A DNA stretch of 64,000 bases. It comes from a virus. The notes under the pieces were generated by a model. It had not been told where the DNA came from and ran no database searches. It saw only the letters and a list, made by a program, of their open reading frames with translations. This document shows positions 1 to 64,000 of this stretch, piece after piece. Position 1 is the stretch's first letter, and every line of letters begins with the position of its first letter. Position numbers and translations under genes: made by a program. Location: IMG/VR virus record IMGVR_UViG_3300009110_000302, positions 1-64,000 of that record; one strand, written 5' to 3'.

Positions 1-177
1 AGTAGCGATGACACAAATACGCCTACGCCCACGAAGAGTGTAACGCCTACGCCTTCGAGTAGCGATGACACAAATACGCCTACGCCAACGAAGACTGTAA
101 CGCCTACGCCTTCGAGTAGCGATGAGACAGATACGCCTACGCCTACTGCGAGTGGCACGCCTACGGCTACTCCCTCG
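1..177 (+). repeat. 57-nt in-frame tandem repeat (19-aa Thr/Pro unit)
   Basis: Unit 1 (1-57) and unit 2 (58-114) differ at only two positions. A third, diverged copy starts at 115 with the same AGTAGCGATGA beginning. The period is 57 nt (19 codons), so the frame is kept. More copies may lie upstream of the window. Confidence 0.9.
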
Positions 178-2109
178 GCTAGCACTGTATTATACTATAA
201 ACTGTACCAATGCAAGTGTGACGAAACTAACGATACCCATCCGAGTATGCTTGGGGTTATTCCTGCGGCCGGACTTGATAGTGTTCCTAATAATCGCATT
301 ATTAAAGTTTTACAAAACGGTAATCCATCGGCAGATACCTTATGCGCGAAGCTCGTGAAGGATCCAACCACAAATCCCAATCAACTCTACGGTCGAGTAG
401 GCGCGGATTGGTATACAGGCTGCGAAACTGCGGGTTCATCTTGTTGTGCCTCGAACATATCACAGACACCTACCCCGACAGTTACTGTTACGCCCTCAAC
501 CAGCGTTCCAATGGTTTTCTGGAGATTTAAAAAATGCACGGGAAATACTGCGGGCCCGGTGGTGTATTGTTCGGTACCAGCGAGTCTATCAGGTAGGCAG
601 GCTTTGTTGAGTATAAAGGCCAAAAATGATACTGGAGATCCTATTGAAAATTGTCAAGATTGGTGCAATAAGAAATCAAGTGGCCGGCTTGAGCCAACCA
701 ATGGGTGCTTCCTATACATCAAAATTGGTACCGATGTTTATAGACTAGCAAGGGGAAGCTCTAGTACAACAAACGGAAACGGGTACTTAAGTCCAACGAG
801 CAGATTACGAGTTGTGAATCAGCCGGATCAGGATGACACATACGTAACTTTATCTGGTGTGCACACGGCTTACCACATGAAAAAACAAGGCTCTTGGGAT
901 GACGACGCCTGCTTCGGAGCAGAGAATGATAGTGCTTGTGAAATCGCCAAGAACGAACCCGCTAATTGCCCTAACCCGGTCATAAAATTTACTAGCCATC
1001 AAGATAATCTACAAGCTTGGAACTTTAATTGTGAAGACACAACCAATAAAGTTTCTGAAGCCGTGATGGCCGCGTCCGCAAACTCTATTTCAATAAAATC
1101 TCGAATAGAAATAAAAGACTCAGACAACAACGGCCTTGAAGAAGGCACGTCGCTTAACCTTAAGATCAAAACAGAGTTCTCAAATGACAATGTGAATACC
1201 CAAATGATAGAGAACGAAGACAACGGCATGACTTATTGGATGCAGTCAGGAGGAGACGCTCTTCAGCACATTGCCACGGAACCAGAAATTAAACTTCATT
1301 ACGTGAACAACGAGTGGCAAGCAGTAGACGGCCAAAGCCAAATTGATATTGTGAGAACCTACTCAAACGGCATCACTACGTTTGAGATGGAGTTAAAGCT
1401 GAATGACTGGAGAGGGTTGCTAACTCATATGAAAGATATGACCTCGAGGCCACACCCCATAAACTCTACGGAAACATTTACGCAAACAATAGAAGATAAC
1501 GGCTCTTCTGAAACGCCGACTATAACAAACGAAGGGCCGGAATTAGCCTTAACATGGCCTGTACCTAGCGTGTTTATAGCTATAAAGGGCGGCCAGAACG
1601 CATCCAATCCTTTGGAAGCGTTTGGAACTTGGATCGCAACTGAAGATAGAACAATCTGTACCAAAAGTACTGATTATGATCCGGGAGGGGCTGGTGGCAA
1701 CACCACCGCCTCGTGCGGAGACTGGGGGCAACATACTAAAGTTACAGAGCTGATAAATGTTGGAGGAGAAGGAGATCCGGGTCTTTCGTTTACTTGGGAA
1801 ACTTTGGCTACTTGCACACCAGTAGGAGACAATGAAAATCAGTGCAATTACGATGGAGCAGTGCCTACTGCGTGGACGACGGCTCTAACTCCTGTACCAC
1901 CCGCAGCGGACTTAACTTTCTGCACACAAGTGGATAGTTCTTTAACTATAAACCCAGACGGGTCAGCAGCTGGACAAGACCTAAGAGAAGGCCTTCATAA
2001 GCGTGTAATAACATATGCGGGCGTAGAGGGAGACACTGGAAATACTCAGTTTACAGCATATATGCATGTACCAAATAGCGCGGTGCAGTTTGAGGATCCC
2101 AACGGATAA
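1..2109 (+). CDS. Thr/Pro-repeat, Cys-rich fibre/adhesin-like protein (5' end outside window)
   Basis: The frame is open from base 1, so the start lies upstream and the first Met at 247 is internal. Residues 1 to about 58 are Thr/Pro-rich repeats (PTPTK.VTPTPSSSDDTNT pattern); a second short Thr/Pro linker (TPTPTVTVTPS) sits near residue 158. The linkers separate Cys-rich modules, for example the CKCDE and CCASN regions, and are followed by a long beta-rich, Asn/Thr/Asp-rich region. No catalytic motif or membrane segment is visible. Modular Thr/Pro-linked Cys-rich architecture is typical of secreted or surface-exposed binding proteins, so a virion fibre or adhesin role is inferred. It ends 14 nt before the giant gene and is probably co-transcribed with it. 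Function is unproven. Confidence 0.75.
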   Translation, partial: SSDDTNTPTPTKSVTPTPSSSDDTNTPTPTKTVTPTPSSSDETDTPTPTASGTPTATPSASTVLYYKLYQCKCDETNDTHPSMLGVIPAAGLDSVPNNRIIKVLQNGNPSADTLCAKLVKDPTTNPNQLYGRVGADWYTGCETAGSSCCASNISQTPTPTVTVTPSTSVPMVFWRFKKCTGNTAGPVVYCSVPASLSGRQALLSIKAKNDTGDPIENCQDWCNKKSSGRLEPTNGCFLYIKIGTDVYRLARGSSSTTNGNGYLSPTSRLRVVNQPDQDDTYVTLSGVHTAYHMKKQGSWDDDACFGAENDSACEIAKNEPANCPNPVIKFTSHQDNLQAWNFNCEDTTNKVSEAVMAASANSISIKSRIEIKDSDNNGLEEGTSLNLKIKTEFSNDNVNTQMIENEDNGMTYWMQSGGDALQHIATEPEIKLHYVNNEWQAVDGQSQIDIVRTYSNGITTFEMELKLNDWRGLLTHMKDMTSRPHPINSTETFTQTIEDNGSSETPTITNEGPELALTWPVPSVFIAIKGGQNASNPLEAFGTWIATEDRTICTKSTDYDPGGAGGNTTASCGDWGQHTKVTELINVGGEGDPGLSFTWETLATCTPVGDNENQCNYDGAVPTAWTTALTPVPPAADLTFCTQVDSSLTINPDGSAAGQDLREGLHKRVITYAGVEGDTGNTQFTAYMHVPNSAVQFEDPNG

Positions 2110-2123
2110 TATAGGATTAAAAA

Positions 2124-5100
2124 ATGTCAGTACAATTTTCAGGAACTACAGTAGAAAAGGTGGGAGCAGCGGTAGCTCTTCGTTTTATTATAGCTGTAGC
2201 GGGAGGTTATGCATATAAGGAATCAAAAACCCCAAAATTAGGTGGCAACACGACCGCCCTTGACAATTACAACCAAAAATATCCAAAAGATAAAATAATA
2301 ACCTCCAGTTTTACAAAGTTTTATAAGTCTTTAGATATTAAATTAAGCGGTGCAGAATATGAAGGTAAAAATGTACACATGGCACCAACAGAGAGGACAG
2401 ACAATACTACTAAATTAGTAATAGGTAATAAAAGTAAATTAGATCAATTAGGAGAATGGTTGGTTAATGATCACAAAAAGGACATAGAGATCACTCAAGA
2501 CCAAGGCGGGCAAAAGACGGTTTTCAAAACGACAGGCGTGAGTGATGGAGATGTAAAATTTTATATAGGTTTAGAGGTATGTTCTTATTCTCCCCAGCTA
2601 GGAGCGAATGGAAACATTAAGAATGGCAAGAACCACAAAAGTATGACTTCTCCTGCTACCGGTTTCGGCACTTATTCTGTTAAATCGTATTCGAGAAAAG
2701 CAAAAGTTCAAATTTGCATGGACTTTTGGAAATGTAAAAGTTCAGATGCGGGCCTAAAGAAGATGGGATTCACTGGAAGTGATGGGGTATATATATCGGA
2801 CGATTATTTTAAATTAACCACGGCCCTTGAAAAGAAGATTGGGACTGACGTATTCATGTATACGCATACTGAAGATGACGGCTCGGGAACTTTGAAACCC
2901 AAGGCGGTTGGTTTTTGTAAAGCGATGATTTCGGAATTTTGTGCAGTGCTGAAGGACGCGGCTGATATAGGAGATGACGAGGACCCAAGCGAATTCAAAC
3001 AGTTGGTCGAAGGGACTAATGTTGGTCAGATTGGCGGCGCAGACCTTAAATGCCCCACCAAGGAGGATAAAGCAGAGACAAGCAAGTGTGTAATTTCAGC
3101 GAAATACAAGCAGCCCATTTACGATAAGCTTGTAGAGCACATGACTGCCTCAGGGTTTACTACGATACTTCCGGGTTCTTTTAAGCCGTGCAGCGTTGTG
3201 AGAAATACTAATGCCGGAGGCAACAATTACCAATATGAGTTTTTCGGTTACGAGATAACCGGAGAGTATGCAAAGATCTCTACTATAGCTTCAGAGTCTG
3301 TAAAGATATGGGAGATTGGAGGAGATGCTCCCGGTGGCAAAATTCGCCTGCTCCCAATTGTGCCGAAGTCTCTTAAGAAAGACCCAAAAACGGGGGCGTA
3401 TTCTTACGACACAGTTAAGAACTTGGCGTTTGCCACGACCGTTAAAGATTTAGAGAGATTAAATAAAGACTTTGCGGAGGAGGAGTATAAATTTACTGCA
3501 GAAATTTACGCGAACCTTATTAGGGAAACAACTTATCAAATGGCTGAAGTGTGGCATCAAACCGCGCAGCTAACCTTAAATGATCCTCGTGAAGAGAAAG
3601 ACCATATTAATGCTAAAATTATAAAGGATAAAATTTACGATAATGGAGGGCAGGAGCATGACGCCTTTTTACAGGGGACTAAATTAGATATGAAAGGGTT
3701 TTTATTTAACTCTTTTTCTACCTTTATAGGTAACGCAGGTATAAAATTCGGCACCAACAAAGTTAAATTCCAATCAGATATTGTAGCAAGAGAGCTTACC
3801 GAGGATGCAGAAGGTAACACGGAGTCTGGTGAGCCTTTCACTTGGACTGCTACTTCATCCATTACTATCGAAGACTTAATGAGCTTCATAAAATCTGACG
3901 ATGGAGAAGACAAGGTGCTACTCGACCCTGAAACAGGGAAACCGATAATCGACCCCGAAACAGGGAAAGAAAAGCGGGGTCGCGTTATGAGTAAAAGCGC
4001 CTTCAAAGATAAGCTCCAGATAAATCTACCGACCGTTAAGGATGGCGCATATGATATCGATGATATATCATTTTCTTATGATTTTACATGGTGGAATAAC
4101 TGGAAATTTACATTAGATGTAGATAAAGACGTTAAGAGCTGGGAGGATGTTGGTTTAAAAGGTGTGTGGGATATAGAAGACGGTAAAGAGCTTACTATTT
4201 CTAAGACCGCTGGCGGAAATAAATATGGTCTAGATATGAGTTGGAGGATAGATGCTACGAACCCAGAAACCTATAATCAAAAAGGTCTTCAAAATATTAT
4301 TAGTATTCTAGACAAGGCGGTGGTTAAAAGCGGCATATGTTTTGACGCAGACACTGGAGAAGTAGAGTTCACTGCTGGGATGTCGAAGAAGCTAGCTGAA
4401 GGAATAAACGCCTCTATATCACTAACTGACGCAAATATTACCGCTGACTTTGACAAAAAGTATAAATACGGTCGGTACGGCCAGTTAGATATTGGGTTTA
4501 CCGGTGGGTTTGGTAAGTCCTTTGATCTGTTTAATAAAGGGGCGAAAGAGAAGGAGACAGATGGGGGTGACAACCTCGGTGGGGAAAACGTATACGATAC
4601 GGGTTACTACGATGCTAACCTAAATTTAGACTTCAATGTTAATTTATTTAGAGTCGCCAATAATTTAGGACGTATAGTTTTTGATGTTAGTGCTGCGACA
4701 AGCTTAACTCAAGCTTCTGGAGTAGTTCGAGGTATTTCTTTAACAAGCGTTATTCAGTGGAAACTCACTTACCAGAATAATATTTGCTCCACCCTTTTAG
4801 GTCTGCCAGCGAACGTTCACCCACATATAGGAGGGACTATAGGCTTTACGATGCAAGATGTGGAAAGCTCATATTGGGGCACCAAGTATAGCGGGTATAA
4901 AATGACCATAGGTACAGGATTGTTTGGGATAAGCATTGTTGAGCACTCAAGGAAAGACGTTATTGAAGATATAATAGAAAGAAAAAGATACGGGAAACTT
5001 CAATTTTTCGGAGCAGGACTTCTCGAAGTTTTTGATTTTTTTGGGTGGGTTACAGACGAAGAAACGGATGAAGATTACATAGCGAGAGCATGGCCTTGCT

Positions 5101-8100
5101 TGGTTTACAACGTGATAAATTGGCAAAGGGAAGATTATGACAAACAGTTACAAGACGACGTTAAGACCCTTAAGCAGAGAGTAGATTTAAGTGGTTGCGA
5201 AATATTAAAGAGTACTCCGGGAGTAGGTAAAAGTTTCCAAGATTTTTATCAGGAACAATACGGAGCGTGTTATCCTTGCTTGGGCGAAGTAGCAGATGCA
5301 TTCTACAACGGGGGTAGTCATTACCAATTACAGCGCTATGGTTTAGAGCCCGGCTCATACAAGCAGAGCGTCCTCATGGGTCCGAACTCCACGGGTGCTG
5401 CGGCAGGGGAACCTAGTGATAGATGGTATCATTGGACGAAAATCGATATCCTTTCGGGCGCCATAGGAGGCAAGGCTTATTTTGATACGAGGCCCGGTCT
5501 TGTAGATACGGGCGAAAGAAGGCCCGAGGTAAAGATTCCGCTTTCAGCTAAGACGGGAGATTGGATAAATCAAAATGGAGTTATTCTGAGTGGGAAGTTA
5601 GTTCGTCAAGTTCGTGGGTTCAACTCTTTTTGGGGCTGTCCCATTATAGCTGGAGAAACCAAGTGCCAGAATCCTTTGGACGGATTTCCCAACATGCCAG
5701 CAGACGGTTCTATGTGGGGTTCTTCTTACGCAGGAGGAAACACCGGCTTCCTCAACAGCGCATGCTTTGCGTTTATGTATATGATGAGAGAGATTATAGA
5801 GTTTAGAGCTCCCTTAGGCTATTGCGATAAAAAGAACACTAGTGACTGCGAACCTTGTGAAAGTTTAATAGAGAAATGGAAGCTTAATGAAATACGTACA
5901 GGGCAAACTAATGCTATTAAGTTGGGAATCCAAGGGTCATTAATTCAGAAAAAGGAGCTTTTAGCAGACGAGCTAGATGGATTAACTAAAGAGAGGAGCA
6001 TTTCTAATACTCTCTTTGAGGCATTCTCTACAAAATTATTTAAAAACGACGATGTTCGGGGTAAGGGTGCTGCAAACGTCAGAGGTTTCACGTTTGACAC
6101 GATGAAATACTTAGAGGGCGGAGATGATCACTACCCTAGAAACTCTTTATATCAGGAAACCATTGATAGAGAGACCGGAAAGGTTAAAATGGTAGGTTGG
6201 ATGCCAAAGGGGCCGAATGGCGAGCCTTGGTTGGATTCAATTCATGAAGTTACAAATTTTGATGGAAGTACTAGAAGAATGAAAATGCTTTCTGCGCACG
6301 CGGTAGAAATGGCAATCAAGCAGCGCAAAAACCCTACGAGGGAAGACGAAGAAGAAAACAGCGAAGAAAGTGCGCTGATCAATTTGCATACAGATCCGGT
6401 TTGGGGACTGGTTAAATGTTACTTTACCTACATGGCTCCGCTGGGGCCTGCCGAAAGAACAAAAGTAGTGGAAGATGGTGTATACCCAGAAGGCCACCCT
6501 GAAGCCGGAAGCAAAAAATACAAGGTAGAAGAGGACCCTCTCTTCCTTTTACCTTACAATCCGAACACTCCGGAGGCGATCGCAAAAAGAAAAGAGATAA
6601 GAGCGAGAAACGCAAGCCTGTCGTCGGGATTGGAAGCGTTTGAGCAGCAAGATGATGGTGATTATATTCTCTACAACAATGATAACATTCCCAATGGGCC
6701 GGATGGGAAACCTCTCTTTGCAGATCCCGGGCAGTGGCCCACAATAAGAGATAAGTTCGGTAATTTATCTGTAGAAGTATATAAAGATTATCGAGCAGGG
6801 TGGGTATATAGAAGGCGTAATCCAGACGGAACCGTTGGCGAGATTGAATGGGTCGTCCCCTGTGTACAAGCATATAAGCATACGCATAAAATAGGCAAGG
6901 TGGGGAAACTTGGGAAGGTGTTTGACGCCGTAATAAAGCTTGCGTCAAGCGGTAGAAATCATGCCGTTACTGACGTTTGCGGCTTCCATAAAAACGACAG
7001 GGCGGGCTGGAGAAGAGTGGTGGGATGGTTTGGAGGAATTTGGAATTTTATTAAGAATCTTTTTGTAGGTAGTAGTCAACAATTTTATCGTAATTTGCCT
7101 TGGGTATACTTGGATAACAAGAATTACGTAGCCAATATAAACGAGGGAGAGGTCCCGCGGATCATCCCCCTCAATTTAAACAGAGGCAAGTTCAGGTATT
7201 TCCCCAAAGGGGCGGAAGAGGACGAATCAGAGCTTCCGTCGCCACAAACCATGATGCTAGAGGGTGTTCAGCACGGTCTTTATCGAGATTCAGACCGCAT
7301 AAGTTATCAAGAATGCCCGTGGAAAGGAAACCCGGCTTCTAGTTATTTAGATTTTTATGAGTTTATGGAGTACGTGCAGAGAGACGCGTTGCAATACTTT
7401 TTCCCAGAGATACTTGGGATGGTAACGTCGGAAGATATTAATAGATTTTGTATTACGAAAGAAAACTCAATTAAGATATTCGGTTACTTCCCTAACAGCA
7501 TCATTTTAATTGGATGTAAAAAGTGTGACACGTGTACGACCAGAGCACCCGTGGACGGAGCCTCAGTGCCTTGGCCAGAAGCGGTAGGATTAAGATCGAT
7601 GCTTGGTCCTCATGATAACCCAAGCACGGATTTAACAGTAACCTTAGATAAGAGTTTAGGATACATAGCAAAAAGAACTTGGCCAGCTTGGCAAAATCTT
7701 CAGTTTAGCGAAACCTCGACATTCGTCTTTGAGGAATCATCCACGGAAGAGCAGAAGCTAGAGGAGCGACAAACAAAAACTTTCGATTCTCTAAGAGACA
7801 AATATGATTTCATCATGAAAAGGCTGAATTATTTAAATGCCTTCTCTGATTCTTCAGCAAAAGTTTTTGGAGATTCGTCTGTAACTATGCCTTTCCCAGA
7901 GAAGAAAGAGTTTTGGTATCCAAATTATACGGCTGAGAATAGAGTAAAGTTCGTTTATGAGAAGGGTGAATCTATTTCTAGCATTGGCGAACAAGCCTCT
8001 TTAGTAGGTATTCTGACAGACTATTCATCAACAAAGTTATCAGAATATAATCCCAACTTGAAATCTATCCAATTTGATTTTGAGCTTATTGCTTCTGATC

Positions 8101-9878
8101 CTAAATACGTAGAGCAAAGAGGAGCAACATACAAACATAAATTTACTGATTATCGTATAGCTCCTGATAGTTCTTCGATCGGCTCCGTAGCGGGTCAAGG
8201 CTGTGTAGGAAAAGGTTCCAGTAACGTAGTTAATAACAATACAGGAGGAAGGTATTGCACCACTTCTGCTATAGCTAAAGACGTTAACGATTTGGTAGCC
8301 TTAACCAAGCCTATTGCGACAGACTTTATTGAAACTGCGGGTGGCTTAATGCATGACGAGGGTGCCTTAGGACTGGGATACTTAGATCCGAATGGACACG
8401 GAGACGGCTTGTCGGCCGGATCAAAGATAGTAAGACAGCCTACCGAAAACGATTGGTCTAATTTTGTAGCAGTACAACAACAGATCGGGCAAACCGCCGT
8501 GCTGAATTACCCAATGGACGAAGCGCTAAGATTTATGGGCGCACCGTATTATTGTTTCCCAGACTTTACTGCAGAATACATGACCAGTAGCCTTAGTCTT
8601 TTTGAGAAATTTATTCCTCTTTACGGACACGTAAGCTGGCTCTTTGATAAAGATAACCTAGATAATTTAACTAAACAAGAAAAGCAGAATAAGGCTTGGT
8701 TTTATAATTACGTTAGAAACGATATAGACGCGTCAGCGCTCTTATTCCGCATAAAGATGACTCCTTGGAGGAACATGGCTTTAGATGTTTTAATAAGTTA
8801 TTGGCAAGGCAAAATACACGAAACAGATTTGGTTTGGCACCTTAATAAGAGACTTTTCCCGTTGATATATACCATGAACAAAACTTCTCCCATATTTATA
8901 CCTAAAGCACAGGAAACAGCTTTCCTAGGCAGTAAGTATCTGGGTCTTCGTTTCTTTCTTTCAGAAATACCAAATGTCGTAAAGGGCGGGTATCGTACAA
9001 GTGCTCATGATACTCATTGCCCTCGTCAAGGGATTTCGTGGAGTTATTTCCAAGGATCTCGGTGGTCTGGCAATAGGTGGAAAAATCAGGGCTTACGAAA
9101 AGAGAACTTTGCTAGGCAAGAAGGGCGAGTAGTCATAGAGGACGATTTAATATATATGCATAGGAATAATGTTTTAGCGTTATTGTTTGGGGTTGGGAAT
9201 GTTGAGCAATTCATCAAGGAAGGCAGAAGGGCGAACAGAATTGAAGATCACATATATAACTGGTGTTCGGCTAGTTATGCTCTATTTAGAATGCAAGTAA
9301 ATGCTGATGAGTCTATTTATGCAGGCTACAATGCAAATAATCCAAATTCTACAGTTAATGTTAAGCCAGAGGAACATCAGCACCCTATCGAAGTTGGACT
9401 TATTAACGCTATGACAAGATCTTTTCATGATGGCTCCACCGACCCACTTGGCGGCGCTTTGTCTAGTTGTTTTCAAAGGCCTTTTGGAAGGGATAGATAT
9501 AACGTTTTTCATCCACGTAATCCGGGCAGTGTGTTTACCAGCAGTGGCTTTGCTACGTATAAAAGCAAATACGGCAACGACCTTCATTTTCATAATATAT
9601 TTTATTCAGGAGAAAAAATAAGAAGGACGACGCCCGCAAATTGGAGGATCCAAGATAATGATAAAAAGATCGAGACAATTTATGGTTTTCCCAATAACAG
9701 AAGCGAAGATTGGGTGGAATATCAGTTCAGGGGCAACGGAGCGATGACTACATATATAGGAGATCCTCAAAGGATTGCTGTCCCCACGGACGCTTCTCAT
9801 TCCGGAATTACGACCTTGCCTCCGAAAACCGCGGAGGAGATCGGAAAAATTAGTCGGAAAACGGGTCAAAAAAAATAA
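2124..9878 (+). CDS. Giant 2584-aa protein, probable virion structural protein
   Basis: A single uninterrupted 2584-codon frame starts 14 nt after the preceding stop. Residues about 12-29 form a hydrophobic, possibly membrane-inserting segment (AAVALRFIIAVAGG). The middle is rich in alternating beta-type sequence with Gly, Asp and aromatic residues. Around residue 600 there is a short internal duplication (DPETGKPIIDPETGKEK). Cys residues are scattered throughout, including pairs such as CKKCDTC. I recognise no enzyme motif. Proteins of this size beside a repeat-bearing fibre-like gene are usually tail, baseplate or fibre components in large phages, which is the basis for the call. Alternatives are an injected virion protein or a giant surface protein. 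Confidence 0.7.
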   Translation: MSVQFSGTTVEKVGAAVALRFIIAVAGGYAYKESKTPKLGGNTTALDNYNQKYPKDKIITSSFTKFYKSLDIKLSGAEYEGKNVHMAPTERTDNTTKLVIGNKSKLDQLGEWLVNDHKKDIEITQDQGGQKTVFKTTGVSDGDVKFYIGLEVCSYSPQLGANGNIKNGKNHKSMTSPATGFGTYSVKSYSRKAKVQICMDFWKCKSSDAGLKKMGFTGSDGVYISDDYFKLTTALEKKIGTDVFMYTHTEDDGSGTLKPKAVGFCKAMISEFCAVLKDAADIGDDEDPSEFKQLVEGTNVGQIGGADLKCPTKEDKAETSKCVISAKYKQPIYDKLVEHMTASGFTTILPGSFKPCSVVRNTNAGGNNYQYEFFGYEITGEYAKISTIASESVKIWEIGGDAPGGKIRLLPIVPKSLKKDPKTGAYSYDTVKNLAFATTVKDLERLNKDFAEEEYKFTAEIYANLIRETTYQMAEVWHQTAQLTLNDPREEKDHINAKIIKDKIYDNGGQEHDAFLQGTKLDMKGFLFNSFSTFIGNAGIKFGTNKVKFQSDIVARELTEDAEGNTESGEPFTWTATSSITIEDLMSFIKSDDGEDKVLLDPETGKPIIDPETGKEKRGRVMSKSAFKDKLQINLPTVKDGAYDIDDISFSYDFTWWNNWKFTLDVDKDVKSWEDVGLKGVWDIEDGKELTISKTAGGNKYGLDMSWRIDATNPETYNQKGLQNIISILDKAVVKSGICFDADTGEVEFTAGMSKKLAEGINASISLTDANITADFDKKYKYGRYGQLDIGFTGGFGKSFDLFNKGAKEKETDGGDNLGGENVYDTGYYDANLNLDFNVNLFRVANNLGRIVFDVSAATSLTQASGVVRGISLTSVIQWKLTYQNNICSTLLGLPANVHPHIGGTIGFTMQDVESSYWGTKYSGYKMTIGTGLFGISIVEHSRKDVIEDIIERKRYGKLQFFGAGLLEVFDFFGWVTDEETDEDYIARAWPCLVYNVINWQREDYDKQLQDDVKTLKQRVDLSGCEILKSTPGVGKSFQDFYQEQYGACYPCLGEVADAFYNGGSHYQLQRYGLEPGSYKQSVLMGPNSTGAAAGEPSDRWYHWTKIDILSGAIGGKAYFDTRPGLVDTGERRPEVKIPLSAKTGDWINQNGVILSGKLVRQVRGFNSFWGCPIIAGETKCQNPLDGFPNMPADGSMWGSSYAGGNTGFLNSACFAFMYMMREIIEFRAPLGYCDKKNTSDCEPCESLIEKWKLNEIRTGQTNAIKLGIQGSLIQKKELLADELDGLTKERSISNTLFEAFSTKLFKNDDVRGKGAANVRGFTFDTMKYLEGGDDHYPRNSLYQETIDRETGKVKMVGWMPKGPNGEPWLDSIHEVTNFDGSTRRMKMLSAHAVEMAIKQRKNPTREDEEENSEESALINLHTDPVWGLVKCYFTYMAPLGPAERTKVVEDGVYPEGHPEAGSKKYKVEEDPLFLLPYNPNTPEAIAKRKEIRARNASLSSGLEAFEQQDDGDYILYNNDNIPNGPDGKPLFADPGQWPTIRDKFGNLSVEVYKDYRAGWVYRRRNPDGTVGEIEWVVPCVQAYKHTHKIGKVGKLGKVFDAVIKLASSGRNHAVTDVCGFHKNDRAGWRRVVGWFGGIWNFIKNLFVGSSQQFYRNLPWVYLDNKNYVANINEGEVPRIIPLNLNRGKFRYFPKGAEEDESELPSPQTMMLEGVQHGLYRDSDRISYQECPWKGNPASSYLDFYEFMEYVQRDALQYFFPEILGMVTSEDINRFCITKENSIKIFGYFPNSIILIGCKKCDTCTTRAPVDGASVPWPEAVGLRSMLGPHDNPSTDLTVTLDKSLGYIAKRTWPAWQNLQFSETSTFVFEESSTEEQKLEERQTKTFDSLRDKYDFIMKRLNYLNAFSDSSAKVFGDSSVTMPFPEKKEFWYPNYTAENRVKFVYEKGESISSIGEQASLVGILTDYSSTKLSEYNPNLKSIQFDFELIASDPKYVEQRGATYKHKFTDYRIAPDSSSIGSVAGQGCVGKGSSNVVNNNTGGRYCTTSAIAKDVNDLVALTKPIATDFIETAGGLMHDEGALGLGYLDPNGHGDGLSAGSKIVRQPTENDWSNFVAVQQQIGQTAVLNYPMDEALRFMGAPYYCFPDFTAEYMTSSLSLFEKFIPLYGHVSWLFDKDNLDNLTKQEKQNKAWFYNYVRNDIDASALLFRIKMTPWRNMALDVLISYWQGKIHETDLVWHLNKRLFPLIYTMNKTSPIFIPKAQETAFLGSKYLGLRFFLSEIPNVVKGGYRTSAHDTHCPRQGISWSYFQGSRWSGNRWKNQGLRKENFARQEGRVVIEDDLIYMHRNNVLALLFGVGNVEQFIKEGRRANRIEDHIYNWCSASYALFRMQVNADESIYAGYNANNPNSTVNVKPEEHQHPIEVGLINAMTRSFHDGSTDPLGGALSSCFQRPFGRDRYNVFHPRNPGSVFTSSGFATYKSKYGNDLHFHNIFYSGEKIRRTTPANWRIQDNDKKIETIYGFPNNRSEDWVEYQFRGNGAMTTYIGDPQRIAVPTDASHSGITTLPPKTAEEIGKISRKTGQKK

Positions 9879-9898
9879 GCCATTGCTTTCTTCGTTTA

Positions 9899-11407
9899 AT
9901 GTTGCTACATTCAGGCATGGCAATTCATGCTCAAAGGATAGAAAAACACGTTTTAGCTGGTTTTTTAAATTATCCTGATTTAGTTATAGAGGTAGACACA
10001 TGGCTTGCTGATAAAGATTTTTTTATTAGAGAGCATCAAACTATTTTTTCCGTTATTAGAAGTACCGTCATAGAAGGAGAGCAAGAAGTAGATAATGTAT
10101 TAATAGCTAATAAGATTAATAATCTTGGAATAACATTTGAGAAAATTAATATTTTTGATTACCTTCGAGCTCTTAAGGGTATAACAATAACAAGGAAAAA
10201 CGCTATACAAGCTTGTCAAGAACTTTCAAAGATAAGAATTAGCAGAGAAATTGATGAAGTCTTAGACAAGGGCAAAGACTTTCTTAGAGAAAATTTAAAT
10301 TCTGATATAGATACTATTTTAACAGGCTGTGATGAAATTTATAATAGCAAGTTAGATTCTTACACTCTTAAAGAAGAACCCAAAAATCTTTTTGATGGGA
10401 TTGAAGATTTCATAGAAGAAATTGGCAATAACCCAAGAGACGAGACAGGTTTAGCGACAGGCTTCACGGAGTTCAATAGGTTATATGGGGGGTTAATGCC
10501 CGGAAATATTTATGCTATTGTATCTAGGCCGGGACAAGGTAAAAGTACTTGGATCCAAAATTTAGCATTAAAAAGCAGTCAATTAAATAGTGTTAATACA
10601 CTTATATGCGATACAGAAATGAACTCAGACGAGAACAAGTTCAGGCTAATAGCTTCTCTTTCCAAAGTTCCATTATGGCATATACAAACAGGCCGATGGA
10701 GAGAAGATGAAGAAATGACCGAAAGAGTCAGGGAAGCATTAAAAAAAGTAAAAGGGTGGAAATATCATCATGTTCACGTAGCTAACAAACCTATCGATCA
10801 GGTTTGCTCTTTAATAAGACGTTGGTATTATACTAAAGTCGGCAGAGGCAACCCCGCGATAGTAGCGGTAGATTATATAAAATTAACTGGTGAGAAAGTA
10901 GGACAAAACTGGGCGGAGCACCAAGCTATCGGTGAGAAAATTGATAAACTTAAAAAGCTTGCGGAAGATTTGCAAGTGCCAATCATTACCGCGATGCAGC
11001 TTAATAGGACGGGTGAAAGAGGCAGGGCTAATTCTGTAGTGGATGACGCTTCAGCTATCTCCTTATCTGATAGGCTTCAGTGGTATGCTAGTTTTGTAGC
11101 GATCTTTAGACGTAAAACTTTAGACGAGTTAGCCGCGGATGGAGAAGATTTTGGCTCTCACAAACTAATACCTTTAAAAACTAGGTGGCAAGGCAGAGAC
11201 GCCTCGGGTCATCAAGATCTTTTTCAGCGTAGAGAAGACCCTAACGACCCCAATAGCGATTTGGTTTGGGTTAATAATTTTTTAAATTTTGATGTAGACA
11301 ATTTTGATATAGAAGAGAGAGGTTCCTTAGCGAATATCATTCGAGCGGAGAACGGAATCGTAGAGGTGACTGATTTAGAGCCCCCTGACGAATTAGATAC
11401 TTTATAA
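9899..11407 (+). CDS. dnaB: DnaB-like replicative helicase
   Basis: Hexameric 5'-3' helicase that unwinds DNA at the replication fork and recruits primase. The N-terminal part (IEKHVLAGFLNYP, then FFIREHQTIFSVIR) matches the DnaB N-terminal domain. The RecA-like motor has a Walker A (SRPGQGKST, near residue 209), a Walker B-like strand (PAIVAVDYIKL, near 320) and the usual AMQLNR motif. Its 502 aa are slightly longer than bacterial DnaB. The start is uncertain: ATG at 9917 (MAIHAQRIEK) fits family N-termini better and has a weak AGG upstream. The primase gene follows 2 nt downstream, giving the classical helicase-primase pair. Confidence 0.95.
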   Translation: MLLHSGMAIHAQRIEKHVLAGFLNYPDLVIEVDTWLADKDFFIREHQTIFSVIRSTVIEGEQEVDNVLIANKINNLGITFEKINIFDYLRALKGITITRKNAIQACQELSKIRISREIDEVLDKGKDFLRENLNSDIDTILTGCDEIYNSKLDSYTLKEEPKNLFDGIEDFIEEIGNNPRDETGLATGFTEFNRLYGGLMPGNIYAIVSRPGQGKSTWIQNLALKSSQLNSVNTLICDTEMNSDENKFRLIASLSKVPLWHIQTGRWREDEEMTERVREALKKVKGWKYHHVHVANKPIDQVCSLIRRWYYTKVGRGNPAIVAVDYIKLTGEKVGQNWAEHQAIGEKIDKLKKLAEDLQVPIITAMQLNRTGERGRANSVVDDASAISLSDRLQWYASFVAIFRRKTLDELAADGEDFGSHKLIPLKTRWQGRDASGHQDLFQRREDPNDPNSDLVWVNNFLNFDVDNFDIEERGSLANIIRAENGIVEVTDLEPPDELDTL

Positions 11408-11409
11408 AA

Positions 11410-12348
11410 ATGACAGAAGACCAAGTCAGAGACATCCTTATGGAAATAGGATACAACTTAAGAGATCAAGATGCCGAATGGTATAGGAGTAATGCTCTTT
11501 ACAGAGGGGGAAGCAATCCTACTATTCTTGCTATAAATAAGGAGACAGGGTCTTGGAAAGATTTTAAAACGGGGAGCAAAGGGAACCTGAAAGAATTGAT
11601 TAGGTTAACTCTAAATATTTCTAACGAAGAAATAAAAGTTAGATTTAAAGATATTCAGTCTAAAATTAATAACAATAGACCTTCTAGACCAAAACTTTTA
11701 CCTGAAGATGGTGAAATATTCTCTCCCTCTATAGTTGATAATTTTATAGAAGATAATTCATACTGGAACGAAAGAGGAATAACTGACGAAACCTTAAAAC
11801 CTTTTCGAGGAGGAGTGTGCCCAGCCGGAGTTATGAAAAATCGTTATACTTTTCCTGTGTTTAATTTTAGAGGAGATTTAGTTGGAGTTACGGGAAGATA
11901 TATTTATAATATAAGAGAAGATTCTTTTACTAAAAAATGGAAGATCAAAGGGGCTAAAAAAAATTGGAGGTACCCCCTACAAGTAAATTCTAAAATTTTA
12001 AAAAAATTTAAAAAACTAATTTTAGTTGAAAGCATCGGAGACATGTTAGCTTTGTGGCAGTTAGGATACCGTCACGTGATGGTTACTTTTGGCACAGAGA
12101 TAAGCTTGTCTATAGTGAATTTCATGTTAAGTTTAGACCCTGACGAAATCATCTTATCTTTTAATGATGACTCAGCGAGGGGGAACGCAGGTAATGATGC
12201 AGCTAAAAAAGAATTTAGGAAGCTTTCTAAATATTTTGATCATAATCAGCTAAGAATATGTTTGCCTAGTGGTGAAAATGACTTTGGCAGTATGAGTGCT
12301 GATCAAATAGTAAATTGGGGGACGTCAAATAATGTCGAAACAGTCTGA
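11410..12348 (+). CDS. DnaG-type TOPRIM primase
   Basis: Makes RNA primers for lagging-strand synthesis. The N-terminal part (SNALYRGGSNPTILAIN, then WKDFKTGSKGN) resembles the primase region normally carrying the zinc-binding module, but the Cys/His ligands of that module are not visible. The TOPRIM core has LILVESIGDMLALWQLGY near residue 204, with the catalytic Glu, and the acidic ILSFNDDSARGNAGNDAA near 247. The N-terminal half also has FRGDLVGVTGRYIYN, typical of the region preceding TOPRIM. At 312 aa it is much shorter than bacterial DnaG, like phage primases. It overlaps the next gene by 17 nt. Confidence 0.88.
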   Translation: MTEDQVRDILMEIGYNLRDQDAEWYRSNALYRGGSNPTILAINKETGSWKDFKTGSKGNLKELIRLTLNISNEEIKVRFKDIQSKINNNRPSRPKLLPEDGEIFSPSIVDNFIEDNSYWNERGITDETLKPFRGGVCPAGVMKNRYTFPVFNFRGDLVGVTGRYIYNIREDSFTKKWKIKGAKKNWRYPLQVNSKILKKFKKLILVESIGDMLALWQLGYRHVMVTFGTEISLSIVNFMLSLDPDEIILSFNDDSARGNAGNDAAKKEFRKLSKYFDHNQLRICLPSGENDFGSMSADQIVNWGTSNNVETV

Positions 12349-13357
12349 AGAAAAAAAGAAATTATATCTTTCTGCTTCTAGAATGAGCACTTACGATAAG
12401 TGTTCTTGGCAGTATTGGTGTAAGTACGTACTTGGCTTACCGGATAAAACAAATGATGGAGCAATAAGAGGATCCATTTGTCACTTGATATTAGAACTTC
12501 TATTAAAACCGAGACATAAAAAACATTTTGATAGCATTATAGACACCCAAGACATAGCCTCAAGCAAGCCGGTAGATAGAACAGTTATAAAACATTTAAA
12601 GCAGCAGGATGCCTATAACGAAGAGAATTATAATCTTTGTAATAAGATGATTTATGTAGCTTTGGATAATGATTTTTTTGGAGAAGGAGGCCACATAGAA
12701 GGCCCAGAAAAGGAGTTTTTCATAGAAAATGAGAATCCAAAATATAACATACGTGGGTATATAGATAAGCCCATAGAGTATAAAAAGAAAAAGTTCTTAA
12801 AAATAGTAGATTATAAAACGAGTAAAAGTAAATTTTCTGGAGAAGAGCTAGAGTCCAACATACAGGCGATGATGTATTCTTTAGCGGCTAAAACGCTTTG
12901 GCCAAAAATGAAACGTCGGTTGGTCCAGTTTTTGTTTTTGAAATTCCCTCGTACCCCGAGGCAAGAATTGGAGTTTACTGACGATCAACTTAAAGGGTTT
13001 GAGTATCACTTAGAAAATATTAATAAGGTTCTAGAAGAATTTGATGAGGAATCAGCAAAGTCTAATTACGCTGCGGATAATGGAACGCAATGGCTTTGTG
13101 GCCCAGCGAAAAGTGGATGGATCTGCCCTTTCCATAAGCCCTTTGAGTATTATTCCCTTCTAGATAAAGACGGGGAACAAATAAAATCTTCTTATGAGGA
13201 CGATCTGAACCCTTCTAAAGGACAGTCAGTAGAGAAAAGAACATATGATGGGTGTCCTAGGAAGATGGGAGAATCAACGGCTTGCTTATCTCAAAATCAA
13301 AATGCTGATGAATTTGATGATTTTTTTGATTCAGATCTTGACGAATTCGATTTTTAA
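12332..13357 (+). CDS. RecB/Cas4-like PD-(D/E)XK nuclease with Cys cluster
   Basis: The N-terminus carries the family signature LSASRMSTYDKCSWQYWCKY. The nuclease core shows GYIDKPIE then LKIVDYKTSK (near residue 157), the D...(D/E)xK active site, followed by NIQAMMYSLAA, the Q-x-x-x-Y motif of RecB nucleases. Cys24 plus C-terminal cysteines (WLCGP, WICPFH, DGCPRKM, STACLS) could hold an Fe-S cluster as in Cas4 and AddB. The tail is very acidic (DEFDDFFDSDLDEFDF), like tails that bind replication partners. Between primase and polymerase, a role in end processing or recombination-dependent replication is likely. No cas genes are nearby. Confidence 0.88.
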   Translation: MSKQSEEKKKLYLSASRMSTYDKCSWQYWCKYVLGLPDKTNDGAIRGSICHLILELLLKPRHKKHFDSIIDTQDIASSKPVDRTVIKHLKQQDAYNEENYNLCNKMIYVALDNDFFGEGGHIEGPEKEFFIENENPKYNIRGYIDKPIEYKKKKFLKIVDYKTSKSKFSGEELESNIQAMMYSLAAKTLWPKMKRRLVQFLFLKFPRTPRQELEFTDDQLKGFEYHLENINKVLEEFDEESAKSNYAADNGTQWLCGPAKSGWICPFHKPFEYYSLLDKDGEQIKSSYEDDLNPSKGQSVEKRTYDGCPRKMGESTACLSQNQNADEFDDFFDSDLDEFDF

Positions 13358-13372
13358 ACTTAATGTGTTTGG

Positions 13373-14143
13373 ATGTCAGATAAAATAATACCTCTTTTTA
13401 AGTCTCATTATAGCTTAGGTAAAAGCATTTTGACCTTAGAAAAAGCAGGAGAGACTTTGGAAAATTATCCTGATTCGGTTTTCGATATAGCTAAGGAGAA
13501 TAAACTAAAGAAGGTCTTTCTTGTTGACGATAATATGTCAGGTTTTTTACAAGCTTATGCTAGCTCTAAAGAGGCGGGGGTAGACTTAATTTTTGGGTTG
13601 CGTCTAAGTGTTTGTTCTGACATGAATCAGAAAGACGACGAGTCTAGAAACGAGACATGCAAATATATTATTTTTATAAAAAACTTGGAGGGCTACAAGA
13701 GGTTAGTTAGAATTTTCACGAAGGCTGCAAAAGATGGTTTTTATTATTACCCGAGGATAGACTTTCAGAATTTAAATAAGATGTGGAGCTCTAGAGACTT
13801 AGAGCTAGCAATTCCCTTTTACGATTCTTTTATTTTTAACAACGTGATGGGCTCGGCTTTTTGCATTCCGGATTTTAGTAAAATAAAACCAGTATTTTTC
13901 TTAGAAGAAAATGATTTGCCGTTTGATGATTTAGTTAGGTCTCGTGTTGAACAGTATTGTCAGGACAAATACGAGACAGCAGAGACTAAGAGTATCTATT
14001 ATAATAATAGAAAAGATTTTAAGCCTTATTTAACTTTTAAATGTATTAGTAATCGAAGCGTTTTAGATAAACCTCAATTCGATCATATGTGCAGTGATGA
14101 GTTTTGTTTTGAAAGCTGGAAGGAAAAAAATGGTACCGTTTAA
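13373..14143 (+). CDS. DNA polymerase III alpha, N-terminal PHP-domain half
   Basis: This 256-aa protein corresponds to the N-terminal PHP region of DnaE. It begins IIPLFKSHYSLGKSIL (canonical ...HSxYSLL) and continues with FLVDDNMSGFLQAYASSKEAGVDLIFGLRL and YKRLVRIFTKAA, matching the DnaE PHP order. One of the two His of the usual HxH metal motif is missing, so PHP exonuclease or phosphatase activity is doubtful. The protein stops just before the palm and thumb region, which is encoded by 15413-17995. No intein residues are present at the break. The stop overlaps the start of the cupin gene. Confidence 0.85.
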   Translation: MSDKIIPLFKSHYSLGKSILTLEKAGETLENYPDSVFDIAKENKLKKVFLVDDNMSGFLQAYASSKEAGVDLIFGLRLSVCSDMNQKDDESRNETCKYIIFIKNLEGYKRLVRIFTKAAKDGFYYYPRIDFQNLNKMWSSRDLELAIPFYDSFIFNNVMGSAFCIPDFSKIKPVFFLEENDLPFDDLVRSRVEQYCQDKYETAETKSIYYNNRKDFKPYLTFKCISNRSVLDKPQFDHMCSDEFCFESWKEKNGTV

Positions 14144-14495
14144 TCCCAAAAAAGTAGAGAAGGAGTGGGGCTATGAAGTGTGGTTGGCTAACAATAAGGA
14201 TGAAGATTATTGTGGCAAGATTTTATTTATCGAGAAGGGTAAGTCTACTTCCATGCATTATCATATAGATAAGCATGAGACTTTTTATGTTATTGATGGA
14301 ACTTTAAGAGTAGATATGCTGCGAGATAAAAATGAACCAGACCATCACCCATTTACAATGACATGTAAGGAGGGGGAATCTATGGAGATGCAAAGAGAAC
14401 AAGCTCATAAACTAATAGCGGCAGAAGGGAATGTCACCCTTATTGAGATAAGTAAGTTCCACAGAGACGAGGATAGTCATAGGCTTTACCGATGA
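14130..14495 (+). CDS. Cupin protein, mannose-6-phosphate isomerase type II-like
   Basis: Small single-domain cupin of 121 aa. The start is set by ATG 14130 with AAGGA just upstream; a longer in-frame version from 14094 would run inside the previous gene. The sequence begins EKEWGYEVWLANN, typical of the C-terminal cupin of mannose-6-phosphate isomerase/GDP-mannose pyrophosphorylase. The metal site is visible as SMHYHIDKHETFYV (HxH...E) with a late His (REQAHKL). It could act in sugar-phosphate isomerisation for the glycan programme downstream. It lies between the two halves of the DNA polymerase, and its start overlaps the end of the PHP gene by 14 nt. Exact substrate unknown. Confidence 0.82.
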   Translation: MVPFNPKKVEKEWGYEVWLANNKDEDYCGKILFIEKGKSTSMHYHIDKHETFYVIDGTLRVDMLRDKNEPDHHPFTMTCKEGESMEMQREQAHKLIAAEGNVTLIEISKFHRDEDSHRLYR

Positions 14496-15130
14496 ATGAA
14501 CACTTATTAAGATTTGATAAAGATAAAGTTTATACCTTTATAGACTGCGAGACAGAGAATCTTTGCCTTAACTCTTTTCATAATTTGCCGTGGCAGATAG
14601 CCATGATTAAAGTGAAAGGGGAAGAGATTCTTGATAGTAAAGACTATTATGTTAAGTGGGACAGAGAGCTTCACGTTAGCAAAGAAGCGGCAAGGATAAC
14701 AAGGTTTAGCACTAAAACTCATAAAGAGAAGGCTCTCCCTTATCAGGAAATATTCCCCACCATTAAAGATTGGCTTGAGGGAGCAGATTATATTGTGGGG
14801 CACAATTTATTAGGTTTTGATATATATCTTATTAGGGACTTTTATAAGAAAATGGGGGAAGATTATAGACCTTTGATGCCTAAAATTTTAGATACCCTAG
14901 CTATAGCTAGAGGATTAAAGAGTGGGGAGCTTTATAATTCTGAAAAGAATTTCTTGGAGTATCAGTATAAGATGATAAACTATATTAGGAAAGGGATGAG
15001 AACATCTTTATCAGCTTTGGGTAAGGAAAACGATATTGATCATGATTATGACAATCTTCACGATGCTTTAGTCGATTTAGAATTAAACTTAAAGGTATGG
15101 AACCATTTAAAATGGAAGGCAGAGATCTAA
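14492..15130 (+). CDS. DnaQ-like DEDDh 3'-5' exonuclease
   Basis: Probable proofreading exonuclease partner of the split polymerase. Exo I is YTFIDCETENL (D, E), Exo II is YIVGHNLLGFDIYL (D), and Exo III is NLHDALVDLELNLKVW (H and D), giving the DEDDh set. Length (212 aa) matches the epsilon subunit core. It starts on an ATGA overlap with the cupin gene and its stop overlaps the next ATG. Encoded between the two polymerase halves, it is likely made together with them. Confidence 0.92.
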   Translation: MNEHLLRFDKDKVYTFIDCETENLCLNSFHNLPWQIAMIKVKGEEILDSKDYYVKWDRELHVSKEAARITRFSTKTHKEKALPYQEIFPTIKDWLEGADYIVGHNLLGFDIYLIRDFYKKMGEDYRPLMPKILDTLAIARGLKSGELYNSEKNFLEYQYKMINYIRKGMRTSLSALGKENDIDHDYDNLHDALVDLELNLKVWNHLKWKAEI

Positions 15131-15447
15131 TGGCTAGCAATGATTTTATATACGATCTTTTGGATCACCTTAAGAAAGATAACATGGATTATCTTTTGAT
15201 AACGGTTGATAAAGGGGGGGAGGCCGATCAGGTTGAACTATTTTACAGCGCAGAGAGTACCCAATCTGAACAATGTATAGTTTATTGTTTTAATAAACTT
15301 ATTGAAGAAATTAAGAATGGTCAGGGCCTAGAATCTCCCGACGGAGAGCACACGCAGGTTGATTATGGCTGGGTAAACCAAGAGGAGCTAGATGAATACT
15401 CACCCCCATTAAATGAAGACGATGAAGAGGATGAAGACAAAAACTAA
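15130..15447 (+). CDS. Small acidic protein of unknown function
   Basis: A 105-aa protein from ATG 15130, preceded by GGAAGG; longer in-frame starts at 15097 and 15112 lie inside the exonuclease gene. It has no motif I recognise. The C-terminus is strongly acidic (NEDDEEDEDKN), like tails of replication accessory proteins. Its 3' end overlaps the start of the polymerase gene, so a replisome accessory role is possible but inferred from position only. Confidence 0.7.
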   Translation: MASNDFIYDLLDHLKKDNMDYLLITVDKGGEADQVELFYSAESTQSEQCIVYCFNKLIEEIKNGQGLESPDGEHTQVDYGWVNQEELDEYSPPLNEDDEEDEDKN

Positions 15448-17995
15448 ATTTAGCGACAGGTTAAAAAGCATTGATTTGCCCTTACACGGAGTCAGATTGC
15501 CTAGTTTCAACATCGAAGACTCTTCTAAGAGGGAGCTGGGTGTCAGTGAGTCTGTGTCCAATTACGAGTTCTTATGTTCTTTATGCGATCAGGGTCTTGA
15601 GCAGGTAATCGGTAAGAAAAATAAAAATTATAAAAAATATAAAGAAAGACTAACCTATGAGCTAAAGACTTTAGATAGTTTGAGTTTTGTAGATTATATT
15701 CTTTTAGTCTGGAATGTCATTAACTTTTGTAAGAGAGAGGATATCCCTACAGGCTTGGGTCGAGGGAGCGCGGCAGGTTCTTTAGTTCTGTTTTTAATCG
15801 GGGTGACAGGTATAGACCCCATCAAGCATGAATTATATTTTGAGAGGTTTATATCAAAAACCCGAGCTAAAAAGAAGGTCGTAGAAGGGGTTACATACTT
15901 GGATGGTTCATTAATGTGTGATGTAGATTTAGACATTTGCTATTACAATAGAGCTAAAGTAATTGAATACCTTGAAAGTCAATTTAAAGGTAGGACAGCC
16001 AAGATTTTAACTTTAAATACTCTTAGTTCCAAGCTTTTGATAAAGGAGTGTGGCAAGATCGTGGCTCAAAAACCGGAGTCAGAGATGAATAGGGTCACAG
16101 CTTTAATACCCAAAGTTTTTGGACAGGTGAAGGACGCGCAAGAAGCTTATGAAGAGGTCGAGGCTTTTCGGGATTGGTGCGATAAAAATAAAGACGTCTA
16201 TGAGACCGCTTTGAAACTTCGAAACTTAGTAAAAAATAAGGGCGTTCATGCATCAGGAATTCTTTTATCTTATGATTTATTAGAAGATAGTATTCCTGTA
16301 GAATTATCCTCGGACAAAAATGACGTTTCCTCTTTCGATATGAACTGGGCCTCTATTCTTAACGTAAAATTAGACCTACTTGGCTTAAGAGGAGTTTCTG
16401 TTGCGTACGATGTCTGCAAGCAAGTTGGAATTGAAATTACAGATATTGATTTAGAAGACCCGTTAATTTATCAAAACTTGTACGAGCTTACTAATCCTCA
16501 TGGTCTTTTTCAAATCGAAGCGGAGACTAATTTTAGAGTATGTCAAAAAGTTAAGCCAAAAAATTTGGACGAGTTAAGTGGCGTCCTTGCGTTAGCTCGA
16601 CCCGGAGCTTTAGCTTTCGTAGACCAATACGCGAACTACACAAATAATGATGTCTACGATGTAATCCACCCATTCTTCGATGATATTTTAGCGTCAACCG
16701 GTGGGGTCTGTTTGTACCAAGAGCAGATGATGAAGATGGCGAACAAAATTGGATTCTCTCTTGACGAAGCAGAACTACTTCGTCGTATCGTAGGCAAGAA
16801 AAAGGTTTCTGAGGTTAAGAAGTGGAAAAAGAAAATTAAAGACAAGGTTAAGAAGAATAATTTAGACCTTGAGATCGGAGATATACTATGGAGCGTTCTC
16901 GAAGACTCCGCTAACTATTCCTTCAACAAATCTCATTCTATATCTTATGCGGCTTTATCCGCCATTACGGTTTACCTTAAGTTTAAGTATCCTCAAGAGT
17001 TTTTCTTGAGTTTGCTAAAGATGACTCGCTTCGAACCAGATCCAATAGCTGAAATTTCTAAGATTCAGAGAGAGCTAAACCAGTTCGGGATAAAGCTTTT
17101 ACCTCCTCACTTAATTAAGTCTGACATGGATTTTACTATTGAAGGGAAGGATATTCGGTTCGGATTGCTTTCAATTAAGGGGGTCTCAGATAAGTCTATT
17201 GAAAAACTTTACGATTTTAAAAAAGAGTATTCCACTAAATTTGAGATTTTTCAAGCTGCTCAAGAAGCTAAGATAGGTCTTAGCGTCTTATGCCCATTGA
17301 TCCAAGCGGGAGCTTTAGAAGGTTTTAAGCAAACCAGAACTAAAGTCGTTTACGAAGCGCAAGTTTGGAGTATCTTAACAGCGAGGGAGAAAAGGTGGGT
17401 GTTAGATTTCGGAAAAGAATTTGATTACGACTTGGTTAAGATAGTTAAACATCTTACAGTCTTTAAGGCCGACGGAGATAAGCCTATTATTAAAGAGTCT
17501 AGAATTGGGACAATAAAAAAGAAGTCTGCCCCTTATAAAAAGATTTTTGAAATAAATAGTAAGTCAGAAAGGTTTGCTAATTGGTATTATGAGAATTTGT
17601 TATTAGGTTATACTTATGGAAATACCTTGATTGACATTTATCAACCCTTACGTCCTAACGATACTTTCATGAGGGGGCGTGAGGTTGACGAGCTAGATGT
17701 GGACGAGCAGGTTTGTTTCATTGGGGTCGTTAAGGATGTTTTCTCTGGGACTTCTAAGAATGGAAATGATTATCTTAGAATATATATTGCGGACGAAACG
17801 TCTCAAGTTAAAATCATGATCTTCAATAAGAAGATGGAGAATTGTATCCATCAGAATTTTGGTGGTAATTTACCCGAGAAAGAAGAGATTGTTCGAGTTA
17901 CAGGTGTCAAGAAAGAGGAGGTTGTTTTTGCTGACAACATAAGTCCTCAACCGAATAAGGTTTACACGAAGCTTGCGCAGATTAAAAATTTATGA
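15413..17995 (+). CDS. dnaE: DNA polymerase III alpha, catalytic half (palm to OB fold)
   Basis: Replicative polymerase core lacking the PHP domain, encoded separately at 13373-14143. Palm motifs are GLGRGSAAGSLVLFLIG near residue 114 and CDVDLDIC near 169, with the catalytic Asp residues, then GVHASGILLS. Later blocks GLFQIEAET, LALARPGAL, YQEQMM and NKSHSISYAALS are characteristic of DnaE. The C-terminal part has a helix-hairpin-helix region (RFGLLSIKGVSDKSIEKL) and an OB fold (VCFIGVVKDVFSGTSKNG). No beta-clamp motif was confidently identified. ATG codons at 15413, 15422 and 15431 are all possible starts; the first gives 860 aa. Two genes plus 256 aa sum to roughly a normal DnaE. Confidence 0.93.
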   Translation: MKTMKRMKTKTKFSDRLKSIDLPLHGVRLPSFNIEDSSKRELGVSESVSNYEFLCSLCDQGLEQVIGKKNKNYKKYKERLTYELKTLDSLSFVDYILLVWNVINFCKREDIPTGLGRGSAAGSLVLFLIGVTGIDPIKHELYFERFISKTRAKKKVVEGVTYLDGSLMCDVDLDICYYNRAKVIEYLESQFKGRTAKILTLNTLSSKLLIKECGKIVAQKPESEMNRVTALIPKVFGQVKDAQEAYEEVEAFRDWCDKNKDVYETALKLRNLVKNKGVHASGILLSYDLLEDSIPVELSSDKNDVSSFDMNWASILNVKLDLLGLRGVSVAYDVCKQVGIEITDIDLEDPLIYQNLYELTNPHGLFQIEAETNFRVCQKVKPKNLDELSGVLALARPGALAFVDQYANYTNNDVYDVIHPFFDDILASTGGVCLYQEQMMKMANKIGFSLDEAELLRRIVGKKKVSEVKKWKKKIKDKVKKNNLDLEIGDILWSVLEDSANYSFNKSHSISYAALSAITVYLKFKYPQEFFLSLLKMTRFEPDPIAEISKIQRELNQFGIKLLPPHLIKSDMDFTIEGKDIRFGLLSIKGVSDKSIEKLYDFKKEYSTKFEIFQAAQEAKIGLSVLCPLIQAGALEGFKQTRTKVVYEAQVWSILTAREKRWVLDFGKEFDYDLVKIVKHLTVFKADGDKPIIKESRIGTIKKKSAPYKKIFEINSKSERFANWYYENLLLGYTYGNTLIDIYQPLRPNDTFMRGREVDELDVDEQVCFIGVVKDVFSGTSKNGNDYLRIYIADETSQVKIMIFNKKMENCIHQNFGGNLPEKEEIVRVTGVKKEEVVFADNISPQPNKVYTKLAQIKNL

Positions 17996-18906
17996 AAACA
18001 GTTCTAGTAACAGGAGGGAAAGGCTTTATAGGGGGAGCTCTAGTTGAAGCTTTGGTCAAAAAAGGCAATCGGGTTGTGGTTATAGATAATCAATCAGCGA
18101 AAGATGTTGATTTTCTTATAGATGCAAAAGTTAAATATTACGAAGAAGACGTAGCTAATTTACAGTTCTTCTCTCAACTTTACCAAGAGTACCAAAGGTT
18201 TGATATTATCTTTCACTTGGCTGGATTAGCGAGCGTCTTAGATAGTCTTGATAGACCGGCAATAACTTATTTGGATAATTATTTAGGAACAGCAAACATC
18301 CTAGAATTTTCTAGGTTTTCTAGGCCTCATAAAGTTGTAAACGTTTCTACTTGTGCTGTTTATGGACGTAGTGAGAAAAGTCCTTTCGAGGAGTCTGACG
18401 TAACGGAACATAATTTAAACCCTTATTCTCAATCAAAACGTCATGGGGAAGATCTCTGTAGTCTTTATAACGAAGTTTACGGAGTAGAGGTTTTGACGTT
18501 AAGGTTGTTTAATGTTTATGGTCCTCGTAATAAAAAAAGCGTGGTGAGCAAGTTCTTAAAGGCTAAATCTGAGGGTAAAAATTTAGCCATTCACGGAATG
18601 GGTGACCAGACCAGAGATTATGTTCACGTTGATGACGTCGTGAACGCTTTAATATTAGCTGCGGAGTCGGGTATATCTTGCTCTGGGGAGGTTTATAACG
18701 TGGGGACAGGAAAAGAGCATAGCGTTAAAGACCTTGCGAAAATGATCGACCCAGAGGGAGAATATGAGGCTAAAGCAGGGGGGAGTAGAGAGGTAAAACA
18801 GGCTAAAGCAGGTATTTCTAAAATAAAAAAAGACTTAGGTTGGAAGCCCAAGCATAAGCTAGAATCTTACATTCAAAAAGAGCTTAAATCCTTGACGAAA
18901 GATTAA
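17992..18906 (+). CDS. NAD-dependent sugar-nucleotide epimerase/dehydratase (GalE-like SDR)
   Basis: Extended short-chain dehydrogenase acting on a UDP- or other NDP-sugar. The Rossmann motif is TGGKGFIGG at residues 7-15; the catalytic Ser/Thr stretch is VSTCAVYGRS and the YxxxK is NPYSQSKRHGE near 143. The substrate-binding half has LRLFNVYGPR and YVHVDDVVNAL. At 304 aa the length is normal for UDP-glucose 4-epimerase relatives. It overlaps the polymerase stop by 4 nt, so it is read from the replication operon. Another epimerase lies at 34010. Substrate cannot be told from the sequence. Confidence 0.9.
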   Translation: MKTVLVTGGKGFIGGALVEALVKKGNRVVVIDNQSAKDVDFLIDAKVKYYEEDVANLQFFSQLYQEYQRFDIIFHLAGLASVLDSLDRPAITYLDNYLGTANILEFSRFSRPHKVVNVSTCAVYGRSEKSPFEESDVTEHNLNPYSQSKRHGEDLCSLYNEVYGVEVLTLRLFNVYGPRNKKSVVSKFLKAKSEGKNLAIHGMGDQTRDYVHVDDVVNALILAAESGISCSGEVYNVGTGKEHSVKDLAKMIDPEGEYEAKAGGSREVKQAKAGISKIKKDLGWKPKHKLESYIQKELKSLTKD

Positions 18907-18920
18907 CTATAGTTTATTAT
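18892..18920 (+). promoter_or_regulatory. Sigma70-type promoter, predicted leaderless start for 18928
   Basis: TTGACG (18892-18897) and TATTAT (18915-18920) are separated by 17 nt. A +1 seven bases after the -10 falls at 18927, one base before the ATG. No Shine-Dalgarno precedes the gene. The -35 lies in the last codons of the epimerase gene. Confidence 0.6.
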
Positions 18921-18927
18921 TCATAAT

Positions 18928-19500
18928 ATGATACAGTTTTATAAACCCAACAAGAAAGTAACAGGCTCCGCTTGTTCATTTTGGCTTAATGATGACGGGA
19001 GCATTATGGCTTCGCTTATAAAGCAGGACGGCTGGAACACTCAAAAGAACACGGGCTCTTTTTCTAAAAATAAAGATAATCCTAACGGTAGGGTTATTAT
19101 CAAGCTAGGGGAGACCGAGGTAGCAGCAATGGTTGACAGTCTTGAGAACAACCGTAAGTGGTCTACCTACCACAGAAGCTCAAAACAGACTTTGCAAATA
19201 AATTTTGGCACTTACGATAGGTCGGGAGAGCAGGTGGGTTATTCTTTTTCTGTCAACAAACAGGACGCGGAAGACTCTACCAATAAAACGAGCTTTATTA
19301 TAGGTTTTAATTTTGGAGAAGGTAGATATTTAAAAGAGTTTTTACTTTTTCTTTTAAACAAGAGATTCTCTTCTTTTCAACAAAAAAGAAAAGAGAGTTT
19401 CTCTGCTCCAAAAAGAACAAGCAAGCCCGCTCCCGCCAAACAGAAAATTGATATAGAAGAGATTGATTTATCGGAAGAGGATGACGATCTAGCTTGGTGA
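18928..19500 (+). CDS. Putative single-stranded DNA-binding protein (PC4-like) with acidic tail
   Basis: A 190-aa protein whose core (FYKPNKKVTGSACSFWL, then ASLIKQDGWN, later IIGFNFGEGRYLKEFLLFLL) looks like the PC4/Whirly-type ssDNA-binding fold used by some phages. The C-terminus is a Lys/Ala/Pro linker followed by EEIDLSEEDDDLAW, an acidic tail with a terminal aromatic residue, as in SSB proteins that recruit replication partners. It directly follows the replication genes and has its own promoter. The fold assignment is by pattern recall only and not certain. Confidence 0.6.
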   Translation: MIQFYKPNKKVTGSACSFWLNDDGSIMASLIKQDGWNTQKNTGSFSKNKDNPNGRVIIKLGETEVAAMVDSLENNRKWSTYHRSSKQTLQINFGTYDRSGEQVGYSFSVNKQDAEDSTNKTSFIIGFNFGEGRYLKEFLLFLLNKRFSSFQQKRKESFSAPKRTSKPAPAKQKIDIEEIDLSEEDDDLAW

Positions 19501-19504
19501 TTGA

Positions 19505-21412
19505 ATGGATAAAAGAAAAAAAAGAGTACTTTTCCAGAGTGATTTTTCTTTAGCCAAGACTGGCTTTGGTAGAAACGCTAAAGCTATTCTATCTTATTTG
19601 TATTCGAAAGGGGATTATGAAATCTTTCATTTTTGTGGGGGGTTAAATAAAACTCATTCGTCTTTATCTCAAACTCCTTGGAAATCCGTAGGATGTCTTC
19701 CTGACAACCCAAAAGAGAGGGAGTACATGGAAAGGGACCCAAAAGTTGCGAGGATGGCTGCTTACGGAGCTTACGAGCTAGACAATATTATTAAAGATTT
19801 TAGGCCTGATGTCTATATAGCTGCCCAAGATATATGGGGGGTAGATTTTGCGGTTCAAAAAGATTGGTTTCAGCATACCAACTCTGTCATTTGGACGACC
19901 TTGGATTCATTACCTTTAATGAAAACCTCGTTAGATATAGCTAGTTCAGTAAAAAACTATTGGATATGGAGCGATTTCGCAACGAAAGAATTTCACAGAC
20001 TGGGCCATACACATGTAGAAACTATGCATGGAGCTTTAGAAGATAAATTTTTTAGAAGGCTCCCTGACGAAGACAGAACTCATTTACGTCGGCTTAATAA
20101 TTTACCTAACGACGACTATATAATTGGTTACGTATTCAGGAATCAGTTAAGGAAATCTGTGCCTAATTTACTTGAAGGGTTTAGTCTTTTTAAAAAGGAT
20201 AACCCGAAAGCTAAGCATTCTAAATTGCTTTTGCATACTCATTTTAGTGAAGGTTGGGACATCCAAAAATTAGCTAAGGAATACAACATTCCTATAACCG
20301 ATATTCTTACAACTTATGTTTGTCAGTCTTGTAAGGCTTATGAAGTGAAGGCTTTTGCGGGAGAGAATATGCCTTGTAAAATTTGCGGCAATCAAGAGTC
20401 TTTAATAACAACTAATGTAAATATTGGGGTTAGAGAGAGCGAACTTAACGAAATATATAACCTTATGGATGTTTATTGCCATCCTTTTACTAGCGGAGGG
20501 CAAGAGTTTCCCATCCAAGAAGCGAAAATGAGCGAGTTGATAACTTTAGTTACGAACTATAGTTGTGGAGAAGATTTATGTGTAGAAGATTCAGGCTCAT
20601 TACCTTTAGATTGGTTCGAGTATAGAGAACACCAGACGGAGTTTAAGAAAGCCTCTACAGACCCCAAATCTATAGCTACTCAGTTAAATAAGGTCTTTAA
20701 CATGAGCGAAAAAGAAAAAAGAGTCATTGAAAAAGAATCTAGGCAGTGGGCTCTTGATAATTATTCCATAAGCACCATAGGTTTGAAAATCAAAGACTTT
20801 ATTGACTCTTGTGGTTATATCGATGAAGAAGTCTACGACCAAGGACTAAACAAAGATCCGAAAGCTGAAGTGAACGGGGAGTTAGAAAACTCAGAATGGT
20901 TAACTGAGTTATATGATAAAATCTTAGATCGTAAAATATTAAAGTCTGATCACGGTTTTAAATATTGGGTTCAGCGGATAGATAAAGGAGAGAGTAGAGA
21001 GAATATTGAGAACTTCTTTAGACAAGAAGCTTCGAAGAAAAATTTTAATATAGAGGATTATTTAGACGATGAGGGTGAGGAGAGCAGGATATTATATATA
21101 ATGCCAAGGACTTCTTCTGACGTGTTTTTATCCACGAGCCTGTTTGAGTCTATTAAAAAGAATTATAAAGACTGCAATATATATGTTGCCACAGAACCTA
21201 TTTATTTTCATATATTAGACGGGAATCCATACGTCCATAAATATATCCCTTATGCCCCTGAATTAGATAATATTTTTTCTTTAGAGGGAAACGGTCAGGA
21301 GAAGGGACATTTTAAAGTCGTCTATGCTCCTCATTTTTATACTCAGAAAATTAGTTGCTATCAACACAACGGCTTGGATGTTATTGATTTCAATACGTTA
21401 GCGACTGTTTAA
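19505..21412 (+). CDS. Two-domain glycosyltransferase with inserted zinc ribbon
   Basis: The N-terminal part is a GT4-type (GT-B) glycosyltransferase: VLFQSDFSLAKTGFGRNAKA, then GYVFRNQLRKSVPNLLEGF, and the acceptor/donor region YCHPFTSGGQEFPIQEAKM. A zinc ribbon (CQSCKAY near residue 272, CKICGN near 293) is inserted before the donor-binding half. After a charged linker, residues about 525-635 (ILYIMPRTSSDVFLSTSLF...) resemble the N-terminal half of a GT9/heptosyltransferase-like domain, apparently incomplete. Likely transfers sugars in virion or host-surface glycan assembly. It follows the ssDNA-binding-like gene by 4 nt. Donor and acceptor are unknown. Confidence 0.85.
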   Translation: MDKRKKRVLFQSDFSLAKTGFGRNAKAILSYLYSKGDYEIFHFCGGLNKTHSSLSQTPWKSVGCLPDNPKEREYMERDPKVARMAAYGAYELDNIIKDFRPDVYIAAQDIWGVDFAVQKDWFQHTNSVIWTTLDSLPLMKTSLDIASSVKNYWIWSDFATKEFHRLGHTHVETMHGALEDKFFRRLPDEDRTHLRRLNNLPNDDYIIGYVFRNQLRKSVPNLLEGFSLFKKDNPKAKHSKLLLHTHFSEGWDIQKLAKEYNIPITDILTTYVCQSCKAYEVKAFAGENMPCKICGNQESLITTNVNIGVRESELNEIYNLMDVYCHPFTSGGQEFPIQEAKMSELITLVTNYSCGEDLCVEDSGSLPLDWFEYREHQTEFKKASTDPKSIATQLNKVFNMSEKEKRVIEKESRQWALDNYSISTIGLKIKDFIDSCGYIDEEVYDQGLNKDPKAEVNGELENSEWLTELYDKILDRKILKSDHGFKYWVQRIDKGESRENIENFFRQEASKKNFNIEDYLDDEGEESRILYIMPRTSSDVFLSTSLFESIKKNYKDCNIYVATEPIYFHILDGNPYVHKYIPYAPELDNIFSLEGNGQEKGHFKVVYAPHFYTQKISCYQHNGLDVIDFNTLATV

Positions 21413-21454
21413 TTTTATTTTTTTAAAAAAACGTGTATAATATATTGAGAGTTA

Positions 21455-21742
21455 ATGAAGGTTAAGATTTTTGATGGCTTTGTAGCTTTTTTTAATTTTT
21501 TGGAGCAGCAGTCGATGCTAGATGCTTATCCAGAATTTCAAAGCTTTGTACATCTTTATAAAAAAATAAACGTGGGTTGTGGTTGCCAAAAAGCTGTGAG
21601 AGTAAAAAAAACTGAGGAACAATATGATTTATTAGCTAGACAAATGAGCCTTTTCCCAGTAATTTTACAGGAAATAAAAAATAGGACAGAGACTGAAGAG
21701 GTTCAGTTCCACATGAACGGTGTTTTGATTTTTAAGGGATAA
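21455..21742 (+). CDS. Hypothetical protein, 95 aa
   Basis: Small protein with aromatic N-terminus (FDGFVAFFNFLEQQ) and a CGCQKAVRVK segment. No recognised family. A TATAAT at 21436-21441 lies just upstream, so a transcription unit may begin here. The next gene starts 3 nt after its stop. Confidence 0.7.
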   Translation: MKVKIFDGFVAFFNFLEQQSMLDAYPEFQSFVHLYKKINVGCGCQKAVRVKKTEEQYDLLARQMSLFPVILQEIKNRTETEEVQFHMNGVLIFKG

Positions 21743-21745
21743 AAA

Positions 21746-21964
21746 ATGATAGAAGCGGAAAAACAATCCAGAGTATTGAGATTAAAGTATAATAAAAAAT
21801 TTATTAATAGGATCATTATAGTTAAAGATCGAGCTACTGAAAAAACTTGGAAAGGTAAAATCTTAAATGTCCTAGATCACGAGACTTTCTCAGTGGAAAA
21901 CAATTCGTCTCGTGAAAGACCTGTCGTGGAAGTAGATATCTATGATATAGTGAGGGTTATTTGA
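21746..21964 (+). CDS. Hypothetical protein, 72 aa
   Basis: Small basic-to-neutral protein (IIIVKDRATEKTWKGKILNVLDHETFSVE) with the look of a small beta-barrel. No family recognised. Follows the 95-aa gene by 3 nt and is the last gene before a strong terminator. Confidence 0.65.
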   Translation: MIEAEKQSRVLRLKYNKKFINRIIIVKDRATEKTWKGKILNVLDHETFSVENNSSRERPVVEVDIYDIVRVI

Positions 21965-22034
21965 GCATTTTTGTCTCACTTTTATTATTATAATACCAAT
22001 GCCAGAGTGTCCCACTTTGGCCTTTCTCCTAAAG

Positions 22035-22059
22035 AAAACCCCTAGAAATAGGGGTTTTT
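22035..22059 (+). terminator. Rho-independent terminator
   Basis: A perfect 10-bp stem (AAAACCCCTA / TAGGGGTTTT) closes on a GAAA tetraloop and runs into a T-run. It ends the unit carrying the two small genes at 21455 and 21746. Confidence 0.92.
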
Positions 22060-22090
22060 ATTTTGGCATGGTTTATGCTTTATAAGTGTT

Positions 22091-22438
22091 ATGACTACAT
22101 TAAAATTAAGAAATACACTGTTCGATAACTTTTTTAATACTGGGCTAGACCACGTGCTTTATGAAGATAATGATGATTATTATTATGAAGAGACTGAAGA
22201 TGCCTATAAATACCAGTTTAATTTAGCTGGGTTTAAAAAGGAAAGCATTAAGGTCTCCGTAGAGAATAATCTACTTAAAGTAAAAGCGCAGCAAGGAGAT
22301 CGGGTGTTTTCTAAAGCCTACACCGTATCAAGAAAGGCGGATGGTTCCGCTTCGGTAGCAAAATATGAGGATGGAATGTTGTATGTTACAATTAACAAAA
22401 AGGTTTCAGAAAAAGCGATTGAATTAGAGGTGAATTAG
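22091..22438 (+). CDS. Small heat shock protein, Hsp20/alpha-crystallin family
   Basis: ATP-independent holdase chaperone. After a short N-terminal arm (NTLFDNFFNTGLDHVL) the alpha-crystallin domain shows YKYQFNLAGFKKESIKVSVENNLLKV and YEDGMLYVTINKK, the usual A-G-doublet and beta8-9 pattern. At 115 aa it is short, as in phage versions known from cyanophages. It stands alone between a terminator and a promoter. A TATAAG at 22081-22086 just before the ATG and the absence of Shine-Dalgarno suggest a near-leaderless start. Its stop lies in an 11-bp tandem duplication. Confidence 0.9.
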   Translation: MTTLKLRNTLFDNFFNTGLDHVLYEDNDDYYYEETEDAYKYQFNLAGFKKESIKVSVENNLLKVKAQQGDRVFSKAYTVSRKADGSASVAKYEDGMLYVTINKKVSEKAIELEVN

Positions 22439-22442
22439 AGGT
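22421..22442 (+). repeat. 11-bp perfect tandem duplication spanning a stop codon
   Basis: GAATTAGAGGT occurs twice head to tail (22421-22431, 22432-22442). The Hsp20 stop codon lies in the second copy. Confidence 0.9.
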
Positions 22443-22463
22443 GAAATAAATCGTCTTTTATGT

Positions 22464-22495
22464 TTGACAGAATGTTAACAATTAGTTAGACTGTC
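22464..22495 (+). promoter_or_regulatory. Sigma70-type promoter inside an inverted repeat
   Basis: TTGACA (22464-22469), 17-nt spacer, TAGACT (22487-22492). The arms TGACAG (22465-22470) and CTGTCA (22491-22496) form an inverted repeat spanning the promoter, a layout expected of an operator. The predicted +1 is about 9 nt before the ATG of 22508. Confidence 0.65.
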
Positions 22496-22507
22496 ATCGT
22501 TAAACAA

Positions 22508-22723
22508 ATGAAAACAAAAAAGAGACAAACTAAATCCGAAGAAACAACTAATAACATGACAATGGTAAAGACGGGTTACGCTAGAGTAGCCATTCTGCTT
22601 CTGGCAGTCAATCTTTGCTTAACCGCATACGCGTTTGCTCGTTTAAACGAGTATACTGACGCAAGAATTAGCGCTGCCGAAGGAGAGCAGCAACCCATTG
22701 AGGAGGTGAAGAACTCTCAATAA
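22508..22723 (+). CDS. Small single-pass membrane protein, 71 aa
   Basis: Basic N-terminus (MKTKKRQTKS) then one hydrophobic helix (ARVAILLLAVNLCLTAYAF), then an acidic exterior tail. The orientation would be N-in. No family recognised. It is a single-gene unit between the promoter at 22464 and the terminator at 22751. Confidence 0.75.
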   Translation: MKTKKRQTKSEETTNNMTMVKTGYARVAILLLAVNLCLTAYAFARLNEYTDARISAAEGEQQPIEEVKNSQ

Positions 22724-22750
22724 GAGACTATATAACTAAAAGAATCAACA

Positions 22751-22789
22751 AACCCCGCTGCAAGTTTTTCTTGTGGCGGGGCTTTTTTA
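22751..22789 (+). terminator. Rho-independent terminator
   Basis: CCCCGC...GCGGGG stem extended by TGCAAG/CTTGTG pairs (12 bp with two wobbles), T-rich loop, followed by CTTTTTT. Confidence 0.92.
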
Positions 22790-22804
22790 TGTTATTATAT
22801 TATA

Positions 22805-23608
22805 ATGAATGTCGGAGTAATTGGAAATGGTTATGTGGGTAACGCTACAAGCGTTATGGCGAAAAATCATAAGGTAAAAGTGCACGATAAAGATGAATCT
22901 AAAAGCGATTCCTCATTAAAGGAACTTGTTTCTTCTAGCGATTTGATTTTTATATGTGTCCCGACTCCTATGCGTATAGATGGTTCTTGCTGTACGGATA
23001 TAGTCGAGAGCGTTGTGTCTCAGCTAAGGCAGTTGAGGGTAGATTTAAATAAGGTTGTGATAAGATCTACTGTACCAGCAGGAACTTCTGAATCTTTAAA
23101 CTGCAACTTTATGCCTGAATTTTTGACCGAAAAAAATTGGGAAAAAGATGTGCTTAATTGTAAAGAGTGGGTATTTGGAGTTCATGATGAAAAAGATTTT
23201 AATAAGGATTTATTGTTTGAATTAGCTGATGGGAAAACGATACATTACTGTACGACTAAAGAAGCTGAACTTTGTAAAAACATTAGGAATGCTTTTCTAG
23301 CGACAAAGGTTTCATTTTTTAATGAGGTTTATGAGCTTTGCGATAAGCTTGGTGTAGATTACGAACAGGCTAAAAAATTAATCTTACTAGACTCAAGAAT
23401 CAGCGCAAGTCACACGCAAGTTCCCGGCCATGATGGTAAAAAGGGTTTTGGTGGAACTTGTTTTCCTAAAGACATTCGTTCGTTACTTTTTCAAATGCAC
23501 GAGGTAAACATGAATAGTTACATTCTAGAAGCCGCCATAAATAGAAATGAGATTATCGATAGGCCAGAAAAAGAGTGGGAGAGCAATAAAGGAAGAAGTG
23601 TCGTTTAA
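22805..23608 (+). CDS. UDP-glucose/GDP-mannose dehydrogenase family, short form
   Basis: Four-electron oxidation of an NDP-sugar to the uronic acid. The N-terminal Rossmann motif is VGVIGNGYVGN, followed by IFICVPTPM and RSTVPAGTS. The catalytic Cys is intact in KKGFGGTCFPKD near residue 218, with the Lys of ELCKNIRNAF. At 267 aa it lacks the C-terminal UDP-binding domain of the usual 390-450 aa enzymes, so donor binding must differ or use a partner. No Shine-Dalgarno precedes the ATG; a TATTAT at 22793-22798 would place +1 on the ATG. It may supply acidic sugars to the glycosyltransferases. Confidence 0.88.
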   Translation: MNVGVIGNGYVGNATSVMAKNHKVKVHDKDESKSDSSLKELVSSSDLIFICVPTPMRIDGSCCTDIVESVVSQLRQLRVDLNKVVIRSTVPAGTSESLNCNFMPEFLTEKNWEKDVLNCKEWVFGVHDEKDFNKDLLFELADGKTIHYCTTKEAELCKNIRNAFLATKVSFFNEVYELCDKLGVDYEQAKKLILLDSRISASHTQVPGHDGKKGFGGTCFPKDIRSLLFQMHEVNMNSYILEAAINRNEIIDRPEKEWESNKGRSVV

Positions 23609-23616
23609 ATTTTTTT

Positions 23617-23693
23617 GCTCTTGTAGCTCAATTGGATAGAGCATCTGCCTTCTAAGCAGAGGGTTCTGGGTTCGAGTCCCAGCGAGAGTACCA
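23617..23693 (+). tRNA. tRNA-Arg (anticodon UCU)
   Basis: Complete cloverleaf: 7-bp acceptor stem (GCTCTTG with CGAGAGT, two wobbles), D arm GCTC/GAGC, anticodon stem TCTGC/GCAGA with loop CTTCTAA giving anticodon TCT (23651-23653), T arm CTGGG-TTCGAGT-CCCAG, discriminator A and an encoded CCA. It reads AGA, the dominant Arg codon of the genes here. A T-run follows directly. Confidence 0.96.
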
Positions 23694-23731
23694 TTTTTTT
23701 TATTTTGACGTCTTTTGACTTATAATAAAAC

Positions 23732-24139
23732 GTGGAAGACTTAAGAATCGTTGTCGTGAGTGGATATTTTGACCCCCTTCACGTAGGCCATATAGAATAT
23801 TTAGAGTTAGCTAAAAGCCTTGGGGATAAATTAATTGTTATTGTTAATAATGATAAGCAGGCTTCTCTAAAAAAGGGGGAACCTTTCATGAAAGAGCAGG
23901 ATCGTTTGATTATCGTGAGTTCTTTAAGATGCGTGGATAACGTGTTCTTATCTATAGATGAAGGTAAAGACGTTTGTAAAAGTTTAGCTTATCTGAACCC
24001 AGACATTTTTGCTAATGGTGGTGATAGATTAAATAGAGAGATTCCCGAGGCAAAAGTGTGTGACGAGTTAGGTATAGCTTTAGTAGACGGTTTAGGCACA
24101 AAAATAAGATCATCTTCTGACTATACAGGATTAAAATAA
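23732..24139 (+). CDS. Cytidylyltransferase-family nucleotidyltransferase (RfaE C-domain/TagD-like)
   Basis: Activates a sugar- or polyol-phosphate with CTP or ATP. The HxGH motif is GYFDPLHVGHIEYLELAKS; later blocks are IVIVNNDKQASLKKGEPFM, QDRLIIVSSLRCVD and FANGGDR. The C-terminal GTKIRSSSDY corresponds to the family's T/S-S motif. 135 aa is the normal single-domain length. The start is GTG with no Shine-Dalgarno; TATAAT at 23721-23726 puts +1 about at the GTG. A second member lies at 47718. RfaE2-like sequence suggests an ADP-heptose-type step, but substrate is open. Confidence 0.87.
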   Translation: MEDLRIVVVSGYFDPLHVGHIEYLELAKSLGDKLIVIVNNDKQASLKKGEPFMKEQDRLIIVSSLRCVDNVFLSIDEGKDVCKSLAYLNPDIFANGGDRLNREIPEAKVCDELGIALVDGLGTKIRSSSDYTGLK

Positions 24140-24167
24140 TTTATTATTTTTTATTATTTTTAATATT

Positions 24168-25130
24168 ATGTTTGATATGAAAAGATTTTCAGTAGTCGCC
24201 ATCGGTCTCAGCCTTATTATTTCTCAAGTAGTGGGCGCTGAGAAAAAAACTACTACAGCAGATCATCTTCAAAATGTTTCTGTTACTATTCGCTCAGAAG
24301 GAGAATATTCTAATGGGGAAGGTTCTGGGGTGATTTTTACCAGAAAAGACTCTAAAGGTAATCAGGTCAATTTCGTGTGGACTGCAGGGCACGTTATAGA
24401 CAATCTTCGAAAGACTAGAAAGACAGTAGTCAATGGCACGCCCAAAACTATCGTAGAGTTTAAAGATCCGATGGTAGTCAAAGAGATTCGACAAAACGGC
24501 AGGACTGTTGGTAGGCTTCAAATGGATGCGGAAGTATTGAAGTACTCAGATGCTACTGACGGTCATGACCTTGCCTTACTAAGGGTTCGTAAGTTCAATT
24601 TTGTCACCGATTCGGTGACATTCTATTTAGACAAAGAGATCCCAAAACTGGGGGAAGATTTACTTCATGTTGGGAGCTTATTGGGTCAGATGGGCGCGAA
24701 TAGTATGACTGATGGAATTTATTCTCAGCATGGGAGAATTTTGAAGAGTTTAAATAAGCATATCTTCGACCAAACTACTGTCACAGCTTTTCCGGGGTCT
24801 TCGGGTGGAGGCGTATACTTGAAAACAGATGCTCGTTATATCGGGATGCTTGTTCGCGGAGCGGGGGAAGGGTTTAACCTTATCGTACCTGTTCGTAGGA
24901 TGCAAGAGTATTGCGAAAGACATAAAATGACATGGGCTTTAGATAGAAATGTACCCATGCCCACAGAAGAAGAGTTGAAGAAGATGCCTATCGAACACGA
25001 GCCTAAAGATAAGGAAGAAGAGGACGGTGCTGAAGATGATCCAGACGCAAAAGAGACTAATAAAATGTTTCCATTTAGATTGAGGGTGACGTATCCAAAA
25101 GTGATTATTCTTCATTCTAAGACGGAATAA
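24168..25130 (+). CDS. Secreted trypsin-like serine protease
   Basis: Has a Sec signal peptide (MKRFSVVAIGLSLIISQVVGA, cleaved near AEKK); ATG 24177 gives the cleaner signal start. The chymotrypsin-fold triad is visible: His in VWTAGHVI near residue 75, Asp in DGHDLALLRV near 134, Ser in FPGSSGGGVYL near 210. The C-terminal 60 residues are acidic and low complexity (EHEPKDKEEEDGAEDDPDAKE) without a PDZ domain. It would act in the periplasm or outside the cell. Possible roles are virion maturation, host envelope degradation or exclusion; these are inferences. It ends before a strong terminator. Confidence 0.88.
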   Translation: MFDMKRFSVVAIGLSLIISQVVGAEKKTTTADHLQNVSVTIRSEGEYSNGEGSGVIFTRKDSKGNQVNFVWTAGHVIDNLRKTRKTVVNGTPKTIVEFKDPMVVKEIRQNGRTVGRLQMDAEVLKYSDATDGHDLALLRVRKFNFVTDSVTFYLDKEIPKLGEDLLHVGSLLGQMGANSMTDGIYSQHGRILKSLNKHIFDQTTVTAFPGSSGGGVYLKTDARYIGMLVRGAGEGFNLIVPVRRMQEYCERHKMTWALDRNVPMPTEEELKKMPIEHEPKDKEEEDGAEDDPDAKETNKMFPFRLRVTYPKVIILHSKTE

Positions 25131-25165
25131 AATAGGGTGTCTTATTGGTGGGGGTATCCTATACT

Positions 25166-25205
25166 AAAACGTGGCGGCTGAAATATGTCGTCACGTTTTT
25201 TATTT
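25166..25205 (+). terminator. Rho-independent terminator
   Basis: AAAACGTG / CACGTTTT arms with an inner GCGGC/GTCGT extension (13 bp with two wobbles) and a downstream T-rich run. It separates the protease from the glycan block. Confidence 0.88.
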
Positions 25206-25235
25206 ATTTTTTAAAATTCTCTGAAACATTTTATA

Positions 25236-26576
25236 ATGGATATGCCGAGAAAGACGAAAACAACCAAGGCGAAAGCCACCAAAGCTAAAACCGCTAAAGC
25301 GAAAAGGGCAACTTCTAGAAGGAAGGAAGAAACAATATTTATATCTTTAGCTAGCTATAGAGACAAAGAGCTTGTACCGACAATAGAAGATATTATTTCC
25401 CAAGCAAGCCAGCCAAAAAATCTAAGGTTTGGTATTTGTTGGCAGAGAGGGGAGGAAGAAAATTTAGATCAATATATTAATGATCCTAGGTTTATTATCA
25501 TAGACGTTCCTTACAAAGAAGCAAAAGGAGTATGCTGGGCTCGAAATTTAATTCAAAAACAATTTAATAATGAAACATATATTCTTCAACTAGATTCTCA
25601 TCATCGTTTTAAAAAAGGGTGGGATACAATTCTAAAGAATAAGTTAAAACTTTTAAAAAAGAAGGGTACGAAAAAACCGATAATAAGTACTTATATCCCT
25701 AGCTATGAACCAGATAGAGAGCCAAAAGGGAGATGTCAAGATGTTTGGAATTTAAGTTTTGATAGATTTATGCCCGAGGGGGCAGTATTTCTTAGGCCGA
25801 ATGGAATGCCAGAAGAATGGGTGAGTAAAAAGAAAAAGACGATGCCGAGAGGTAGGTTCCTAAGTGGTCATTTTATTTTTACTGATGGGCATTTTTATAA
25901 AAACGTTCCGTATGATCCTCATCTTTATTTTCATGGAGAAGAAACCTCTTATGCTGTCAGAGCTTATACTCATGGCTATGACATATTTCAAATGGACGAG
26001 ATCGTTGCGTGGCACTTTTACCATAGAGACGGAAATATTCGACACTGGGACGAGCACTCTGATTGGGACGACATAAATAAAAATAGTTTTAAAAGGTTTA
26101 AAAAACTTTTCAATGTAGACGGAGAAGGAGATGACAAGGTTATGTGGGGTCCTTATGGTCTTGGTAAAGAAAGAACTCTACAAGAGTTTGAACGTTTTGC
26201 TGGAATAGACTTTGAGAACAGAAGGGTCCATAAGGAGACCAAGTTGTTTCTTGAGCCTCCTGTTTCTAATTACGAAGAAGGATTGACGAGCGAGTTTAAA
26301 TATTGCATAGACCTTCACCAAAACGATGTCCCAGAAAAGGATTGCGATTGGATGGCTGTAGCTTTTGAAAACGAAGATGGGGAAGAAGTTGCCCGAATTG
26401 ACGCGGACGAGTCAGAAGTTATCTCGTTACTAAGAGAGGCTTCTCAAGGAGATGGTTGGTTAAGGATATGGCGTACCATTGAAGTCTCAGAAGTCCCTAA
26501 GAGCTGGGTAGTTTGGCCTCATAGCAAGACTAAAGGGTTTTTAGAGAGAATACAGAGAGATTTACCAAAGGTTTAG
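25236..26576 (+). CDS. GT60-like (Skp1-type GlcNAc) glycosyltransferase, paralogue 1
   Basis: Resembles the GlcNAc-transferase family named after eukaryotic Skp1 GlcNAc-transferase: SLASYRDKELVPTIEDII, FGICWQRGEEEN, KGVCWARNLIQ and the metal-binding LQLDSHHRF near residue 117, then FHGEETSYAVRAYTHGYDIF. The N-terminus has a Lys/Ala/Thr repeat tail (KATKAKTAKAKRA). A C-terminal domain from about 345 is shared with the next gene (WPHSKTKGF / WPNSRSQGW endings). TATAAT at 25232-25237 overlaps the first ATG; ATG 25242 may be the true start. First gene of the glycan operon. Confidence 0.85.
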   Translation: MDMPRKTKTTKAKATKAKTAKAKRATSRRKEETIFISLASYRDKELVPTIEDIISQASQPKNLRFGICWQRGEEENLDQYINDPRFIIIDVPYKEAKGVCWARNLIQKQFNNETYILQLDSHHRFKKGWDTILKNKLKLLKKKGTKKPIISTYIPSYEPDREPKGRCQDVWNLSFDRFMPEGAVFLRPNGMPEEWVSKKKKTMPRGRFLSGHFIFTDGHFYKNVPYDPHLYFHGEETSYAVRAYTHGYDIFQMDEIVAWHFYHRDGNIRHWDEHSDWDDINKNSFKRFKKLFNVDGEGDDKVMWGPYGLGKERTLQEFERFAGIDFENRRVHKETKLFLEPPVSNYEEGLTSEFKYCIDLHQNDVPEKDCDWMAVAFENEDGEEVARIDADESEVISLLREASQGDGWLRIWRTIEVSEVPKSWVVWPHSKTKGFLERIQRDLPKV

Positions 26577-26580
26577 AACT

Positions 26581-27834
26581 GTGAAAAAAGATACTATTTT
26601 TGTGCAGATGGCTGCTTATTCGGATCCGGAATTGGTGCCTACGGTTCTAGATATTTTTGATAAAGCTAAATATCCCGATAGGATAAAGGTCTGTGTTTGT
26701 TGGCAGCATAAGCCTGAAGAGAACATTGATGAGATTGCGGAAGATGATAGAGTTTTAATTTTAGATGTTCCGCATGAGGAGACGAAAGGGGTATGTTGGG
26801 CAAGGAATTTAATCCAGAAACAGTACGATGGAGAAACTTATACCTTACAGTTAGATTCTCACCATCGCTTTGAGCAGGATTGGGATGAAATTTCCATCAA
26901 AATGATGAGGAATTTAAAGAAGGCTGGATATAAAAAGCCAATATTAACGGGATATATTAGTTCTTATGATCCTCCTAATGATCCAGAGGGCAGAGCGAAA
27001 GAGCCTTGGCAGATGTGTTTTGATCGATTTACCCCAGAGGGCGCGGTATTTTTTAAGCCGGAAGGTATACCGGATTGGAAAACAAGAAAGCTTCCTCCTA
27101 GGGGGAGATGGTTCTCAGGTCATTTTGCTTTTGCTGATGGGATAATGTGTGAAGAAGTGCCTCACGATCCTAATTATTGGTTCCATGGTGAAGAAATTAG
27201 TATCGCTGCGAGAGCCTACACTCATGGCTATGATATATTTTATCCTCACAAAATGATTGCATACCACGAATATACTAGACAGTATAGAGGCCCCAAAGTT
27301 TGGGACGACCAGCCTGAAAAGACTTCAAAACTAAACGAGGCCTCTCTTTTAAGGAATAGAAAACTTTTTGAAATGGATGGGGAGAAAAGAGATATCGATT
27401 TTGGCCCGTATGGATTCGGTAAAGAAAGGACTTTGAGAGATTACGAAAAGTATGCAGGGATACTTTTTGGTGAGAGATCCGTGCAAAAAGAAACTTTAGA
27501 TAATGTAGAGCCTCCGAATTCTTGCGAGCACGATACGGAAGAAGAATGGGAGAATTCTTTTTGTCGGATATTTAAACATTGCATCGACATCCCCTACGAG
27601 GCTGTACCCCTAGATGATTATCACTTTTGGTGCGTAGTATTAAGAGACGAGGAAGGCAAAGAGATATATAGAGAAGACGCTAGCGATCAAGATATAACTC
27701 GTATGAAAAACGATCCGGATGGTTATTGTAAAGTGTGGGTGGATGCGGTCTTAGATAAAAAGCCACACAGTTGGATGATATGGCCGAATAGTCGCAGTCA
27801 GGGCTGGTGTGAGCAAATAGAAAGCACGCTATAA
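26581..27834 (+). CDS. GT60-like glycosyltransferase, paralogue 2
   Basis: Tandem paralogue of the preceding gene: FVQMAAYSDPELVPTVLDIF, VCVCWQHKPEEN, KGVCWARNLIQKQYDGE, LQLDSHHRFEQDWDE and FHGEEISIAARAYTHGYDIF line up block by block. It lacks the Lys/Ala tail. The start is GTG, 4 nt after the previous stop. Divergence between the copies is substantial, so the duplication is old and the two may use different acceptors. Confidence 0.85.
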   Translation: MKKDTIFVQMAAYSDPELVPTVLDIFDKAKYPDRIKVCVCWQHKPEENIDEIAEDDRVLILDVPHEETKGVCWARNLIQKQYDGETYTLQLDSHHRFEQDWDEISIKMMRNLKKAGYKKPILTGYISSYDPPNDPEGRAKEPWQMCFDRFTPEGAVFFKPEGIPDWKTRKLPPRGRWFSGHFAFADGIMCEEVPHDPNYWFHGEEISIAARAYTHGYDIFYPHKMIAYHEYTRQYRGPKVWDDQPEKTSKLNEASLLRNRKLFEMDGEKRDIDFGPYGFGKERTLRDYEKYAGILFGERSVQKETLDNVEPPNSCEHDTEEEWENSFCRIFKHCIDIPYEAVPLDDYHFWCVVLRDEEGKEIYREDASDQDITRMKNDPDGYCKVWVDAVLDKKPHSWMIWPNSRSQGWCEQIESTL

Positions 27835-27837
27835 TAA

Positions 27838-30204
27838 ATGAATACTAATTCAAAAGATAAGGGAGACTTAACAATAGTAACTGGAATATGGGATTTGAAA
27901 AGGTCTGAAGCCGGGGAGGGCTTCAAGAGACCTTTCTCTCATTACGTAGAGAATTTTGTGAAGCTGTTAAAAACAGACGTGAACATGTATATTTATATTG
28001 AGAAAGAATATGAAGATCTAGTTTGGGAGCATAGAAGCGTAGAAAATACTTACGTACATATTAAAGAGGTCGAGGAGTTTAAAAAATTTGACTTTTACGA
28101 TAAGGTCCAAGAGATAAGGAAAAGCGAGGAATGGCTTACGGCGACGGGAAGCACTTGGCTTAGAGATAGCACTCAGGCTACGCTAGAGTTTTATAATCCA
28201 ATGGTTATGAGTAAAATGTTCATGCTCAACGATGCAGTAATAAGCAACCCTTTCGACACGGATTACTTTGCTTGGATTGATGGGGGCATTACGAATACTG
28301 TTCACGAAGGATACTTTACGCATGATAAGGTTTTCGATAAGGTCGCGCCCCTATTGAAAAAGTTTTTCTTTTTATGTTTTCCTTATGAGACAGATTATGA
28401 AATCCATGGCTTCCCAATTAAAGAAATGGATAAGAAGGCGGGGGAACATGTAAACAGAGTTGCTAGAGGAGGATTTTTTGGAGGGCATAAAAAGTATATA
28501 CCTGAGGTGAACGCTATGTATCATGGACTTTTAAAGTCCTCTATAGAGGGAGGCCTTATGGGTACGGAGGAAAGCATATTCTCTTTGATGACTTACCTGA
28601 ATCCTAAAACTTGCAAGTACTACCCTATAGAAGAGAACGGGTTGATAAGTAAGTTTTTTGAAGACTTAAAAAACAACGATATCGAGATCGAAAGCTCTGA
28701 CACTAATTTATATGTTGTGACATTTAATTTCCCAGACCAATTGGAATACTTGCTTGACTCTTACAAGGAGACGGGATTTTTAAATGAAACGAAAAAATAT
28801 TTAATTAATAATTCTACAGACGACTCAACAGACGCAGCTTATCAAGAGATTTGTGATAGGTATGGTTTTAAACATCTAAAGCAAGAAGAAAATATAGGTA
28901 TTTGTGGAGCTAGACAATACGCTGCTGAACATTTTGCAGAAACGAATTCGCAGTATATGATTTTTCTTGAAGATGACATGCTTTTGAAACGCGCGAATGA
29001 TTCGTCTCTGTGTCAGATGGGCTTCACTTCTCACTCGGAAAATCTTTATGAAAAATTATTAAACATCATGAGTGAAGAGAAATATCACTTTCTCAAATTT
29101 TCATTTACTGAATTTTATGGGACGAACTCCAATCAGTGGGCTTGGTATAATGTACCTCAAGATAAAAGAGAGGAGTATTGGCCAGAGTACAATAAATTGC
29201 CAGAGTTCGGTTTAGACCCAAACTGTCCTTTAACTAATTTTAAAAATATAAAATCCAAAGACGGATTACCTTATGCTGATGGAGAGATTTATTATTGTAA
29301 TTGGCCTCAAATTATTAGCAAAGAAGGGAGTAAGAGAATGTTCTTGGAAACTGTATGGAGAACCCCTCATGAGCAAACTTGGATGTCTCACATTTTCCAG
29401 CTAATCAAAGCGGAAAAAGTCAGAGGGGGGATACTCTTAGCTTCTCCAATATTTCATGATCGAAAATATCATTACAAAGCTGAAGAAAGGGTTGAGTCAC
29501 GAGCAACTGAACAACCGTATTACCTAAACGAAGAGACTCAAGAGGAAGAGCAGCAAGAAGAACCAGCCCAAGTAATAACAGGAGGATTCACTGTGCGCAC
29601 CGAGGACTTATCGGGACATCCGTACGATATCATGACAATGCAGAACGACGGGGTCAAAGAGGTTTTCCCTAACTTTTTAGAGCAAGTTAAACCTAAAAGA
29701 ATAGTAGAAATTGGGACATTCGCAGGAGGGCTTACCTTATTGCTTAGAGGCATGTTGGATGAACTAGGATTAAACGATACCCATATTAAAACCTTTGAGT
29801 ATCTTGATAGTGATTTCTCTCACATTTTTGATGGGAAAAATATTGAGTCTGTCGCGGGAGTTAATATTTTTGATGAAGAATTTAATTTAATTAAGTCAGA
29901 GTATGTGGATGAGTATATCAAAGGCGACGGAACAACCGTGGTTTTATGTGATGGAGGAAGAAAGAGTAAAGAGTTCCAACAGCTGAGTCCTCTCTTAAAA
30001 GAGGGGGACATTATAATGGTTCACGACTACATCGATACAGAAAAGAATTTTCACAGCAACTTTAAAAATAAAATTTGGAACTGGCACGAGGTCTCGCAAA
30101 ATATGCTGGAAGAAGATTGCGAGAAAAATAATTTATATCCATTTTTTGAAGAAGAAATGAAACGAGTAGTGTGGGGCTGCTTCAGGAAGGGCAATAAAAA
30201 TTAA
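27838..30204 (+). CDS. Three-domain fusion: HtrL/YibB-like GT, GT2, SAM methyltransferase
   Basis: 788 aa. Residues 1 to about 280 resemble HtrL/YibB (TIVTGIWDLKRSE, FYNPMVMSKMFML, YFAWIDGGI, RVARGGFFGGHKKYI). Residues about 285-560 form a GT-A family 2-like domain (LYVVTFNFPDQLEYLLDSY, QEENIGICGARQYAA, YMIFLEDDMLL with the acidic metal motif). After an acidic Gln/Glu linker near residue 570, residues about 600-788 are a class I methyltransferase of the cephalosporin-hydroxylase/TylF type (KRIVEIGTFAGGLTLLLRG, VVLCDGGRKSKEF, IIMVHDYID). It could add two sugars and methylate the product. Intact, single frame, 3 nt after the previous gene. Confidence 0.85.
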   Translation: MNTNSKDKGDLTIVTGIWDLKRSEAGEGFKRPFSHYVENFVKLLKTDVNMYIYIEKEYEDLVWEHRSVENTYVHIKEVEEFKKFDFYDKVQEIRKSEEWLTATGSTWLRDSTQATLEFYNPMVMSKMFMLNDAVISNPFDTDYFAWIDGGITNTVHEGYFTHDKVFDKVAPLLKKFFFLCFPYETDYEIHGFPIKEMDKKAGEHVNRVARGGFFGGHKKYIPEVNAMYHGLLKSSIEGGLMGTEESIFSLMTYLNPKTCKYYPIEENGLISKFFEDLKNNDIEIESSDTNLYVVTFNFPDQLEYLLDSYKETGFLNETKKYLINNSTDDSTDAAYQEICDRYGFKHLKQEENIGICGARQYAAEHFAETNSQYMIFLEDDMLLKRANDSSLCQMGFTSHSENLYEKLLNIMSEEKYHFLKFSFTEFYGTNSNQWAWYNVPQDKREEYWPEYNKLPEFGLDPNCPLTNFKNIKSKDGLPYADGEIYYCNWPQIISKEGSKRMFLETVWRTPHEQTWMSHIFQLIKAEKVRGGILLASPIFHDRKYHYKAEERVESRATEQPYYLNEETQEEEQQEEPAQVITGGFTVRTEDLSGHPYDIMTMQNDGVKEVFPNFLEQVKPKRIVEIGTFAGGLTLLLRGMLDELGLNDTHIKTFEYLDSDFSHIFDGKNIESVAGVNIFDEEFNLIKSEYVDEYIKGDGTTVVLCDGGRKSKEFQQLSPLLKEGDIIMVHDYIDTEKNFHSNFKNKIWNWHEVSQNMLEEDCEKNNLYPFFEEEMKRVVWGCFRKGNKN

Positions 30205-30235
30205 TATTAATAGATCAGACGTTCTCTCTCAGTCA

Positions 30236-31552
30236 TTGGATTTTTTCCCAGAAGAATGGGTGAAAAATTTCCCGTGGCTGTCTGGCGTCGACAATGGTGT
30301 GGCGGACCCCCAGTATAGGTTATTAAAATATTTATCCAGCATCCATGACGGAGTAACTATATTAGATTTTGGGACAAGCCAAGGTCATTCAGCTTTAGCT
30401 TTAGCTCAGAACAAAAGCAATAAAGTTATTACTTATGGCCTTAATCTTAATGGCGGGGCGGTTTCTCTTCTGGGCAAAGCTCCTAATGTTGAAATCGCAG
30501 CCCTTTCCGTCCAAGAAATAGAAGAGGAAGTGATTCTTTCTTCTTCATTCGTATTCTTGGATCTTGACCCTCATGATGGCATACAGGAGGCGGGGGTCAT
30601 TGAAAGACTAAAGTCGATTGGCTACAAGGGGTTTGTCGTGTGTGATGATATTAACTGGCCAGCAGGTATGAAAGAATGGTGGGATAGTGTCGACTTAAAT
30701 AAATATGACGTTACGGAAGTAGGACACGCTTCAGGAACAGGAATAATATCTTTTAGTAATGAAGAGTTCAATGTCATACAGGATAGAAAAAAGGATTATA
30801 ATTATTGCTTCACCGCCTTAGCGATAGGCAAAGAGTACGAAGATCTGTCTGTAAAGCGCTACAATTCCCTAAGAGAAAAAACTAAATCGTGTGATTTTCA
30901 TTTAACAGTCAATAATTCAGAACTGCAAGACTTGGGAGACAGGGCTTTCCTGAACGAGTTACATTTGGACAAATTTAGAGACGAGGGGAGGCCGCAGTTT
31001 GGTTGTTATTTAAATATGAAGTGTCTTGCTCTCAAAGCGACTTTAGAAAAATATTCTGGAAAGCATTATGATTATATAGTATACACAGATGGAGATTGGC
31101 AAATGCATGACAAATTTGAAGAAGAAAAAGTTTTTAAATGCTTTGATTTACTAGAAGAAAATGAAAATTTAGATTTCATTTACGAAAGACCCGGCACCGT
31201 TGGCGACCACAAAAAAACTCCCGACAATTTAAGGCAGGCGTGGGCTACGGTAAAAATTGAAGACTACAACCTTCGGGATCATGACCTTTGGGATGATGCG
31301 ATAATGCCCAATGAGCAGATTTATATATTTAAAAATAGTTGGAAATTTAAAATGTTTGTTCAAGAGTGGGAAAAATTTTTGTGGTATACCGTAGCGAATA
31401 ACATGGATAATTTTGGAGAGTGCTTCGAGACAGGAGTATCAGCTCTATTGGCGGGGATGAAAGGTACGTGGCATCCTTTTCATAGCGGTTCCGTATTAAG
31501 TCAGTGTTTTTATTTTTACTGTAGGAATGGGATACGCCATGAAAGATTTTAA
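30236..31552 (+). CDS. Methyltransferase-glycosyltransferase fusion
   Basis: The N-terminal 190 aa are a class I SAM fold (ILDFGTSQGHSALALAQN, FVFLDLDPHDG, FVVCDDINWPAGMKEWW, GHASGTGIISF). The C-terminal part (YIVYTDGDWQMHDKF, FIYERPGTVGDHKKTPDN, NEQIYIFKNSWKFKMFVQEW) looks like a GT-A glycosyltransferase with a DGD metal motif. The listed start is TTG; the frame is open upstream to about 30180, and no ATG is present, so the start is uncertain. The methyltransferase domain is a paralogue of the free protein at 52001. Confidence 0.75.
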   Translation: MDFFPEEWVKNFPWLSGVDNGVADPQYRLLKYLSSIHDGVTILDFGTSQGHSALALAQNKSNKVITYGLNLNGGAVSLLGKAPNVEIAALSVQEIEEEVILSSSFVFLDLDPHDGIQEAGVIERLKSIGYKGFVVCDDINWPAGMKEWWDSVDLNKYDVTEVGHASGTGIISFSNEEFNVIQDRKKDYNYCFTALAIGKEYEDLSVKRYNSLREKTKSCDFHLTVNNSELQDLGDRAFLNELHLDKFRDEGRPQFGCYLNMKCLALKATLEKYSGKHYDYIVYTDGDWQMHDKFEEEKVFKCFDLLEENENLDFIYERPGTVGDHKKTPDNLRQAWATVKIEDYNLRDHDLWDDAIMPNEQIYIFKNSWKFKMFVQEWEKFLWYTVANNMDNFGECFETGVSALLAGMKGTWHPFHSGSVLSQCFYFYCRNGIRHERF

Positions 31553-32252
31553 AGACAAAATAATTTCTTTTAGTCTGTATAATCACCCTTCTAAAGCGGG
31601 CGACCTAACTTATTACATTGGGGCTGAAAAAAATTTAAAGTTAAATAATCGTTTTTTACCTGATTGGAAAACGGTCATTTATTATCATAAAGACAGAATT
31701 GATGAGGAGTGGGTTCCTAAACTTGCTGATCTAGGAGCTTGTATGATTGAAGTGTCAGAAAACGAGCGTTTAAAGGGGGAGCTTTCAACTATGCAGGATA
31801 TGATGTGGAGACTTTTAAGCATTTATGAAGAAAATGTATGCATAATTAGAGACTTAGATAGTAGAATGACTCAGAGAGAAGCGAATTATATAAATGATTG
31901 GCTTAATTCCGAGTGTAAATATTTCATAATAAGGGATCATCCTTGGCACGCGTCAGTTCCCGGTGGCTTATTCGGGATTAAAGGGGCGGATAAAAAGCTT
32001 GAGGATCATATTTCTGATTTCTTAAAAAATAATGAGCTTGTTTGGGGATCAGACCAAGAAATGTTAGCCCTTTACAGAGAGAACAATATTGATGATAAAG
32101 ATTTATATTATTGTGGTTACGATGATCAAAAAAATTATATACCAAGAGATGATAAAGGTTTTTTCATAGGGGTACAGGTTGACGAGAACGATAAAATAAC
32201 TAAAGAGAATTCAATATTAGCATTAGAAATGTTAGAGGAGATGAACCTATGA
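31527..32252 (+). CDS. Putative glycosyltransferase
   Basis: 241 aa (or 237 from ATG 31539, MKDFKDKIIS). Sequence blocks IISFSLYNHPSKAGDLTYYIGAEK, FLPDWKTVIYYHKD, VCIIRDLDSRM (candidate DxD) and FIIRDHPWH resemble a family of small sugar transferases in polysaccharide loci. It overlaps the previous gene by 26 nt and the next by 4 nt. Donor unknown. Confidence 0.7.
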   Translation: MGYAMKDFKDKIISFSLYNHPSKAGDLTYYIGAEKNLKLNNRFLPDWKTVIYYHKDRIDEEWVPKLADLGACMIEVSENERLKGELSTMQDMMWRLLSIYEENVCIIRDLDSRMTQREANYINDWLNSECKYFIIRDHPWHASVPGGLFGIKGADKKLEDHISDFLKNNELVWGSDQEMLALYRENNIDDKDLYYCGYDDQKNYIPRDDKGFFIGVQVDENDKITKENSILALEMLEEMNL

Positions 32253-32941
32253 TTAAAAATTGGAAATACGGGCCATGCTATGGAGCAGGAAGGCCCTTTA
32301 TAAAAGAATACATAAAAGAAAATAATTTTAATACTATAGACGTTGGTGCGTCAGCACGTTATTGGTCTTACCCCGAGTGTAAAGTCGTTGTGGATAGTTA
32401 TCACCCAAATTATTTTGCGCAAGCACTCGGCCGCCCAAATCCTAATTATCAAGATGTTTTATTTTTCGATTTAAATATCGAAGATGTGGACAGTTGGAAC
32501 GAGATATTAGAGTACGTAGACGATAATGATAAGTTCGATTTTTCGATTTGCTCACATACATTAGAGGATGTTTTCAATCCGATTGACCTCGCTCGGATGT
32601 TGGAAAAAGTATCACATCGAGGCTACATCGCAGTGCCTTCAAAATATGATGAACTTACAAACCTCTTTGGCCACCCTTACAGGGGTAACGCGCATCATAA
32701 GCAAATATTTGACGTTGTTGAGGATGAATTAGTTATATATCCTAAATTCTCTTGGATAGAAACGGATGGAAGAAGTGATAAAATTGTAGAAAATTCTTTG
32801 GGTCCTGAATTAGAATTGACATGGGAGGGGGAAATTCCGATAAAGGTATTTCCCTCGCTGCCGCCCAATCTCGCCGGCCATGGAGGTGATGAAGGATTAA
32901 TAAATAGATATTACCAAGAGCTAATGATGAAAAGAAAATAA
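32249..32941 (+). CDS. Class I SAM-dependent methyltransferase-like protein
   Basis: 230 aa. Motif I-like NTIDVGASARYW, acidic residue of strand 2 in KVVVDSYHPN, post-motif LFFDLN and motif IV-like FDFSICSHTLEDVFNP match the class I fold. Start codon overlaps the previous stop (ATGA). It probably modifies a sugar in the glycan made by this operon. Confidence 0.75.
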   Translation: MIKNWKYGPCYGAGRPFIKEYIKENNFNTIDVGASARYWSYPECKVVVDSYHPNYFAQALGRPNPNYQDVLFFDLNIEDVDSWNEILEYVDDNDKFDFSICSHTLEDVFNPIDLARMLEKVSHRGYIAVPSKYDELTNLFGHPYRGNAHHKQIFDVVEDELVIYPKFSWIETDGRSDKIVENSLGPELELTWEGEIPIKVFPSLPPNLAGHGGDEGLINRYYQELMMKRK

Positions 32942-32948
32942 AAATATT

Positions 32949-34001
32949 ATGAAAACTATAAAAGTGTCTAGACAGGGGTTCGCTAACTTTGGGTGTCATA
33001 GTTGGCTTAGATATATTATGTTTGTTTTATCTAAAAAATACAACGTTATAATTGACGCCGTTAATCCAGATTTAATTTTGCAAACGAATTGGCAAGTTGA
33101 TTATAACGAGGTAGATCCTCAAACCAAAGAGTTACCTACAGATTTTAAACCAGAAGAAAATAAAAACATAAAATTCTTACGTGTTACAGGGGAAGCGGGT
33201 GCGGATTCCTTCGCACTTAAAGATGAGAATGTTTGGATTATGGACTATCAAAATCTTGATCACCCTAGACATTTAAGGCAACCGTCAGGAGCTTTTGATG
33301 TATGGACTATGTTTGACGAGGCTAGAGTGGTGGATTCTCCTTTGTCTTGGTTGACAGAAAAAAGAGATTATGAAAAAATTAAAGATAGAAATACGGGCCT
33401 CTGTTGCGTAACTCAAAATAGTAATAGTGACCTTAGGGCAAAAATATTTGATAAACTTAGTGAATATAAACAGGTTGTATCTTCTGGTGCTTGGAGAGGT
33501 AATGCGGCAGTAGAAGACAAAGACCAGAATGGAAACATATCAGCACGGAAATGGGGTGACAATCCTATATATAGGGGTAGACATGACGGTTTAGTTTATA
33601 AGGAAAAAATAGAATTTTCTAATAACTATAAGTTTTTCATGGCTATTCATTGGACAGATACAGACTATATTCTTCAAGAGAAAATTTATCATGGGTTTTT
33701 CTCAGGGTGCATACCCTTGTTTTATGGTAATAAATATATTTCTGAAGTGGATAAGTTTAATCCCGATTCTTTTATTAATCTTCATGATTATTGTTCTTCA
33801 GAACAAGGGAAAATACAAGATTGGAAAAATTATCAAGATATAGACCTTGATAAACTTTTAGAAGACGTGAAAGAGATTGATACTAATGAATCTTTACGTA
33901 AAAAATATATAGAGGCTCCTATATTCATAGACAATAAACTTCCGGATTATTATAGCTTCGATTACGTTTTAGACTTCTTAGAGAGAATGATAGAGAGTTA
34001 G
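32949..34001 (+). CDS. GT10-like (alpha-1,3-fucosyltransferase family) glycosyltransferase
   Basis: 350 aa. The C-terminal half has the GT10 donor-binding signature in order: YKFFMAIHWTDTDYILQEKI, GFFSGCIPLFYG and DSFINLHDY. The N-terminal acceptor half is divergent (SWLRYIMFVLSKKYNVIIDA). Family members use GDP-fucose or related GDP-sugars, consistent with the mannose/GDP-sugar genes elsewhere in the window (phosphomannomutase-like, cupin). The change of the usual ENS to IHW may alter donor preference. Confidence 0.8.
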   Translation: MKTIKVSRQGFANFGCHSWLRYIMFVLSKKYNVIIDAVNPDLILQTNWQVDYNEVDPQTKELPTDFKPEENKNIKFLRVTGEAGADSFALKDENVWIMDYQNLDHPRHLRQPSGAFDVWTMFDEARVVDSPLSWLTEKRDYEKIKDRNTGLCCVTQNSNSDLRAKIFDKLSEYKQVVSSGAWRGNAAVEDKDQNGNISARKWGDNPIYRGRHDGLVYKEKIEFSNNYKFFMAIHWTDTDYILQEKIYHGFFSGCIPLFYGNKYISEVDKFNPDSFINLHDYCSSEQGKIQDWKNYQDIDLDKLLEDVKEIDTNESLRKKYIEAPIFIDNKLPDYYSFDYVLDFLERMIES

Positions 34002-34009
34002 CTTGGAGA

Positions 34010-35005
34010 ATGAACATTTTAATAACAGGAGTGGCGGGTCTTTTAGGCTCTAGATTAGCGGATTGGATAATAGAAAATACCGATAATAAAGTTATTGGTA
34101 TTGATGATTTAAGTGGTGGCTATATAGAAAACGTGAACCCAAAGGTCGAATTTCATGAATTTAATTTAATAGACTTAAATAAAGTCGATGAGATTTTTAA
34201 AAATAACCATATAGATATAGTCTATCACTTTGCGGCTTACGCTGCGGAAGGATTAAGTCCCTTTATTAGAAAATTCAATTATGAAAATAATTTGATTTCG
34301 TCTGTGAACTTAATTACAAGCAGTATAAAATATAATATATCCAGATTTGTATTTGCTAGCTCTATGGCTGTGTACGGAGATGAACATAAGCCCCCATTTG
34401 ACGAGGAGTTAACGTTAAGACCCATAGACCCCTATGGAGTAGCAAAGTATTCCGTAGAACAAGATTTAAAAATAGCGCATGAGCAGCACGGTTTAAACTA
34501 TACGATTGTTAGACCTCATAATTTTTACGGCGTTAATCAAAACATTTGGGATAAGTATAGAAACGTATTAGGTATCTGGATGTATCAAATCATGAACGGG
34601 ATGCGACCAACGATCTTTGGTGATGGCTCGCAGAAGAGAGCATTCAGCTACGTAGACGATTCAATTATCCCCCTTTGGAATGCCTCTCAGAAAGATGATT
34701 GCGTAGGCCATGTTATAAACCTAGGAGGAATAGAAGAGTGCTCTATACAGGAAGCCTGCAATACCGTGTTAAAAGTTACAGGGACCGAACTGAAGCCCTC
34801 TTACCATGAATACAGGCATGAAACTAAATATGCTTGGTCTACTTGGCGCAAATCCGCAGAATTACTTGATTTTAAATACGAGACAAGCCTAGAAGAGGGT
34901 CTTACGAAGACATGGGTTTGGGCTCAGGCTCAGCCCAATAGAGAAAGGTTCATTTGGCCCAGCTATGAATTAGAGAAAGGCGTTTACTCTTACTGGAAAA
35001 GATAA
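34010..35005 (+). CDS. NAD-dependent sugar-nucleotide epimerase/dehydratase (GalE-like SDR)
   Basis: 331 aa. LITGVAGLLGSRLADW Rossmann motif, VIGIDDLSGG cofactor-discriminating Asp, FASSMAVYGD catalytic Ser/Thr stretch and DPYGVAKYSVEQD YxxxK. The substrate half has VRPHNFYGVNQ and FSYVDDSI. Typical of UDP-glucose/UDP-GlcNAc epimerases. Last + strand gene of the glycan block; the convergent minus-strand gene ends 17 nt away with no clear terminator between. Confidence 0.9.
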   Translation: MNILITGVAGLLGSRLADWIIENTDNKVIGIDDLSGGYIENVNPKVEFHEFNLIDLNKVDEIFKNNHIDIVYHFAAYAAEGLSPFIRKFNYENNLISSVNLITSSIKYNISRFVFASSMAVYGDEHKPPFDEELTLRPIDPYGVAKYSVEQDLKIAHEQHGLNYTIVRPHNFYGVNQNIWDKYRNVLGIWMYQIMNGMRPTIFGDGSQKRAFSYVDDSIIPLWNASQKDDCVGHVINLGGIEECSIQEACNTVLKVTGTELKPSYHEYRHETKYAWSTWRKSAELLDFKYETSLEEGLTKTWVWAQAQPNRERFIWPSYELEKGVYSYWKR

Positions 35006-35021
35006 CTCCATAATGGGGGGC

Positions 35022-35351
35022 TCAATTTACGTTTCGGATACTTTTAATCTGACCCAGTAAATTTGGAGTATTTTCGCATCTAATGTAAGGAACCTGTATT
35101 GTCATAGGGTAATTTAACTCAGTGTCTATTCTAACTCCCTCTATCTTCCATTCTGGTTGGACAAAGTCATCCACAAAGTCAAACCAGCCCTTCTCTTTGA
35201 GGAAGTTATAGTAAAAATCTTCTGCCTTTTTTTCTGCCTCAATGACTACAGAATATCTCAGGGTCTGCTTAGCCTCCATAGTTACGTGGCGAAAGAATAA
35301 CCCTTCTGACGGAGGGTCGGTGCTTAATTTTGCGGAGATTATTAGATTCAT
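35022..35351 (-). CDS. Hypothetical protein, 109 aa, minus strand
   Basis: Translationally coupled to the upstream minus-strand gene by an ATGA overlap (35348-35351), which supports it being real. Composition is globular (SEGLFFRHVTMEAKQTLRYSV, EWKIEGVRIDTELNYPMTI). No family recognised. Confidence 0.75.
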   Translation of the reverse strand: MNLIISAKLSTDPPSEGLFFRHVTMEAKQTLRYSVVIEAEKKAEDFYYNFLKEKGWFDFVDDFVQPEWKIEGVRIDTELNYPMTIQVPYIRCENTPNLLGQIKSIRNVN

Positions 35352-35989
35352 TTATCTGAATTATAAAAATAATAAGGACTGTTGCCGTAAGTTCTATCTA
35401 TATCTTCTGACGTCATTTGATCGCTGAAGATTTTGATTTTAGGTACATTATCTTTATCGTAAGGTACGATAAAGTCTGGGTTATGCCACCTTAATAGGTT
35501 GTTGGGTGGGATGCATAGGTTGCCATCGTCCAAAGCTATGAGGTGATAACATTTACTGTCTTGGTCATTAGAGTAACCCACGTTAAGTTCATTTAAATCT
35601 CCTTCGTAATCATCTATTGTAGTAATGTATTTCCCGCTTCTCCACACCTTATCTCTACAATGGACGTCTACTTTTTTATTTTGCAGGAAAGAGAAAGTTG
35701 TGACTGCTATATTGTTTGATTGGCAATCCCAAGTTTGCAATAGGGAGAGCCTGCGCTCTTCGTCTTCTGATAATACATCAAAATCTTTTTTGTGACAAAA
35801 CGCGGAGATTGGCATCATCCAAAAGTTCGCGCCAAAGTTCGATTGAAAATGAAAATGCATAGGTCTATTGATCATAGACTTGCAGCCGAATATATAACCT
35901 TCCGTTACTCCTCCATCGTCTTTAGGAAATATATATTTATTTCTTATAAAACATTGGACGTATGGTAAGTTAGCGTTTAGTTGACCCAT
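35348..35989 (-). CDS. Hypothetical protein, 213 aa, minus strand
   Basis: First gene of the only minus-strand unit in the window. Blocks MINRPMHFHFQSNFGANFWMM, PISAFCHKKD, LLQTWDCQSNNIAVT and LIALDDGNLCIPPNNLLRW recall a conserved unassigned phage protein, from memory only. It has no signal peptide or membrane helix. The ATG lacks a Shine-Dalgarno; a TGTAAT on the minus strand (36002-35997) would give +1 next to the ATG. It faces the + strand gene at 36042 across a 52-nt region with an inverted repeat. Confidence 0.8.
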   Translation of the reverse strand: MGQLNANLPYVQCFIRNKYIFPKDDGGVTEGYIFGCKSMINRPMHFHFQSNFGANFWMMPISAFCHKKDFDVLSEDEERRLSLLQTWDCQSNNIAVTTFSFLQNKKVDVHCRDKVWRSGKYITTIDDYEGDLNELNVGYSNDQDSKCYHLIALDDGNLCIPPNNLLRWHNPDFIVPYDKDNVPKIKIFSDQMTSEDIDRTYGNSPYYFYNSDK

Positions 35990-35995
35990 GTTAGT

Positions 35996-36020
35996 AATTA
36001 CACGGTTAAAAGGTGTAATT
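35996..36020. promoter_or_regulatory. Inverted repeat in divergent promoter region
   Basis: AATTACAC (35996-36003) and GTGTAATT (36013-36020), 9-nt spacer, perfect 8-bp arms. It lies midway between the divergent starts at 35989 (minus) and 36042 (plus), a likely operator. Confidence 0.55.
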
Positions 36021-36041
36021 TATTTGAAGCTCCCCCACTAG

Positions 36042-36362
36042 ATGAAAGCAATACTGAAGAACCAGATAAAAAGAATAACGAAGAAGGCTCAAGAGGTAGG
36101 TCTTAGGGTAAAAATTCAAGAGTCTTTAGACAATCCTGAGATAATTATGATTGGTTGTCCCAAAAATAAGAAGGTCGTTATGCTCGTGGTGGATCAACTT
36201 TCTAGAGCGACAAAAAATACGTTGAGAGCTTTTACTATTAATTTAAAGAAATGGAACTGGGCAGAGGCTGAAGGGTTTACAGATAAAGACCTAATAGGAA
36301 CGCTTTCTGATCAAGTGTTTAAAGAAATTAAGCTCTCTGAAATAGTCCAAAAACTATCATAA
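36042..36362 (+). CDS. Hypothetical protein, 106 aa
   Basis: Basic N-terminus (MKAILKNQIKRITKKAQEVG), then VKIQESLDNPEIIMIGC and KKVVMLVVDQLS. No family recognised. Divergent from the minus-strand pair; no Shine-Dalgarno. Confidence 0.7.
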   Translation: MKAILKNQIKRITKKAQEVGLRVKIQESLDNPEIIMIGCPKNKKVVMLVVDQLSRATKNTLRAFTINLKKWNWAEAEGFTDKDLIGTLSDQVFKEIKLSEIVQKLS

Positions 36363-36405
36363 GGCTAGTGTCTCCTTTTAAATAAAAATTTGTTTTTCAT
36401 ATCTC

Positions 36406-36424
36406 CATGTTTATAATAAACATG
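36406..36424. promoter_or_regulatory. CATGT-N9-ACATG palindrome containing a TATAAT and a start codon
   Basis: CATGTTTA and TAAACATG are perfect 8-bp arms around TAA. TATAAT (36412-36417) forms the centre, and the last three bases are the ATG of the gene at 36422. The same 19-nt layout recurs at 47013-47031. Confidence 0.6.
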
Positions 36425-36574
36425 AGGGTCAAGAAGGATAAATACTATGTTATTGTAAATAATAAAAATTATGTGCAAGGAGCCTTCCCCTTTACTGAAG
36501 AAGGAAAGAAAGAGGCCCAGAAATACTTAAGAAAAATAAATAAAAATAAAGAATATCACATTGAAGAAAGATAA
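36422..36574 (+). CDS. Small hypothetical protein, 50 aa
   Basis: MRVKKDKYYVIVNNKNYVQG start, charged, ends KEYHIEER. The start codon is the 3' arm of a palindrome holding a TATAAT, with no Shine-Dalgarno. Looks like a small beta-hairpin/helix protein. No family recognised. Confidence 0.6.
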   Translation: MRVKKDKYYVIVNNKNYVQGAFPFTEEGKKEAQKYLRKINKNKEYHIEER

Positions 36575-36604
36575 GCCATTATTCGTCATAATGTCTGATT
36601 ATGT

Positions 36605-36647
36605 GTGAGCCGCTCGCATTTATTTTCTGTACAGACAAGCGGCTTGC
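36605..36647 (+). other. Nested hairpin in a 96-nt leader region
   Basis: Outer stem GTGAGCCGCT / AGCGGCTTGC (10 bp with two wobbles; core 36608-36614 with 36638-36644) encloses a perfect palindrome TCTGTACAGA (36626-36635). No T-run follows, so it is not a standard terminator. It lies between a CATAAT (36587-36592) and the gene at 36671, so a structured 5' leader or small RNA is possible. Confidence 0.4.
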
Positions 36648-36670
36648 TGGTAGATTGGGGTTGAAGTCAG

Positions 36671-36958
36671 ATGACAAAAAAAGAAATAAAAAAACAAGAA
36701 GAGTACCTGAGTCGTCAGTCGGAAATTTTGAACGAGAGTTTAGATTTTTGGCAGATTAAGACTTTAGAACAAGTTAACTGGGTCGATCAGATGCAGAAAA
36801 AATCTCATCTTGAAGATGATGATTTCTTTGCTGACTCCCCTCAAGATGAGGCGACTAAAGAGTTAGATTATTGTATGATGAAACTTCAATGGGAGAATAG
36901 TCAAATGAATAATCTTGACAATAAGATACAATACTTTTTAAAAGAAAAAAATAAATGA
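36671..36958 (+). CDS. Hypothetical protein, 95 aa, coiled-coil-like
   Basis: Highly charged helical protein (KKEIKKQEEYLSRQSEILNE, then TKELDYCMMKLQWENSQMNN). Coupled to the next gene by an ATGA overlap. No family recognised. Confidence 0.75.
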   Translation: MTKKEIKKQEEYLSRQSEILNESLDFWQIKTLEQVNWVDQMQKKSHLEDDDFFADSPQDEATKELDYCMMKLQWENSQMNNLDNKIQYFLKEKNK

Positions 36959-37539
36959 CCTTTGATTACGTTACGTGTGAGTACCCTTTGCCCTTACCAG
37001 AAGAAGAGCGGGAGAATTTCGAAGAGATCGATTGGTCACAGTTCGAATTTCAAACTAACGCTTTTCTTTTATCTAAAGAAGGAGAAGAATTTTTCGGTAT
37101 AGATTCTTACGCTATTGATACCGAAGGCGAAATTTATAAGCAGGTGATGGACAGGCATTATGAAGAGGACGCTCATGGGCTTTTAGATGTTAAAGAGAGT
37201 TTTAGAGGTGTGGAAAGGGTAGATTATACGGGAGAATTAAGCTTTAATGGGCTTCACATACATGAGAAGTATGATTATTTTTTAGAGTTTAAAGCCCTTT
37301 TTTGGAAGGGGGATCTTAAAGAGCTATCTTTAGCGGACTGGAAAAAGGAAGACAATTTTGATAGAGTGAAAGCTCAAAAAACTCTGGAGGAGAAATTCAA
37401 AAACGCTCAGAGGAAAGACGCTGGTTTATTAAAAAAGTTTTGGAATAACTTAATAAAGTTCCCTCTAATGATTGTTAGATATATTTTAGCTGTCTTAATG
37501 AAGGTCTCTTATACCATAGAAAGGTGGTTTTCTCTTTAA
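36955..37539 (+). CDS. Hypothetical protein, 194 aa, C-terminal membrane segment
   Basis: Begins FDYVTCEYPLPLPEEE, a start I associate with conserved phage proteins of unknown role. The middle is soluble and beta-rich (VDYTGELSFNGLHIHEKY). The C-terminus carries one hydrophobic segment (LIKFPLMIVRYILAVLMKV) that could anchor it in the membrane. Function unknown. Confidence 0.8.
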   Translation: MTFDYVTCEYPLPLPEEERENFEEIDWSQFEFQTNAFLLSKEGEEFFGIDSYAIDTEGEIYKQVMDRHYEEDAHGLLDVKESFRGVERVDYTGELSFNGLHIHEKYDYFLEFKALFWKGDLKELSLADWKKEDNFDRVKAQKTLEEKFKNAQRKDAGLLKKFWNNLIKFPLMIVRYILAVLMKVSYTIERWFSL

Positions 37540-37545
37540 AAAAAC

Positions 37546-37573
37546 TTGCAAAATGATATTATAAATTTATAAT
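37546..37573 (+). promoter_or_regulatory. Sigma70-type promoter, predicted leaderless start for 37580
   Basis: TTGCAA (37546-37551), 16-nt spacer, TATAAT (37568-37573). A +1 seven bases after the -10 is exactly the A of the ATG at 37580. No Shine-Dalgarno. Confidence 0.65.
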
Positions 37574-37579
37574 ATATAA

Positions 37580-38137
37580 ATGAGGTTAGATCATATAGCT
37601 TACAGATCTAAAGATCGTAATAAGACCGCAGAATTCTTCGCGGACACCCTTGGTTATACAATAGGCACAGAGTTTCAGGTAAAGTTTGATGACGGAGGGA
37701 AAGCCGACTGTTTAGCCTTAGTTCCGCCAGAGAATAGAACTGAAGAAACTAACCTCTGGAGACTCGAGACCTATCTCTCCATGAACGAAATTGAAACGGA
37801 AAGTCCCGTAGAATATCATGCTCCACCTGAAATTTTTGTTAGTGACGGCCCTGAAGGGAGTATTGTGGGTGATTGGGTTGCCGATCGCGGTGGCGTTGGC
37901 GGTATTCATCACATCGCTTATCAAGTGGAAGATGTGGAAAGAACAATGAAGGAGTGGAAGGGCAAGGGGTATGCTGAATTTTATTCAGAAGAACCTATGA
38001 CTTGTCCCGGCCTTACTCAAGTTTTTACAAAACCATCCGAATTAACAGGAGTTATTTATGAGCTTATATCTAGAGAAGGTAAAGGGTTTTGCGAGCTTAA
38101 TGTTAAAGGACTTATGCAAAGCACTAAAGGAGAGTAA
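37580..38137 (+). CDS. VOC-superfamily dioxygenase/glyoxalase-like protein
   Basis: 185 aa with two beta-alpha-beta-beta-beta modules: LDHIAYRSKDRNKTAEFFAD at the N-terminus and GIHHIAYQVEDVERTMKEW in the middle. The metal set (His in LDHIAY, His in GIHHIAY, Glu in VIYELI) is visible. The C-terminal half recalls 4-hydroxyphenylpyruvate dioxygenase-related proteins but is much shorter. First gene of the unit with the aldehyde dehydrogenase and the lysine-dehydrogenase-like gene, so an amino- or keto-acid substrate is likely. Confidence 0.82.
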   Translation: MRLDHIAYRSKDRNKTAEFFADTLGYTIGTEFQVKFDDGGKADCLALVPPENRTEETNLWRLETYLSMNEIETESPVEYHAPPEIFVSDGPEGSIVGDWVADRGGVGGIHHIAYQVEDVERTMKEWKGKGYAEFYSEEPMTCPGLTQVFTKPSELTGVIYELISREGKGFCELNVKGLMQSTKGE

Positions 38138-38138
38138 C

Positions 38139-39668
38139 ATGAGAGATTTCGAAGGTAGAAATTACATAAACGGAGAGTGGCGAGCTACTTCCGAAATGTA
38201 TACAAAAATTAATCCGTCAACGGGTAAAGCTCAAGGGGCGTTTCCGTCAAGCGGCCCAAGTGAAGTTTCTAAAGCTGTACTGTCTGCGAGAAAAGCTTTT
38301 AAAAAATGGAGAAAGGTTAGCAGGTTTGTTCGTTCTGATTATATGAACAAGGTCGCTCAAATTATTGAAAGAGATAAAGAAAAGTTGGCTAAAATCATAT
38401 CTTTAGAAACGGGTAAAAATTATAATGAAAGCATCGCAGAGGTTAATGAGGCTTTGCATATGGCTCAATTTGCTTTCGGCTCTGGTCGTTATAGCCATGG
38501 AGAGGCAGTATCTTCAGAGATTGAAGATAAAGATGCTTACATGCTTAGGAAGCCTAAAGGTGTAATAGCTATCGTAACTCCTTTCAACTTTCCTCTGGCA
38601 ATAGGTATGTTTTGGAACGCTGCACCAGCATTGGTGGAAGGAAATACAATAGTAATTAAACCAAGTGAAGATGCTCCGATGTCAACTCAAGCGGCTGTTC
38701 AAATTTATGCGGAAGCTGGTATCCCACGTGGAGTCATTAATTTGGTGCATGGTGACGGTACTACTGGCAACCTTTTGGTTCATGATGATGTTGATCATAT
38801 TTGTTTTACTGGTAGTGCCGATGTCGGACAGCATATTCGTAAAGTGGCTGCAGAGTCTTGGCATAAGACTACCTCTTGTGAACTAGGCAGCAAATCTGCT
38901 TGCATCATTTTTGATGACGTTGAATTTAAATTAAGCATGGAGGCTGCGATCGCAAGCGCTTTTAAATTATCAGGGCAACGGTGTGTCTCTTCTGGTAGAA
39001 TGATAGTGCAAAGAACTATCTATAGCGAGTTCGCAAAAAGATTTGCGGAGGAGGCGGCAAAATTAAAGACAGGGAATCCATTCAAGTCCATGCTTGGCAC
39101 CTCAGGCTGCCCAGATGGTATGGTTTGGGAAGAGCTTGTGGCTGACGAAGACGTTTATTATGGTCCGATTATAAATGAGCAAGGGTTTTCTAAAATTAGG
39201 AGCATGAATAAAATGGTTATAGATGACCCAGAAGCCGAAGTCCTTTTAGCTCCAGCTTACACCGGAGACCATAAATCTTATTACTCTACCCCAATGGTAT
39301 ATAAAACCGAGTGGAGAGACGTAAAGTATTTAAAAAATGAGGTGTTTGGTCCTCACGTGGCGATTATCCCTTTTGATACGATGGAAGATGCGATTCGTAT
39401 TTATAACGATACAGATTACGGTCTTGCGGTTGGGATTTTAACTAACGATTTTAGAAAAGCGAGAGTTATGAGGGACGAATGTGACGCAGGTATGATCTAT
39501 TGGAATGGCGGGTCAATCGCAGCGGAATCTCACTTAGCTTTTGGAGGAGTTAAGAAGTCCGGAAACGGATTCCCAAGCGCGGCCAGAACTTTTAGAGCAG
39601 TTACTCATGAAATAAGCTGGACTGTGAACCATGCAGATGCTCTAACTTTTCCTCAGGGGATGAAGTGA
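38139..39668 (+). CDS. NAD(P)-dependent aldehyde dehydrogenase
   Basis: Oxidises an aldehyde to a carboxylate. ATG 38139 is chosen because GGAGAG lies just upstream; the longer frame from 38058 runs inside the previous gene. Motifs: NYINGEW, VTPFNFPLAI, ALVEGNTIVIKPSE, FTGSADVGQHI, general base Glu in SCELGSKSA, catalytic Cys in SGQRCVSSGR, and EVFGPHVAII. Length 509 aa is normal. The Gly of ELGGK is replaced by Ser. With a lysine-6-dehydrogenase-like gene two genes on, an aminoadipate-semialdehyde role is plausible; a glutamate-semialdehyde role with the ProDH at 60470 is the alternative. Confidence 0.95.
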   Translation: MRDFEGRNYINGEWRATSEMYTKINPSTGKAQGAFPSSGPSEVSKAVLSARKAFKKWRKVSRFVRSDYMNKVAQIIERDKEKLAKIISLETGKNYNESIAEVNEALHMAQFAFGSGRYSHGEAVSSEIEDKDAYMLRKPKGVIAIVTPFNFPLAIGMFWNAAPALVEGNTIVIKPSEDAPMSTQAAVQIYAEAGIPRGVINLVHGDGTTGNLLVHDDVDHICFTGSADVGQHIRKVAAESWHKTTSCELGSKSACIIFDDVEFKLSMEAAIASAFKLSGQRCVSSGRMIVQRTIYSEFAKRFAEEAAKLKTGNPFKSMLGTSGCPDGMVWEELVADEDVYYGPIINEQGFSKIRSMNKMVIDDPEAEVLLAPAYTGDHKSYYSTPMVYKTEWRDVKYLKNEVFGPHVAIIPFDTMEDAIRIYNDTDYGLAVGILTNDFRKARVMRDECDAGMIYWNGGSIAAESHLAFGGVKKSGNGFPSAARTFRAVTHEISWTVNHADALTFPQGMK

Positions 39669-40114
39669 TGAATGGAAAGGGAGATAAACCAAGACCTATG
39701 AATTTCAAAAGGTATCATCAAAATTATGATGCTATTTTTAGTAAAAAAAAAGGAAAGAAAATGGAATTCCATATAGCGACAAAAGGAACGAAAGAGGATC
39801 AAAAACCTGTCGTCCTCGTAGACATTGACGAAACTATTTGTTTTTACTCTGGTAATCGTAGATACGACCTAGCTGAACCGAGTAAAGAAAACATCGGCAA
39901 AATAAACAAGATGTATGACGAAGGGTGGAAAGTTATATATTGGACAGCTAGAGGTTCCGTATCAAAAAAAGATTATTATCAATACACTTGGGATCAGTTG
40001 GAGTCTTGGGGCTGTAAGTTCCATGACTTATCTACAGGTACAGGAGGAACACACCCAAAACCTAATTATGATTTAGTTATTGACGATAAAGCAAAAAGAA
40101 TAGAGGAAATATAA
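39668..40114 (+). CDS. HAD-like phosphatase with phage-type N-terminal extension
   Basis: 148 aa from ATG 39668 (TGATG overlap with the previous stop). Residues about 1-30 (GKGDKPRPMNFKRYHQNYDAI) match a short motif I recall from standalone phage proteins. The rest is a HAD fold: PVVLVDIDETICFYSG (DxD), VIYWTARGS (motif II) and LVIDDKAKRI (motif III). Likely a sugar- or nucleotide-phosphate phosphatase. Confidence 0.8.
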   Translation: MNGKGDKPRPMNFKRYHQNYDAIFSKKKGKKMEFHIATKGTKEDQKPVVLVDIDETICFYSGNRRYDLAEPSKENIGKINKMYDEGWKVIYWTARGSVSKKDYYQYTWDQLESWGCKFHDLSTGTGGTHPKPNYDLVIDDKAKRIEEI

Positions 40115-40116
40115 TT

Positions 40117-40221
40117 ATGGCTAACAAAGAAAAGAGAAAAAAAGAAAAAAAGAAACCTGCTAAAAAGACACCAGCGGAAAAAAGAAAAGAGAAGAGAGAA
40201 AAGAAAAGAAGAGGCAAGTAA
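40117..40221 (+). CDS. Lys/Arg-rich mini-protein, 34 aa
   Basis: Almost entirely Lys, Arg and Glu (MANKEKRKKEKKKPAKK...). Starts 2 nt after the HAD stop and ends directly before the next ATG, so it occupies an operon slot. Could bind nucleic acid. Low-complexity, so only moderately sure it is made. Confidence 0.55.
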   Translation: MANKEKRKKEKKKPAKKTPAEKRKEKREKKRRGK

Positions 40222-41316
40222 ATGAGAGCTTATGTTCTAGGAGTCGGCAGGATGGGAACAGCCATTGCTTGGGCGATGGATAAATTAGGTTTTGAAGTGA
40301 CAGGTATGGACACTAACCCTGACGCCGCAAACAATATGACAGGCTCTTTTTTTGTTGTTGATGACGCGGATGATATTTGTAAAGGCATCGTAGCAAACGG
40401 TCCAAGGCCAGACATTGTTATTAGCAGCTTGCCTTACCACCAAACGGAAGTGGTAGGCAAGTGGTGCGTAGATAACGAAGTACGCTATTGCGACTTAGGC
40501 GGCAGAGTAGATGTCTCGAAAAATATTAATGATCACGCCGAGCAGTTTGCGACTCGACCAGTTTTCACAGATTTAGGCTTAGCTCCCGGCTGGGTAAATA
40601 TATTAGCCGAAGAGGGATGCAGGAAATTCCATGGCTCTGCTGAAGAAGTTAAAATGATGGTCGGGGGCTTACCCGACTATTTAGAGAGCTCGAATAATCC
40701 ATTGCGTTACGCACTTACTTGGTCTGTTGATGGATTGATCAATGAATATAGAGACGATTGCCTTATCCTTGAAGACGGAGAAGTAAAAACTGTAAAAGGA
40801 ATGTCTGGGGTAGAACAGATAGAGGGCGAAAAGTTTGGACCCATGGAGGCTTTTTATACAAGTGGTGGCGCGTCACATTCAATTCACGACATGCAACGAA
40901 GAGGAGTTAAGAATTGCTCCTATAAAACCATAAGGTACAGGGGTCATGGAGATATGGTTAGATTTTTGATTAGAGATTGCGATCTAGACGATGGAGCGTT
41001 AACTAAAATTTTCCGAGAAGGTTGCGGTACGGTAGATAAAGACGAGGTGTTTATCGTAGCAGAAGTGAAGGGCGGGGATAAAACTTGGAGACAGGAGAAG
41101 GTGATCAAATCTGACGAACAATTTTCAGCCATGCAAAAAGCTACGGCGTTTTCCATTTCCTCTGTAGCAGCGATTATGGCTCAAGGAAAGCTAGAGGGGA
41201 ACATGGAACAGCGTAGAGACTATTGGACTCAGTACCCAGCGGCCTTATCTTATGATAATGTGCCTTTTAATGAATTTAATAATAACTTAGAAAGATTATT
41301 GACTAGTGCTTTATAA
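40222..41316 (+). CDS. Saccharopine dehydrogenase/lysine 6-dehydrogenase-like oxidoreductase
   Basis: 364 aa. N-terminal Rossmann motif AYVLGVGRMGTAIAW, then DIVISSLPYHQTEVVGKWC and CDLGGRVDVS, as in the saccharopine-dehydrogenase superfamily. The catalytic domain has FTDLGLAPGWVNILAEEG, YTSGGASHSIHDM and YKTIRYRGHGDMVRF, a pattern of lysine 6-dehydrogenase and saccharopine reductases. Length fits lysine 6-dehydrogenase (about 380 aa). The product of that enzyme, piperideine-6-carboxylate, is a substrate for aldehyde dehydrogenases like the one at 38139. Carboxynorspermidine dehydrogenase is an alternative. Confidence 0.85.
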   Translation: MRAYVLGVGRMGTAIAWAMDKLGFEVTGMDTNPDAANNMTGSFFVVDDADDICKGIVANGPRPDIVISSLPYHQTEVVGKWCVDNEVRYCDLGGRVDVSKNINDHAEQFATRPVFTDLGLAPGWVNILAEEGCRKFHGSAEEVKMMVGGLPDYLESSNNPLRYALTWSVDGLINEYRDDCLILEDGEVKTVKGMSGVEQIEGEKFGPMEAFYTSGGASHSIHDMQRRGVKNCSYKTIRYRGHGDMVRFLIRDCDLDDGALTKIFREGCGTVDKDEVFIVAEVKGGDKTWRQEKVIKSDEQFSAMQKATAFSISSVAAIMAQGKLEGNMEQRRDYWTQYPAALSYDNVPFNEFNNNLERLLTSAL

Positions 41317-41327
41317 AAGTATATCTT
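41299..41327 (+). promoter_or_regulatory. Sigma70-type promoter, predicted leaderless start for the ECF sigma gene
   Basis: TTGACT (41299-41304), 17-nt spacer, TATCTT (41322-41327). A +1 seven bases after the -10 is exactly the ATG at 41334. It lies in the 3' end of the preceding gene and the 17-nt gap. Confidence 0.55.
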
Positions 41328-41333
41328 TTCCAG

Positions 41334-41945
41334 ATGATTAATTATTGCGATTTCTCAGAAAAAGAACTAATAAGTAAATCTGTAGAAGGTGAGAAAAAAG
41401 CCTTTGAAGAACTCTTGTCTAGAAATAAAGGCAGGGTAGAGGGGTGGATTTTATCATTCACCAAGCAGTCTGAAATTGTTCAGGATATTTTTCAAATAAC
41501 TTCTCTAAAAGCTTGGAGATTCTTAGATAAATTTAGAGGTGATTGCAAATTCAGCACTTGGATGTGCAATATTGCTAGAAATAGTTATTATGATTTTTAT
41601 AGGGCGAAGCAAAGACGTCCAGAGATTTCTTTAGATGCCCTATTAGAGGAACAGAAGAAGAATGGAGGAGCTTTTGAGTTTTATAATTGTGAGACAGAAG
41701 AGCATCCGAGAAATAAAGAACAAGATTCAAATTATTATTTAACTGAAATAAGTAAAAAATTGGAGTTTTTAGACCCAAGACATAGAGACCCATTGATAAT
41801 GTTTGTTGGAGAAGGCTTAGAGTATTCTGAAATTGCGGAGAAGTTGAATTGTCCGGTGGGGACTGTAATGTCTAGAATTTTTTACGCTAGAAAAAAAGCC
41901 CAAAAGATTTTGAGTCCTTTGAGAAATGAGCTTATCACAAAATAG
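41334..41945 (+). CDS. ECF-type RNA polymerase sigma factor
   Basis: 203 aa. Sigma region 2 is clear: KAFEELLSRNKGRVEGWILSF, IVQDIFQITSLKAWRFLDKF and KFSTWMCNIARNSYYDFYRA. Region 4 is the HTH RHRDPLIMFVGEGLEYSEIA, EKLNCPVGTVMSRIFYARKK. Domain spacing is that of the ECF (group 4) family. Phages rarely carry ECF-type factors; it would redirect host RNA polymerase to a phage promoter class. No anti-sigma gene is adjacent. Its own start appears leaderless. Confidence 0.92.
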   Translation: MINYCDFSEKELISKSVEGEKKAFEELLSRNKGRVEGWILSFTKQSEIVQDIFQITSLKAWRFLDKFRGDCKFSTWMCNIARNSYYDFYRAKQRRPEISLDALLEEQKKNGGAFEFYNCETEEHPRNKEQDSNYYLTEISKKLEFLDPRHRDPLIMFVGEGLEYSEIAEKLNCPVGTVMSRIFYARKKAQKILSPLRNELITK

Positions 41946-42402
41946 ACTAACTTGGTCAGAATACGCTTTAAACATAGCGGAAGCTGCTTCATTGAGGAGC
42001 GAAGACCCTTACGTGAAGGTTGGAGCTTGTGCTTTAGATCATGACTATAGAGTGTTAGGGGTTGGTTACAATGGGGTAGCCTCTGGTAAAGATACGGGCT
42101 ATGATTTTTGGAGAGATAGAGATTCTCGTAGGCCTTTTATTATCCATGCGGAAGCTAATTGTTTGTCCCTCTTTAAAAGAGGTGAATGTCAAATTTTAGC
42201 TGTTACGCTCTTACCATGCTCTCATTGTGCTACAATGATCGCTGGTTATGGGATAGGTCAAGTGGTTTATAGAGATGAGTACGAAAAAGATGAAGGCGCT
42301 AAAAAAATTTTTGATTTCTATGGGATTCGGTATCGTAAAATAAAAAAAACTGAAAAATTTTCCGAAGACCAAAAAAATCCCAAAGTGGACGATATACTAT
42401 AG
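41926..42402 (+). CDS. Deoxycytidylate (dCMP) deaminase family
   Basis: Zinc-dependent deamination of dCMP to dUMP for dTTP supply. Motifs: DPYVKVGACALDHDYRVLGVGYNG, IHAEANCLSLF (HxE) and LLPCSHCATMIAGYGI (PCxxC), 158 aa. It begins 20 nt inside the sigma gene. The HAE/PCxxC sites are intact, so it should be active. Its 3' end is part of a short direct repeat. Confidence 0.9.
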   Translation: MSLSQNRLTWSEYALNIAEAASLRSEDPYVKVGACALDHDYRVLGVGYNGVASGKDTGYDFWRDRDSRRPFIIHAEANCLSLFKRGECQILAVTLLPCSHCATMIAGYGIGQVVYRDEYEKDEGAKKIFDFYGIRYRKIKKTEKFSEDQKNPKVDDIL

Positions 42403-42414
42403 TGGACGATATAC
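42384..42414 (+). repeat. 14-bp direct repeat at the dCMP deaminase stop
   Basis: AGTGGACGATATAC occurs at 42384-42397 and 42401-42414, separated by TAT. The deaminase TAG stop lies at the junction (42400-42402). Confidence 0.88.
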
Positions 42415-42418
42415 AGAG

Positions 42419-42589
42419 ATGGCTAAAAAACACAGAAAATATTTTAGGACTAAAAAAGGCAAGAAAGCTTTAAGAAAAGCGCGTAAAGCTTATGACGAGA
42501 GAGACCCCGAAAGAAGAAGACGTCAGAAAAGAGAGTACATGAGGAGGAAAAGGCAAAAAGAAAGAGAGCAAAGAGAGGAAATAGAATGA
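42419..42589 (+). CDS. Arg/Lys-rich small protein, 56 aa
   Basis: MAKKHRKYFRTKKGKKALRK start, then DPERRRRQKREYMRRKR; more than half basic. It overlaps the next gene by 4 nt (ATGA), supporting translation. Probably nucleic-acid or ribosome binding, by composition only. No family recognised. Confidence 0.65.
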   Translation: MAKKHRKYFRTKKGKKALRKARKAYDERDPERRRRQKREYMRRKRQKEREQREEIE

Positions 42590-43500
42590 ATGTCCTTTTA
42601 ACATCTGTGGGCTGTATGGGTTATGTGGGCTTAATAAAAGCTTTTCAAAAAGAGGAGTGTAAAGTTTTTGGCGTAGATTGCTCCAGTGATGCTGTCGGTT
42701 TTAGTTTTTGTGATGGCTCCGCAGTAGTCCCTCACGGAGATAACGAAGCTTACACCACTGAATTATTAAAAGTCTGTAAGGATTATAATATAGAATTAAT
42801 TGTGCCTTCTTCTGATAACGAAATATTAAAAGTGGCAGAGGACAGGCCGATGTTTGAAGGCTTGGGCGTGTCGGTATTATTGCCTTCTGACAACTCTTTG
42901 AGGATTTGTAATGATAAGAGTCATTTTTATGAGCACTTATTTGGGTGGGGCATACTCCATCCGGAAGTTCGTAACCCTTTAGACGCAGAATTTCCAGCTA
43001 TACTAAAACCGAAAGTGGGAAAAGGCTCCACGGGTGTTCGTGTTATCACGAAGATGGATCAGTTAAAACCGTGGAGGGAGTGGAATACAAATTGCATTCT
43101 TCAAGATTTTATAAAAGGGGATGAATATACCGTAGATATTCTAGCGAATAAGAGTTCTACAATTTTGTCTATGGTTCAAAGAAAAAGAACTCGCGTAGAA
43201 TCTGGAATTAGCGTGGCGGCGGAAGTGGTAGAGGATGAGCATGGTAGAGCCATTTGTAGCCAGCTAAACGATAGATTACAGATGCGCGGAATGTACTGTG
43301 TTCAATACATCAAGAACTCAAACGGCATATATGTATTAGAGATTAACCCTAGATTTGGCGGGGGGAGCGTTTTATCTTTAAGAGCTGACCCTACAATTAT
43401 TTTAAATTATTTAAACATTGCTCAAGATAAGCCTATAGAGGTCTTATGCGATCCAGCGAAAATAAAAATGAGGCGTTATTATGCGGAAGTCTTCGAATAA
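42586..43500 (+). CDS. ATP-grasp carboxylate-amine ligase
   Basis: 304 aa. N-terminal pre-ATP-grasp domain (MNVLLTSVGCMGYVGLIKAF, IELIVPSSDNEILKVAED), then the ATP-grasp fold: FPAILKPKVGKGSTGV, CILQDFIKGDEYTVDIL and the Mg-binding GIYVLEINPRFGGGSVL. Resembles CarB-type ATP-grasp ligases found in polysaccharide and small-molecule clusters. Joins a carboxylate to an amine; the neighbouring PIG-L deacetylase could expose the amine. It overlaps both neighbours. Confidence 0.87.
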   Translation: MNVLLTSVGCMGYVGLIKAFQKEECKVFGVDCSSDAVGFSFCDGSAVVPHGDNEAYTTELLKVCKDYNIELIVPSSDNEILKVAEDRPMFEGLGVSVLLPSDNSLRICNDKSHFYEHLFGWGILHPEVRNPLDAEFPAILKPKVGKGSTGVRVITKMDQLKPWREWNTNCILQDFIKGDEYTVDILANKSSTILSMVQRKRTRVESGISVAAEVVEDEHGRAICSQLNDRLQMRGMYCVQYIKNSNGIYVLEINPRFGGGSVLSLRADPTIILNYLNIAQDKPIEVLCDPAKIKMRRYYAEVFE

Positions 43501-44191
43501 AGTACTAGTAATTAGCCCTCATTCTGACGATAGTGAATATGGCTTAGGAGGTACTATTATTCGCCATTTGCAGGAAGGGGATTATGTCCATATAGGGTTA
43601 GTTGTCGCGGATTCTGTAGATTTCGTTCACGTGGACAGCGCTATTGTCCCTAGCGATGTCAGGGTTAGAGAATTTATGGAGGTTATACAAGCTTATTCCA
43701 AATATGGGAATATAAGGTCTAGCATATGGATGACAGACGAGACGAATGATTATGGTTTTGGTTTGGAAAGCAGGCTCGACGCGATACCCATTCGAGACGT
43801 AGTGAATTATGTAGAGAAAGAGATGAAAAGCCTTAAACCTAACGTATTATATTATCCGAGTAAAAGTCACCATCAGGATCATCGCGTGGTTTACGAAGCT
43901 TGCTCGACTGCTTGTAGGCCGACCCAGCCGTTTTTACCAGACGAAATATATCTTTACGAGTTGCCCACCTCTTTTTGGAATAACAATAAAGAGAGATATT
44001 TCGTGCCAAATACTTATGTTTCAATAGATATTGACAAGAAATCAGAAGTGGTGGGGCTTCATAAGTCCCAAATAAGACCTCAAGACAATAAGTTAAGTGC
44101 TGAGTCTATAATAGATCAAGCTAAAGTTAGAGGAGATGAGGTCGGGGAGAGGTATTGTGAGGCTTTTGAGTTAATAAGAAGTAAAAGATGA
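43481..44191 (+). CDS. PIG-L/LmbE family N-deacetylase
   Basis: 236 aa. Zinc motif VLVISPHSDDSEYGLGG (HxDD) with the third ligand in YYPSKSHHQDHRVVYEACS (HxxxH). Family members remove N-acetyl groups from GlcNAc-type sugars or derivatives. Starts 20 nt inside the ATP-grasp gene and overlaps the next by 4 nt. Likely substrate is an N-acetylated sugar (GlmS at 56311 feeds such sugars). Confidence 0.9.
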   Translation: MRKSSNKVLVISPHSDDSEYGLGGTIIRHLQEGDYVHIGLVVADSVDFVHVDSAIVPSDVRVREFMEVIQAYSKYGNIRSSIWMTDETNDYGFGLESRLDAIPIRDVVNYVEKEMKSLKPNVLYYPSKSHHQDHRVVYEACSTACRPTQPFLPDEIYLYELPTSFWNNNKERYFVPNTYVSIDIDKKSEVVGLHKSQIRPQDNKLSAESIIDQAKVRGDEVGERYCEAFELIRSKR

Positions 44192-44904
44192 AAATAAATT
44201 ACTTATTTGATATAGACGGAACCTTGACTCCCCCTCGAAGTAAAATGACTAGTGAGTTTTCTTTCTTTTTTTTAAATTGGATGACAGGCAGAAACATTTA
44301 CTTGGTGACGGGTAGCGATAGGGAAAAAATTATACAACAAGTTCCAAACAGTATATTAGTTAGGTGCAAGGGTGTTTTTTCATCTATGGCTAACGAATTC
44401 AGAAGTGAGGATCAGTTGATTTATAGTAATGATTGGAATCCTTCCCCTAAGTTAATTAAAGACTTAACAATGATTCGTGCAAGCTCAAACTATGATCTGA
44501 AAAAAGAGAATTACATAGAGTACAGGAAGGGCATGGTTAATTTTTCGGTAGCCGGTAGAGAATCTACCATAAAACAAAGGCGGAGATATTCGGCTTGGGA
44601 TAAAGAGAATAATGAAAGAGAAGGTATCGTAAAAACCTTAAGAGCTAAATATAAAAGGCTTGAATTTTGTCTAGGCGGAGAAATAAGCATAGATATACAG
44701 CCGAAAGGCAAGAATAAGTCTCAAGCGAGCAAATGGATTCGTAAATATGAAGGTGGAAAAATAGTATTTTTTGGAGATAAATGCATGGAAGGCGGGAATG
44801 ATTATGATATTGTTGAAGATATCAAAAAAAACAAGAAGGACAAGTATTTTCAGGTTGACAATTTTTTAACTACCCGTAAACTATTAGAAGCGGATGAAGA
44901 ATAA
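44188..44904 (+). CDS. HAD-IIB sugar-phosphate enzyme, eukaryote-type phosphomannomutase-like
   Basis: 238 aa. Begins NYLFDIDGTLTPPRSKM (nucleophile DxD), then IYLVTGSDREKII and ends with GGKIVFFGDKCMEGGNDYDI, which closely matches the FFGDKT.PGGND.E motif of the PMM2-type phosphomannomutase family. ISIDIQPKGKNKSQA corresponds to the family's substrate Asp and Lys. Would make mannose-1-phosphate for GDP-mannose or GDP-fucose, fitting the GT10-like gene at 32949. A trehalose/sucrose-phosphate phosphatase-like role is the alternative. Confidence 0.82.
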   Translation: MKINYLFDIDGTLTPPRSKMTSEFSFFFLNWMTGRNIYLVTGSDREKIIQQVPNSILVRCKGVFSSMANEFRSEDQLIYSNDWNPSPKLIKDLTMIRASSNYDLKKENYIEYRKGMVNFSVAGRESTIKQRRRYSAWDKENNEREGIVKTLRAKYKRLEFCLGGEISIDIQPKGKNKSQASKWIRKYEGGKIVFFGDKCMEGGNDYDIVEDIKKNKKDKYFQVDNFLTTRKLLEADEE

Positions 44905-45100
44905 GCAACAAGCTTTAGCTCTGTTGGAAGATTTAATAGAGGCTTCTTCTAATATAGATGAATTACATAAGAAAAAATCTATACAGGAAGGCAAAGCGGT
45001 AAGAGCGGTGGGCGAGAGTTGGCTGTTGTTCCATTTAAGAGTGTTGCGCGACTTAATTAACGAGGAAGAAGCTCATGGACAAAAAGAAACTAAAAACTAA
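44894..45100 (+). CDS. Hypothetical protein, 68 aa
   Basis: Helical, charged (QQALALLEDLIEASSNIDEL, ESWLLFHLRVLRDLINEEE). Starts 11 nt inside the previous gene and overlaps the next by 26 nt. No family recognised. Confidence 0.65.
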   Translation: MKNKQQALALLEDLIEASSNIDELHKKKSIQEGKAVRAVGESWLLFHLRVLRDLINEEEAHGQKETKN

Positions 45101-45617
45101 AGACGGTAGCGAATTCACTGTTTTTTATTTAAAAACAGAGCCCAAATGGGGAAAAGATAAATTCGGACACAATGCCGATGAGAACAAATACTATTTAACG
45201 CCCGAAGAGGCGGAACCTATAGTGCAAGATAATTACGCTTCTTGGGAAATAAAAGAGGCAGGGCTGTGGGACATTTACGGTCACCTTTATAAAGACCAAG
45301 AAAAGTCTTTAGAGGGTGACTTTTTTGACTTTCCTTTCCCCTCTTTTGGTTTACCTTTCTCCAAGAAAGAAGAAGTCGTGATAGACGATAGAATAGAGTC
45401 GGATGCAGTTTTAACCCCTTTAAAGGGCTGTGTATATAGATATTCACAAGATATGCGTCTTTATAGGTACGTCTCAGAAAAAATGGTAGATCAGGAGCCC
45501 CTTTGGGAGCTTGCAGATAACAAGAAGAATATTTACCTTGTGCCAGCGGAAGATTGCTATCTTTATGCCGTTAACCAAAACGAGCTAGATGAATTTTTGA
45601 GAAAGGAGACTGGCTGA
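45075..45617 (+). CDS. Hypothetical protein, 180 aa
   Basis: Begins MDKKKLKTKDGSEFTVFYLK; soluble, aromatic-rich (DFFDFPFPSFGLPFSKKEE, YRYSQDMRLYRYVSEKM). No motif recognised. The next gene starts 1 nt after its stop. Confidence 0.75.
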   Translation: MDKKKLKTKDGSEFTVFYLKTEPKWGKDKFGHNADENKYYLTPEEAEPIVQDNYASWEIKEAGLWDIYGHLYKDQEKSLEGDFFDFPFPSFGLPFSKKEEVVIDDRIESDAVLTPLKGCVYRYSQDMRLYRYVSEKMVDQEPLWELADNKKNIYLVPAEDCYLYAVNQNELDEFLRKETG

Positions 45618-45618
45618 C

Positions 45619-46269
45619 ATGGCTTTTTTAGATGTTAATAACCTACTCTCTACGCCCAAGTGGCGACATATTAGCGGTCAAGGAATGTGTCACAGACCTC
45701 ACAAAAGGCTTATTTTGCAAAGTTTAGTTTCCGTTTTAGAGTCTCATGTAGAAGGGGATATAGTCGAGTTAGGTTGTCACGAGGGCGGACTAAGCAAATA
45801 TCTCAAACTCGTATTAGATTTATACGACGTGTACCCGCATCGTAAGAAGCTTTATCTTTATGATAGCTTTGAAGGACTCCCAACCAGTCGCCGTGCTCAC
45901 GAAGCGGGATGGGAGGGGATGGAGACAACAGTAGAGGAAGTCCTCCTATCTTTTGAAATTAATAATATCTCCCCCCCATATAAAATACATAAAGGTTGGT
46001 TCAAAGAACTTAAACCGGAGGACTTGCCCGAAAAAATCGCTTTCGCTTTTTATGATGGTGATTTATATGAGAGTATTTACGATAGCTTTGAAAAGACTTA
46101 CCACTTGGTTTCCGAAGGGGGTACGATAGTAATTCACGATTACGGAGACCCTAGGTTTAAAGGGGTCGAAGAGGCTTGTCTCGATTTTTTAGGGGACAAA
46201 GCCCAAGATATTGTAATGTCCGATGAGTCAGCCGAATGCCGGTTCGTAGGAGTTTTACAAAAAAAATAA
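45619..46269 (+). CDS. TylF/macrocin O-methyltransferase-like protein
   Basis: 216 aa. SAM motif DIVELGCHEGGLSKYLKLV, then KKLYLYDSFEGLP (the characteristic YDSFEGLP of the TylF family), AFAFYDGDLYESIYDSFE and GGTIVIHDYGDPRFKGVEEA, with the metal-binding acidic residues. Members methylate sugar hydroxyls. Fits the glycan theme. Followed by a small HNH-like fragment. Confidence 0.9.
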   Translation: MAFLDVNNLLSTPKWRHISGQGMCHRPHKRLILQSLVSVLESHVEGDIVELGCHEGGLSKYLKLVLDLYDVYPHRKKLYLYDSFEGLPTSRRAHEAGWEGMETTVEEVLLSFEINNISPPYKIHKGWFKELKPEDLPEKIAFAFYDGDLYESIYDSFEKTYHLVSEGGTIVIHDYGDPRFKGVEEACLDFLGDKAQDIVMSDESAECRFVGVLQKK

Positions 46270-46273
46270 TATA

Positions 46274-46390
46274 ATGAAAAATAAAAAATACAACATTGAT
46301 CATAAGAATAATAAATTCGATGATAATCGCTTATCGAACCTTAAACTTATTAAGATTGAACCAAATAAACCAAAGAAGCCTTTAAAATGA
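46274..46390 (+). CDS. Small HNH-motif-like peptide, possible endonuclease remnant
   Basis: 38 aa containing NIDHKNNKFDDNRLSNLKLI, which matches the second half of an HNH motif (DHxxxNxxDNRxxNL). The upstream Cys/His part and a DNA-binding module are missing. It overlaps the next ATG by 4 nt. Either a decayed homing endonuclease or a small standalone DNA-binding peptide. Confidence 0.6.
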   Translation: MKNKKYNIDHKNNKFDDNRLSNLKLIKIEPNKPKKPLK

Positions 46391-46617
46391 AAAAATCCTT
46401 ATATAAAGCCTTAGAATCCAGATACAAAGCCGAACTGCATGAAGCAGAAGCCACCCTTGAGGTATATTTCAACAATGCCGTTGGAATTGGCGAACATCCT
46501 CAAATGGTAGAAGAAATGGCAAAACAGTTAGAGAAAATGTCCAACGCGGAAGACTGTTTACTGACCTTGGAAGAAAACTTCAAAGAGGAGGAAGAGTACA
46601 GGTGTAAGCCTTTATGA
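46387..46617 (+). CDS. Hypothetical protein, 76 aa, helical
   Basis: Long charged helix pattern (ESRYKAELHEAEATLEVYF, EDCLLTLEENFKEEEEYRC), probably coiled coil. Coupled to both neighbours. No family recognised. Confidence 0.7.
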   Translation: MKKSLYKALESRYKAELHEAEATLEVYFNNAVGIGEHPQMVEEMAKQLEKMSNAEDCLLTLEENFKEEEEYRCKPL

Positions 46618-46618
46618 A

Positions 46619-46807
46619 ATGCCGTTGTCTCACAAGGAATTTATTGAAGCTTTAACAGAGATAGAACAGGAATACATAAAATTAAGAAGTAGTGACTCTT
46701 CACACGAAAGAAGAACAGCCCAATTAGCTTTGCTTGTTTTAAATAGACTGAAGAGAAGAATAACAAAGAAGATAATTGAGAAACATGGAAATCAAACTAA
46801 AACATAA
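46619..46807 (+). CDS. Hypothetical protein, 62 aa
   Basis: Helical and basic at the C-terminus ([20 protein letters not shown]). Starts 1 nt after the previous stop; its end overlaps the bS21 gene by 23 nt. No family recognised. Confidence 0.65.
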
Positions 46808-46997
46808 AGACGGCAGATCAATGCCTCTCGAAAGAGCTTTGAGAATTCTTAAGAAGAAGCTTGATAAAGAGGGCACTATTAAAGAGGTTAGAAAACGTAG
46901 ATTTTACGAGAAGAAAAGCGTTAAAAAATACAGGAAAAAGAAAAACGCTAAATATGCCGCTAAGATGCAAGCTAAAGAAAACGAACTTTGGCGTTGA
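46785..46997 (+). CDS. rpsU: Ribosomal protein bS21
   Basis: 70 aa from ATG 46785. Family signature is clear: [40 protein letters not shown] and the basic tail [12 protein letters not shown]. bS21 sits near the anti-Shine-Dalgarno of the 30S subunit and affects initiation; several large phages carry a copy that may replace the host one. Here that is notable because many units appear leaderless. Its TGA overlaps the -35 of the next promoter. Confidence 0.93.
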
Positions 46998-47031
46998 CTT
47001 TGTTTTAACCTTCATGTAATATAAATACATG
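46994..47031 (+). promoter_or_regulatory. Sigma70-type promoter plus CATGT-N9-ACATG palindrome, leaderless start for 47029
   Basis: TTGACT (46994-46999), 17-nt spacer, TAATAT (47017-47022); +1 seven bases on is exactly the ATG at 47029. The arms CATGTA (47013-47018) and TACATG (47026-47031) overlap the -10 and the start codon, as at 36406-36424. Confidence 0.62.
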
Positions 47032-47574
47032 GAGAACAAAAATGTTTTAGATAAGACTCGTACCTATTTAGTGGGACATATGCAATACTCCGATGGTAGA
47101 GATTGGAGAGAGCATGTCGAAAAAGAGTTAGAGTCTTTAAACATCACAGTCTTTAATCCTTATAAAAAACCTTTCGTAAAGGATGTCAATGAAGACGAAA
47201 CTGCTCGAACAAGAATGTCGGAAGACATGGTTAATGGTTACTACAGTGATGTAGCCGAAAGGATGAGCACGGTTCGTAGTTACGATCTTAACCTAGTAGA
47301 TAGATCTGATTTTATTATAGCTCATTTACTTCCAGATGTTGCAAGCTGGGGCAGCGCAGAAGAAATTGTTACCGCAGTAAGAATGAAGAAACCTATATTC
47401 ATTTCAATGGAAGGCGGAAAATCCCAAACACCTCTTTGGATTATGGGTATGCTTCCGCATCATTATATTTATGATAGTGTTGATGATGTTTTATCAATGA
47501 TTCACCAAATAAACGACGGAAATAAAGCTATTGATAGCGATAGGTGGAGGCTTTTAAGAAAGGAGTTACGATAA
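47029..47574 (+). CDS. Nucleoside 2-deoxyribosyltransferase-like protein
   Basis: 181 aa. TRTYLVGHMQYSDGRDWREH at the N-terminus, RSYDLNLVDRSDFIIAHLLP and SWGSAEEIVTAVRMKKPIFI match the fold of nucleoside deoxyribosyltransferases and related phage proteins (Asp and Glu nucleophile region GSAEEI). Would exchange or hydrolyse nucleobase-deoxyribose bonds. Starts its own unit with GMP reductase three genes on, suggesting nucleotide salvage. Confidence 0.78.
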   Translation: MENKNVLDKTRTYLVGHMQYSDGRDWREHVEKELESLNITVFNPYKKPFVKDVNEDETARTRMSEDMVNGYYSDVAERMSTVRSYDLNLVDRSDFIIAHLLPDVASWGSAEEIVTAVRMKKPIFISMEGGKSQTPLWIMGMLPHHYIYDSVDDVLSMIHQINDGNKAIDSDRWRLLRKELR

Positions 47575-47577
47575 TCT

Positions 47578-47718
47578 ATGTTACCCGATTGGCTATATAA
47601 AATAGAGAGGAAGTTAGATGATTGTAATCATATCATGGAGCTAGGTAGAACCTGTTTAGCTCTTTGCACTTTAGTGCTTCAAGTTGTAATACTGTTAAAA
47701 TTATTTAATGTGATTTGA
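47578..47718 (+). CDS. Small single-pass membrane protein, 46 aa
   Basis: MLPDWLYKIERKLDDCNHIM then a hydrophobic stretch (TCLALCTLVLQVVILLKLF) reaching the C-terminus. Its TGA overlaps the next ATG. No family recognised. Confidence 0.65.
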   Translation: MLPDWLYKIERKLDDCNHIMELGRTCLALCTLVLQVVILLKLFNVI

Positions 47719-48125
47719 TGAAAACGGGTTTCGTAGCTAGTTGTTTTGATATGCTTCATGCGGGACATTGTCTTATGTTAAAAGACGCGTCTTTTCAATG
47801 TGATCATTTAGTAGCAGCACTTCAGACAGATCCGACAATAGATCGTCCGGAAAAAAATAGGCCAATACAGTCTTTCCCAGAAAGAATGCTTCAGCTTGAA
47901 GCCGTCCGTTATATTGATGAAATTGTTGTTTACAATACTGAAGAAGAATTAGTTGAGTGGCTAAAAGTGATTAAGCCAGATGTCCGTATTCTGGGTAGTG
48001 ACTACAAAGATAAGTTTTATTATACGGGCAAAGATTTAGAAGAGCACTTAGGTATAGAGATATATTTTCATGATAGAAATTATCATTGGTCTACCAGCGA
48101 GTTAAGGGAAAGGGTATTAAAGTGA
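47718..48125 (+). CDS. Glycerol-3-phosphate cytidylyltransferase-like nucleotidyltransferase
   Basis: 135 aa. HxGH motif in [38 protein letters not shown] and [21 protein letters not shown]-terminal [12 protein letters not shown] matches the RxSTS..R motif of TagD/FkbN-type enzymes. Activates a polyol- or sugar-phosphate as the CDP form. Second member of this family in the window (other at 23732). Coupled to GMP reductase by a GTGA overlap. Confidence 0.9.
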
Positions 48126-49282
48126 GAATTGAGCCTGAAATGAAGTTAGATTATAAGGACGTTCTTTTGCGTCCTAAGCGTTCAGAGTTAACGTCTCGTA
48201 AGGACGTTAATTTGATGCGTGAGTTTACCTTTAAGAACGCTGGAGGGGAAGGGTCAGACCCTAAAGCGTATAGCTGGAAGGGCATCCCTATTGTGGCGGC
48301 AAATATGGATACCGTGGGGACTTTTGAAACGGCCAAGGCTCTTGCCCAACATCATATGTTGACTTGTATCAGTAAGCATAGTGATGTAGATAGGTGGATT
48401 CATAAGCTGTGTGGCTATGGGGTTTACAAAACCAAAGAGCAAAAGAAAGCTAATGAAGGAAGCTGGAAATATGAACGAGGAGCAAAGGATTGGCAAAGCA
48501 GAATTTATGACCATATTTGTCCTTCTATCGGTATTAAATATGATCCAAATAAAATGGATGATATAGATTATTTAAACAGTATTCAGTGGAACTTTTATCA
48601 TAATAGGTTCGTATGTATTGATGCAGCGAATGGATATACATCAAGGTTTTGTGATTTTATTAAACGAGTCAGAGAAGAACACCCCGCTCTTATTATCATA
48701 GCGGGAAATGTTGTCACTGGCGAAATGACAGAGGAGATATTATTAAGTGGAGCAGATATTGTTAAAGTGGGTATTGGCGGCGGGTCTGTTTGCACTACTC
48801 GTATACAAACTGGTGTGGGTTATCCTCAACTCAGCGCAGTCATTGAATGCGCGGATGCTGCTCATGGGATTGGTGGGCATATTATGGCTGACGGTGGGTG
48901 TGTATCTGCTGGCGACGTGGCCAAAGCCTTTTGTGCTGGTGCTGATTTTGTTATGCTGGGCGGGATGTTGGCGGGTCATACTGAATCAGAAGGGCAAGAG
49001 GAAGAAGTAGACGGAGAGAAATATAAAACATTTTATGGAATGAGTTCCGACACGGCCATGAACAAATATCATGGCGGAGTTGCGAACTATCGCTCCTCAG
49101 AAGGAAAAACAATAAGGATAAAACATCGTGGACTTATTAAGCATACTGTGGAACATATTCTTGGTGGCTTGCGTAGTGCTTGTACTTATATTGGTGCTAA
49201 GGAGTTAAAAGATATGCCTAAGTGCGCTACCTTTATAAGAGTTAGTCAGCAATCAAACGAAGTGTTTGGAAAAAATATTTAA
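48122..49282 (+). CDS. guaC: GMP reductase
   Basis: Reductive deamination of GMP to IMP. The GTG start at 48122 ([20 protein letters not shown]) aligns with the normal GuaC N-terminus. NAD(P)/IMP motifs: [16 protein letters not shown], catalytic Cys in [20 protein letters not shown] near residue 223, [29 protein letters not shown], and [13 protein letters not shown]. The sequence follows GMP reductase rather than IMP dehydrogenase (no CBS domains, [10 protein letters not shown]). 386 aa is slightly longer than E. coli GuaC. Shifts purines from guanine to the IMP pool; unusual phage cargo. Confidence 0.94.
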
Positions 49283-49900
49283 ATGGGCGGTTATACTAAT
49301 CATAAATATTACAATAGCAATATAAGAGGTTCCGCTTGGAATAGGAGTATTTCTAAGGGTTCTAGATCTAACGGTTTTCTACCTAAAGATCAATACATTG
49401 CGAATTTAAAAGCGGGTAATAAATGGGATAATTACGCTTCTTATTACAAGAGCCCAGAGTGGAAAAGTAAAAGACTCAAGATAATAGAAAAAAATAACAA
49501 TACTTGCGAAAGATGCTATAGGGTTTTCCCTTCGGAAGAGTTAGACGTACACCATCAACGATATAGTGTGCGTGTTGGTGAAGATGATGAGGCGGATTTA
49601 GAATGTTTATGTAGTAATTGTCATATGCTACACAATGAAGTATGTGATATAGCAGGTGTCTATAAAGGAGGTGAAGCTCTTTTCATAAAACCTGATATGA
49701 AAGGGAGAATTGCGAGAGCTATGTATCAATATGCGCCTTGGATGTTTGAAGATGTTGATTTCGATCCCGATTGGGACTATTTAGATGATTTAGATTATGA
49801 TATAGTACTTAAAAAAATGAAGACTTTCCTTGGGAAATGGATGATGAACGTACCACAAGAAGACAATGTTCCCGATAAGGATTATTTAGATGATTTCTAA
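49283..49900 (+). CDS. HNH endonuclease
   Basis: 205 aa. The zinc and catalytic HNH core is YKSPEWKSKRLKIIEKNN, TCERCYRVF, LDVHHQRY and LECLCSNCHMLHNE. The N-terminus (GGYTNHKYYNSNIRG) is unrelated to known modules. Its acidic C-terminus (DWDYLDDLDYD) is unusual for a DNA-binding nuclease. Starts immediately after guaC. May be a free-standing homing endonuclease. Confidence 0.87.
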   Translation: MGGYTNHKYYNSNIRGSAWNRSISKGSRSNGFLPKDQYIANLKAGNKWDNYASYYKSPEWKSKRLKIIEKNNNTCERCYRVFPSEELDVHHQRYSVRVGEDDEADLECLCSNCHMLHNEVCDIAGVYKGGEALFIKPDMKGRIARAMYQYAPWMFEDVDFDPDWDYLDDLDYDIVLKKMKTFLGKWMMNVPQEDNVPDKDYLDDF

Positions 49901-49932
49901 TAAAATAAATTATATTTAATTTTTAATAAAAC

Positions 49933-49938
49933 TATAAT
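49933..49938 (+). promoter_or_regulatory. TATAAT -10 element 8 nt before the ExbB-like start
   Basis: TATAAT with predicted +1 at 49945, one base before the ATG at 49946. No convincing -35 and no Shine-Dalgarno. Likely start of the membrane operon. Confidence 0.45.
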
Positions 49939-49945
49939 AAATAGT

Positions 49946-50437
49946 ATGAATACTTTCACTAAATGGTTCTTATTAAATGCTGTTATGTTGACAGCCATTT
50001 TTTTTGCACAGCAAAGAGACTTAATCTCAACAATGATAGAGGGGGATTTATCCCATATTTCAGTGCTTATAATGATTTTATACATACTGATGTCCGCTTT
50101 CGTGGGTAGGCTTTGCTATTTATCTGATAAAATAAGTAAAGATAGTAAGATTAAAAGAGTTAAAGAGAAAGACTACTTAACTAAACGAGCAGATGTAGGT
50201 TGGTTTGCGGCAGAGCATTTCTTCTCTTTGGGCCTTTTGGGGACTATTATTGGGCTTATATTAGCTACACAGGGGAGTCTTGATAGCTCCACACCCACAA
50301 GTGAAATAGTGGCGGGGTTGAAGAAGGGTCTGAACACGGCGTTTTATACGACAGTGTGCGGTATAGTTTTCAGTTTACCTCTTCAGGTTCAGCTTATGAT
50401 ATTAAAGTTTAAGTTGGAGAAAAAAGAAGATGCGTAG
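49946..50437 (+). CDS. MotA/TolQ/ExbB-like proton-channel protein
   Basis: 163 aa. Hydrophobic segments near residues 8-23, 33-52, 90-107 and 125-145. The conserved MotA/TolQ/ExbB core is AEHFFSLGLLGTIIGLILAT followed by AGLKKGLNTAFYTTVCGIVF, the two pore helices of the family. It forms ion-driven stator complexes with an ExbD/TolR-type partner, encoded next with an 8-nt overlap. No long cytoplasmic tail like ZorA. Inner-membrane location expected. Confidence 0.88.
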   Translation: MNTFTKWFLLNAVMLTAIFFAQQRDLISTMIEGDLSHISVLIMILYILMSAFVGRLCYLSDKISKDSKIKRVKEKDYLTKRADVGWFAAEHFFSLGLLGTIIGLILATQGSLDSSTPTSEIVAGLKKGLNTAFYTTVCGIVFSLPLQVQLMILKFKLEKKEDA

Positions 50438-51020
50438 ATTTTTTTCATTTCGGCCATTTATTGACGTTTTATTTTGCTGCTTACTCATGTTAGTAGCGAT
50501 ACTTTTCTTATTGAAAACCGAAGAGGAGAAAACTAAAATGCGCCCACCAAATGTCATCTATGAAGTTGTTTTAACTTGGGATGGTAAAAGCGGTGACGAT
50601 TTAGACCTATACGTTCAGGCGGCTTCAGGACACGTCGTAAGCTTCAATAATAGAGAAGGGGGTAGCGGCAGTTTAATTAGCTTAGATCATGATGCTCTTG
50701 GCTTAAGGAACAATAGTCTCGGAGAAGGACAAGAGGGGCAGATTACGCCCTTTCATGAAGAAGTGGTATCTTTCAGGGGAGTTCTTGAGGGAGAGAACGT
50801 AGTGACTATTCATGTCTACGCAAAAAGGGACGACGAACCAATAAAAGCTACTATTAAATTAATTAGGGTTAAGCCTTTTAAAGAAGTCGTTACGAAAGAA
50901 ATAGTATTTGAATCCGTAGGGCAAGAAAAAACCGCCTTTAGATTTAAGACAAGTAAGACCGCAGAGGTCATAGACATTAACGAGTTACCTGCTAAATTGG
51001 TTAGGTCTTTAGGACAATGA
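50430..51020 (+). CDS. ExbD/TolR-like protein with a YfaP-like periplasmic domain
   Basis: 196 aa. Short cytoplasmic start, then one TM helix with the family's essential Asp: FRPFIDVLFCCLLMLVAI. The periplasmic part is not the usual ExbD/TolR domain: VVLTWDGKSGDDLDLYVQ and SFNNREGGSGSLISLDHD look like the YfaP/DUF2135-type beta-sandwich, followed by a second beta-rich region. Stator partner of the preceding ExbB-like protein by overlap and motif. The exchanged outer domain suggests a new effector or cargo. Confidence 0.82.
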   Translation: MRRFFSFRPFIDVLFCCLLMLVAILFLLKTEEEKTKMRPPNVIYEVVLTWDGKSGDDLDLYVQAASGHVVSFNNREGGSGSLISLDHDALGLRNNSLGEGQEGQITPFHEEVVSFRGVLEGENVVTIHVYAKRDDEPIKATIKLIRVKPFKEVVTKEIVFESVGQEKTAFRFKTSKTAEVIDINELPAKLVRSLGQ

Positions 51021-51139
51021 AAAAACTAGAAAAAACCAAGGATTTGTTTTTATTAGCTTTTTGGGGCACCGCTTATCTCTTAAAAGCTATAGTTGAGATT
51101 CCTTACTTGTGGATCAAATCGTTATTTGATAAAAAATGA
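51017..51139 (+). CDS. Small membrane protein, 40 aa
   Basis: MKKLEKTKDLFLLAFWGTAY then YLLKAIVEIPYLWIKSLF; one hydrophobic helix and a basic tail. ATGA overlaps on both sides place it firmly inside the ExbB/ExbD operon, where it could be a stator accessory subunit. Confidence 0.7.
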   Translation: MKKLEKTKDLFLLAFWGTAYLLKAIVEIPYLWIKSLFDKK

Positions 51140-51672
51140 TTTATTTATTATATGGTCAACCAGCGTCAGGCAAGACGACCCTAGGAGGTCTACTTGCTAA
51201 ACAATTAGACACGCCATTCATCATAGATGGAGATGAGTTTAGGGAAATGTTTACTAATAAAAATTATGGGCGTGAAGGGCGTGAGGAGAACATTAGAAAC
51301 GCAAACGCCGTAGCAACCTATTTGAACAAAAAGGGCAAAAATGGGAATTGGAAGGCTGTTTATACGAACAATGGAGAAAATAGCTGGGAAAGCCATCCTA
51401 TCAATAAAGAAACTCACGTGGTTATGTCTTTAGTAAACCCCTACAAACACTTGAGAGATGAATTGACTCAAAATAATATGCGGGAGTTCCCCCCTCAAGA
51501 GGATGGTTGGGTTCGGAATGAGGTGGTGGAGATATTATTGCGGTCAGGCAGAGACTTAAGGAAAGAGTACCATGTAGAAGATTTTGAAGAGGGTAATCCA
51601 AATTATATTATAAACACAGATCAAGAAGTAGGAGAGAGTTGGGATTACTTGAAGACTTTATTAGATTTATGA
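51136..51672 (+). CDS. P-loop kinase, adenylylsulfate-kinase (CysC)-like
   Basis: 178 aa. Walker A YLLYGQPASGKTTLGGLL, then FIIDGDEFREMF and the CysC-like NYGREGREENIRNANAVATYL. Later VVMSLVNPYKHLRDEL matches the CysC region that binds APS. The lid and C-terminus are shortened. Phosphorylates APS or a related small molecule; a protein or nucleotide kinase is possible. Overlaps both neighbours in the membrane operon by 4 nt, an odd partner for a stator. Confidence 0.83.
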   Translation: MIYLLYGQPASGKTTLGGLLAKQLDTPFIIDGDEFREMFTNKNYGREGREENIRNANAVATYLNKKGKNGNWKAVYTNNGENSWESHPINKETHVVMSLVNPYKHLRDELTQNNMREFPPQEDGWVRNEVVEILLRSGRDLRKEYHVEDFEEGNPNYIINTDQEVGESWDYLKTLLDL

Positions 51673-51917
51673 GATTACTATTATTACTATTATTAGTCTT
51701 GTCTATAGGCTGCAAGACCTATTACGCTCCGAGCGGTAAAGCTTTTCCTTGGGGTTGGGGTCAACCTCCACAAATACAGACAAAAGATTATGTTCCTCTT
51801 CCAGATGGGTACGGACACGGGAGCAGCACGCTAAAAAGTTGGATAAAGCTAAATAAACAGAAAGTCCAAGTACAAAAGGCCCTTAATGAAATGAATGAAC
51901 ATGGGAGGAGTTATTGA
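51669..51917 (+). CDS. Small lipoprotein, 82 aa
   Basis: ATG 51669 overlaps the kinase stop. A Leu-rich signal (MRLLLLLLLVLSIGC) ends at Cys15, a near-canonical lipobox. The mature part is short and Pro/Gly-rich (YYAPSGKAFPWGWGQPPQI). Could reach the outer membrane and link the stator to the envelope, or be a spanin-type lysis lipoprotein; neither is shown. Confidence 0.75.
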   Translation: MRLLLLLLLVLSIGCKTYYAPSGKAFPWGWGQPPQIQTKDYVPLPDGYGHGSSTLKSWIKLNKQKVQVQKALNEMNEHGRSY

Positions 51918-52004
51918 ATGATACCACTCATAGCAGTAGGAGTAGCGATAGGAATAACGATATTAATATGTATCTGGTTAACTAAGTTCATAGAGCTAAA
52001 ATGA
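51918..52004 (+). CDS. Micro-membrane protein, 28 aa
   Basis: MIPLIAVGVAIGITILICIW and a short polar tail; essentially a single TM helix. Directly follows the lipoprotein stop and overlaps the next ATG by 4 nt. Confidence 0.6.
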   Translation: MIPLIAVGVAIGITILICIWLTKFIELK

Positions 52005-52567
52005 AAATTAACACAATAAAAAATGACGTTCTTGATAACAAGGACATGGCCTTTGTAGATAAGATCTTAAACGAAGAGTATAAGCAATATTATCTAGATT
52101 TATCAGGAAGGGAGCATTATAGATTGTTGTCATATTTATCCGAACAAATTTCAGACGCACAAATATTGGACATAGGTACGCTCAAAGGATGCAGCGCGCT
52201 GGCATTTGCTAGCAATTCCACAAATAAAGTATTTTCATTTAATATAGCTCACCAATTACAACTAAAAGACCCTCCATCGAATATAAAATTTATTATTGAT
52301 GATGTCACACATCCACAATATGTGCCTTTAATACAAGAATCCAAAATAATAATGCTAGATACAATGCATGACGGTTCATTTGAAGTTCAATTTTTACAGC
52401 ATTTACTAGATATCGGTTTTAGAGGCGAACTAATACTTGATGATATATATCTCAATCCTGCTATGGAAAATTTTTGGGCTGGTATTCAATTACCCAAAAT
52501 AGATATTACACATATTGGCCATTCTACAGGCACAGGAGTAGTATTTTTTAATAATAATGAAGAATAA
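52001..52567 (+). CDS. Class I methyltransferase-like protein, paralogue of the 30236 N-domain
   Basis: 188 aa. QILDIGTLKGCSALAFASN (SAM motif), KIIMLDTMHDG, GELILDDIYLNPAMENFW and IGHSTGTGVVFFNNNEE line up with the N-terminal domain of the 30236 protein. No glycosyltransferase part. Base composition is visibly richer in AT and ATA codons than the neighbours, suggesting separate arrival. Substrate unknown. Confidence 0.78.
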   Translation: MKINTIKNDVLDNKDMAFVDKILNEEYKQYYLDLSGREHYRLLSYLSEQISDAQILDIGTLKGCSALAFASNSTNKVFSFNIAHQLQLKDPPSNIKFIIDDVTHPQYVPLIQESKIIMLDTMHDGSFEVQFLQHLLDIGFRGELILDDIYLNPAMENFWAGIQLPKIDITHIGHSTGTGVVFFNNNEE

Positions 52568-52570
52568 AAA

Positions 52571-52744
52571 ATGATTAATGAAAGTGACATTTTTGGCGGT
52601 AAGACATGGACGAAGGAGCAGCAGTTTGAGCATGAGATGGAAAGCATGAAGTACCAAATGAAATATACGATACAAAGCTACAGGAGGCTAAAGAAGGGTG
52701 AATGGAGGAAGATACAAGAGTTTATTGATGGAATAGAAAGATGA
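52571..52744 (+). CDS. Hypothetical protein, 57 aa
   Basis: Charged helical protein (KEQQFEHEMESMKYQMKYTI). ATG is preceded by AATAAAAA only. No family recognised. Confidence 0.6.
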   Translation: MINESDIFGGKTWTKEQQFEHEMESMKYQMKYTIQSYRRLKKGEWRKIQEFIDGIER

Positions 52745-52748
52745 TAAA

Positions 52749-53033
52749 ATGCCAGACCAAGAAAAATTCATAAAATGCAGTTGTCACGGCGAGGGTATGC
52801 TACTTACCAAGTTTGACGACGAAGAAGAAATCTACGTTAGTTTTTGGCGAGAGGGCATAAATCCTGTTAAGCTAAGTTGGTGGATGAGGTTAAAGTTATG
52901 TTGGATGGCACTAACAAAAGGCAGCTATTACGATGATCAGGTTATTCTAAATAGACAAAAATCTGTGGAACTTGCGTGTTGGTTAATTTTAGAATCTGGA
53001 GTATTAGACAAAAAAGATGAGAATAACAATTGA
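52749..53033 (+). CDS. Hypothetical protein, 94 aa
   Basis: Begins with a CSCHGEGMLL segment then EEIYVSFWREGINPVKLSWW. The CxCHGEG pattern recurs in small phage proteins of unknown role, from memory. Overlaps the next gene by 17 nt. Confidence 0.72.
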   Translation: MPDQEKFIKCSCHGEGMLLTKFDDEEEIYVSFWREGINPVKLSWWMRLKLCWMALTKGSYYDDQVILNRQKSVELACWLILESGVLDKKDENNN

Positions 53034-53238
53034 ACCATCAAAAGACCAAAGAGGTGAAACGTATCCGTACTCTAAAGTTTCAGTAGAGTACCCACACGAT
53101 GATGTTGATATTAAAACCATGATGGGCGAAGTAGTTAAGGCTGTCCAAGCGTGGGGTTTTGATAATACAAATATTGCAGAATACTTAGACGAAGAATTTG
53201 CCAAACAAAGGGGATTAATTAGAAATGAAAAACTTTGA
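53017..53238 (+). CDS. Hypothetical protein, 73 aa
   Basis: RITIEPSKDQRGETYPYSKV, VEYPHDDVDIKTMMGEVVKA; small alpha/beta protein. Overlaps both neighbours. No family recognised. Confidence 0.68.
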   Translation: MRITIEPSKDQRGETYPYSKVSVEYPHDDVDIKTMMGEVVKAVQAWGFDNTNIAEYLDEEFAKQRGLIRNEKL

Positions 53239-53395
53239 AAAATGGTGGGAAGAAAGCGATGGTCGCCAGTGTGCAGCAGATTTTTCGTTAAAGACTTTAG
53301 CGGTATTAGATTTAACAAAAAAACTCTGTCAACGAGCCTTTGAAGCGGGGCAAAAGTACGAAGCGCAAAGAGTGACGAGAGAAAATGAAGACTGA
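53225..53395 (+). CDS. Hypothetical protein, 56 aa
   Basis: MKNFEKWWEESDGRQCAADF then a helix ending in RVTRENED. Overlaps the neighbours by 14 and 11 nt. No family recognised. Confidence 0.6.
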   Translation: MKNFEKWWEESDGRQCAADFSLKTLAVLDLTKKLCQRAFEAGQKYEAQRVTRENED

Positions 53396-53936
53396 AAGAA
53401 AAATAGTATCAAAAAAAGTCGTACCTAGAATGCTTGGCGACATTACGGGTAAGATACCATTTTTCAAGAAATGGTTTTACTATAAGCCGAGTTGGTGGTG
53501 GATGGATTTTTCCTATTGGGTTAGGCGTAAATGGCAAAGGTTGACTACGGGATTCGAGCATCGTGAATCTTATGACTATTTTCACTGGAATGCAAAAATG
53601 GCTGTTCCGAGGCTAAAAATGTTGAGAGATAACTTAAATGGCTGTCCATCAGAATTTGCGCCAGAAGGTAAGGATGTAGAAGAGGGTGCCAAAGAGTGGA
53701 AAAAAATATTAAATAAAATAATTTGGTCTTTTGAAAATTTAGATAACGAGCCATCCCCCAAGAAGCCAGACGATTATGACCCTCGACACACTAGAATTGA
53801 GTATGATGATGGCTCTGTAGCCTATGAACCTTTCGATGGCAGAAAATGGGATTGGTCAGAAGCGGAAGAACACGCTAAAAAAGTACAAGAGGGATTAGAT
53901 TTGTACGGTAAGTATTATTTGAATTTGTGGGATTGA
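53385..53936 (+). CDS. Hypothetical protein, 183 aa, Trp-rich
   Basis: Trp/Tyr-rich start region (FFKKWFYYKPSWWWMDFSYW), then a helical stretch (RLKMLRDNLNGCPSEF) and an acidic WDWSEAEEHAKKVQEGLDLY end. The layout recalls a widespread unassigned phage family. No catalytic motif. Confidence 0.75.
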   Translation: MKTERKIVSKKVVPRMLGDITGKIPFFKKWFYYKPSWWWMDFSYWVRRKWQRLTTGFEHRESYDYFHWNAKMAVPRLKMLRDNLNGCPSEFAPEGKDVEEGAKEWKKILNKIIWSFENLDNEPSPKKPDDYDPRHTRIEYDDGSVAYEPFDGRKWDWSEAEEHAKKVQEGLDLYGKYYLNLWD

Positions 53937-53939
53937 TTT

Positions 53940-54233
53940 ATGAAAACAGATAAAAAATACAAAGGAATACCCCTTAACGACGACACCCTTGAAGAAGTCA
54001 TGACTAGTGATTTTCCGAGAGTTTATATACATGACGTGAAAGATAACCCAGACGACACCTGCTCTATGGAAATTTCTACCAATAAAGCTTTTGACGAACT
54101 CTTTAAGAAAGAAAAAAATCGTAAGCGAGTTAGCAATAAAGGAATACGGGAGTTTTTTATAGAGCTACTCGAAAAGGGCATAGCTAAAGAAGATGGGTAC
54201 GATTTAAAAAAGGCAAGTGAACTTTACAAATAG
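53940..54233 (+). CDS. Hypothetical protein, 97 aa
   Basis: DDTLEEVMTSDFPRVYIHDV and a Lys/Arg-rich middle, with NKGIREFFIELLEKGIAKED. Starts 3 nt after the previous stop. No family recognised. Confidence 0.68.
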   Translation: MKTDKKYKGIPLNDDTLEEVMTSDFPRVYIHDVKDNPDDTCSMEISTNKAFDELFKKEKNRKRVSNKGIREFFIELLEKGIAKEDGYDLKKASELYK

Positions 54234-54248
54234 ACGGATAAATATAAA

Positions 54249-54836
54249 ATGAATATAGCATTACCAGTTTTATTATTAGTATTTGGTGGATTAAGCTTTT
54301 GGGTACTGAATGAGTCGAAGCTCAAGTGGTATTTTAAAACTATTTGCATAAGTACTTTCTGCGTTTTTACCATCGTGTTTTGGTCTTCTATTCACACTTT
54401 CTTAGGTTGGCCAGCTTTAGAGAAAGACGTTCCCGATAAGGTTCTTCTGCATTGGGTGATAATCAAAGAGCCGAATAAAATTACAGAGTTTAAAGGCAGG
54501 ATTTATTTTCTAGTAGAGTCTGGTAAATATTCTGCGCCAGACCCGCTTGCTAAATTTTTTGGCTACAAGAAAGAGGATGTAGAGCCTCGTTTATACGGGG
54601 TGAAATATAACAGACAACTGCATGAACGTTTAGAGAAAGGCATAATACCTAAATTAAAAAAAGGTCAGCCTGTTTTAGGAAGATTGTCTAAAGCTGAGCG
54701 AAAAGAAGGAGGGGTGGGAAAAAACGGAGAAAATAAACAAGAAAATGAAGAAGGAGATGGAAGTGAGTCTCAGGAGCAAGATTGGCAATTTCACGAGTTG
54801 AGACCTTCCGATATACAGGGAAAACCAACAGACTAA
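54249..54836 (+). CDS. Membrane protein, 195 aa
   Basis: Two N-terminal TM helices (LPVLLLVFGGLSFWVL and ICISTFCVFTIVFWSSI), then a soluble domain (VLLHWVIIKEPNKITEFKGR, FFGYKKEDVEPRLYGVKYN) and a charged Glu/Lys tail. Resembles small conserved phage membrane proteins of unknown role. GATAAATATAAA precedes the ATG, possibly a promoter. Confidence 0.77.
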   Translation: MNIALPVLLLVFGGLSFWVLNESKLKWYFKTICISTFCVFTIVFWSSIHTFLGWPALEKDVPDKVLLHWVIIKEPNKITEFKGRIYFLVESGKYSAPDPLAKFFGYKKEDVEPRLYGVKYNRQLHERLEKGIIPKLKKGQPVLGRLSKAERKEGGVGKNGENKQENEEGDGSESQEQDWQFHELRPSDIQGKPTD

Positions 54837-54854
54837 GGAGTGTAAATATTAAAA

Positions 54855-55406
54855 ATGAATAGGAGAGATTTCATAAAAAAGGCGTCCGTTATGGGTGCGC
54901 TAACTACTTGGACAGTGACTTGTAAATACGAGGAAGAAGAGCACCACCCAAAGGGGGAAGAGGGCGAAGTTGGAGAGACTGGTTATAACTGGGATTATAG
55001 AGTTTATTGTTATGAGCGTCAGCAGGGTGAATGGATATTCAGTCAAAACACCAGAGGTAGTTTTTCTTATCAGAGAGAATATATGCTTGAGGAAGATAAC
55101 CCTAGTCCTTACGCTGGTTGGATGGACGGAGGTAAGTTACATTTTGTGACACTCGAAGAAGCTCAAGACTTTGTTGATTGTCATGTTAGAGCTAAAGATG
55201 ATACCAATCTTATAGATTCTATTTATGATATTTATTATATCAAGAGGAATCTAGATGTCGTTGATGGGGCAGATACAATCGAAGAGGTTTGGAGGGAAAC
55301 AGAAATAAAAGTAGCTCATTATTGGTTTAACGGAGAGACGGGTAGACAAATACACTGGGTCGCAGAGAAGCCTTATACAGATTGGAGTAAAGTAGAAAGC
55401 TCTTAA
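54855..55406 (+). CDS. Tat-exported protein of unknown function
   Basis: 183 aa. Twin-arginine signal MNRRDFIKKASVMGALTTW, followed by TVTCKYEEE where the Cys might be a poor lipobox. The mature part has aromatic, charged beta-type sequence (YNWDYRVYCYERQQGEWIF, AHYWFNGETGRQIHWVAEK). Tat export implies folding or cofactor loading before secretion. Rare in phages. No catalytic motif seen. Confidence 0.75.
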   Translation: MNRRDFIKKASVMGALTTWTVTCKYEEEEHHPKGEEGEVGETGYNWDYRVYCYERQQGEWIFSQNTRGSFSYQREYMLEEDNPSPYAGWMDGGKLHFVTLEEAQDFVDCHVRAKDDTNLIDSIYDIYYIKRNLDVVDGADTIEEVWRETEIKVAHYWFNGETGRQIHWVAEKPYTDWSKVESS

Positions 55407-55412
55407 TTAAAA

Positions 55413-56132
55413 ATGACTAAAGGTATTTTATATATTTGTTATGATGGAGGAGTTGAGGTAAAAGTACCTTATTTTAAAGAGGTCAAAAGAAGTATCTCTA
55501 GCTTGAGGAAGTATTGTAAATTGCCTATTACTATTTATACAAACGGTAACGTAAAAAACGAGGATTTTAACCAAGGGCTTGAGGATGTTAACGTCTTGAT
55601 AAGGAACGAAATCAAATCTAGTCTTCCTTCTGAGCCCAGATTAGACCCACAACGAAGGGGGTGGACTTTTCCTAAATTACATTGTTTTAAAAATCTACCT
55701 TACGACATGACTATCTTTGTTGATACAGATACGGTATTTTTTGATGATCCGTCTGGATTAATTTCCGAAGATTATGATTTAGCTATATGCCGAGATGTGT
55801 ATTACAAGAAGCGAAGGAAGGCCGGTCAATTAACCAAACACTTTAATACCGGATTTTTTATAGCTCGAAGAGGAGAGCCTTTTAAGAAGCTCATAGACAT
55901 GGCCTTAGACCTAGTTGGGAAAGAAGAGTTTTCTAAAGAAAGTAGGTATACGAGTGAAAACCATGATAATCGTGATCAGCCTCTTTTCAATTTAGCTCTA
56001 GACTTTATTCACGATATTAATATTAGAATTTTACCTCAAAAATGGAACGTTAGAGGTCATATTTCAAGTTTTATAGACGAGCCTAAGATGATTCATGATA
56101 GGAGGCTTATCAGTTTTGGAGGGCTGTCATGA
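55413..56132 (+). CDS. GT-A glycosyltransferase-like protein
   Basis: 239 aa. ILYICYDGGVEVKVPYFKEV, PITIYTNGNVKNEDF, then MTIFVDTDTVFFDDP with the DxD metal motif, and FNTGFFIARRGEPFKKLID. Similar to nucleotide-diphospho-sugar transferases of the GT8-like type. Separated from the main glycan block by 20 kb but next to GlmS. Confidence 0.82.
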   Translation: MTKGILYICYDGGVEVKVPYFKEVKRSISSLRKYCKLPITIYTNGNVKNEDFNQGLEDVNVLIRNEIKSSLPSEPRLDPQRRGWTFPKLHCFKNLPYDMTIFVDTDTVFFDDPSGLISEDYDLAICRDVYYKKRRKAGQLTKHFNTGFFIARRGEPFKKLIDMALDLVGKEEFSKESRYTSENHDNRDQPLFNLALDFIHDINIRILPQKWNVRGHISSFIDEPKMIHDRRLISFGGLS

Positions 56133-56308
56133 TAAAAGGGTGGAAAGAGGTGAGCGTGGATTGGAAAAAAAATATGCTTATCTTTATGAAAGTGATTGGT
56201 GAGGAGACGGGAGATTGGTGTCCTGAACATTGGGAAGAATACGGTATAAGTAGGGAAGACGCCCAGATAATTTTAGACGAATATGAAAAGACGTTTCCAG
56301 AGGATTAA
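56129..56308 (+). CDS. Hypothetical protein, 59 aa
   Basis: MIKGWKEVSVDWKKNMLIFM then GDWCPEHWEEYGISREDAQI. Overlaps the previous stop by 4 nt. No family recognised. Confidence 0.62.
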   Translation: MIKGWKEVSVDWKKNMLIFMKVIGEETGDWCPEHWEEYGISREDAQIILDEYEKTFPED

Positions 56309-56310
56309 AA

Positions 56311-58149
56311 ATGTGTGGAATAATTGGATACATTGGAGAGGAGAAAGCCTCAGATAAGATATATTCGGGATTAGAAAAATTAGAATATAGAGGTTACGAT
56401 TCTTGCGGCGTTGCGGTATTTAATAAAAATACTAATGAATTAGCTTGTTCCTACCACCTCTCTGCGCCTAGTGAAATCGAATCTTATAACGCTTTACCTG
56501 AATCTTTTTGCGGCATAGGTCATACAAGATGGGCGACACACGGCGCGGTCACCTTAACTAATACTCATCCTCATAAAAGCTGTGACGACACCGTATACCT
56601 TGTCCATAATGGGGTTATAGAAAATGCTGATCAAATAAAGAAGGGGCTAGAAAACGAGGAGTGTGAATTTTATAGCGAGACAGACACAGAAGCTCTCGTT
56701 AATTTAATTGCATTTTGTTATAACGACTCTAGCGATAAAGAGCCCGTTTTAGCAATTAACCAAGCTTTGAAAGAGGTCGAAGGGACTTACGGTCTTGCTA
56801 TTATGTTTAAAGATCACCCTAGCGTCATCTTTGCGGTTAGAAGAAGCTCTCCTTTAGTGTTGGGACTCAAAGAGGAAGAAACTTATATCTCTAGCGATAC
56901 GAACGCTTTGCCTTCTGATACGGAGAAGGTTGTATATTTGGAAGATGGAGACGTAGCGGAGGTTAAAAAAGACAGCTTTAAGATTTATGATAGAAATAGC
57001 AAACAATACGATAGTAGGCGCACCGCTATAAAAATAAAAATACCAAAAAGACACCATCAGCTTGGGAGTTACGAAACATTTTTAGAAAAAGAGATTTATG
57101 AGCAACCAGACTCGATAAGGGAGACAACGAGAGGTCGGTTCAATAAGGATTTTGATTCTGTGATTTTAGGGGGCATAGATACCGAAAGGGACATTAAGAG
57201 GGTTCTGTTTATAGGTTGCGGCACCGCTTACCACGCTGGCCTTTTGGGTAAATACTTTATAGAAAACATAGCTAAGGTTCCCGCTAGTGTAGAGATCGCT
57301 TCAGAGTATAAATATAAGAATAACCCCACGGAAGACGGGACTCTTGTGGTTGTGATAAGCCAGTCTGGTGAAACCATAGATACTCTAGCGGCACTGAAGG
57401 AGGCTCAAGATAGGGGGCTTGATACAATAGCTATAACAAATACCGTCATGAGCAGTATAGCTCGTCAGGTTGAGGAGGGAATCTACCAACGTGTCGGCCC
57501 TGAGGTTTCAGTGGCTTCAACTAAGGCTTTTACGTCTCAAATAACTCTAGCTTTGATGCTGGCTATTTTAATTGGGCGTAAGAATGGGATGAGTTTATTG
57601 GAGTCAAAAAGGATGATTGGGTATTTAAGGAGGTTACCGAGCTTGATAGATCAAACTTTAAGTATGACCAAAGAAAAGGCGCGTAAGCTTGCGGTTGGAC
57701 ATTCTTTATTAAAAGAGATGACCTTTTTGGGTAGGCAGTATATGTACCCAATAGCTTTAGAAGCGGCGTTAAAAACGAGAGAGCTTGCCTATGTAAATAC
57801 TATCGGTTATACGTCTGGAGAAATGAAACACGGGCCGTTAGCCTCTATAAGTAGCCATTCTTTTGTTTGGGTTTTAGCTCCCCAAGAAGGATTGAAAGAA
57901 AAAAATATAACGACGATTAAAGAACTTAGCTCTAGAGGGGTAAACCATATAACCGTGGTAAAGCAGGAGGGGCAAGATTTCCCAAAAGATTGTCATGATA
58001 ATTTTATAAATATACCTAAAGCTCCAGAGTTTCTTTTACCCGTGTTGGCGACTATCCCCATCCAGTTGTTTGCTTTAGAGATGGCCAAAGTCAGAAATTT
58101 AAATGTAGACAAGCCGAGGCATTTAGCGAAATCTGTTACAGTAGAATGA
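56311..58149 (+). CDS. glmS: Glutamine--fructose-6-phosphate aminotransferase (isomerising)
   Basis: Makes glucosamine-6-phosphate, the entry to UDP-GlcNAc. N-terminal glutaminase with nucleophile Cys2 (MCGIIGYIGEE), YRGYDSCGVAVF, IGHTRWATHG and SETDTEALVNLI. Two SIS domains follow: VLFIGCGTAYHAGLLGKYF, VVISQSGETIDTLAALKEA, SVASTKAFTSQI, and the C-terminal FLGRQYMYPIALEAALK, MKHGPLASI and KPRHLAKSVTVE end. 612 aa is full length. Supplies amino sugar for the GlcNAc-type transferases and the PIG-L deacetylase. Confidence 0.97.
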   Translation: MCGIIGYIGEEKASDKIYSGLEKLEYRGYDSCGVAVFNKNTNELACSYHLSAPSEIESYNALPESFCGIGHTRWATHGAVTLTNTHPHKSCDDTVYLVHNGVIENADQIKKGLENEECEFYSETDTEALVNLIAFCYNDSSDKEPVLAINQALKEVEGTYGLAIMFKDHPSVIFAVRRSSPLVLGLKEEETYISSDTNALPSDTEKVVYLEDGDVAEVKKDSFKIYDRNSKQYDSRRTAIKIKIPKRHHQLGSYETFLEKEIYEQPDSIRETTRGRFNKDFDSVILGGIDTERDIKRVLFIGCGTAYHAGLLGKYFIENIAKVPASVEIASEYKYKNNPTEDGTLVVVISQSGETIDTLAALKEAQDRGLDTIAITNTVMSSIARQVEEGIYQRVGPEVSVASTKAFTSQITLALMLAILIGRKNGMSLLESKRMIGYLRRLPSLIDQTLSMTKEKARKLAVGHSLLKEMTFLGRQYMYPIALEAALKTRELAYVNTIGYTSGEMKHGPLASISSHSFVWVLAPQEGLKEKNITTIKELSSRGVNHITVVKQEGQDFPKDCHDNFINIPKAPEFLLPVLATIPIQLFALEMAKVRNLNVDKPRHLAKSVTVE

Positions 58150-58730
58150 GCACTCCTAGACAATACATAGAAGAAGTTGAGCGACTTATAAATGAGTGGC
58201 ACGTTCCCTTACATGAAAATAAAACAACTTTGACGGAAGCTCTGAAATCTATGGAGGGTTTTAAATTAGAGGCGGAAGATGTCCCTTTGATTATCAAATT
58301 GGTAGAAAACCCCAAGTACGACATCGGTTTATTCGCAGGTAATGTTTCTCTTCATAATCATGACTGTATTCATTTACTTCTTGGTAGAGGTCTTAGAGTG
58401 AAAGATGAGGCTTTCGTAATAGGTTATACGATGGGAAGCACAAAGAAGATGTGGAGATGGAGAAGAAATTTATATATGTTCTGTGCCAAATACTTATTTC
58501 CGAAAGGTTATAGATTCGGAGAGGAAGAAAGGTTTGTATTTAACGTAGGAGTGATGTTAGGGGAGAGTTGTGACACGGATCTTTCCGAAGTCGATTTTAA
58601 GGCTTTAGGAAAATATAGAATAGAGAAAGTTAGGAGATTACTCGGTATAGATAAAGAATTATTAAAAAGTTATTATGAAATTGAAAAAAAATGTTTCTTA
58701 AATAGCGAGGAGAGTCAAAGACTAACATAA
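58146..58730 (+). CDS. Coq4-like protein
   Basis: 194 aa. Contains HDCIHLLLGRGLRVKDE, an exact HDxxHx(11)E, the zinc motif defining Coq4 of ubiquinone biosynthesis, followed by AFVIGYTMGSTKKMW. Coq4 acts in ring modification of ubiquinone precursors. The C-terminal part is helical with no other motif. Overlaps glmS by 4 nt and the next gene by 1 nt. The call rests mainly on the metal motif and its context. Confidence 0.72.
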   Translation: MSTPRQYIEEVERLINEWHVPLHENKTTLTEALKSMEGFKLEAEDVPLIIKLVENPKYDIGLFAGNVSLHNHDCIHLLLGRGLRVKDEAFVIGYTMGSTKKMWRWRRNLYMFCAKYLFPKGYRFGEEERFVFNVGVMLGESCDTDLSEVDFKALGKYRIEKVRRLLGIDKELLKSYYEIEKKCFLNSEESQRLT

Positions 58731-58990
58731 TGGAAGATTACAAAGAAATTTGGGAAAAGTATCATGAAAAGATTATCGAAAGGCTTGGATGGGTTGGGGC
58801 GTTTCTTGTGGTATTGGGCTATTACCTTAATGCTCAACATTATCTATGTTGTTGGCTTGTATGGACGGTGGGTAATGCGTTTATTGCGGGGTATTCGATC
58901 CACAAAAAAGCATACCCAACGGCGTTAATGTCTTTAATTATCGCTATAATGAATATATATGGATACATAGAATGGAAGGAGGCTTTATGA
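58730..58990 (+). CDS. Small three-helix membrane protein, PnuC/semiSWEET-like
   Basis: 86 aa with three TM segments: ERLGWVGAFLVVLGYYL, CCWLVWTVGNAFIAGYS and TALMSLIIAIMNIYGYIEW. The spacing and the N/W/Y pattern resemble half-transporters of the PnuC or semiSWEET type. Substrate unknown. Overlaps the neighbours by 1 and 4 nt. Confidence 0.72.
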   Translation: MEDYKEIWEKYHEKIIERLGWVGAFLVVLGYYLNAQHYLCCWLVWTVGNAFIAGYSIHKKAYPTALMSLIIAIMNIYGYIEWKEAL

Positions 58991-59184
58991 AAAACACAAA
59001 AAAGAGAATGCACCGAACGTCAGACCCGACTTGGCATACCTACACATATAGTGGAGAGACAAAAAGCCCATTTGACATAGAAATGATTAAATATTATAAT
59101 GAATCCGAAGGCAGGGATCAAATATTGTTCCTTTATAAAGATAAAACCGATGGGAAAATTTTTAAATATAGAATATTACAGTGA
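58987..59184 (+). CDS. Hypothetical protein, 65 aa
   Basis: ATG 58987 follows GGAGG and overlaps the previous stop. Sequence MKNTKKRMHRTSDPTWHTYT, then DQILFLYKDKTDGKIFKYRI. No family recognised. Confidence 0.68.
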   Translation: MKNTKKRMHRTSDPTWHTYTYSGETKSPFDIEMIKYYNESEGRDQILFLYKDKTDGKIFKYRILQ

Positions 59185-60284
59185 TCGATGAAGATAAAAA
59201 AATACTTAATGACTTTTTTGAGTCCTTGGTAGTAGGAAAGGAGACTTTTATAGGTTATCCCGTTAATACCCTTTTCGATTATTCTGAATTATTTAAATTT
59301 TTATCTATACCCCTGAACAACGTAGGCGACCCCTTTTGTTCTAGTTATTATGGCCTCGATTCAAGACTGATGGAAAGAGAGGTGTTGGATTGGTTTGCCA
59401 AACTCCACAACGCTCCATTAGATAATTATTGGGGTTACGTTACAAATGGAGGTACGGAAGGTAATATGTATGGTCTTTATCTCGCTAGGGAACTGTATCC
59501 CAAAGGGGTTGTTTATTATTCGCAAGACACGCATTATAGCGTGAGTAAAAATATTCGTATGTTAAACATGGAACACGTTATGATAAAGTCTCGTCGTAGC
59601 GGAGAAATGGATTACCAAGATTTACATGAAATGATTTCAACTTGGCGTTCGGCTCCTCCTGTTATTTTCGCTAACGTGGGGACAACAATGAGAGAGGGTT
59701 TCGATGATATAAATGAAATAAAAAAAGTTTTAAGAGCTTTAGCCATCCCAGAGTATTATATTCATGCGGATGCGGCATTAGGAGGAATGACATTACCATT
59801 TATAGAAAATTCCCCTGCTTTTGATTTTACGACAGGCGTACAAAGTATGTCTATTAGTGGTCATAAATTTATAGGCTCTCCTTTGCCGTGCGGAGTTGTT
59901 TTAGCTTTAAAAAGTAATGTAGGTAGAGTAGCGAGGGCGGTAGAGTATGTAGGGTCTTTGGATAGCACGGTTAGTGGCTCTAGAAATGGCTTTACTCCCA
60001 TACTTTTATGGTACGCGATAAAGAAATTTGGATTTAATGGCTTCAAGAAAATGGTTAGAGGTTGCGTCAGAACAGCAGAATTAGCCGTTAGAAAGATGAA
60101 CGACAGCAATATAAAGGCTTGGAAAAACGACTATGCTATAACGGTAGTTTTCCCTAGACCCGCTGAAAATGTGGTAAAAAAGTGGAAATTAGCGGTACAA
60201 GACGATATTGCTCATATTATTTGTATGCCTCAAGTTAATGGGGATGTAATTAATAATGTAATAAAAGACATAAGAGAAAGGTGA
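59181..60284 (+). CDS. PLP-dependent group II decarboxylase, histidine-decarboxylase-like
   Basis: 367 aa, GTG start on a GTGA overlap. Motifs: WGYVTNGGTEGNMYGLYLAR (cofactor phosphate), YYSQDTHYSVSKNIRML, VIFANVGTTMREGFDDI, YIHADAALGGMTLPF (Asp to pyridine N) and the Schiff-base Lys in SISGHKFIGSPLPCGVV near residue 229. The pattern is that of bacterial PLP histidine decarboxylase and plant serine decarboxylase. Product would be an amine. Adjacent to ProDH and OCD-family genes, implying an amino-acid module. Confidence 0.88.
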   Translation: MIDEDKKILNDFFESLVVGKETFIGYPVNTLFDYSELFKFLSIPLNNVGDPFCSSYYGLDSRLMEREVLDWFAKLHNAPLDNYWGYVTNGGTEGNMYGLYLARELYPKGVVYYSQDTHYSVSKNIRMLNMEHVMIKSRRSGEMDYQDLHEMISTWRSAPPVIFANVGTTMREGFDDINEIKKVLRALAIPEYYIHADAALGGMTLPFIENSPAFDFTTGVQSMSISGHKFIGSPLPCGVVLALKSNVGRVARAVEYVGSLDSTVSGSRNGFTPILLWYAIKKFGFNGFKKMVRGCVRTAELAVRKMNDSNIKAWKNDYAITVVFPRPAENVVKKWKLAVQDDIAHIICMPQVNGDVINNVIKDIRER

Positions 60285-60290
60285 TGTTTT

Positions 60291-60455
60291 ATGGAAGAAA
60301 AATGGGTGGCAATTGTTTATAATGGAGGAGACAAAGTAGGTTCTCGAATCTTTGAGGGCGAGGAGTCACAAACCCGACCAGAAGCGAGGCGTTGGGTCAT
60401 CTCCCAATTTGGTGAGGGTACGGACTGGTCTTTTCATCATGTAATAGAGCGTTAA
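60291..60455 (+). CDS. Hypothetical protein, 54 aa
   Basis: MEEKWVAIVYNGGDKVGSRI then RPEARRWVISQFGEGTDWSF. Lies between the decarboxylase and ProDH genes. No family recognised. Confidence 0.62.
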   Translation: MEEKWVAIVYNGGDKVGSRIFEGEESQTRPEARRWVISQFGEGTDWSFHHVIER

Positions 60456-60469
60456 TTGGAATATGAAGA

Positions 60470-61312
60470 ATGAATTTTTTATATCCATTAGCGAAAAGGT
60501 TTATTGCTGGCTATGATTTGGAATCTGCCAGAGATAATATTCAACGCCTAATGGATGAAGGCTACGAGGTTTCAATAGATTACGTCGGTGAGAATAGTAA
60601 AAGTCAGGAGGACTGTTTGAAAGCTTTTAAGCAGTATGTCAAAATTATAAAATTTTATAAAAATAAAAAAATAAACATCTCCATTAAGCCTTCTCAATTA
60701 GGAATAAACATCCACCCAATACTTTCTTATTCTCACATTTCCAAATTAGCTGAACTAGCTAAAAAACATAACCATACAATCCGTTTAGATATGGAAGATT
60801 CAAAAGTTACAGAGCTTACGAGGAATCTTGCTGTTTGTTTAAATAGGAGGTTTGGAAATGTGGGAGTAGCGATACAAGCTAATTTACATAGAAGTAATAA
60901 AGACATTGATAATCTAATAAAGGAAGGGGTTTCTGTTCGTTTAGTTAAGGGGGCATATAAAGAAAATGAGAAAGTAGCTTATCAAAATTATTTTGATATA
61001 ACTGGCTCTTTTTTTGATTATGCTGCTAGGTTGTATTCAAGAAAGGCAAATAAACCAGCACTCGCCACCCATGATGAAGAGTTGTTAGGGGATGTAGAGG
61101 AACTTATACCCCATCCTGATTATTTTGAATATGAGTTTCTTTATGGAGTTCGTAGAGATTTACAAAAAAGCTTGAAAGATAAAGGGTATACGGTTAGAGT
61201 ATATATACCATTTGGAAAGAATTGGCTACCTTATACGTTGAGGAGACTTAAAGAGTGGAAGAACTTAAAGTTTGTAATAAAAAATATACTGTATGAGATA
61301 TTTAAGCGATGA
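60470..61312 (+). CDS. Proline dehydrogenase, monofunctional
   Basis: FAD-dependent oxidation of L-proline to pyrroline-5-carboxylate. The barrel motifs run in order: ISIKPSQLGINIH, TIRLDMEDSKV, VGVAIQANLHRS, VSVRLVKGAYKENE, ALATHDEELL, EYEFLYGVRRDLQKSL, YTVRVYIPFGKNWLPYTL and RRLKEW. 280 aa matches monofunctional bacterial ProDH. No P5C-dehydrogenase domain is fused; the ALDH at 38139 is the only aldehyde dehydrogenase in the window. Overlaps the next gene by 20 nt. Confidence 0.92.
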   Translation: MNFLYPLAKRFIAGYDLESARDNIQRLMDEGYEVSIDYVGENSKSQEDCLKAFKQYVKIIKFYKNKKINISIKPSQLGINIHPILSYSHISKLAELAKKHNHTIRLDMEDSKVTELTRNLAVCLNRRFGNVGVAIQANLHRSNKDIDNLIKEGVSVRLVKGAYKENEKVAYQNYFDITGSFFDYAARLYSRKANKPALATHDEELLGDVEELIPHPDYFEYEFLYGVRRDLQKSLKDKGYTVRVYIPFGKNWLPYTLRRLKEWKNLKFVIKNILYEIFKR

Positions 61313-62207
61313 AGAAGTTTCCGGCTTATTGGAAAATAAATGGAGTCAAATAATAAACTCTATCGAATCTGCTTTTCTTGACCCATCTGTAGACATGGTT
61401 CCTAAAATTTACCTTAAGGGTGAAGGTGGAGATTTTAGAGCTATGCCAGCGGCACTTGGCAAATATGCGGCTATCAAGTGGATTGGAGTGTTCCCAGACA
61501 ACTATCAGATTCCAATACCCACAACGAATGGTTCGCTTATTTTGAGTGACAGGGAAACAGGAGTGCCTCTAATGGGTATGGACTGTACCACTCTTACAGC
61601 ATATAGAACTGCGGCTACTTCAGCGATAGCCGCCAAGTATTGCTCTCCTGAAGCTGAGAACTTTGCGATCATAGGTTGTGGGTTACAAGCCAAATATCAT
61701 ATTGAGGCTTATGAAACTATCTTTAGTCACATGAAGATGGATGTTGAGCTTTACGATAAAAATGAAAAAATACAAAAGGATGTATTTAATTGGTTAGGTA
61801 GCGAAAATCTTTGTAGGGCTTGGGGCAGAAATAAATCAGTAAAGGAAGCGGTTAAATATGCAGACGTTATTACTACTCTTACACCATCTACATCACCTTA
61901 TTTGGACATCCATGATGTTAAAAGTGATTGTCATATCAACGCTGTCGGTGCGGATGCAGTCGGGAAAAGAGAATTGATGACTAACATCATTGATGGGTCA
62001 TCGTTTATTGTCTGTGACGATGAAGAACAAGCTTTGCATTCTGGAGAGCTACAATATAACACATGGCCGAACTTACAACCGCAGTCTATTAATTCTCTAA
62101 TTAAGAACAAAAAAATCCCAAATAAAGGAGTATCAGTGTTTGATTCCACGGGAGTAGCTATTGAAGATGTAGCTATCGCAGCATTAATCTACAAATTATC
62201 GGAGTAA
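61293..62207 (+). CDS. Ornithine cyclodeaminase/mu-crystallin family enzyme
   Basis: 304 aa. GKYAAIKWIGVFPDNYQIPI with the substrate Lys, LMGMDCTTLTAYRTAATSAI, Rossmann motif FAIIGCGLQAKYHIEAYETI, CHINAVGADAVGKREL and the catalytic Asp in SVFDSTGVAIEDVAIAALI. Ornithine cyclodeaminase makes proline from ornithine; other members are ketimine reductases or alanine dehydrogenases. Overlapping ProDH suggests ornithine to proline to P5C. Lysine cyclodeamination is also possible. Confidence 0.9.
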   Translation: MRYLSDEEVSGLLENKWSQIINSIESAFLDPSVDMVPKIYLKGEGGDFRAMPAALGKYAAIKWIGVFPDNYQIPIPTTNGSLILSDRETGVPLMGMDCTTLTAYRTAATSAIAAKYCSPEAENFAIIGCGLQAKYHIEAYETIFSHMKMDVELYDKNEKIQKDVFNWLGSENLCRAWGRNKSVKEAVKYADVITTLTPSTSPYLDIHDVKSDCHINAVGADAVGKRELMTNIIDGSSFIVCDDEEQALHSGELQYNTWPNLQPQSINSLIKNKKIPNKGVSVFDSTGVAIEDVAIAALIYKLSE

Positions 62208-62208
62208 T

Positions 62209-62373
62209 ATGAACGAGGCAGATAGATTAAAATGGAAAATTACCAGACTCAATTCTATAATAAGAGATTTAGAATCAGAGAATAAAAAATTAAAAAAAGG
62301 GTTTGGGGTGAGAAGGTGTTGCAAACGTACATATTCGATACGCAAGCTGGACAAGACTTTTACAAAAGACTAG
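62209..62373 (+). CDS. Small helical protein, 54 aa
   Basis: Leucine-zipper-like helix (RLNSIIRDLESENKKLKK) then a basic Cys-containing tail. The ATG is 1 nt after the OCD stop, but the 3' end overlaps the next gene by 58 nt, so the C-terminal part is less certain. Confidence 0.5.
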   Translation: MNEADRLKWKITRLNSIIRDLESENKKLKKGFGVRRCCKRTYSIRKLDKTFTKD

Positions 62374-62726
62374 ATGATCTACATGATGAATATGTATACC
62401 ATTTATTATTAAGCGGTCTAGCAGAAAAAGGATTAGATTTAGAGTCTATAAAAATGACAAAGAATCCTGACGTAAGCGAAAAGTATTGCAAAAGAGTAGT
62501 AGGTGGGCTGGTAAACGTAAAACCCCAAATAATAGTAAAGCTAACCGAAGACAAGAAACCTAGACTGGAGTGTATATTTACAGTCCTTAATGATAACGAG
62601 TACGTCAGGAATGAGTTGTTTATGATACAGAACGTGATGGATTGGCCGCAATTAGGAAAATATAGTTGCCAAATATGGTATTTAGGCGAGACTGCCCTAG
62701 AAGAAGTGAGGAAGAAGTGGGAATGA
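62316..62726 (+). CDS. Hypothetical protein, 136 aa
   Basis: GTG 62316 or TTG 62319 start after GAGAAGG. QTYIFDTQAGQDFYKRLDDL, later VVGGLVNVKPQIIVKLTED and a C-terminal YSCQIWYLGETALEEVRKKW. No family recognised. Overlaps the next gene by 4 nt. Confidence 0.7.
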   Translation: MLQTYIFDTQAGQDFYKRLDDLHDEYVYHLLLSGLAEKGLDLESIKMTKNPDVSEKYCKRVVGGLVNVKPQIIVKLTEDKKPRLECIFTVLNDNEYVRNELFMIQNVMDWPQLGKYSCQIWYLGETALEEVRKKWE

Positions 62727-62923
62727 AAGCATCGAGAAACGGACAAAGACCTTGTTATACTCCTCCTTTTTCAAGACGTAAAGATTTTTGTAGGAAAGTC
62801 AGAGAGACAGAGAAGCAAATACAGCGATGTAAAGATGAAGGGGCTTGGAAGAAGGCGAGTCACCTTCAATGGGTTCTAAGAAATGTTTGGTGGGGCTATA
62901 AAAGATACCAGTATGAAAATTGA
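62723..62923 (+). CDS. Hypothetical basic protein, 66 aa
   Basis: ATG 62723 overlaps the previous stop; a longer in-frame start at 62666 would run inside that gene. Basic with Cys residues (NGQRPCYTPPFSRRKDFCRK) and a Trp-rich C-terminus. No family recognised. Confidence 0.65.
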   Translation: MKASRNGQRPCYTPPFSRRKDFCRKVRETEKQIQRCKDEGAWKKASHLQWVLRNVWWGYKRYQYEN

Positions 62924-63182
62924 AGAAGACTTAAACGATTACGGTAAATATTTAGAATATGATTTTGATAACAGAATCAGTTATGATGAAGACTCAGACT
63001 CTATGTATATCTATGTAGCTCCACCTCAAGGTCAGGTTGGCGCGGTGATGGTTTACGCAGACAAGCAGCATAATATGGTGTCAATAGATACCGATGAAGT
63101 AAATACCCAAGTAGGGATAGAGATAGTCGGAGTATCGAGGTTAATGAAAAAATTTAATTTAAATAAAATAAAAAATAATTAA
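62913..63182 (+). CDS. DUF2283-like protein
   Basis: 89 aa from ATG 62913. ISYDEDSDSMYIYVAP, MVSIDTDEVNTQVGIEIVGV and SRLM match the small DUF2283 beta-fold (D..YI, D..VGIEI..S). Role of the family is unknown. Overlaps the previous gene by 11 nt. Confidence 0.7.
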   Translation: MKIEEDLNDYGKYLEYDFDNRISYDEDSDSMYIYVAPPQGQVGAVMVYADKQHNMVSIDTDEVNTQVGIEIVGVSRLMKKFNLNKIKNN

Positions 63183-63186
63183 CATC

Positions 63187-63711
63187 ATGGAAGACCAACC
63201 TTATTTGTTCCCAGAGTTTGCTCGTAGGGCAAAGATGCTTCAAACGATCCTGAAAGAACAGGCTATGGACATTTCTAAAATTAATATTCATTTTGATGGA
63301 GAATCAGAAATGCACATCAAATCTAATAGAAAAGTGAAACAGCTTCAATCATTGGAGGAAAAAAGGTTTTATGCTTTTAAAGGAGATGAAGAAAATCCAA
63401 TGCCGTATATTAAAAATATCAAAACGGGGAAAGTTCTAAAGATTGCTTATACTAGGGATAAATACCCCTGTATTACTTTAGGGCATCGTGACACTCTGAC
63501 GACAACCCCAGTTCATAGATTACTTGCTATGTGTTTTATAGAGAACCCTGACCCTAGTAAACTTATGGAGGTTGACCATTTAAATGGAAATAAGAGAGAT
63601 TGGAGGTTAGAGAATTTAGAGTGGGTTAGCTCTAGTGAAAATAACAAAAGGAGGAAGATTCTTAAAAAGCAGCAAGAGGACTCCCAAACTCCACCAAATT
63701 ATCATATATGA
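63187..63711 (+). CDS. HNH homing-type endonuclease
   Basis: 174 aa. An N-terminal unrelated region is followed by NUMOD-like YIKNIKTGKVLKIAYTRDKY, then the HNH core: VHRLLAMCFIENPD, EVDHLNGNKRDWRLENLEWV and SSSENNKRRKI. Typical of phage free-standing homing endonucleases. Overlaps the next gene by 4 nt. Confidence 0.88.
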   Translation: MEDQPYLFPEFARRAKMLQTILKEQAMDISKINIHFDGESEMHIKSNRKVKQLQSLEEKRFYAFKGDEENPMPYIKNIKTGKVLKIAYTRDKYPCITLGHRDTLTTTPVHRLLAMCFIENPDPSKLMEVDHLNGNKRDWRLENLEWVSSSENNKRRKILKKQQEDSQTPPNYHI

Positions 63712-63959
63712 AAAAGTATTGGGATCATAGCACTAAACCCTCTACTTATGTAATTGTGATTGACGGGGAGGAGGCGTTTCGTGGTAATTATGCTGACGGT
63801 ATGATGTATGTTAAATCTTTAGAAAATGACGGTATGATAAGTTTCAAAGATGATTATCTTCCCGAAATGAATCGTATATCAAAGATAACTTACCGTGCGC
63901 TCCATGTCGAAAAAGAATTGAGACGAGAAATAATTAAATTAAAAAAAGAGCTTAAATAA
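63708..63959 (+). CDS. Hypothetical protein, 83 aa
   Basis: KPSTYVIVIDGEEAFRGNYA then RALHVEKELRREIIKLKKEL. No family recognised. ATGA overlap with the HNH gene. Confidence 0.66.
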   Translation: MKKYWDHSTKPSTYVIVIDGEEAFRGNYADGMMYVKSLENDGMISFKDDYLPEMNRISKITYRALHVEKELRREIIKLKKELK

Positions 63960-63978
63960 CGGGAGTGTAAAAGGGCTT

Positions 63979-64000
63979 ATGGAAGACAAAATAAAAAAAA
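63979..64000 (+). CDS. Start of a truncated gene at the window edge
   Basis: ATG 63979 follows GGAGTGTAAAAGGGC; only MEDKIKK is visible before the window ends. Confidence 0.4.

Follow-up and report, generated by a model that had tools for sequence, protein, structure and literature searches.

The question raised by this locus is why a tailed phage should carry, as close neighbours, an enzyme of the saccharopine-dehydrogenase superfamily (SDH), an aldehyde dehydrogenase (ALDH) and a VOC-superfamily protein, and whether, as an earlier note on this DNA had proposed, they turn lysine into 2-aminoadipate. The window (the whole stretch of DNA that was analysed, 64,000 nucleotides) covers the opening 64 kb of a virus record that is 117,535 bp long. 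The phage carries a T4-type terminase large subunit gene at ~99.8 kb of the record and also encodes a DnaB-like helicase, a split DNA polymerase III alpha and numerous sugar and glycosyltransferase genes. The features discussed below are collected in Table 1.

Table 1. Features discussed in the text and their positions in the window
Feature	Position	Strand	Remarks
Sigma-70-like promoter match TTGCAA-16-TATAAT	37546..37573	+	Directly before VOC start; possible leaderless start
VOC-superfamily metalloprotein, phage-specific family	37580..38137	+	PF13669/PF00903; H5, E84, H110/H111, E161 invariant
ALDH, candidate amino-acid semialdehyde dehydrogenase	38139..39668	+	PF00171, 417 bits; N150, E248, C282 invariant
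Small HAD-like protein	39668..40114	+	phrog_1238 / polynucleotide-kinase-like phosphatase; recurrent in module
34-codon Lys-rich ORF, 44% Lys	40117..40221	+	Stop abuts SDH start
SDH, saccharopine-dehydrogenase-superfamily enzyme, lysine 6-dehydrogenase type	40222..41316	+	PF16653, 81 bits
PLP histidine decarboxylase	59181..60284	+	Above NF002748 cut-off, 490 vs 305 bits
Proline dehydrogenase	60470..61312	+	PF01619, 109 bits
Ornithine cyclodeaminase/mu-crystallin (OCD) family dehydrogenase	61293..62207	+	PF02423, 209 bits

The named module genes are uninterrupted ORFs on the + strand, and the five ORFs from VOC to SDH run head to tail with gaps of 0–2 bases or a one-base overlap. The VOC stop lies one base upstream of the ALDH start, which is preceded by AAAGGAG; the HAD-like ORF overlaps the ALDH stop as TGATG; and the 34-codon ORF meets SDH in a TAAATG junction. 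This tight spacing makes it plausible that the genes form one transcription unit. An ALDH ORF listed from 38058 is over-extended, and we place its start at 38139; the HAD-like and 34-codon ORFs were missing from the earlier note. Among PHROG profiles, SDH and VOC match no family and ALDH matches one family of unknown function. The strong leaderless promoter that had been placed in front of this unit did not find support: a weak TTGCAA-16-TATAAT pattern does end 6 bases 5′ of the VOC ATG, where there is no Shine–Dalgarno sequence, but in a promoter scan sites of the same type were not more frequent than in shuffled sequence (16 vs 15.7), and TATAAT or TATAAA just 5′ of VOC recurs in only a minority of relatives. 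A leaderless promoter conserved throughout the module is thus rejected, as is a Lys-rich leader peptide serving as a lysine sensor before SDH, since the upstream ORF of relatives is either different or basic without being Lys-rich.

In particular, the family placement of SDH bears on the first step. The protein combines a Rossmann NAD domain with a saccharopine dehydrogenase C-terminal domain (PF16653, 80.9 bits, over the gathering score; PF03435 borderline: hmmscan gave 25.0 vs 25.1, a separate profile search 27.1). Searched against structures, the SDH profile matches best, and over nearly its full length, the lysine dehydrogenase of P. horikoshii (3ABI, 118.6 bits), with human AASS at 68 bits and carboxyspermidine dehydrogenase at 19 bits; 3ABI is also the top fold match of the AF2 model (pLDDT 88.7; E 9e-24, TM 0.77/0.80). 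In the tree, phage SDHs, bacterial SDHs and 3ABI (on a long branch) are split from the saccharopine reductases with support of 100/99. All three share an APG motif where saccharopine reductases have DPG, and the phage and bacterial enzymes further share EAFxTSGG and Y(K/R)TxR(Y/F/W)xGH. A saccharopine reductase can thus be rejected by motif and clade, and a carboxy(nor)spermidine dehydrogenase by the low profile match and by the absence from the window protein of the His-Glu-Glu active-site triad of carboxyspermidine dehydrogenase (PMC10413350). Its profile matches, its fold and its tree position all ally SDH with lysine 6-dehydrogenase, not with carboxynorspermidine dehydrogenases or unrelated reductases, and on this point the earlier note is borne out. 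The enzyme probably acts as an L-lysine 6-dehydrogenase, and Asp30, which follows the second Rossmann strand and is invariant, points to NAD as the cofactor.

Outside phages, a homologue of SDH in Legionella is followed 10 bp downstream by an ALDH that passes the equivalog model for piperideine-6-carboxylate (P6C) dehydrogenase (770 vs 730 bits). Homologues on plasmids of Rhizobium rhizogenes, Nitratireductor and Azospirillum are divergent from an Lrp/AsnC regulator, an arrangement typical of amino-acid catabolism; the characterised lysine 6-dehydrogenase of Agrobacterium (PMC9854754) is set beside these plasmid homologues by description only. Conversely, SDH might work reductively, joining a semialdehyde to an amine in a saccharopine-, carboxyspermidine- or opine-like reaction and so supplying a building block to glycan or specialised-metabolite genes. 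The superfamily does include such enzymes (PMC10413350), sugar and glycosyltransferase genes abound in this phage, and four records discussed below hold a lysine 6-transaminase together with SDH; considering, on the other side, the missing DPG and HEE signatures, the kinship in fold and tree to lysine dehydrogenase and the hint of NAD given by Asp30, we think this quite improbable.

The second enzyme is less easily placed. C282, E248 and N150, the catalytic Cys, Glu and Asn of an aldehyde dehydrogenase, are invariant in 30 sequences. The proposal that ALDH is of the ALDH7 type, that is, a P6C dehydrogenase, fails: the protein scores 266 bits against a cut-off of 730 (pip_6_carb_DH, NF050084), and the tree places it elsewhere, in a clade made up of phage ALDHs only, those of huge phages included (support 99). 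It also lies below the NCBIfam cut-offs for P5C dehydrogenases (TIGR01237, 259 vs 660 bits; NF002852, 284 vs 648 bits), and it passes no curated functional model. Within this sampling the sister group (support 97) is formed by haloarchaeal ALDHs, the closest cellular ones found (up to 39.7% identity); the tree is a quickly built one in which some bacterial references sit on long branches. A closer cellular relative may exist beyond the genomes sampled. In all four haloarchaeal loci that were read (L156, L203, L204 and L205) a proline dehydrogenase gene lies nearby, and some also hold a gene for a proline racemase or a proline symporter. This kinship and these neighbours suggest an amino-acid semialdehyde as substrate of the phage enzyme, kinship pointing first to P5C and the phage context to P6C.

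Since ALDH is not of the ALDH7 type and is sister to ALDHs in proline loci, which speaks against lysine, a route from arginine, ornithine and proline to glutamate becomes a serious rival. Here SDH or the transaminase of sister phages would deaminate ornithine to glutamate semialdehyde/P5C, proline dehydrogenase would add further P5C, and ALDH would be a P5C dehydrogenase. The window phage indeed encodes a proline dehydrogenase and an OCD-family enzyme, found in 8 and 11, respectively, of the 48 records searched, most of which are module-bearing phages. An arginine-dihydrolase-like gene lies between ALDH and the transaminase gene in sister phages, mirroring the chemistry of E. coli astB-astC-astD. 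However, SDH and the transaminase both fall within lysine families, the linkage of SDH to ALDH is far commoner than proline dehydrogenase, and no NCBIfam model for P5C dehydrogenase was passed; we accord this route a small, though by no means negligible, probability. The two substrates need not be exclusive: in this phage a single ALDH may be supplied with P6C and P5C alike, and where a proline dehydrogenase is present, as in the window phage, ALDH probably takes P5C as well. The histidine decarboxylase gene, which lies with those for proline dehydrogenase and OCD at 59–62 kb, is a possible accessory amino-acid gene.

Searches of viral contigs, once duplicates were removed, gave 75 distinct phage ALDH loci, mostly from environmental phages; the contigs are often fragments, and the absence of a gene from a locus carries little meaning. 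VOC ends no more than 300 nt upstream of ALDH in 47 of the 73 loci with enough sequence. Among the 62 loci with at least 5 kb of flank, SDH lies within 5 kb downstream of ALDH in 46, a gene of the lysine 6-transaminase (LAT) family in 12, and at least one of the two in 56. The same gene set in the same order recurs in dozens of viral contigs, and motifs for catalysis and cofactor binding are unchanged across the alignments; this ordered recurrence, together with the invariant catalytic residues, establishes that the module is maintained and is not a chance cluster, and the unit described in the earlier note is conserved. An ATP-grasp gene (42586), proposed as a conjugating partner, is found near the module in the window phage only (1/75 loci), and we drop it from the module. 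A search of INPHARED with SDH gave no match. The scan of genome contigs returned two loci only: L045, binned as SAR202 and rich in glycosyltransferases, which is probably a phage, and L044, from a Planctomycetota MAG, where a terminase-like gene adjoins SDH.

The LAT-type sister phages lend the first step further support, LAT and lysine dehydrogenase (LysDH) being alternative lysine C6 deaminases (PMC9854754). They carry their genes as HAD-VOC-ALDH-ArgZ-like-LAT-UGDH, in some cases with SDH next, and in L010 and L268 ALDH, ArgZ-like, LAT and SDH are contiguous. With 475–480 bits against TIGR03251 (L-lysine 6-transaminase; cut-off 521) and 212–224 bits for the next family, LAT clearly belongs to the lysine 6-transaminase family, just under the equivalog cut-off; the same model has no match in the window phage record. 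Of the 41 ALDH records checked for both enzymes, 27 hold SDH only, 10 LAT only, four both and none neither. The presence of LAT or SDH in every one is suggestive, but the complementarity of the two (Fisher P 9e-7) rests on just two or three changes on the tree, has no phylogenetic power and was rejected as independent proof. Two features of these phages speak against lysine: the ArgZ-like (arginine-dihydrolase-like) hydrolase beside LAT, which scores 225–252 bits where the cut-off is 450 or more, points to arginine/ornithine, and the four records with both LAT and SDH would be redundant if both enzymes merely deaminate lysine.

Huge phages have VOC and ALDH at separate sites, and some of them carry LAT; in eight loci a glutamate dehydrogenase gene is found a few kb from LAT, and the reactions of LAT and glutamate dehydrogenase add up to that of LysDH. 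The neighbour of ALDH in huge phages is instead a 2-oxo acid decarboxylase-like gene, with no SDH there, an arrangement that speaks against lysine. It would suit, as does the separation of VOC from ALDH, a general aldehyde-handling function for these two proteins, with SDH an unrelated neighbour; given the SDH or LAT gene within 5 kb downstream in 56 of 62 ALDH loci, we regard such a function as quite unlikely.

The VOC protein belongs to a family that was phage-specific in the searches run and that reaches the huge phages. Its H5, E84, H110/H111 and E161 are invariant in 45 relatives and would be compatible with a four-ligand metal site. Methylmalonyl-CoA epimerase is the best fold match of the AF2 model (pLDDT 86.4), followed by hydroxymandelate synthase/HPPD; both assignments were rejected, the epimerase at 49 bits against a cut-off of 115 (TIGR03081) despite the fold, and an HPPD-type dioxygenase at 26 bits against 277 (TIGR01263), the match covering the C-terminal tail only. 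Our guess is that a reactive carbonyl or imine formed along the pathway is the substrate of VOC.

The placement of SDH, the LAT gene beside ALDH and the Legionella pair of SDH and P6C dehydrogenase together support C6 deamination of lysine followed by oxidation of the semialdehyde. Of the conversion proposed in the earlier note, the first step is well supported and the second plausible, although ALDH does not fall into ALDH7. From the genes present, the families they fall into, their conservation, their linkage and their folds we infer substrate, direction, cofactor and benefit as follows. SDH, as an NAD-linked L-lysine 6-dehydrogenase, would convert lysine to 2-aminoadipate semialdehyde, ammonia and NADH; the semialdehyde would be in equilibrium with P6C; and ALDH would oxidize it to L-2-aminoadipate, yielding a second NADH. 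Sister phages would use lysine 6-transaminase for the first step, instead of or beside SDH. The infection would gain reducing power together with nitrogen, in the form of ammonia or of glutamate; aminoadipate could be a gain in addition or instead. Against this, the analysis turned up no use for aminoadipate, and VOC has no explained role in the pathway. On balance we favour a phage lysine-oxidation unit with moderate confidence; lysine is the likely substrate, and ornithine/proline the main rival. More widely, there could be a phage-specific amino-acid oxidation island common to ordinary tailed phages and to phages of 340–600 kb, whose copies of the genes are dispersed. In it LysDH and LAT would be interchangeable, unrelated lysine deaminases, ALDH would represent a novel kind of aminoadipate/glutamate semialdehyde dehydrogenase, and VOC would be a new enzyme acting on the reactive semialdehyde or the cyclic imine; we put this forward tentatively, as a rather doubtful extension.

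The auxiliary genes of phages as a rule enhance nucleotide, photosynthesis or sugar metabolism. If the lysine-oxidation proposal is true, these phages keep a conserved block that dismantles lysine (and perhaps arginine and proline), although the phage needs it for making protein as well; this would point to nitrogen, redox power or aminoadipate itself as possible limits on infection. SDH, VOC and ALDH, three enzymes without a PHROG function, are directly assayable.

Finally, no description of the VOC-ALDH-SDH/LAT block as a recurring phage gene set was found in the searchable, non-subscription literature. Under KEGG terms, genes of lysine degradation have been listed among the auxiliary metabolic genes of phages (PMC10732071, PMC13205691); in the accessible portions of these sources they figure as KEGG pathways or as K14157 (aminoadipate semialdehyde synthase), and not as this block. 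Among cellular systems, E. coli astB-astC-astD unites a dihydrolase, a class III transaminase and an ALDH in one cluster, as do LAT-type phages, but the AST enzymes use succinylated intermediates and the phage stretches read hold no succinyl-step genes. The haloarchaeal proline-utilisation ALDH, nearest to the phage enzyme in sequence and clade, differs in standing beside proline dehydrogenase, in some cases with proline transport or racemase genes, and in the absence of an annotated SDH or VOC from the stretches read. The lat-pcd pair of cephamycin producers and Flavobacterium (PMC9854754) resembles the proposed pathway in C6 deamination of lysine and subsequent oxidation of the semialdehyde to aminoadipate, and the sister phages in having a LAT-family gene beside an ALDH gene; in contrast, no beta-lactam genes were seen in the phages, the phage ALDH is not of the pcd type and LAT is absent from the window phage record. 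Similarly, the plasmid locus of Legionella adelaidensis (L207) has a gene for an SDH-type lysine dehydrogenase followed by one for an aldehyde dehydrogenase, but there the ALDH is an ALDH7-type P6C dehydrogenase (770 bits), whereas that of the phage (266 bits) belongs to another clade, and the phage module adds VOC and HAD-like genes to the pair.

The saccharopine-dehydrogenase-superfamily gene (SDH, lysine 6-dehydrogenase type) is followed immediately in the window by a gene for an ECF-type sigma factor, relatives of which are present in 9 of the 75 distinct viral aldehyde dehydrogenase (ALDH) loci. ECF-type sigma factors are uncommon in phages. Upstream of SDH, a conserved basic peptide of ~45 aa (KKTRQGxxxxSKGMKxYRGQGGPRKRxKK), which terminates at or beside the SDH start, is encoded at loci L018, L022, L030, L031, L033 and L052 (L-numbers denote loci in other records).

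In huge phages (340–600 kb), lysine 6-transaminase (LAT) and glutamate dehydrogenase genes lie close together, and an indolepyruvate-decarboxylase-like TPP enzyme is encoded near ALDH (L183, L185–L188, L043, L289–L291); in most of the latter it is followed by a translation initiation factor IF-3 gene, and several also carry DnaJ-like and GroES-like genes.

L111, L106 and the window each carry a split DNA polymerase III alpha. The L111 order is the PHP and NTPase part, the entire VOC–ALDH–ArgZ–LAT–UGDH–SDH block, then an exonuclease and the finger part, an order also read in the sequence of L106; the window's PHP part is separated from the remainder by genes for a cupin and an exonuclease.

The window phage additionally has a large glycan gene set, comprising GlmS, a short UDP-sugar dehydrogenase, and glycosyltransferases of the GlcNAc and GT10-like types. 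Finally, an SDH homologue follows a terminase-like gene on a Planctomycetota MAG contig, which is perhaps a prophage remnant.

Positions of genes and regions in the window and in related loci
Feature	Location
ECF-type sigma factor gene	window 41334-41945
Glutamate dehydrogenase/lysine 6-transaminase	L184:5873-9909; L227, L231, L236, L237, L239, L242, L246, L248
Split DNA polymerase III alpha	L111:5858-16223; L106:5861-16265; window 13373-17995
Glycan gene set	window 56311-58149, 25236-34005, 22805-23608
Terminase-like gene, SDH homologue	L044:24-1930
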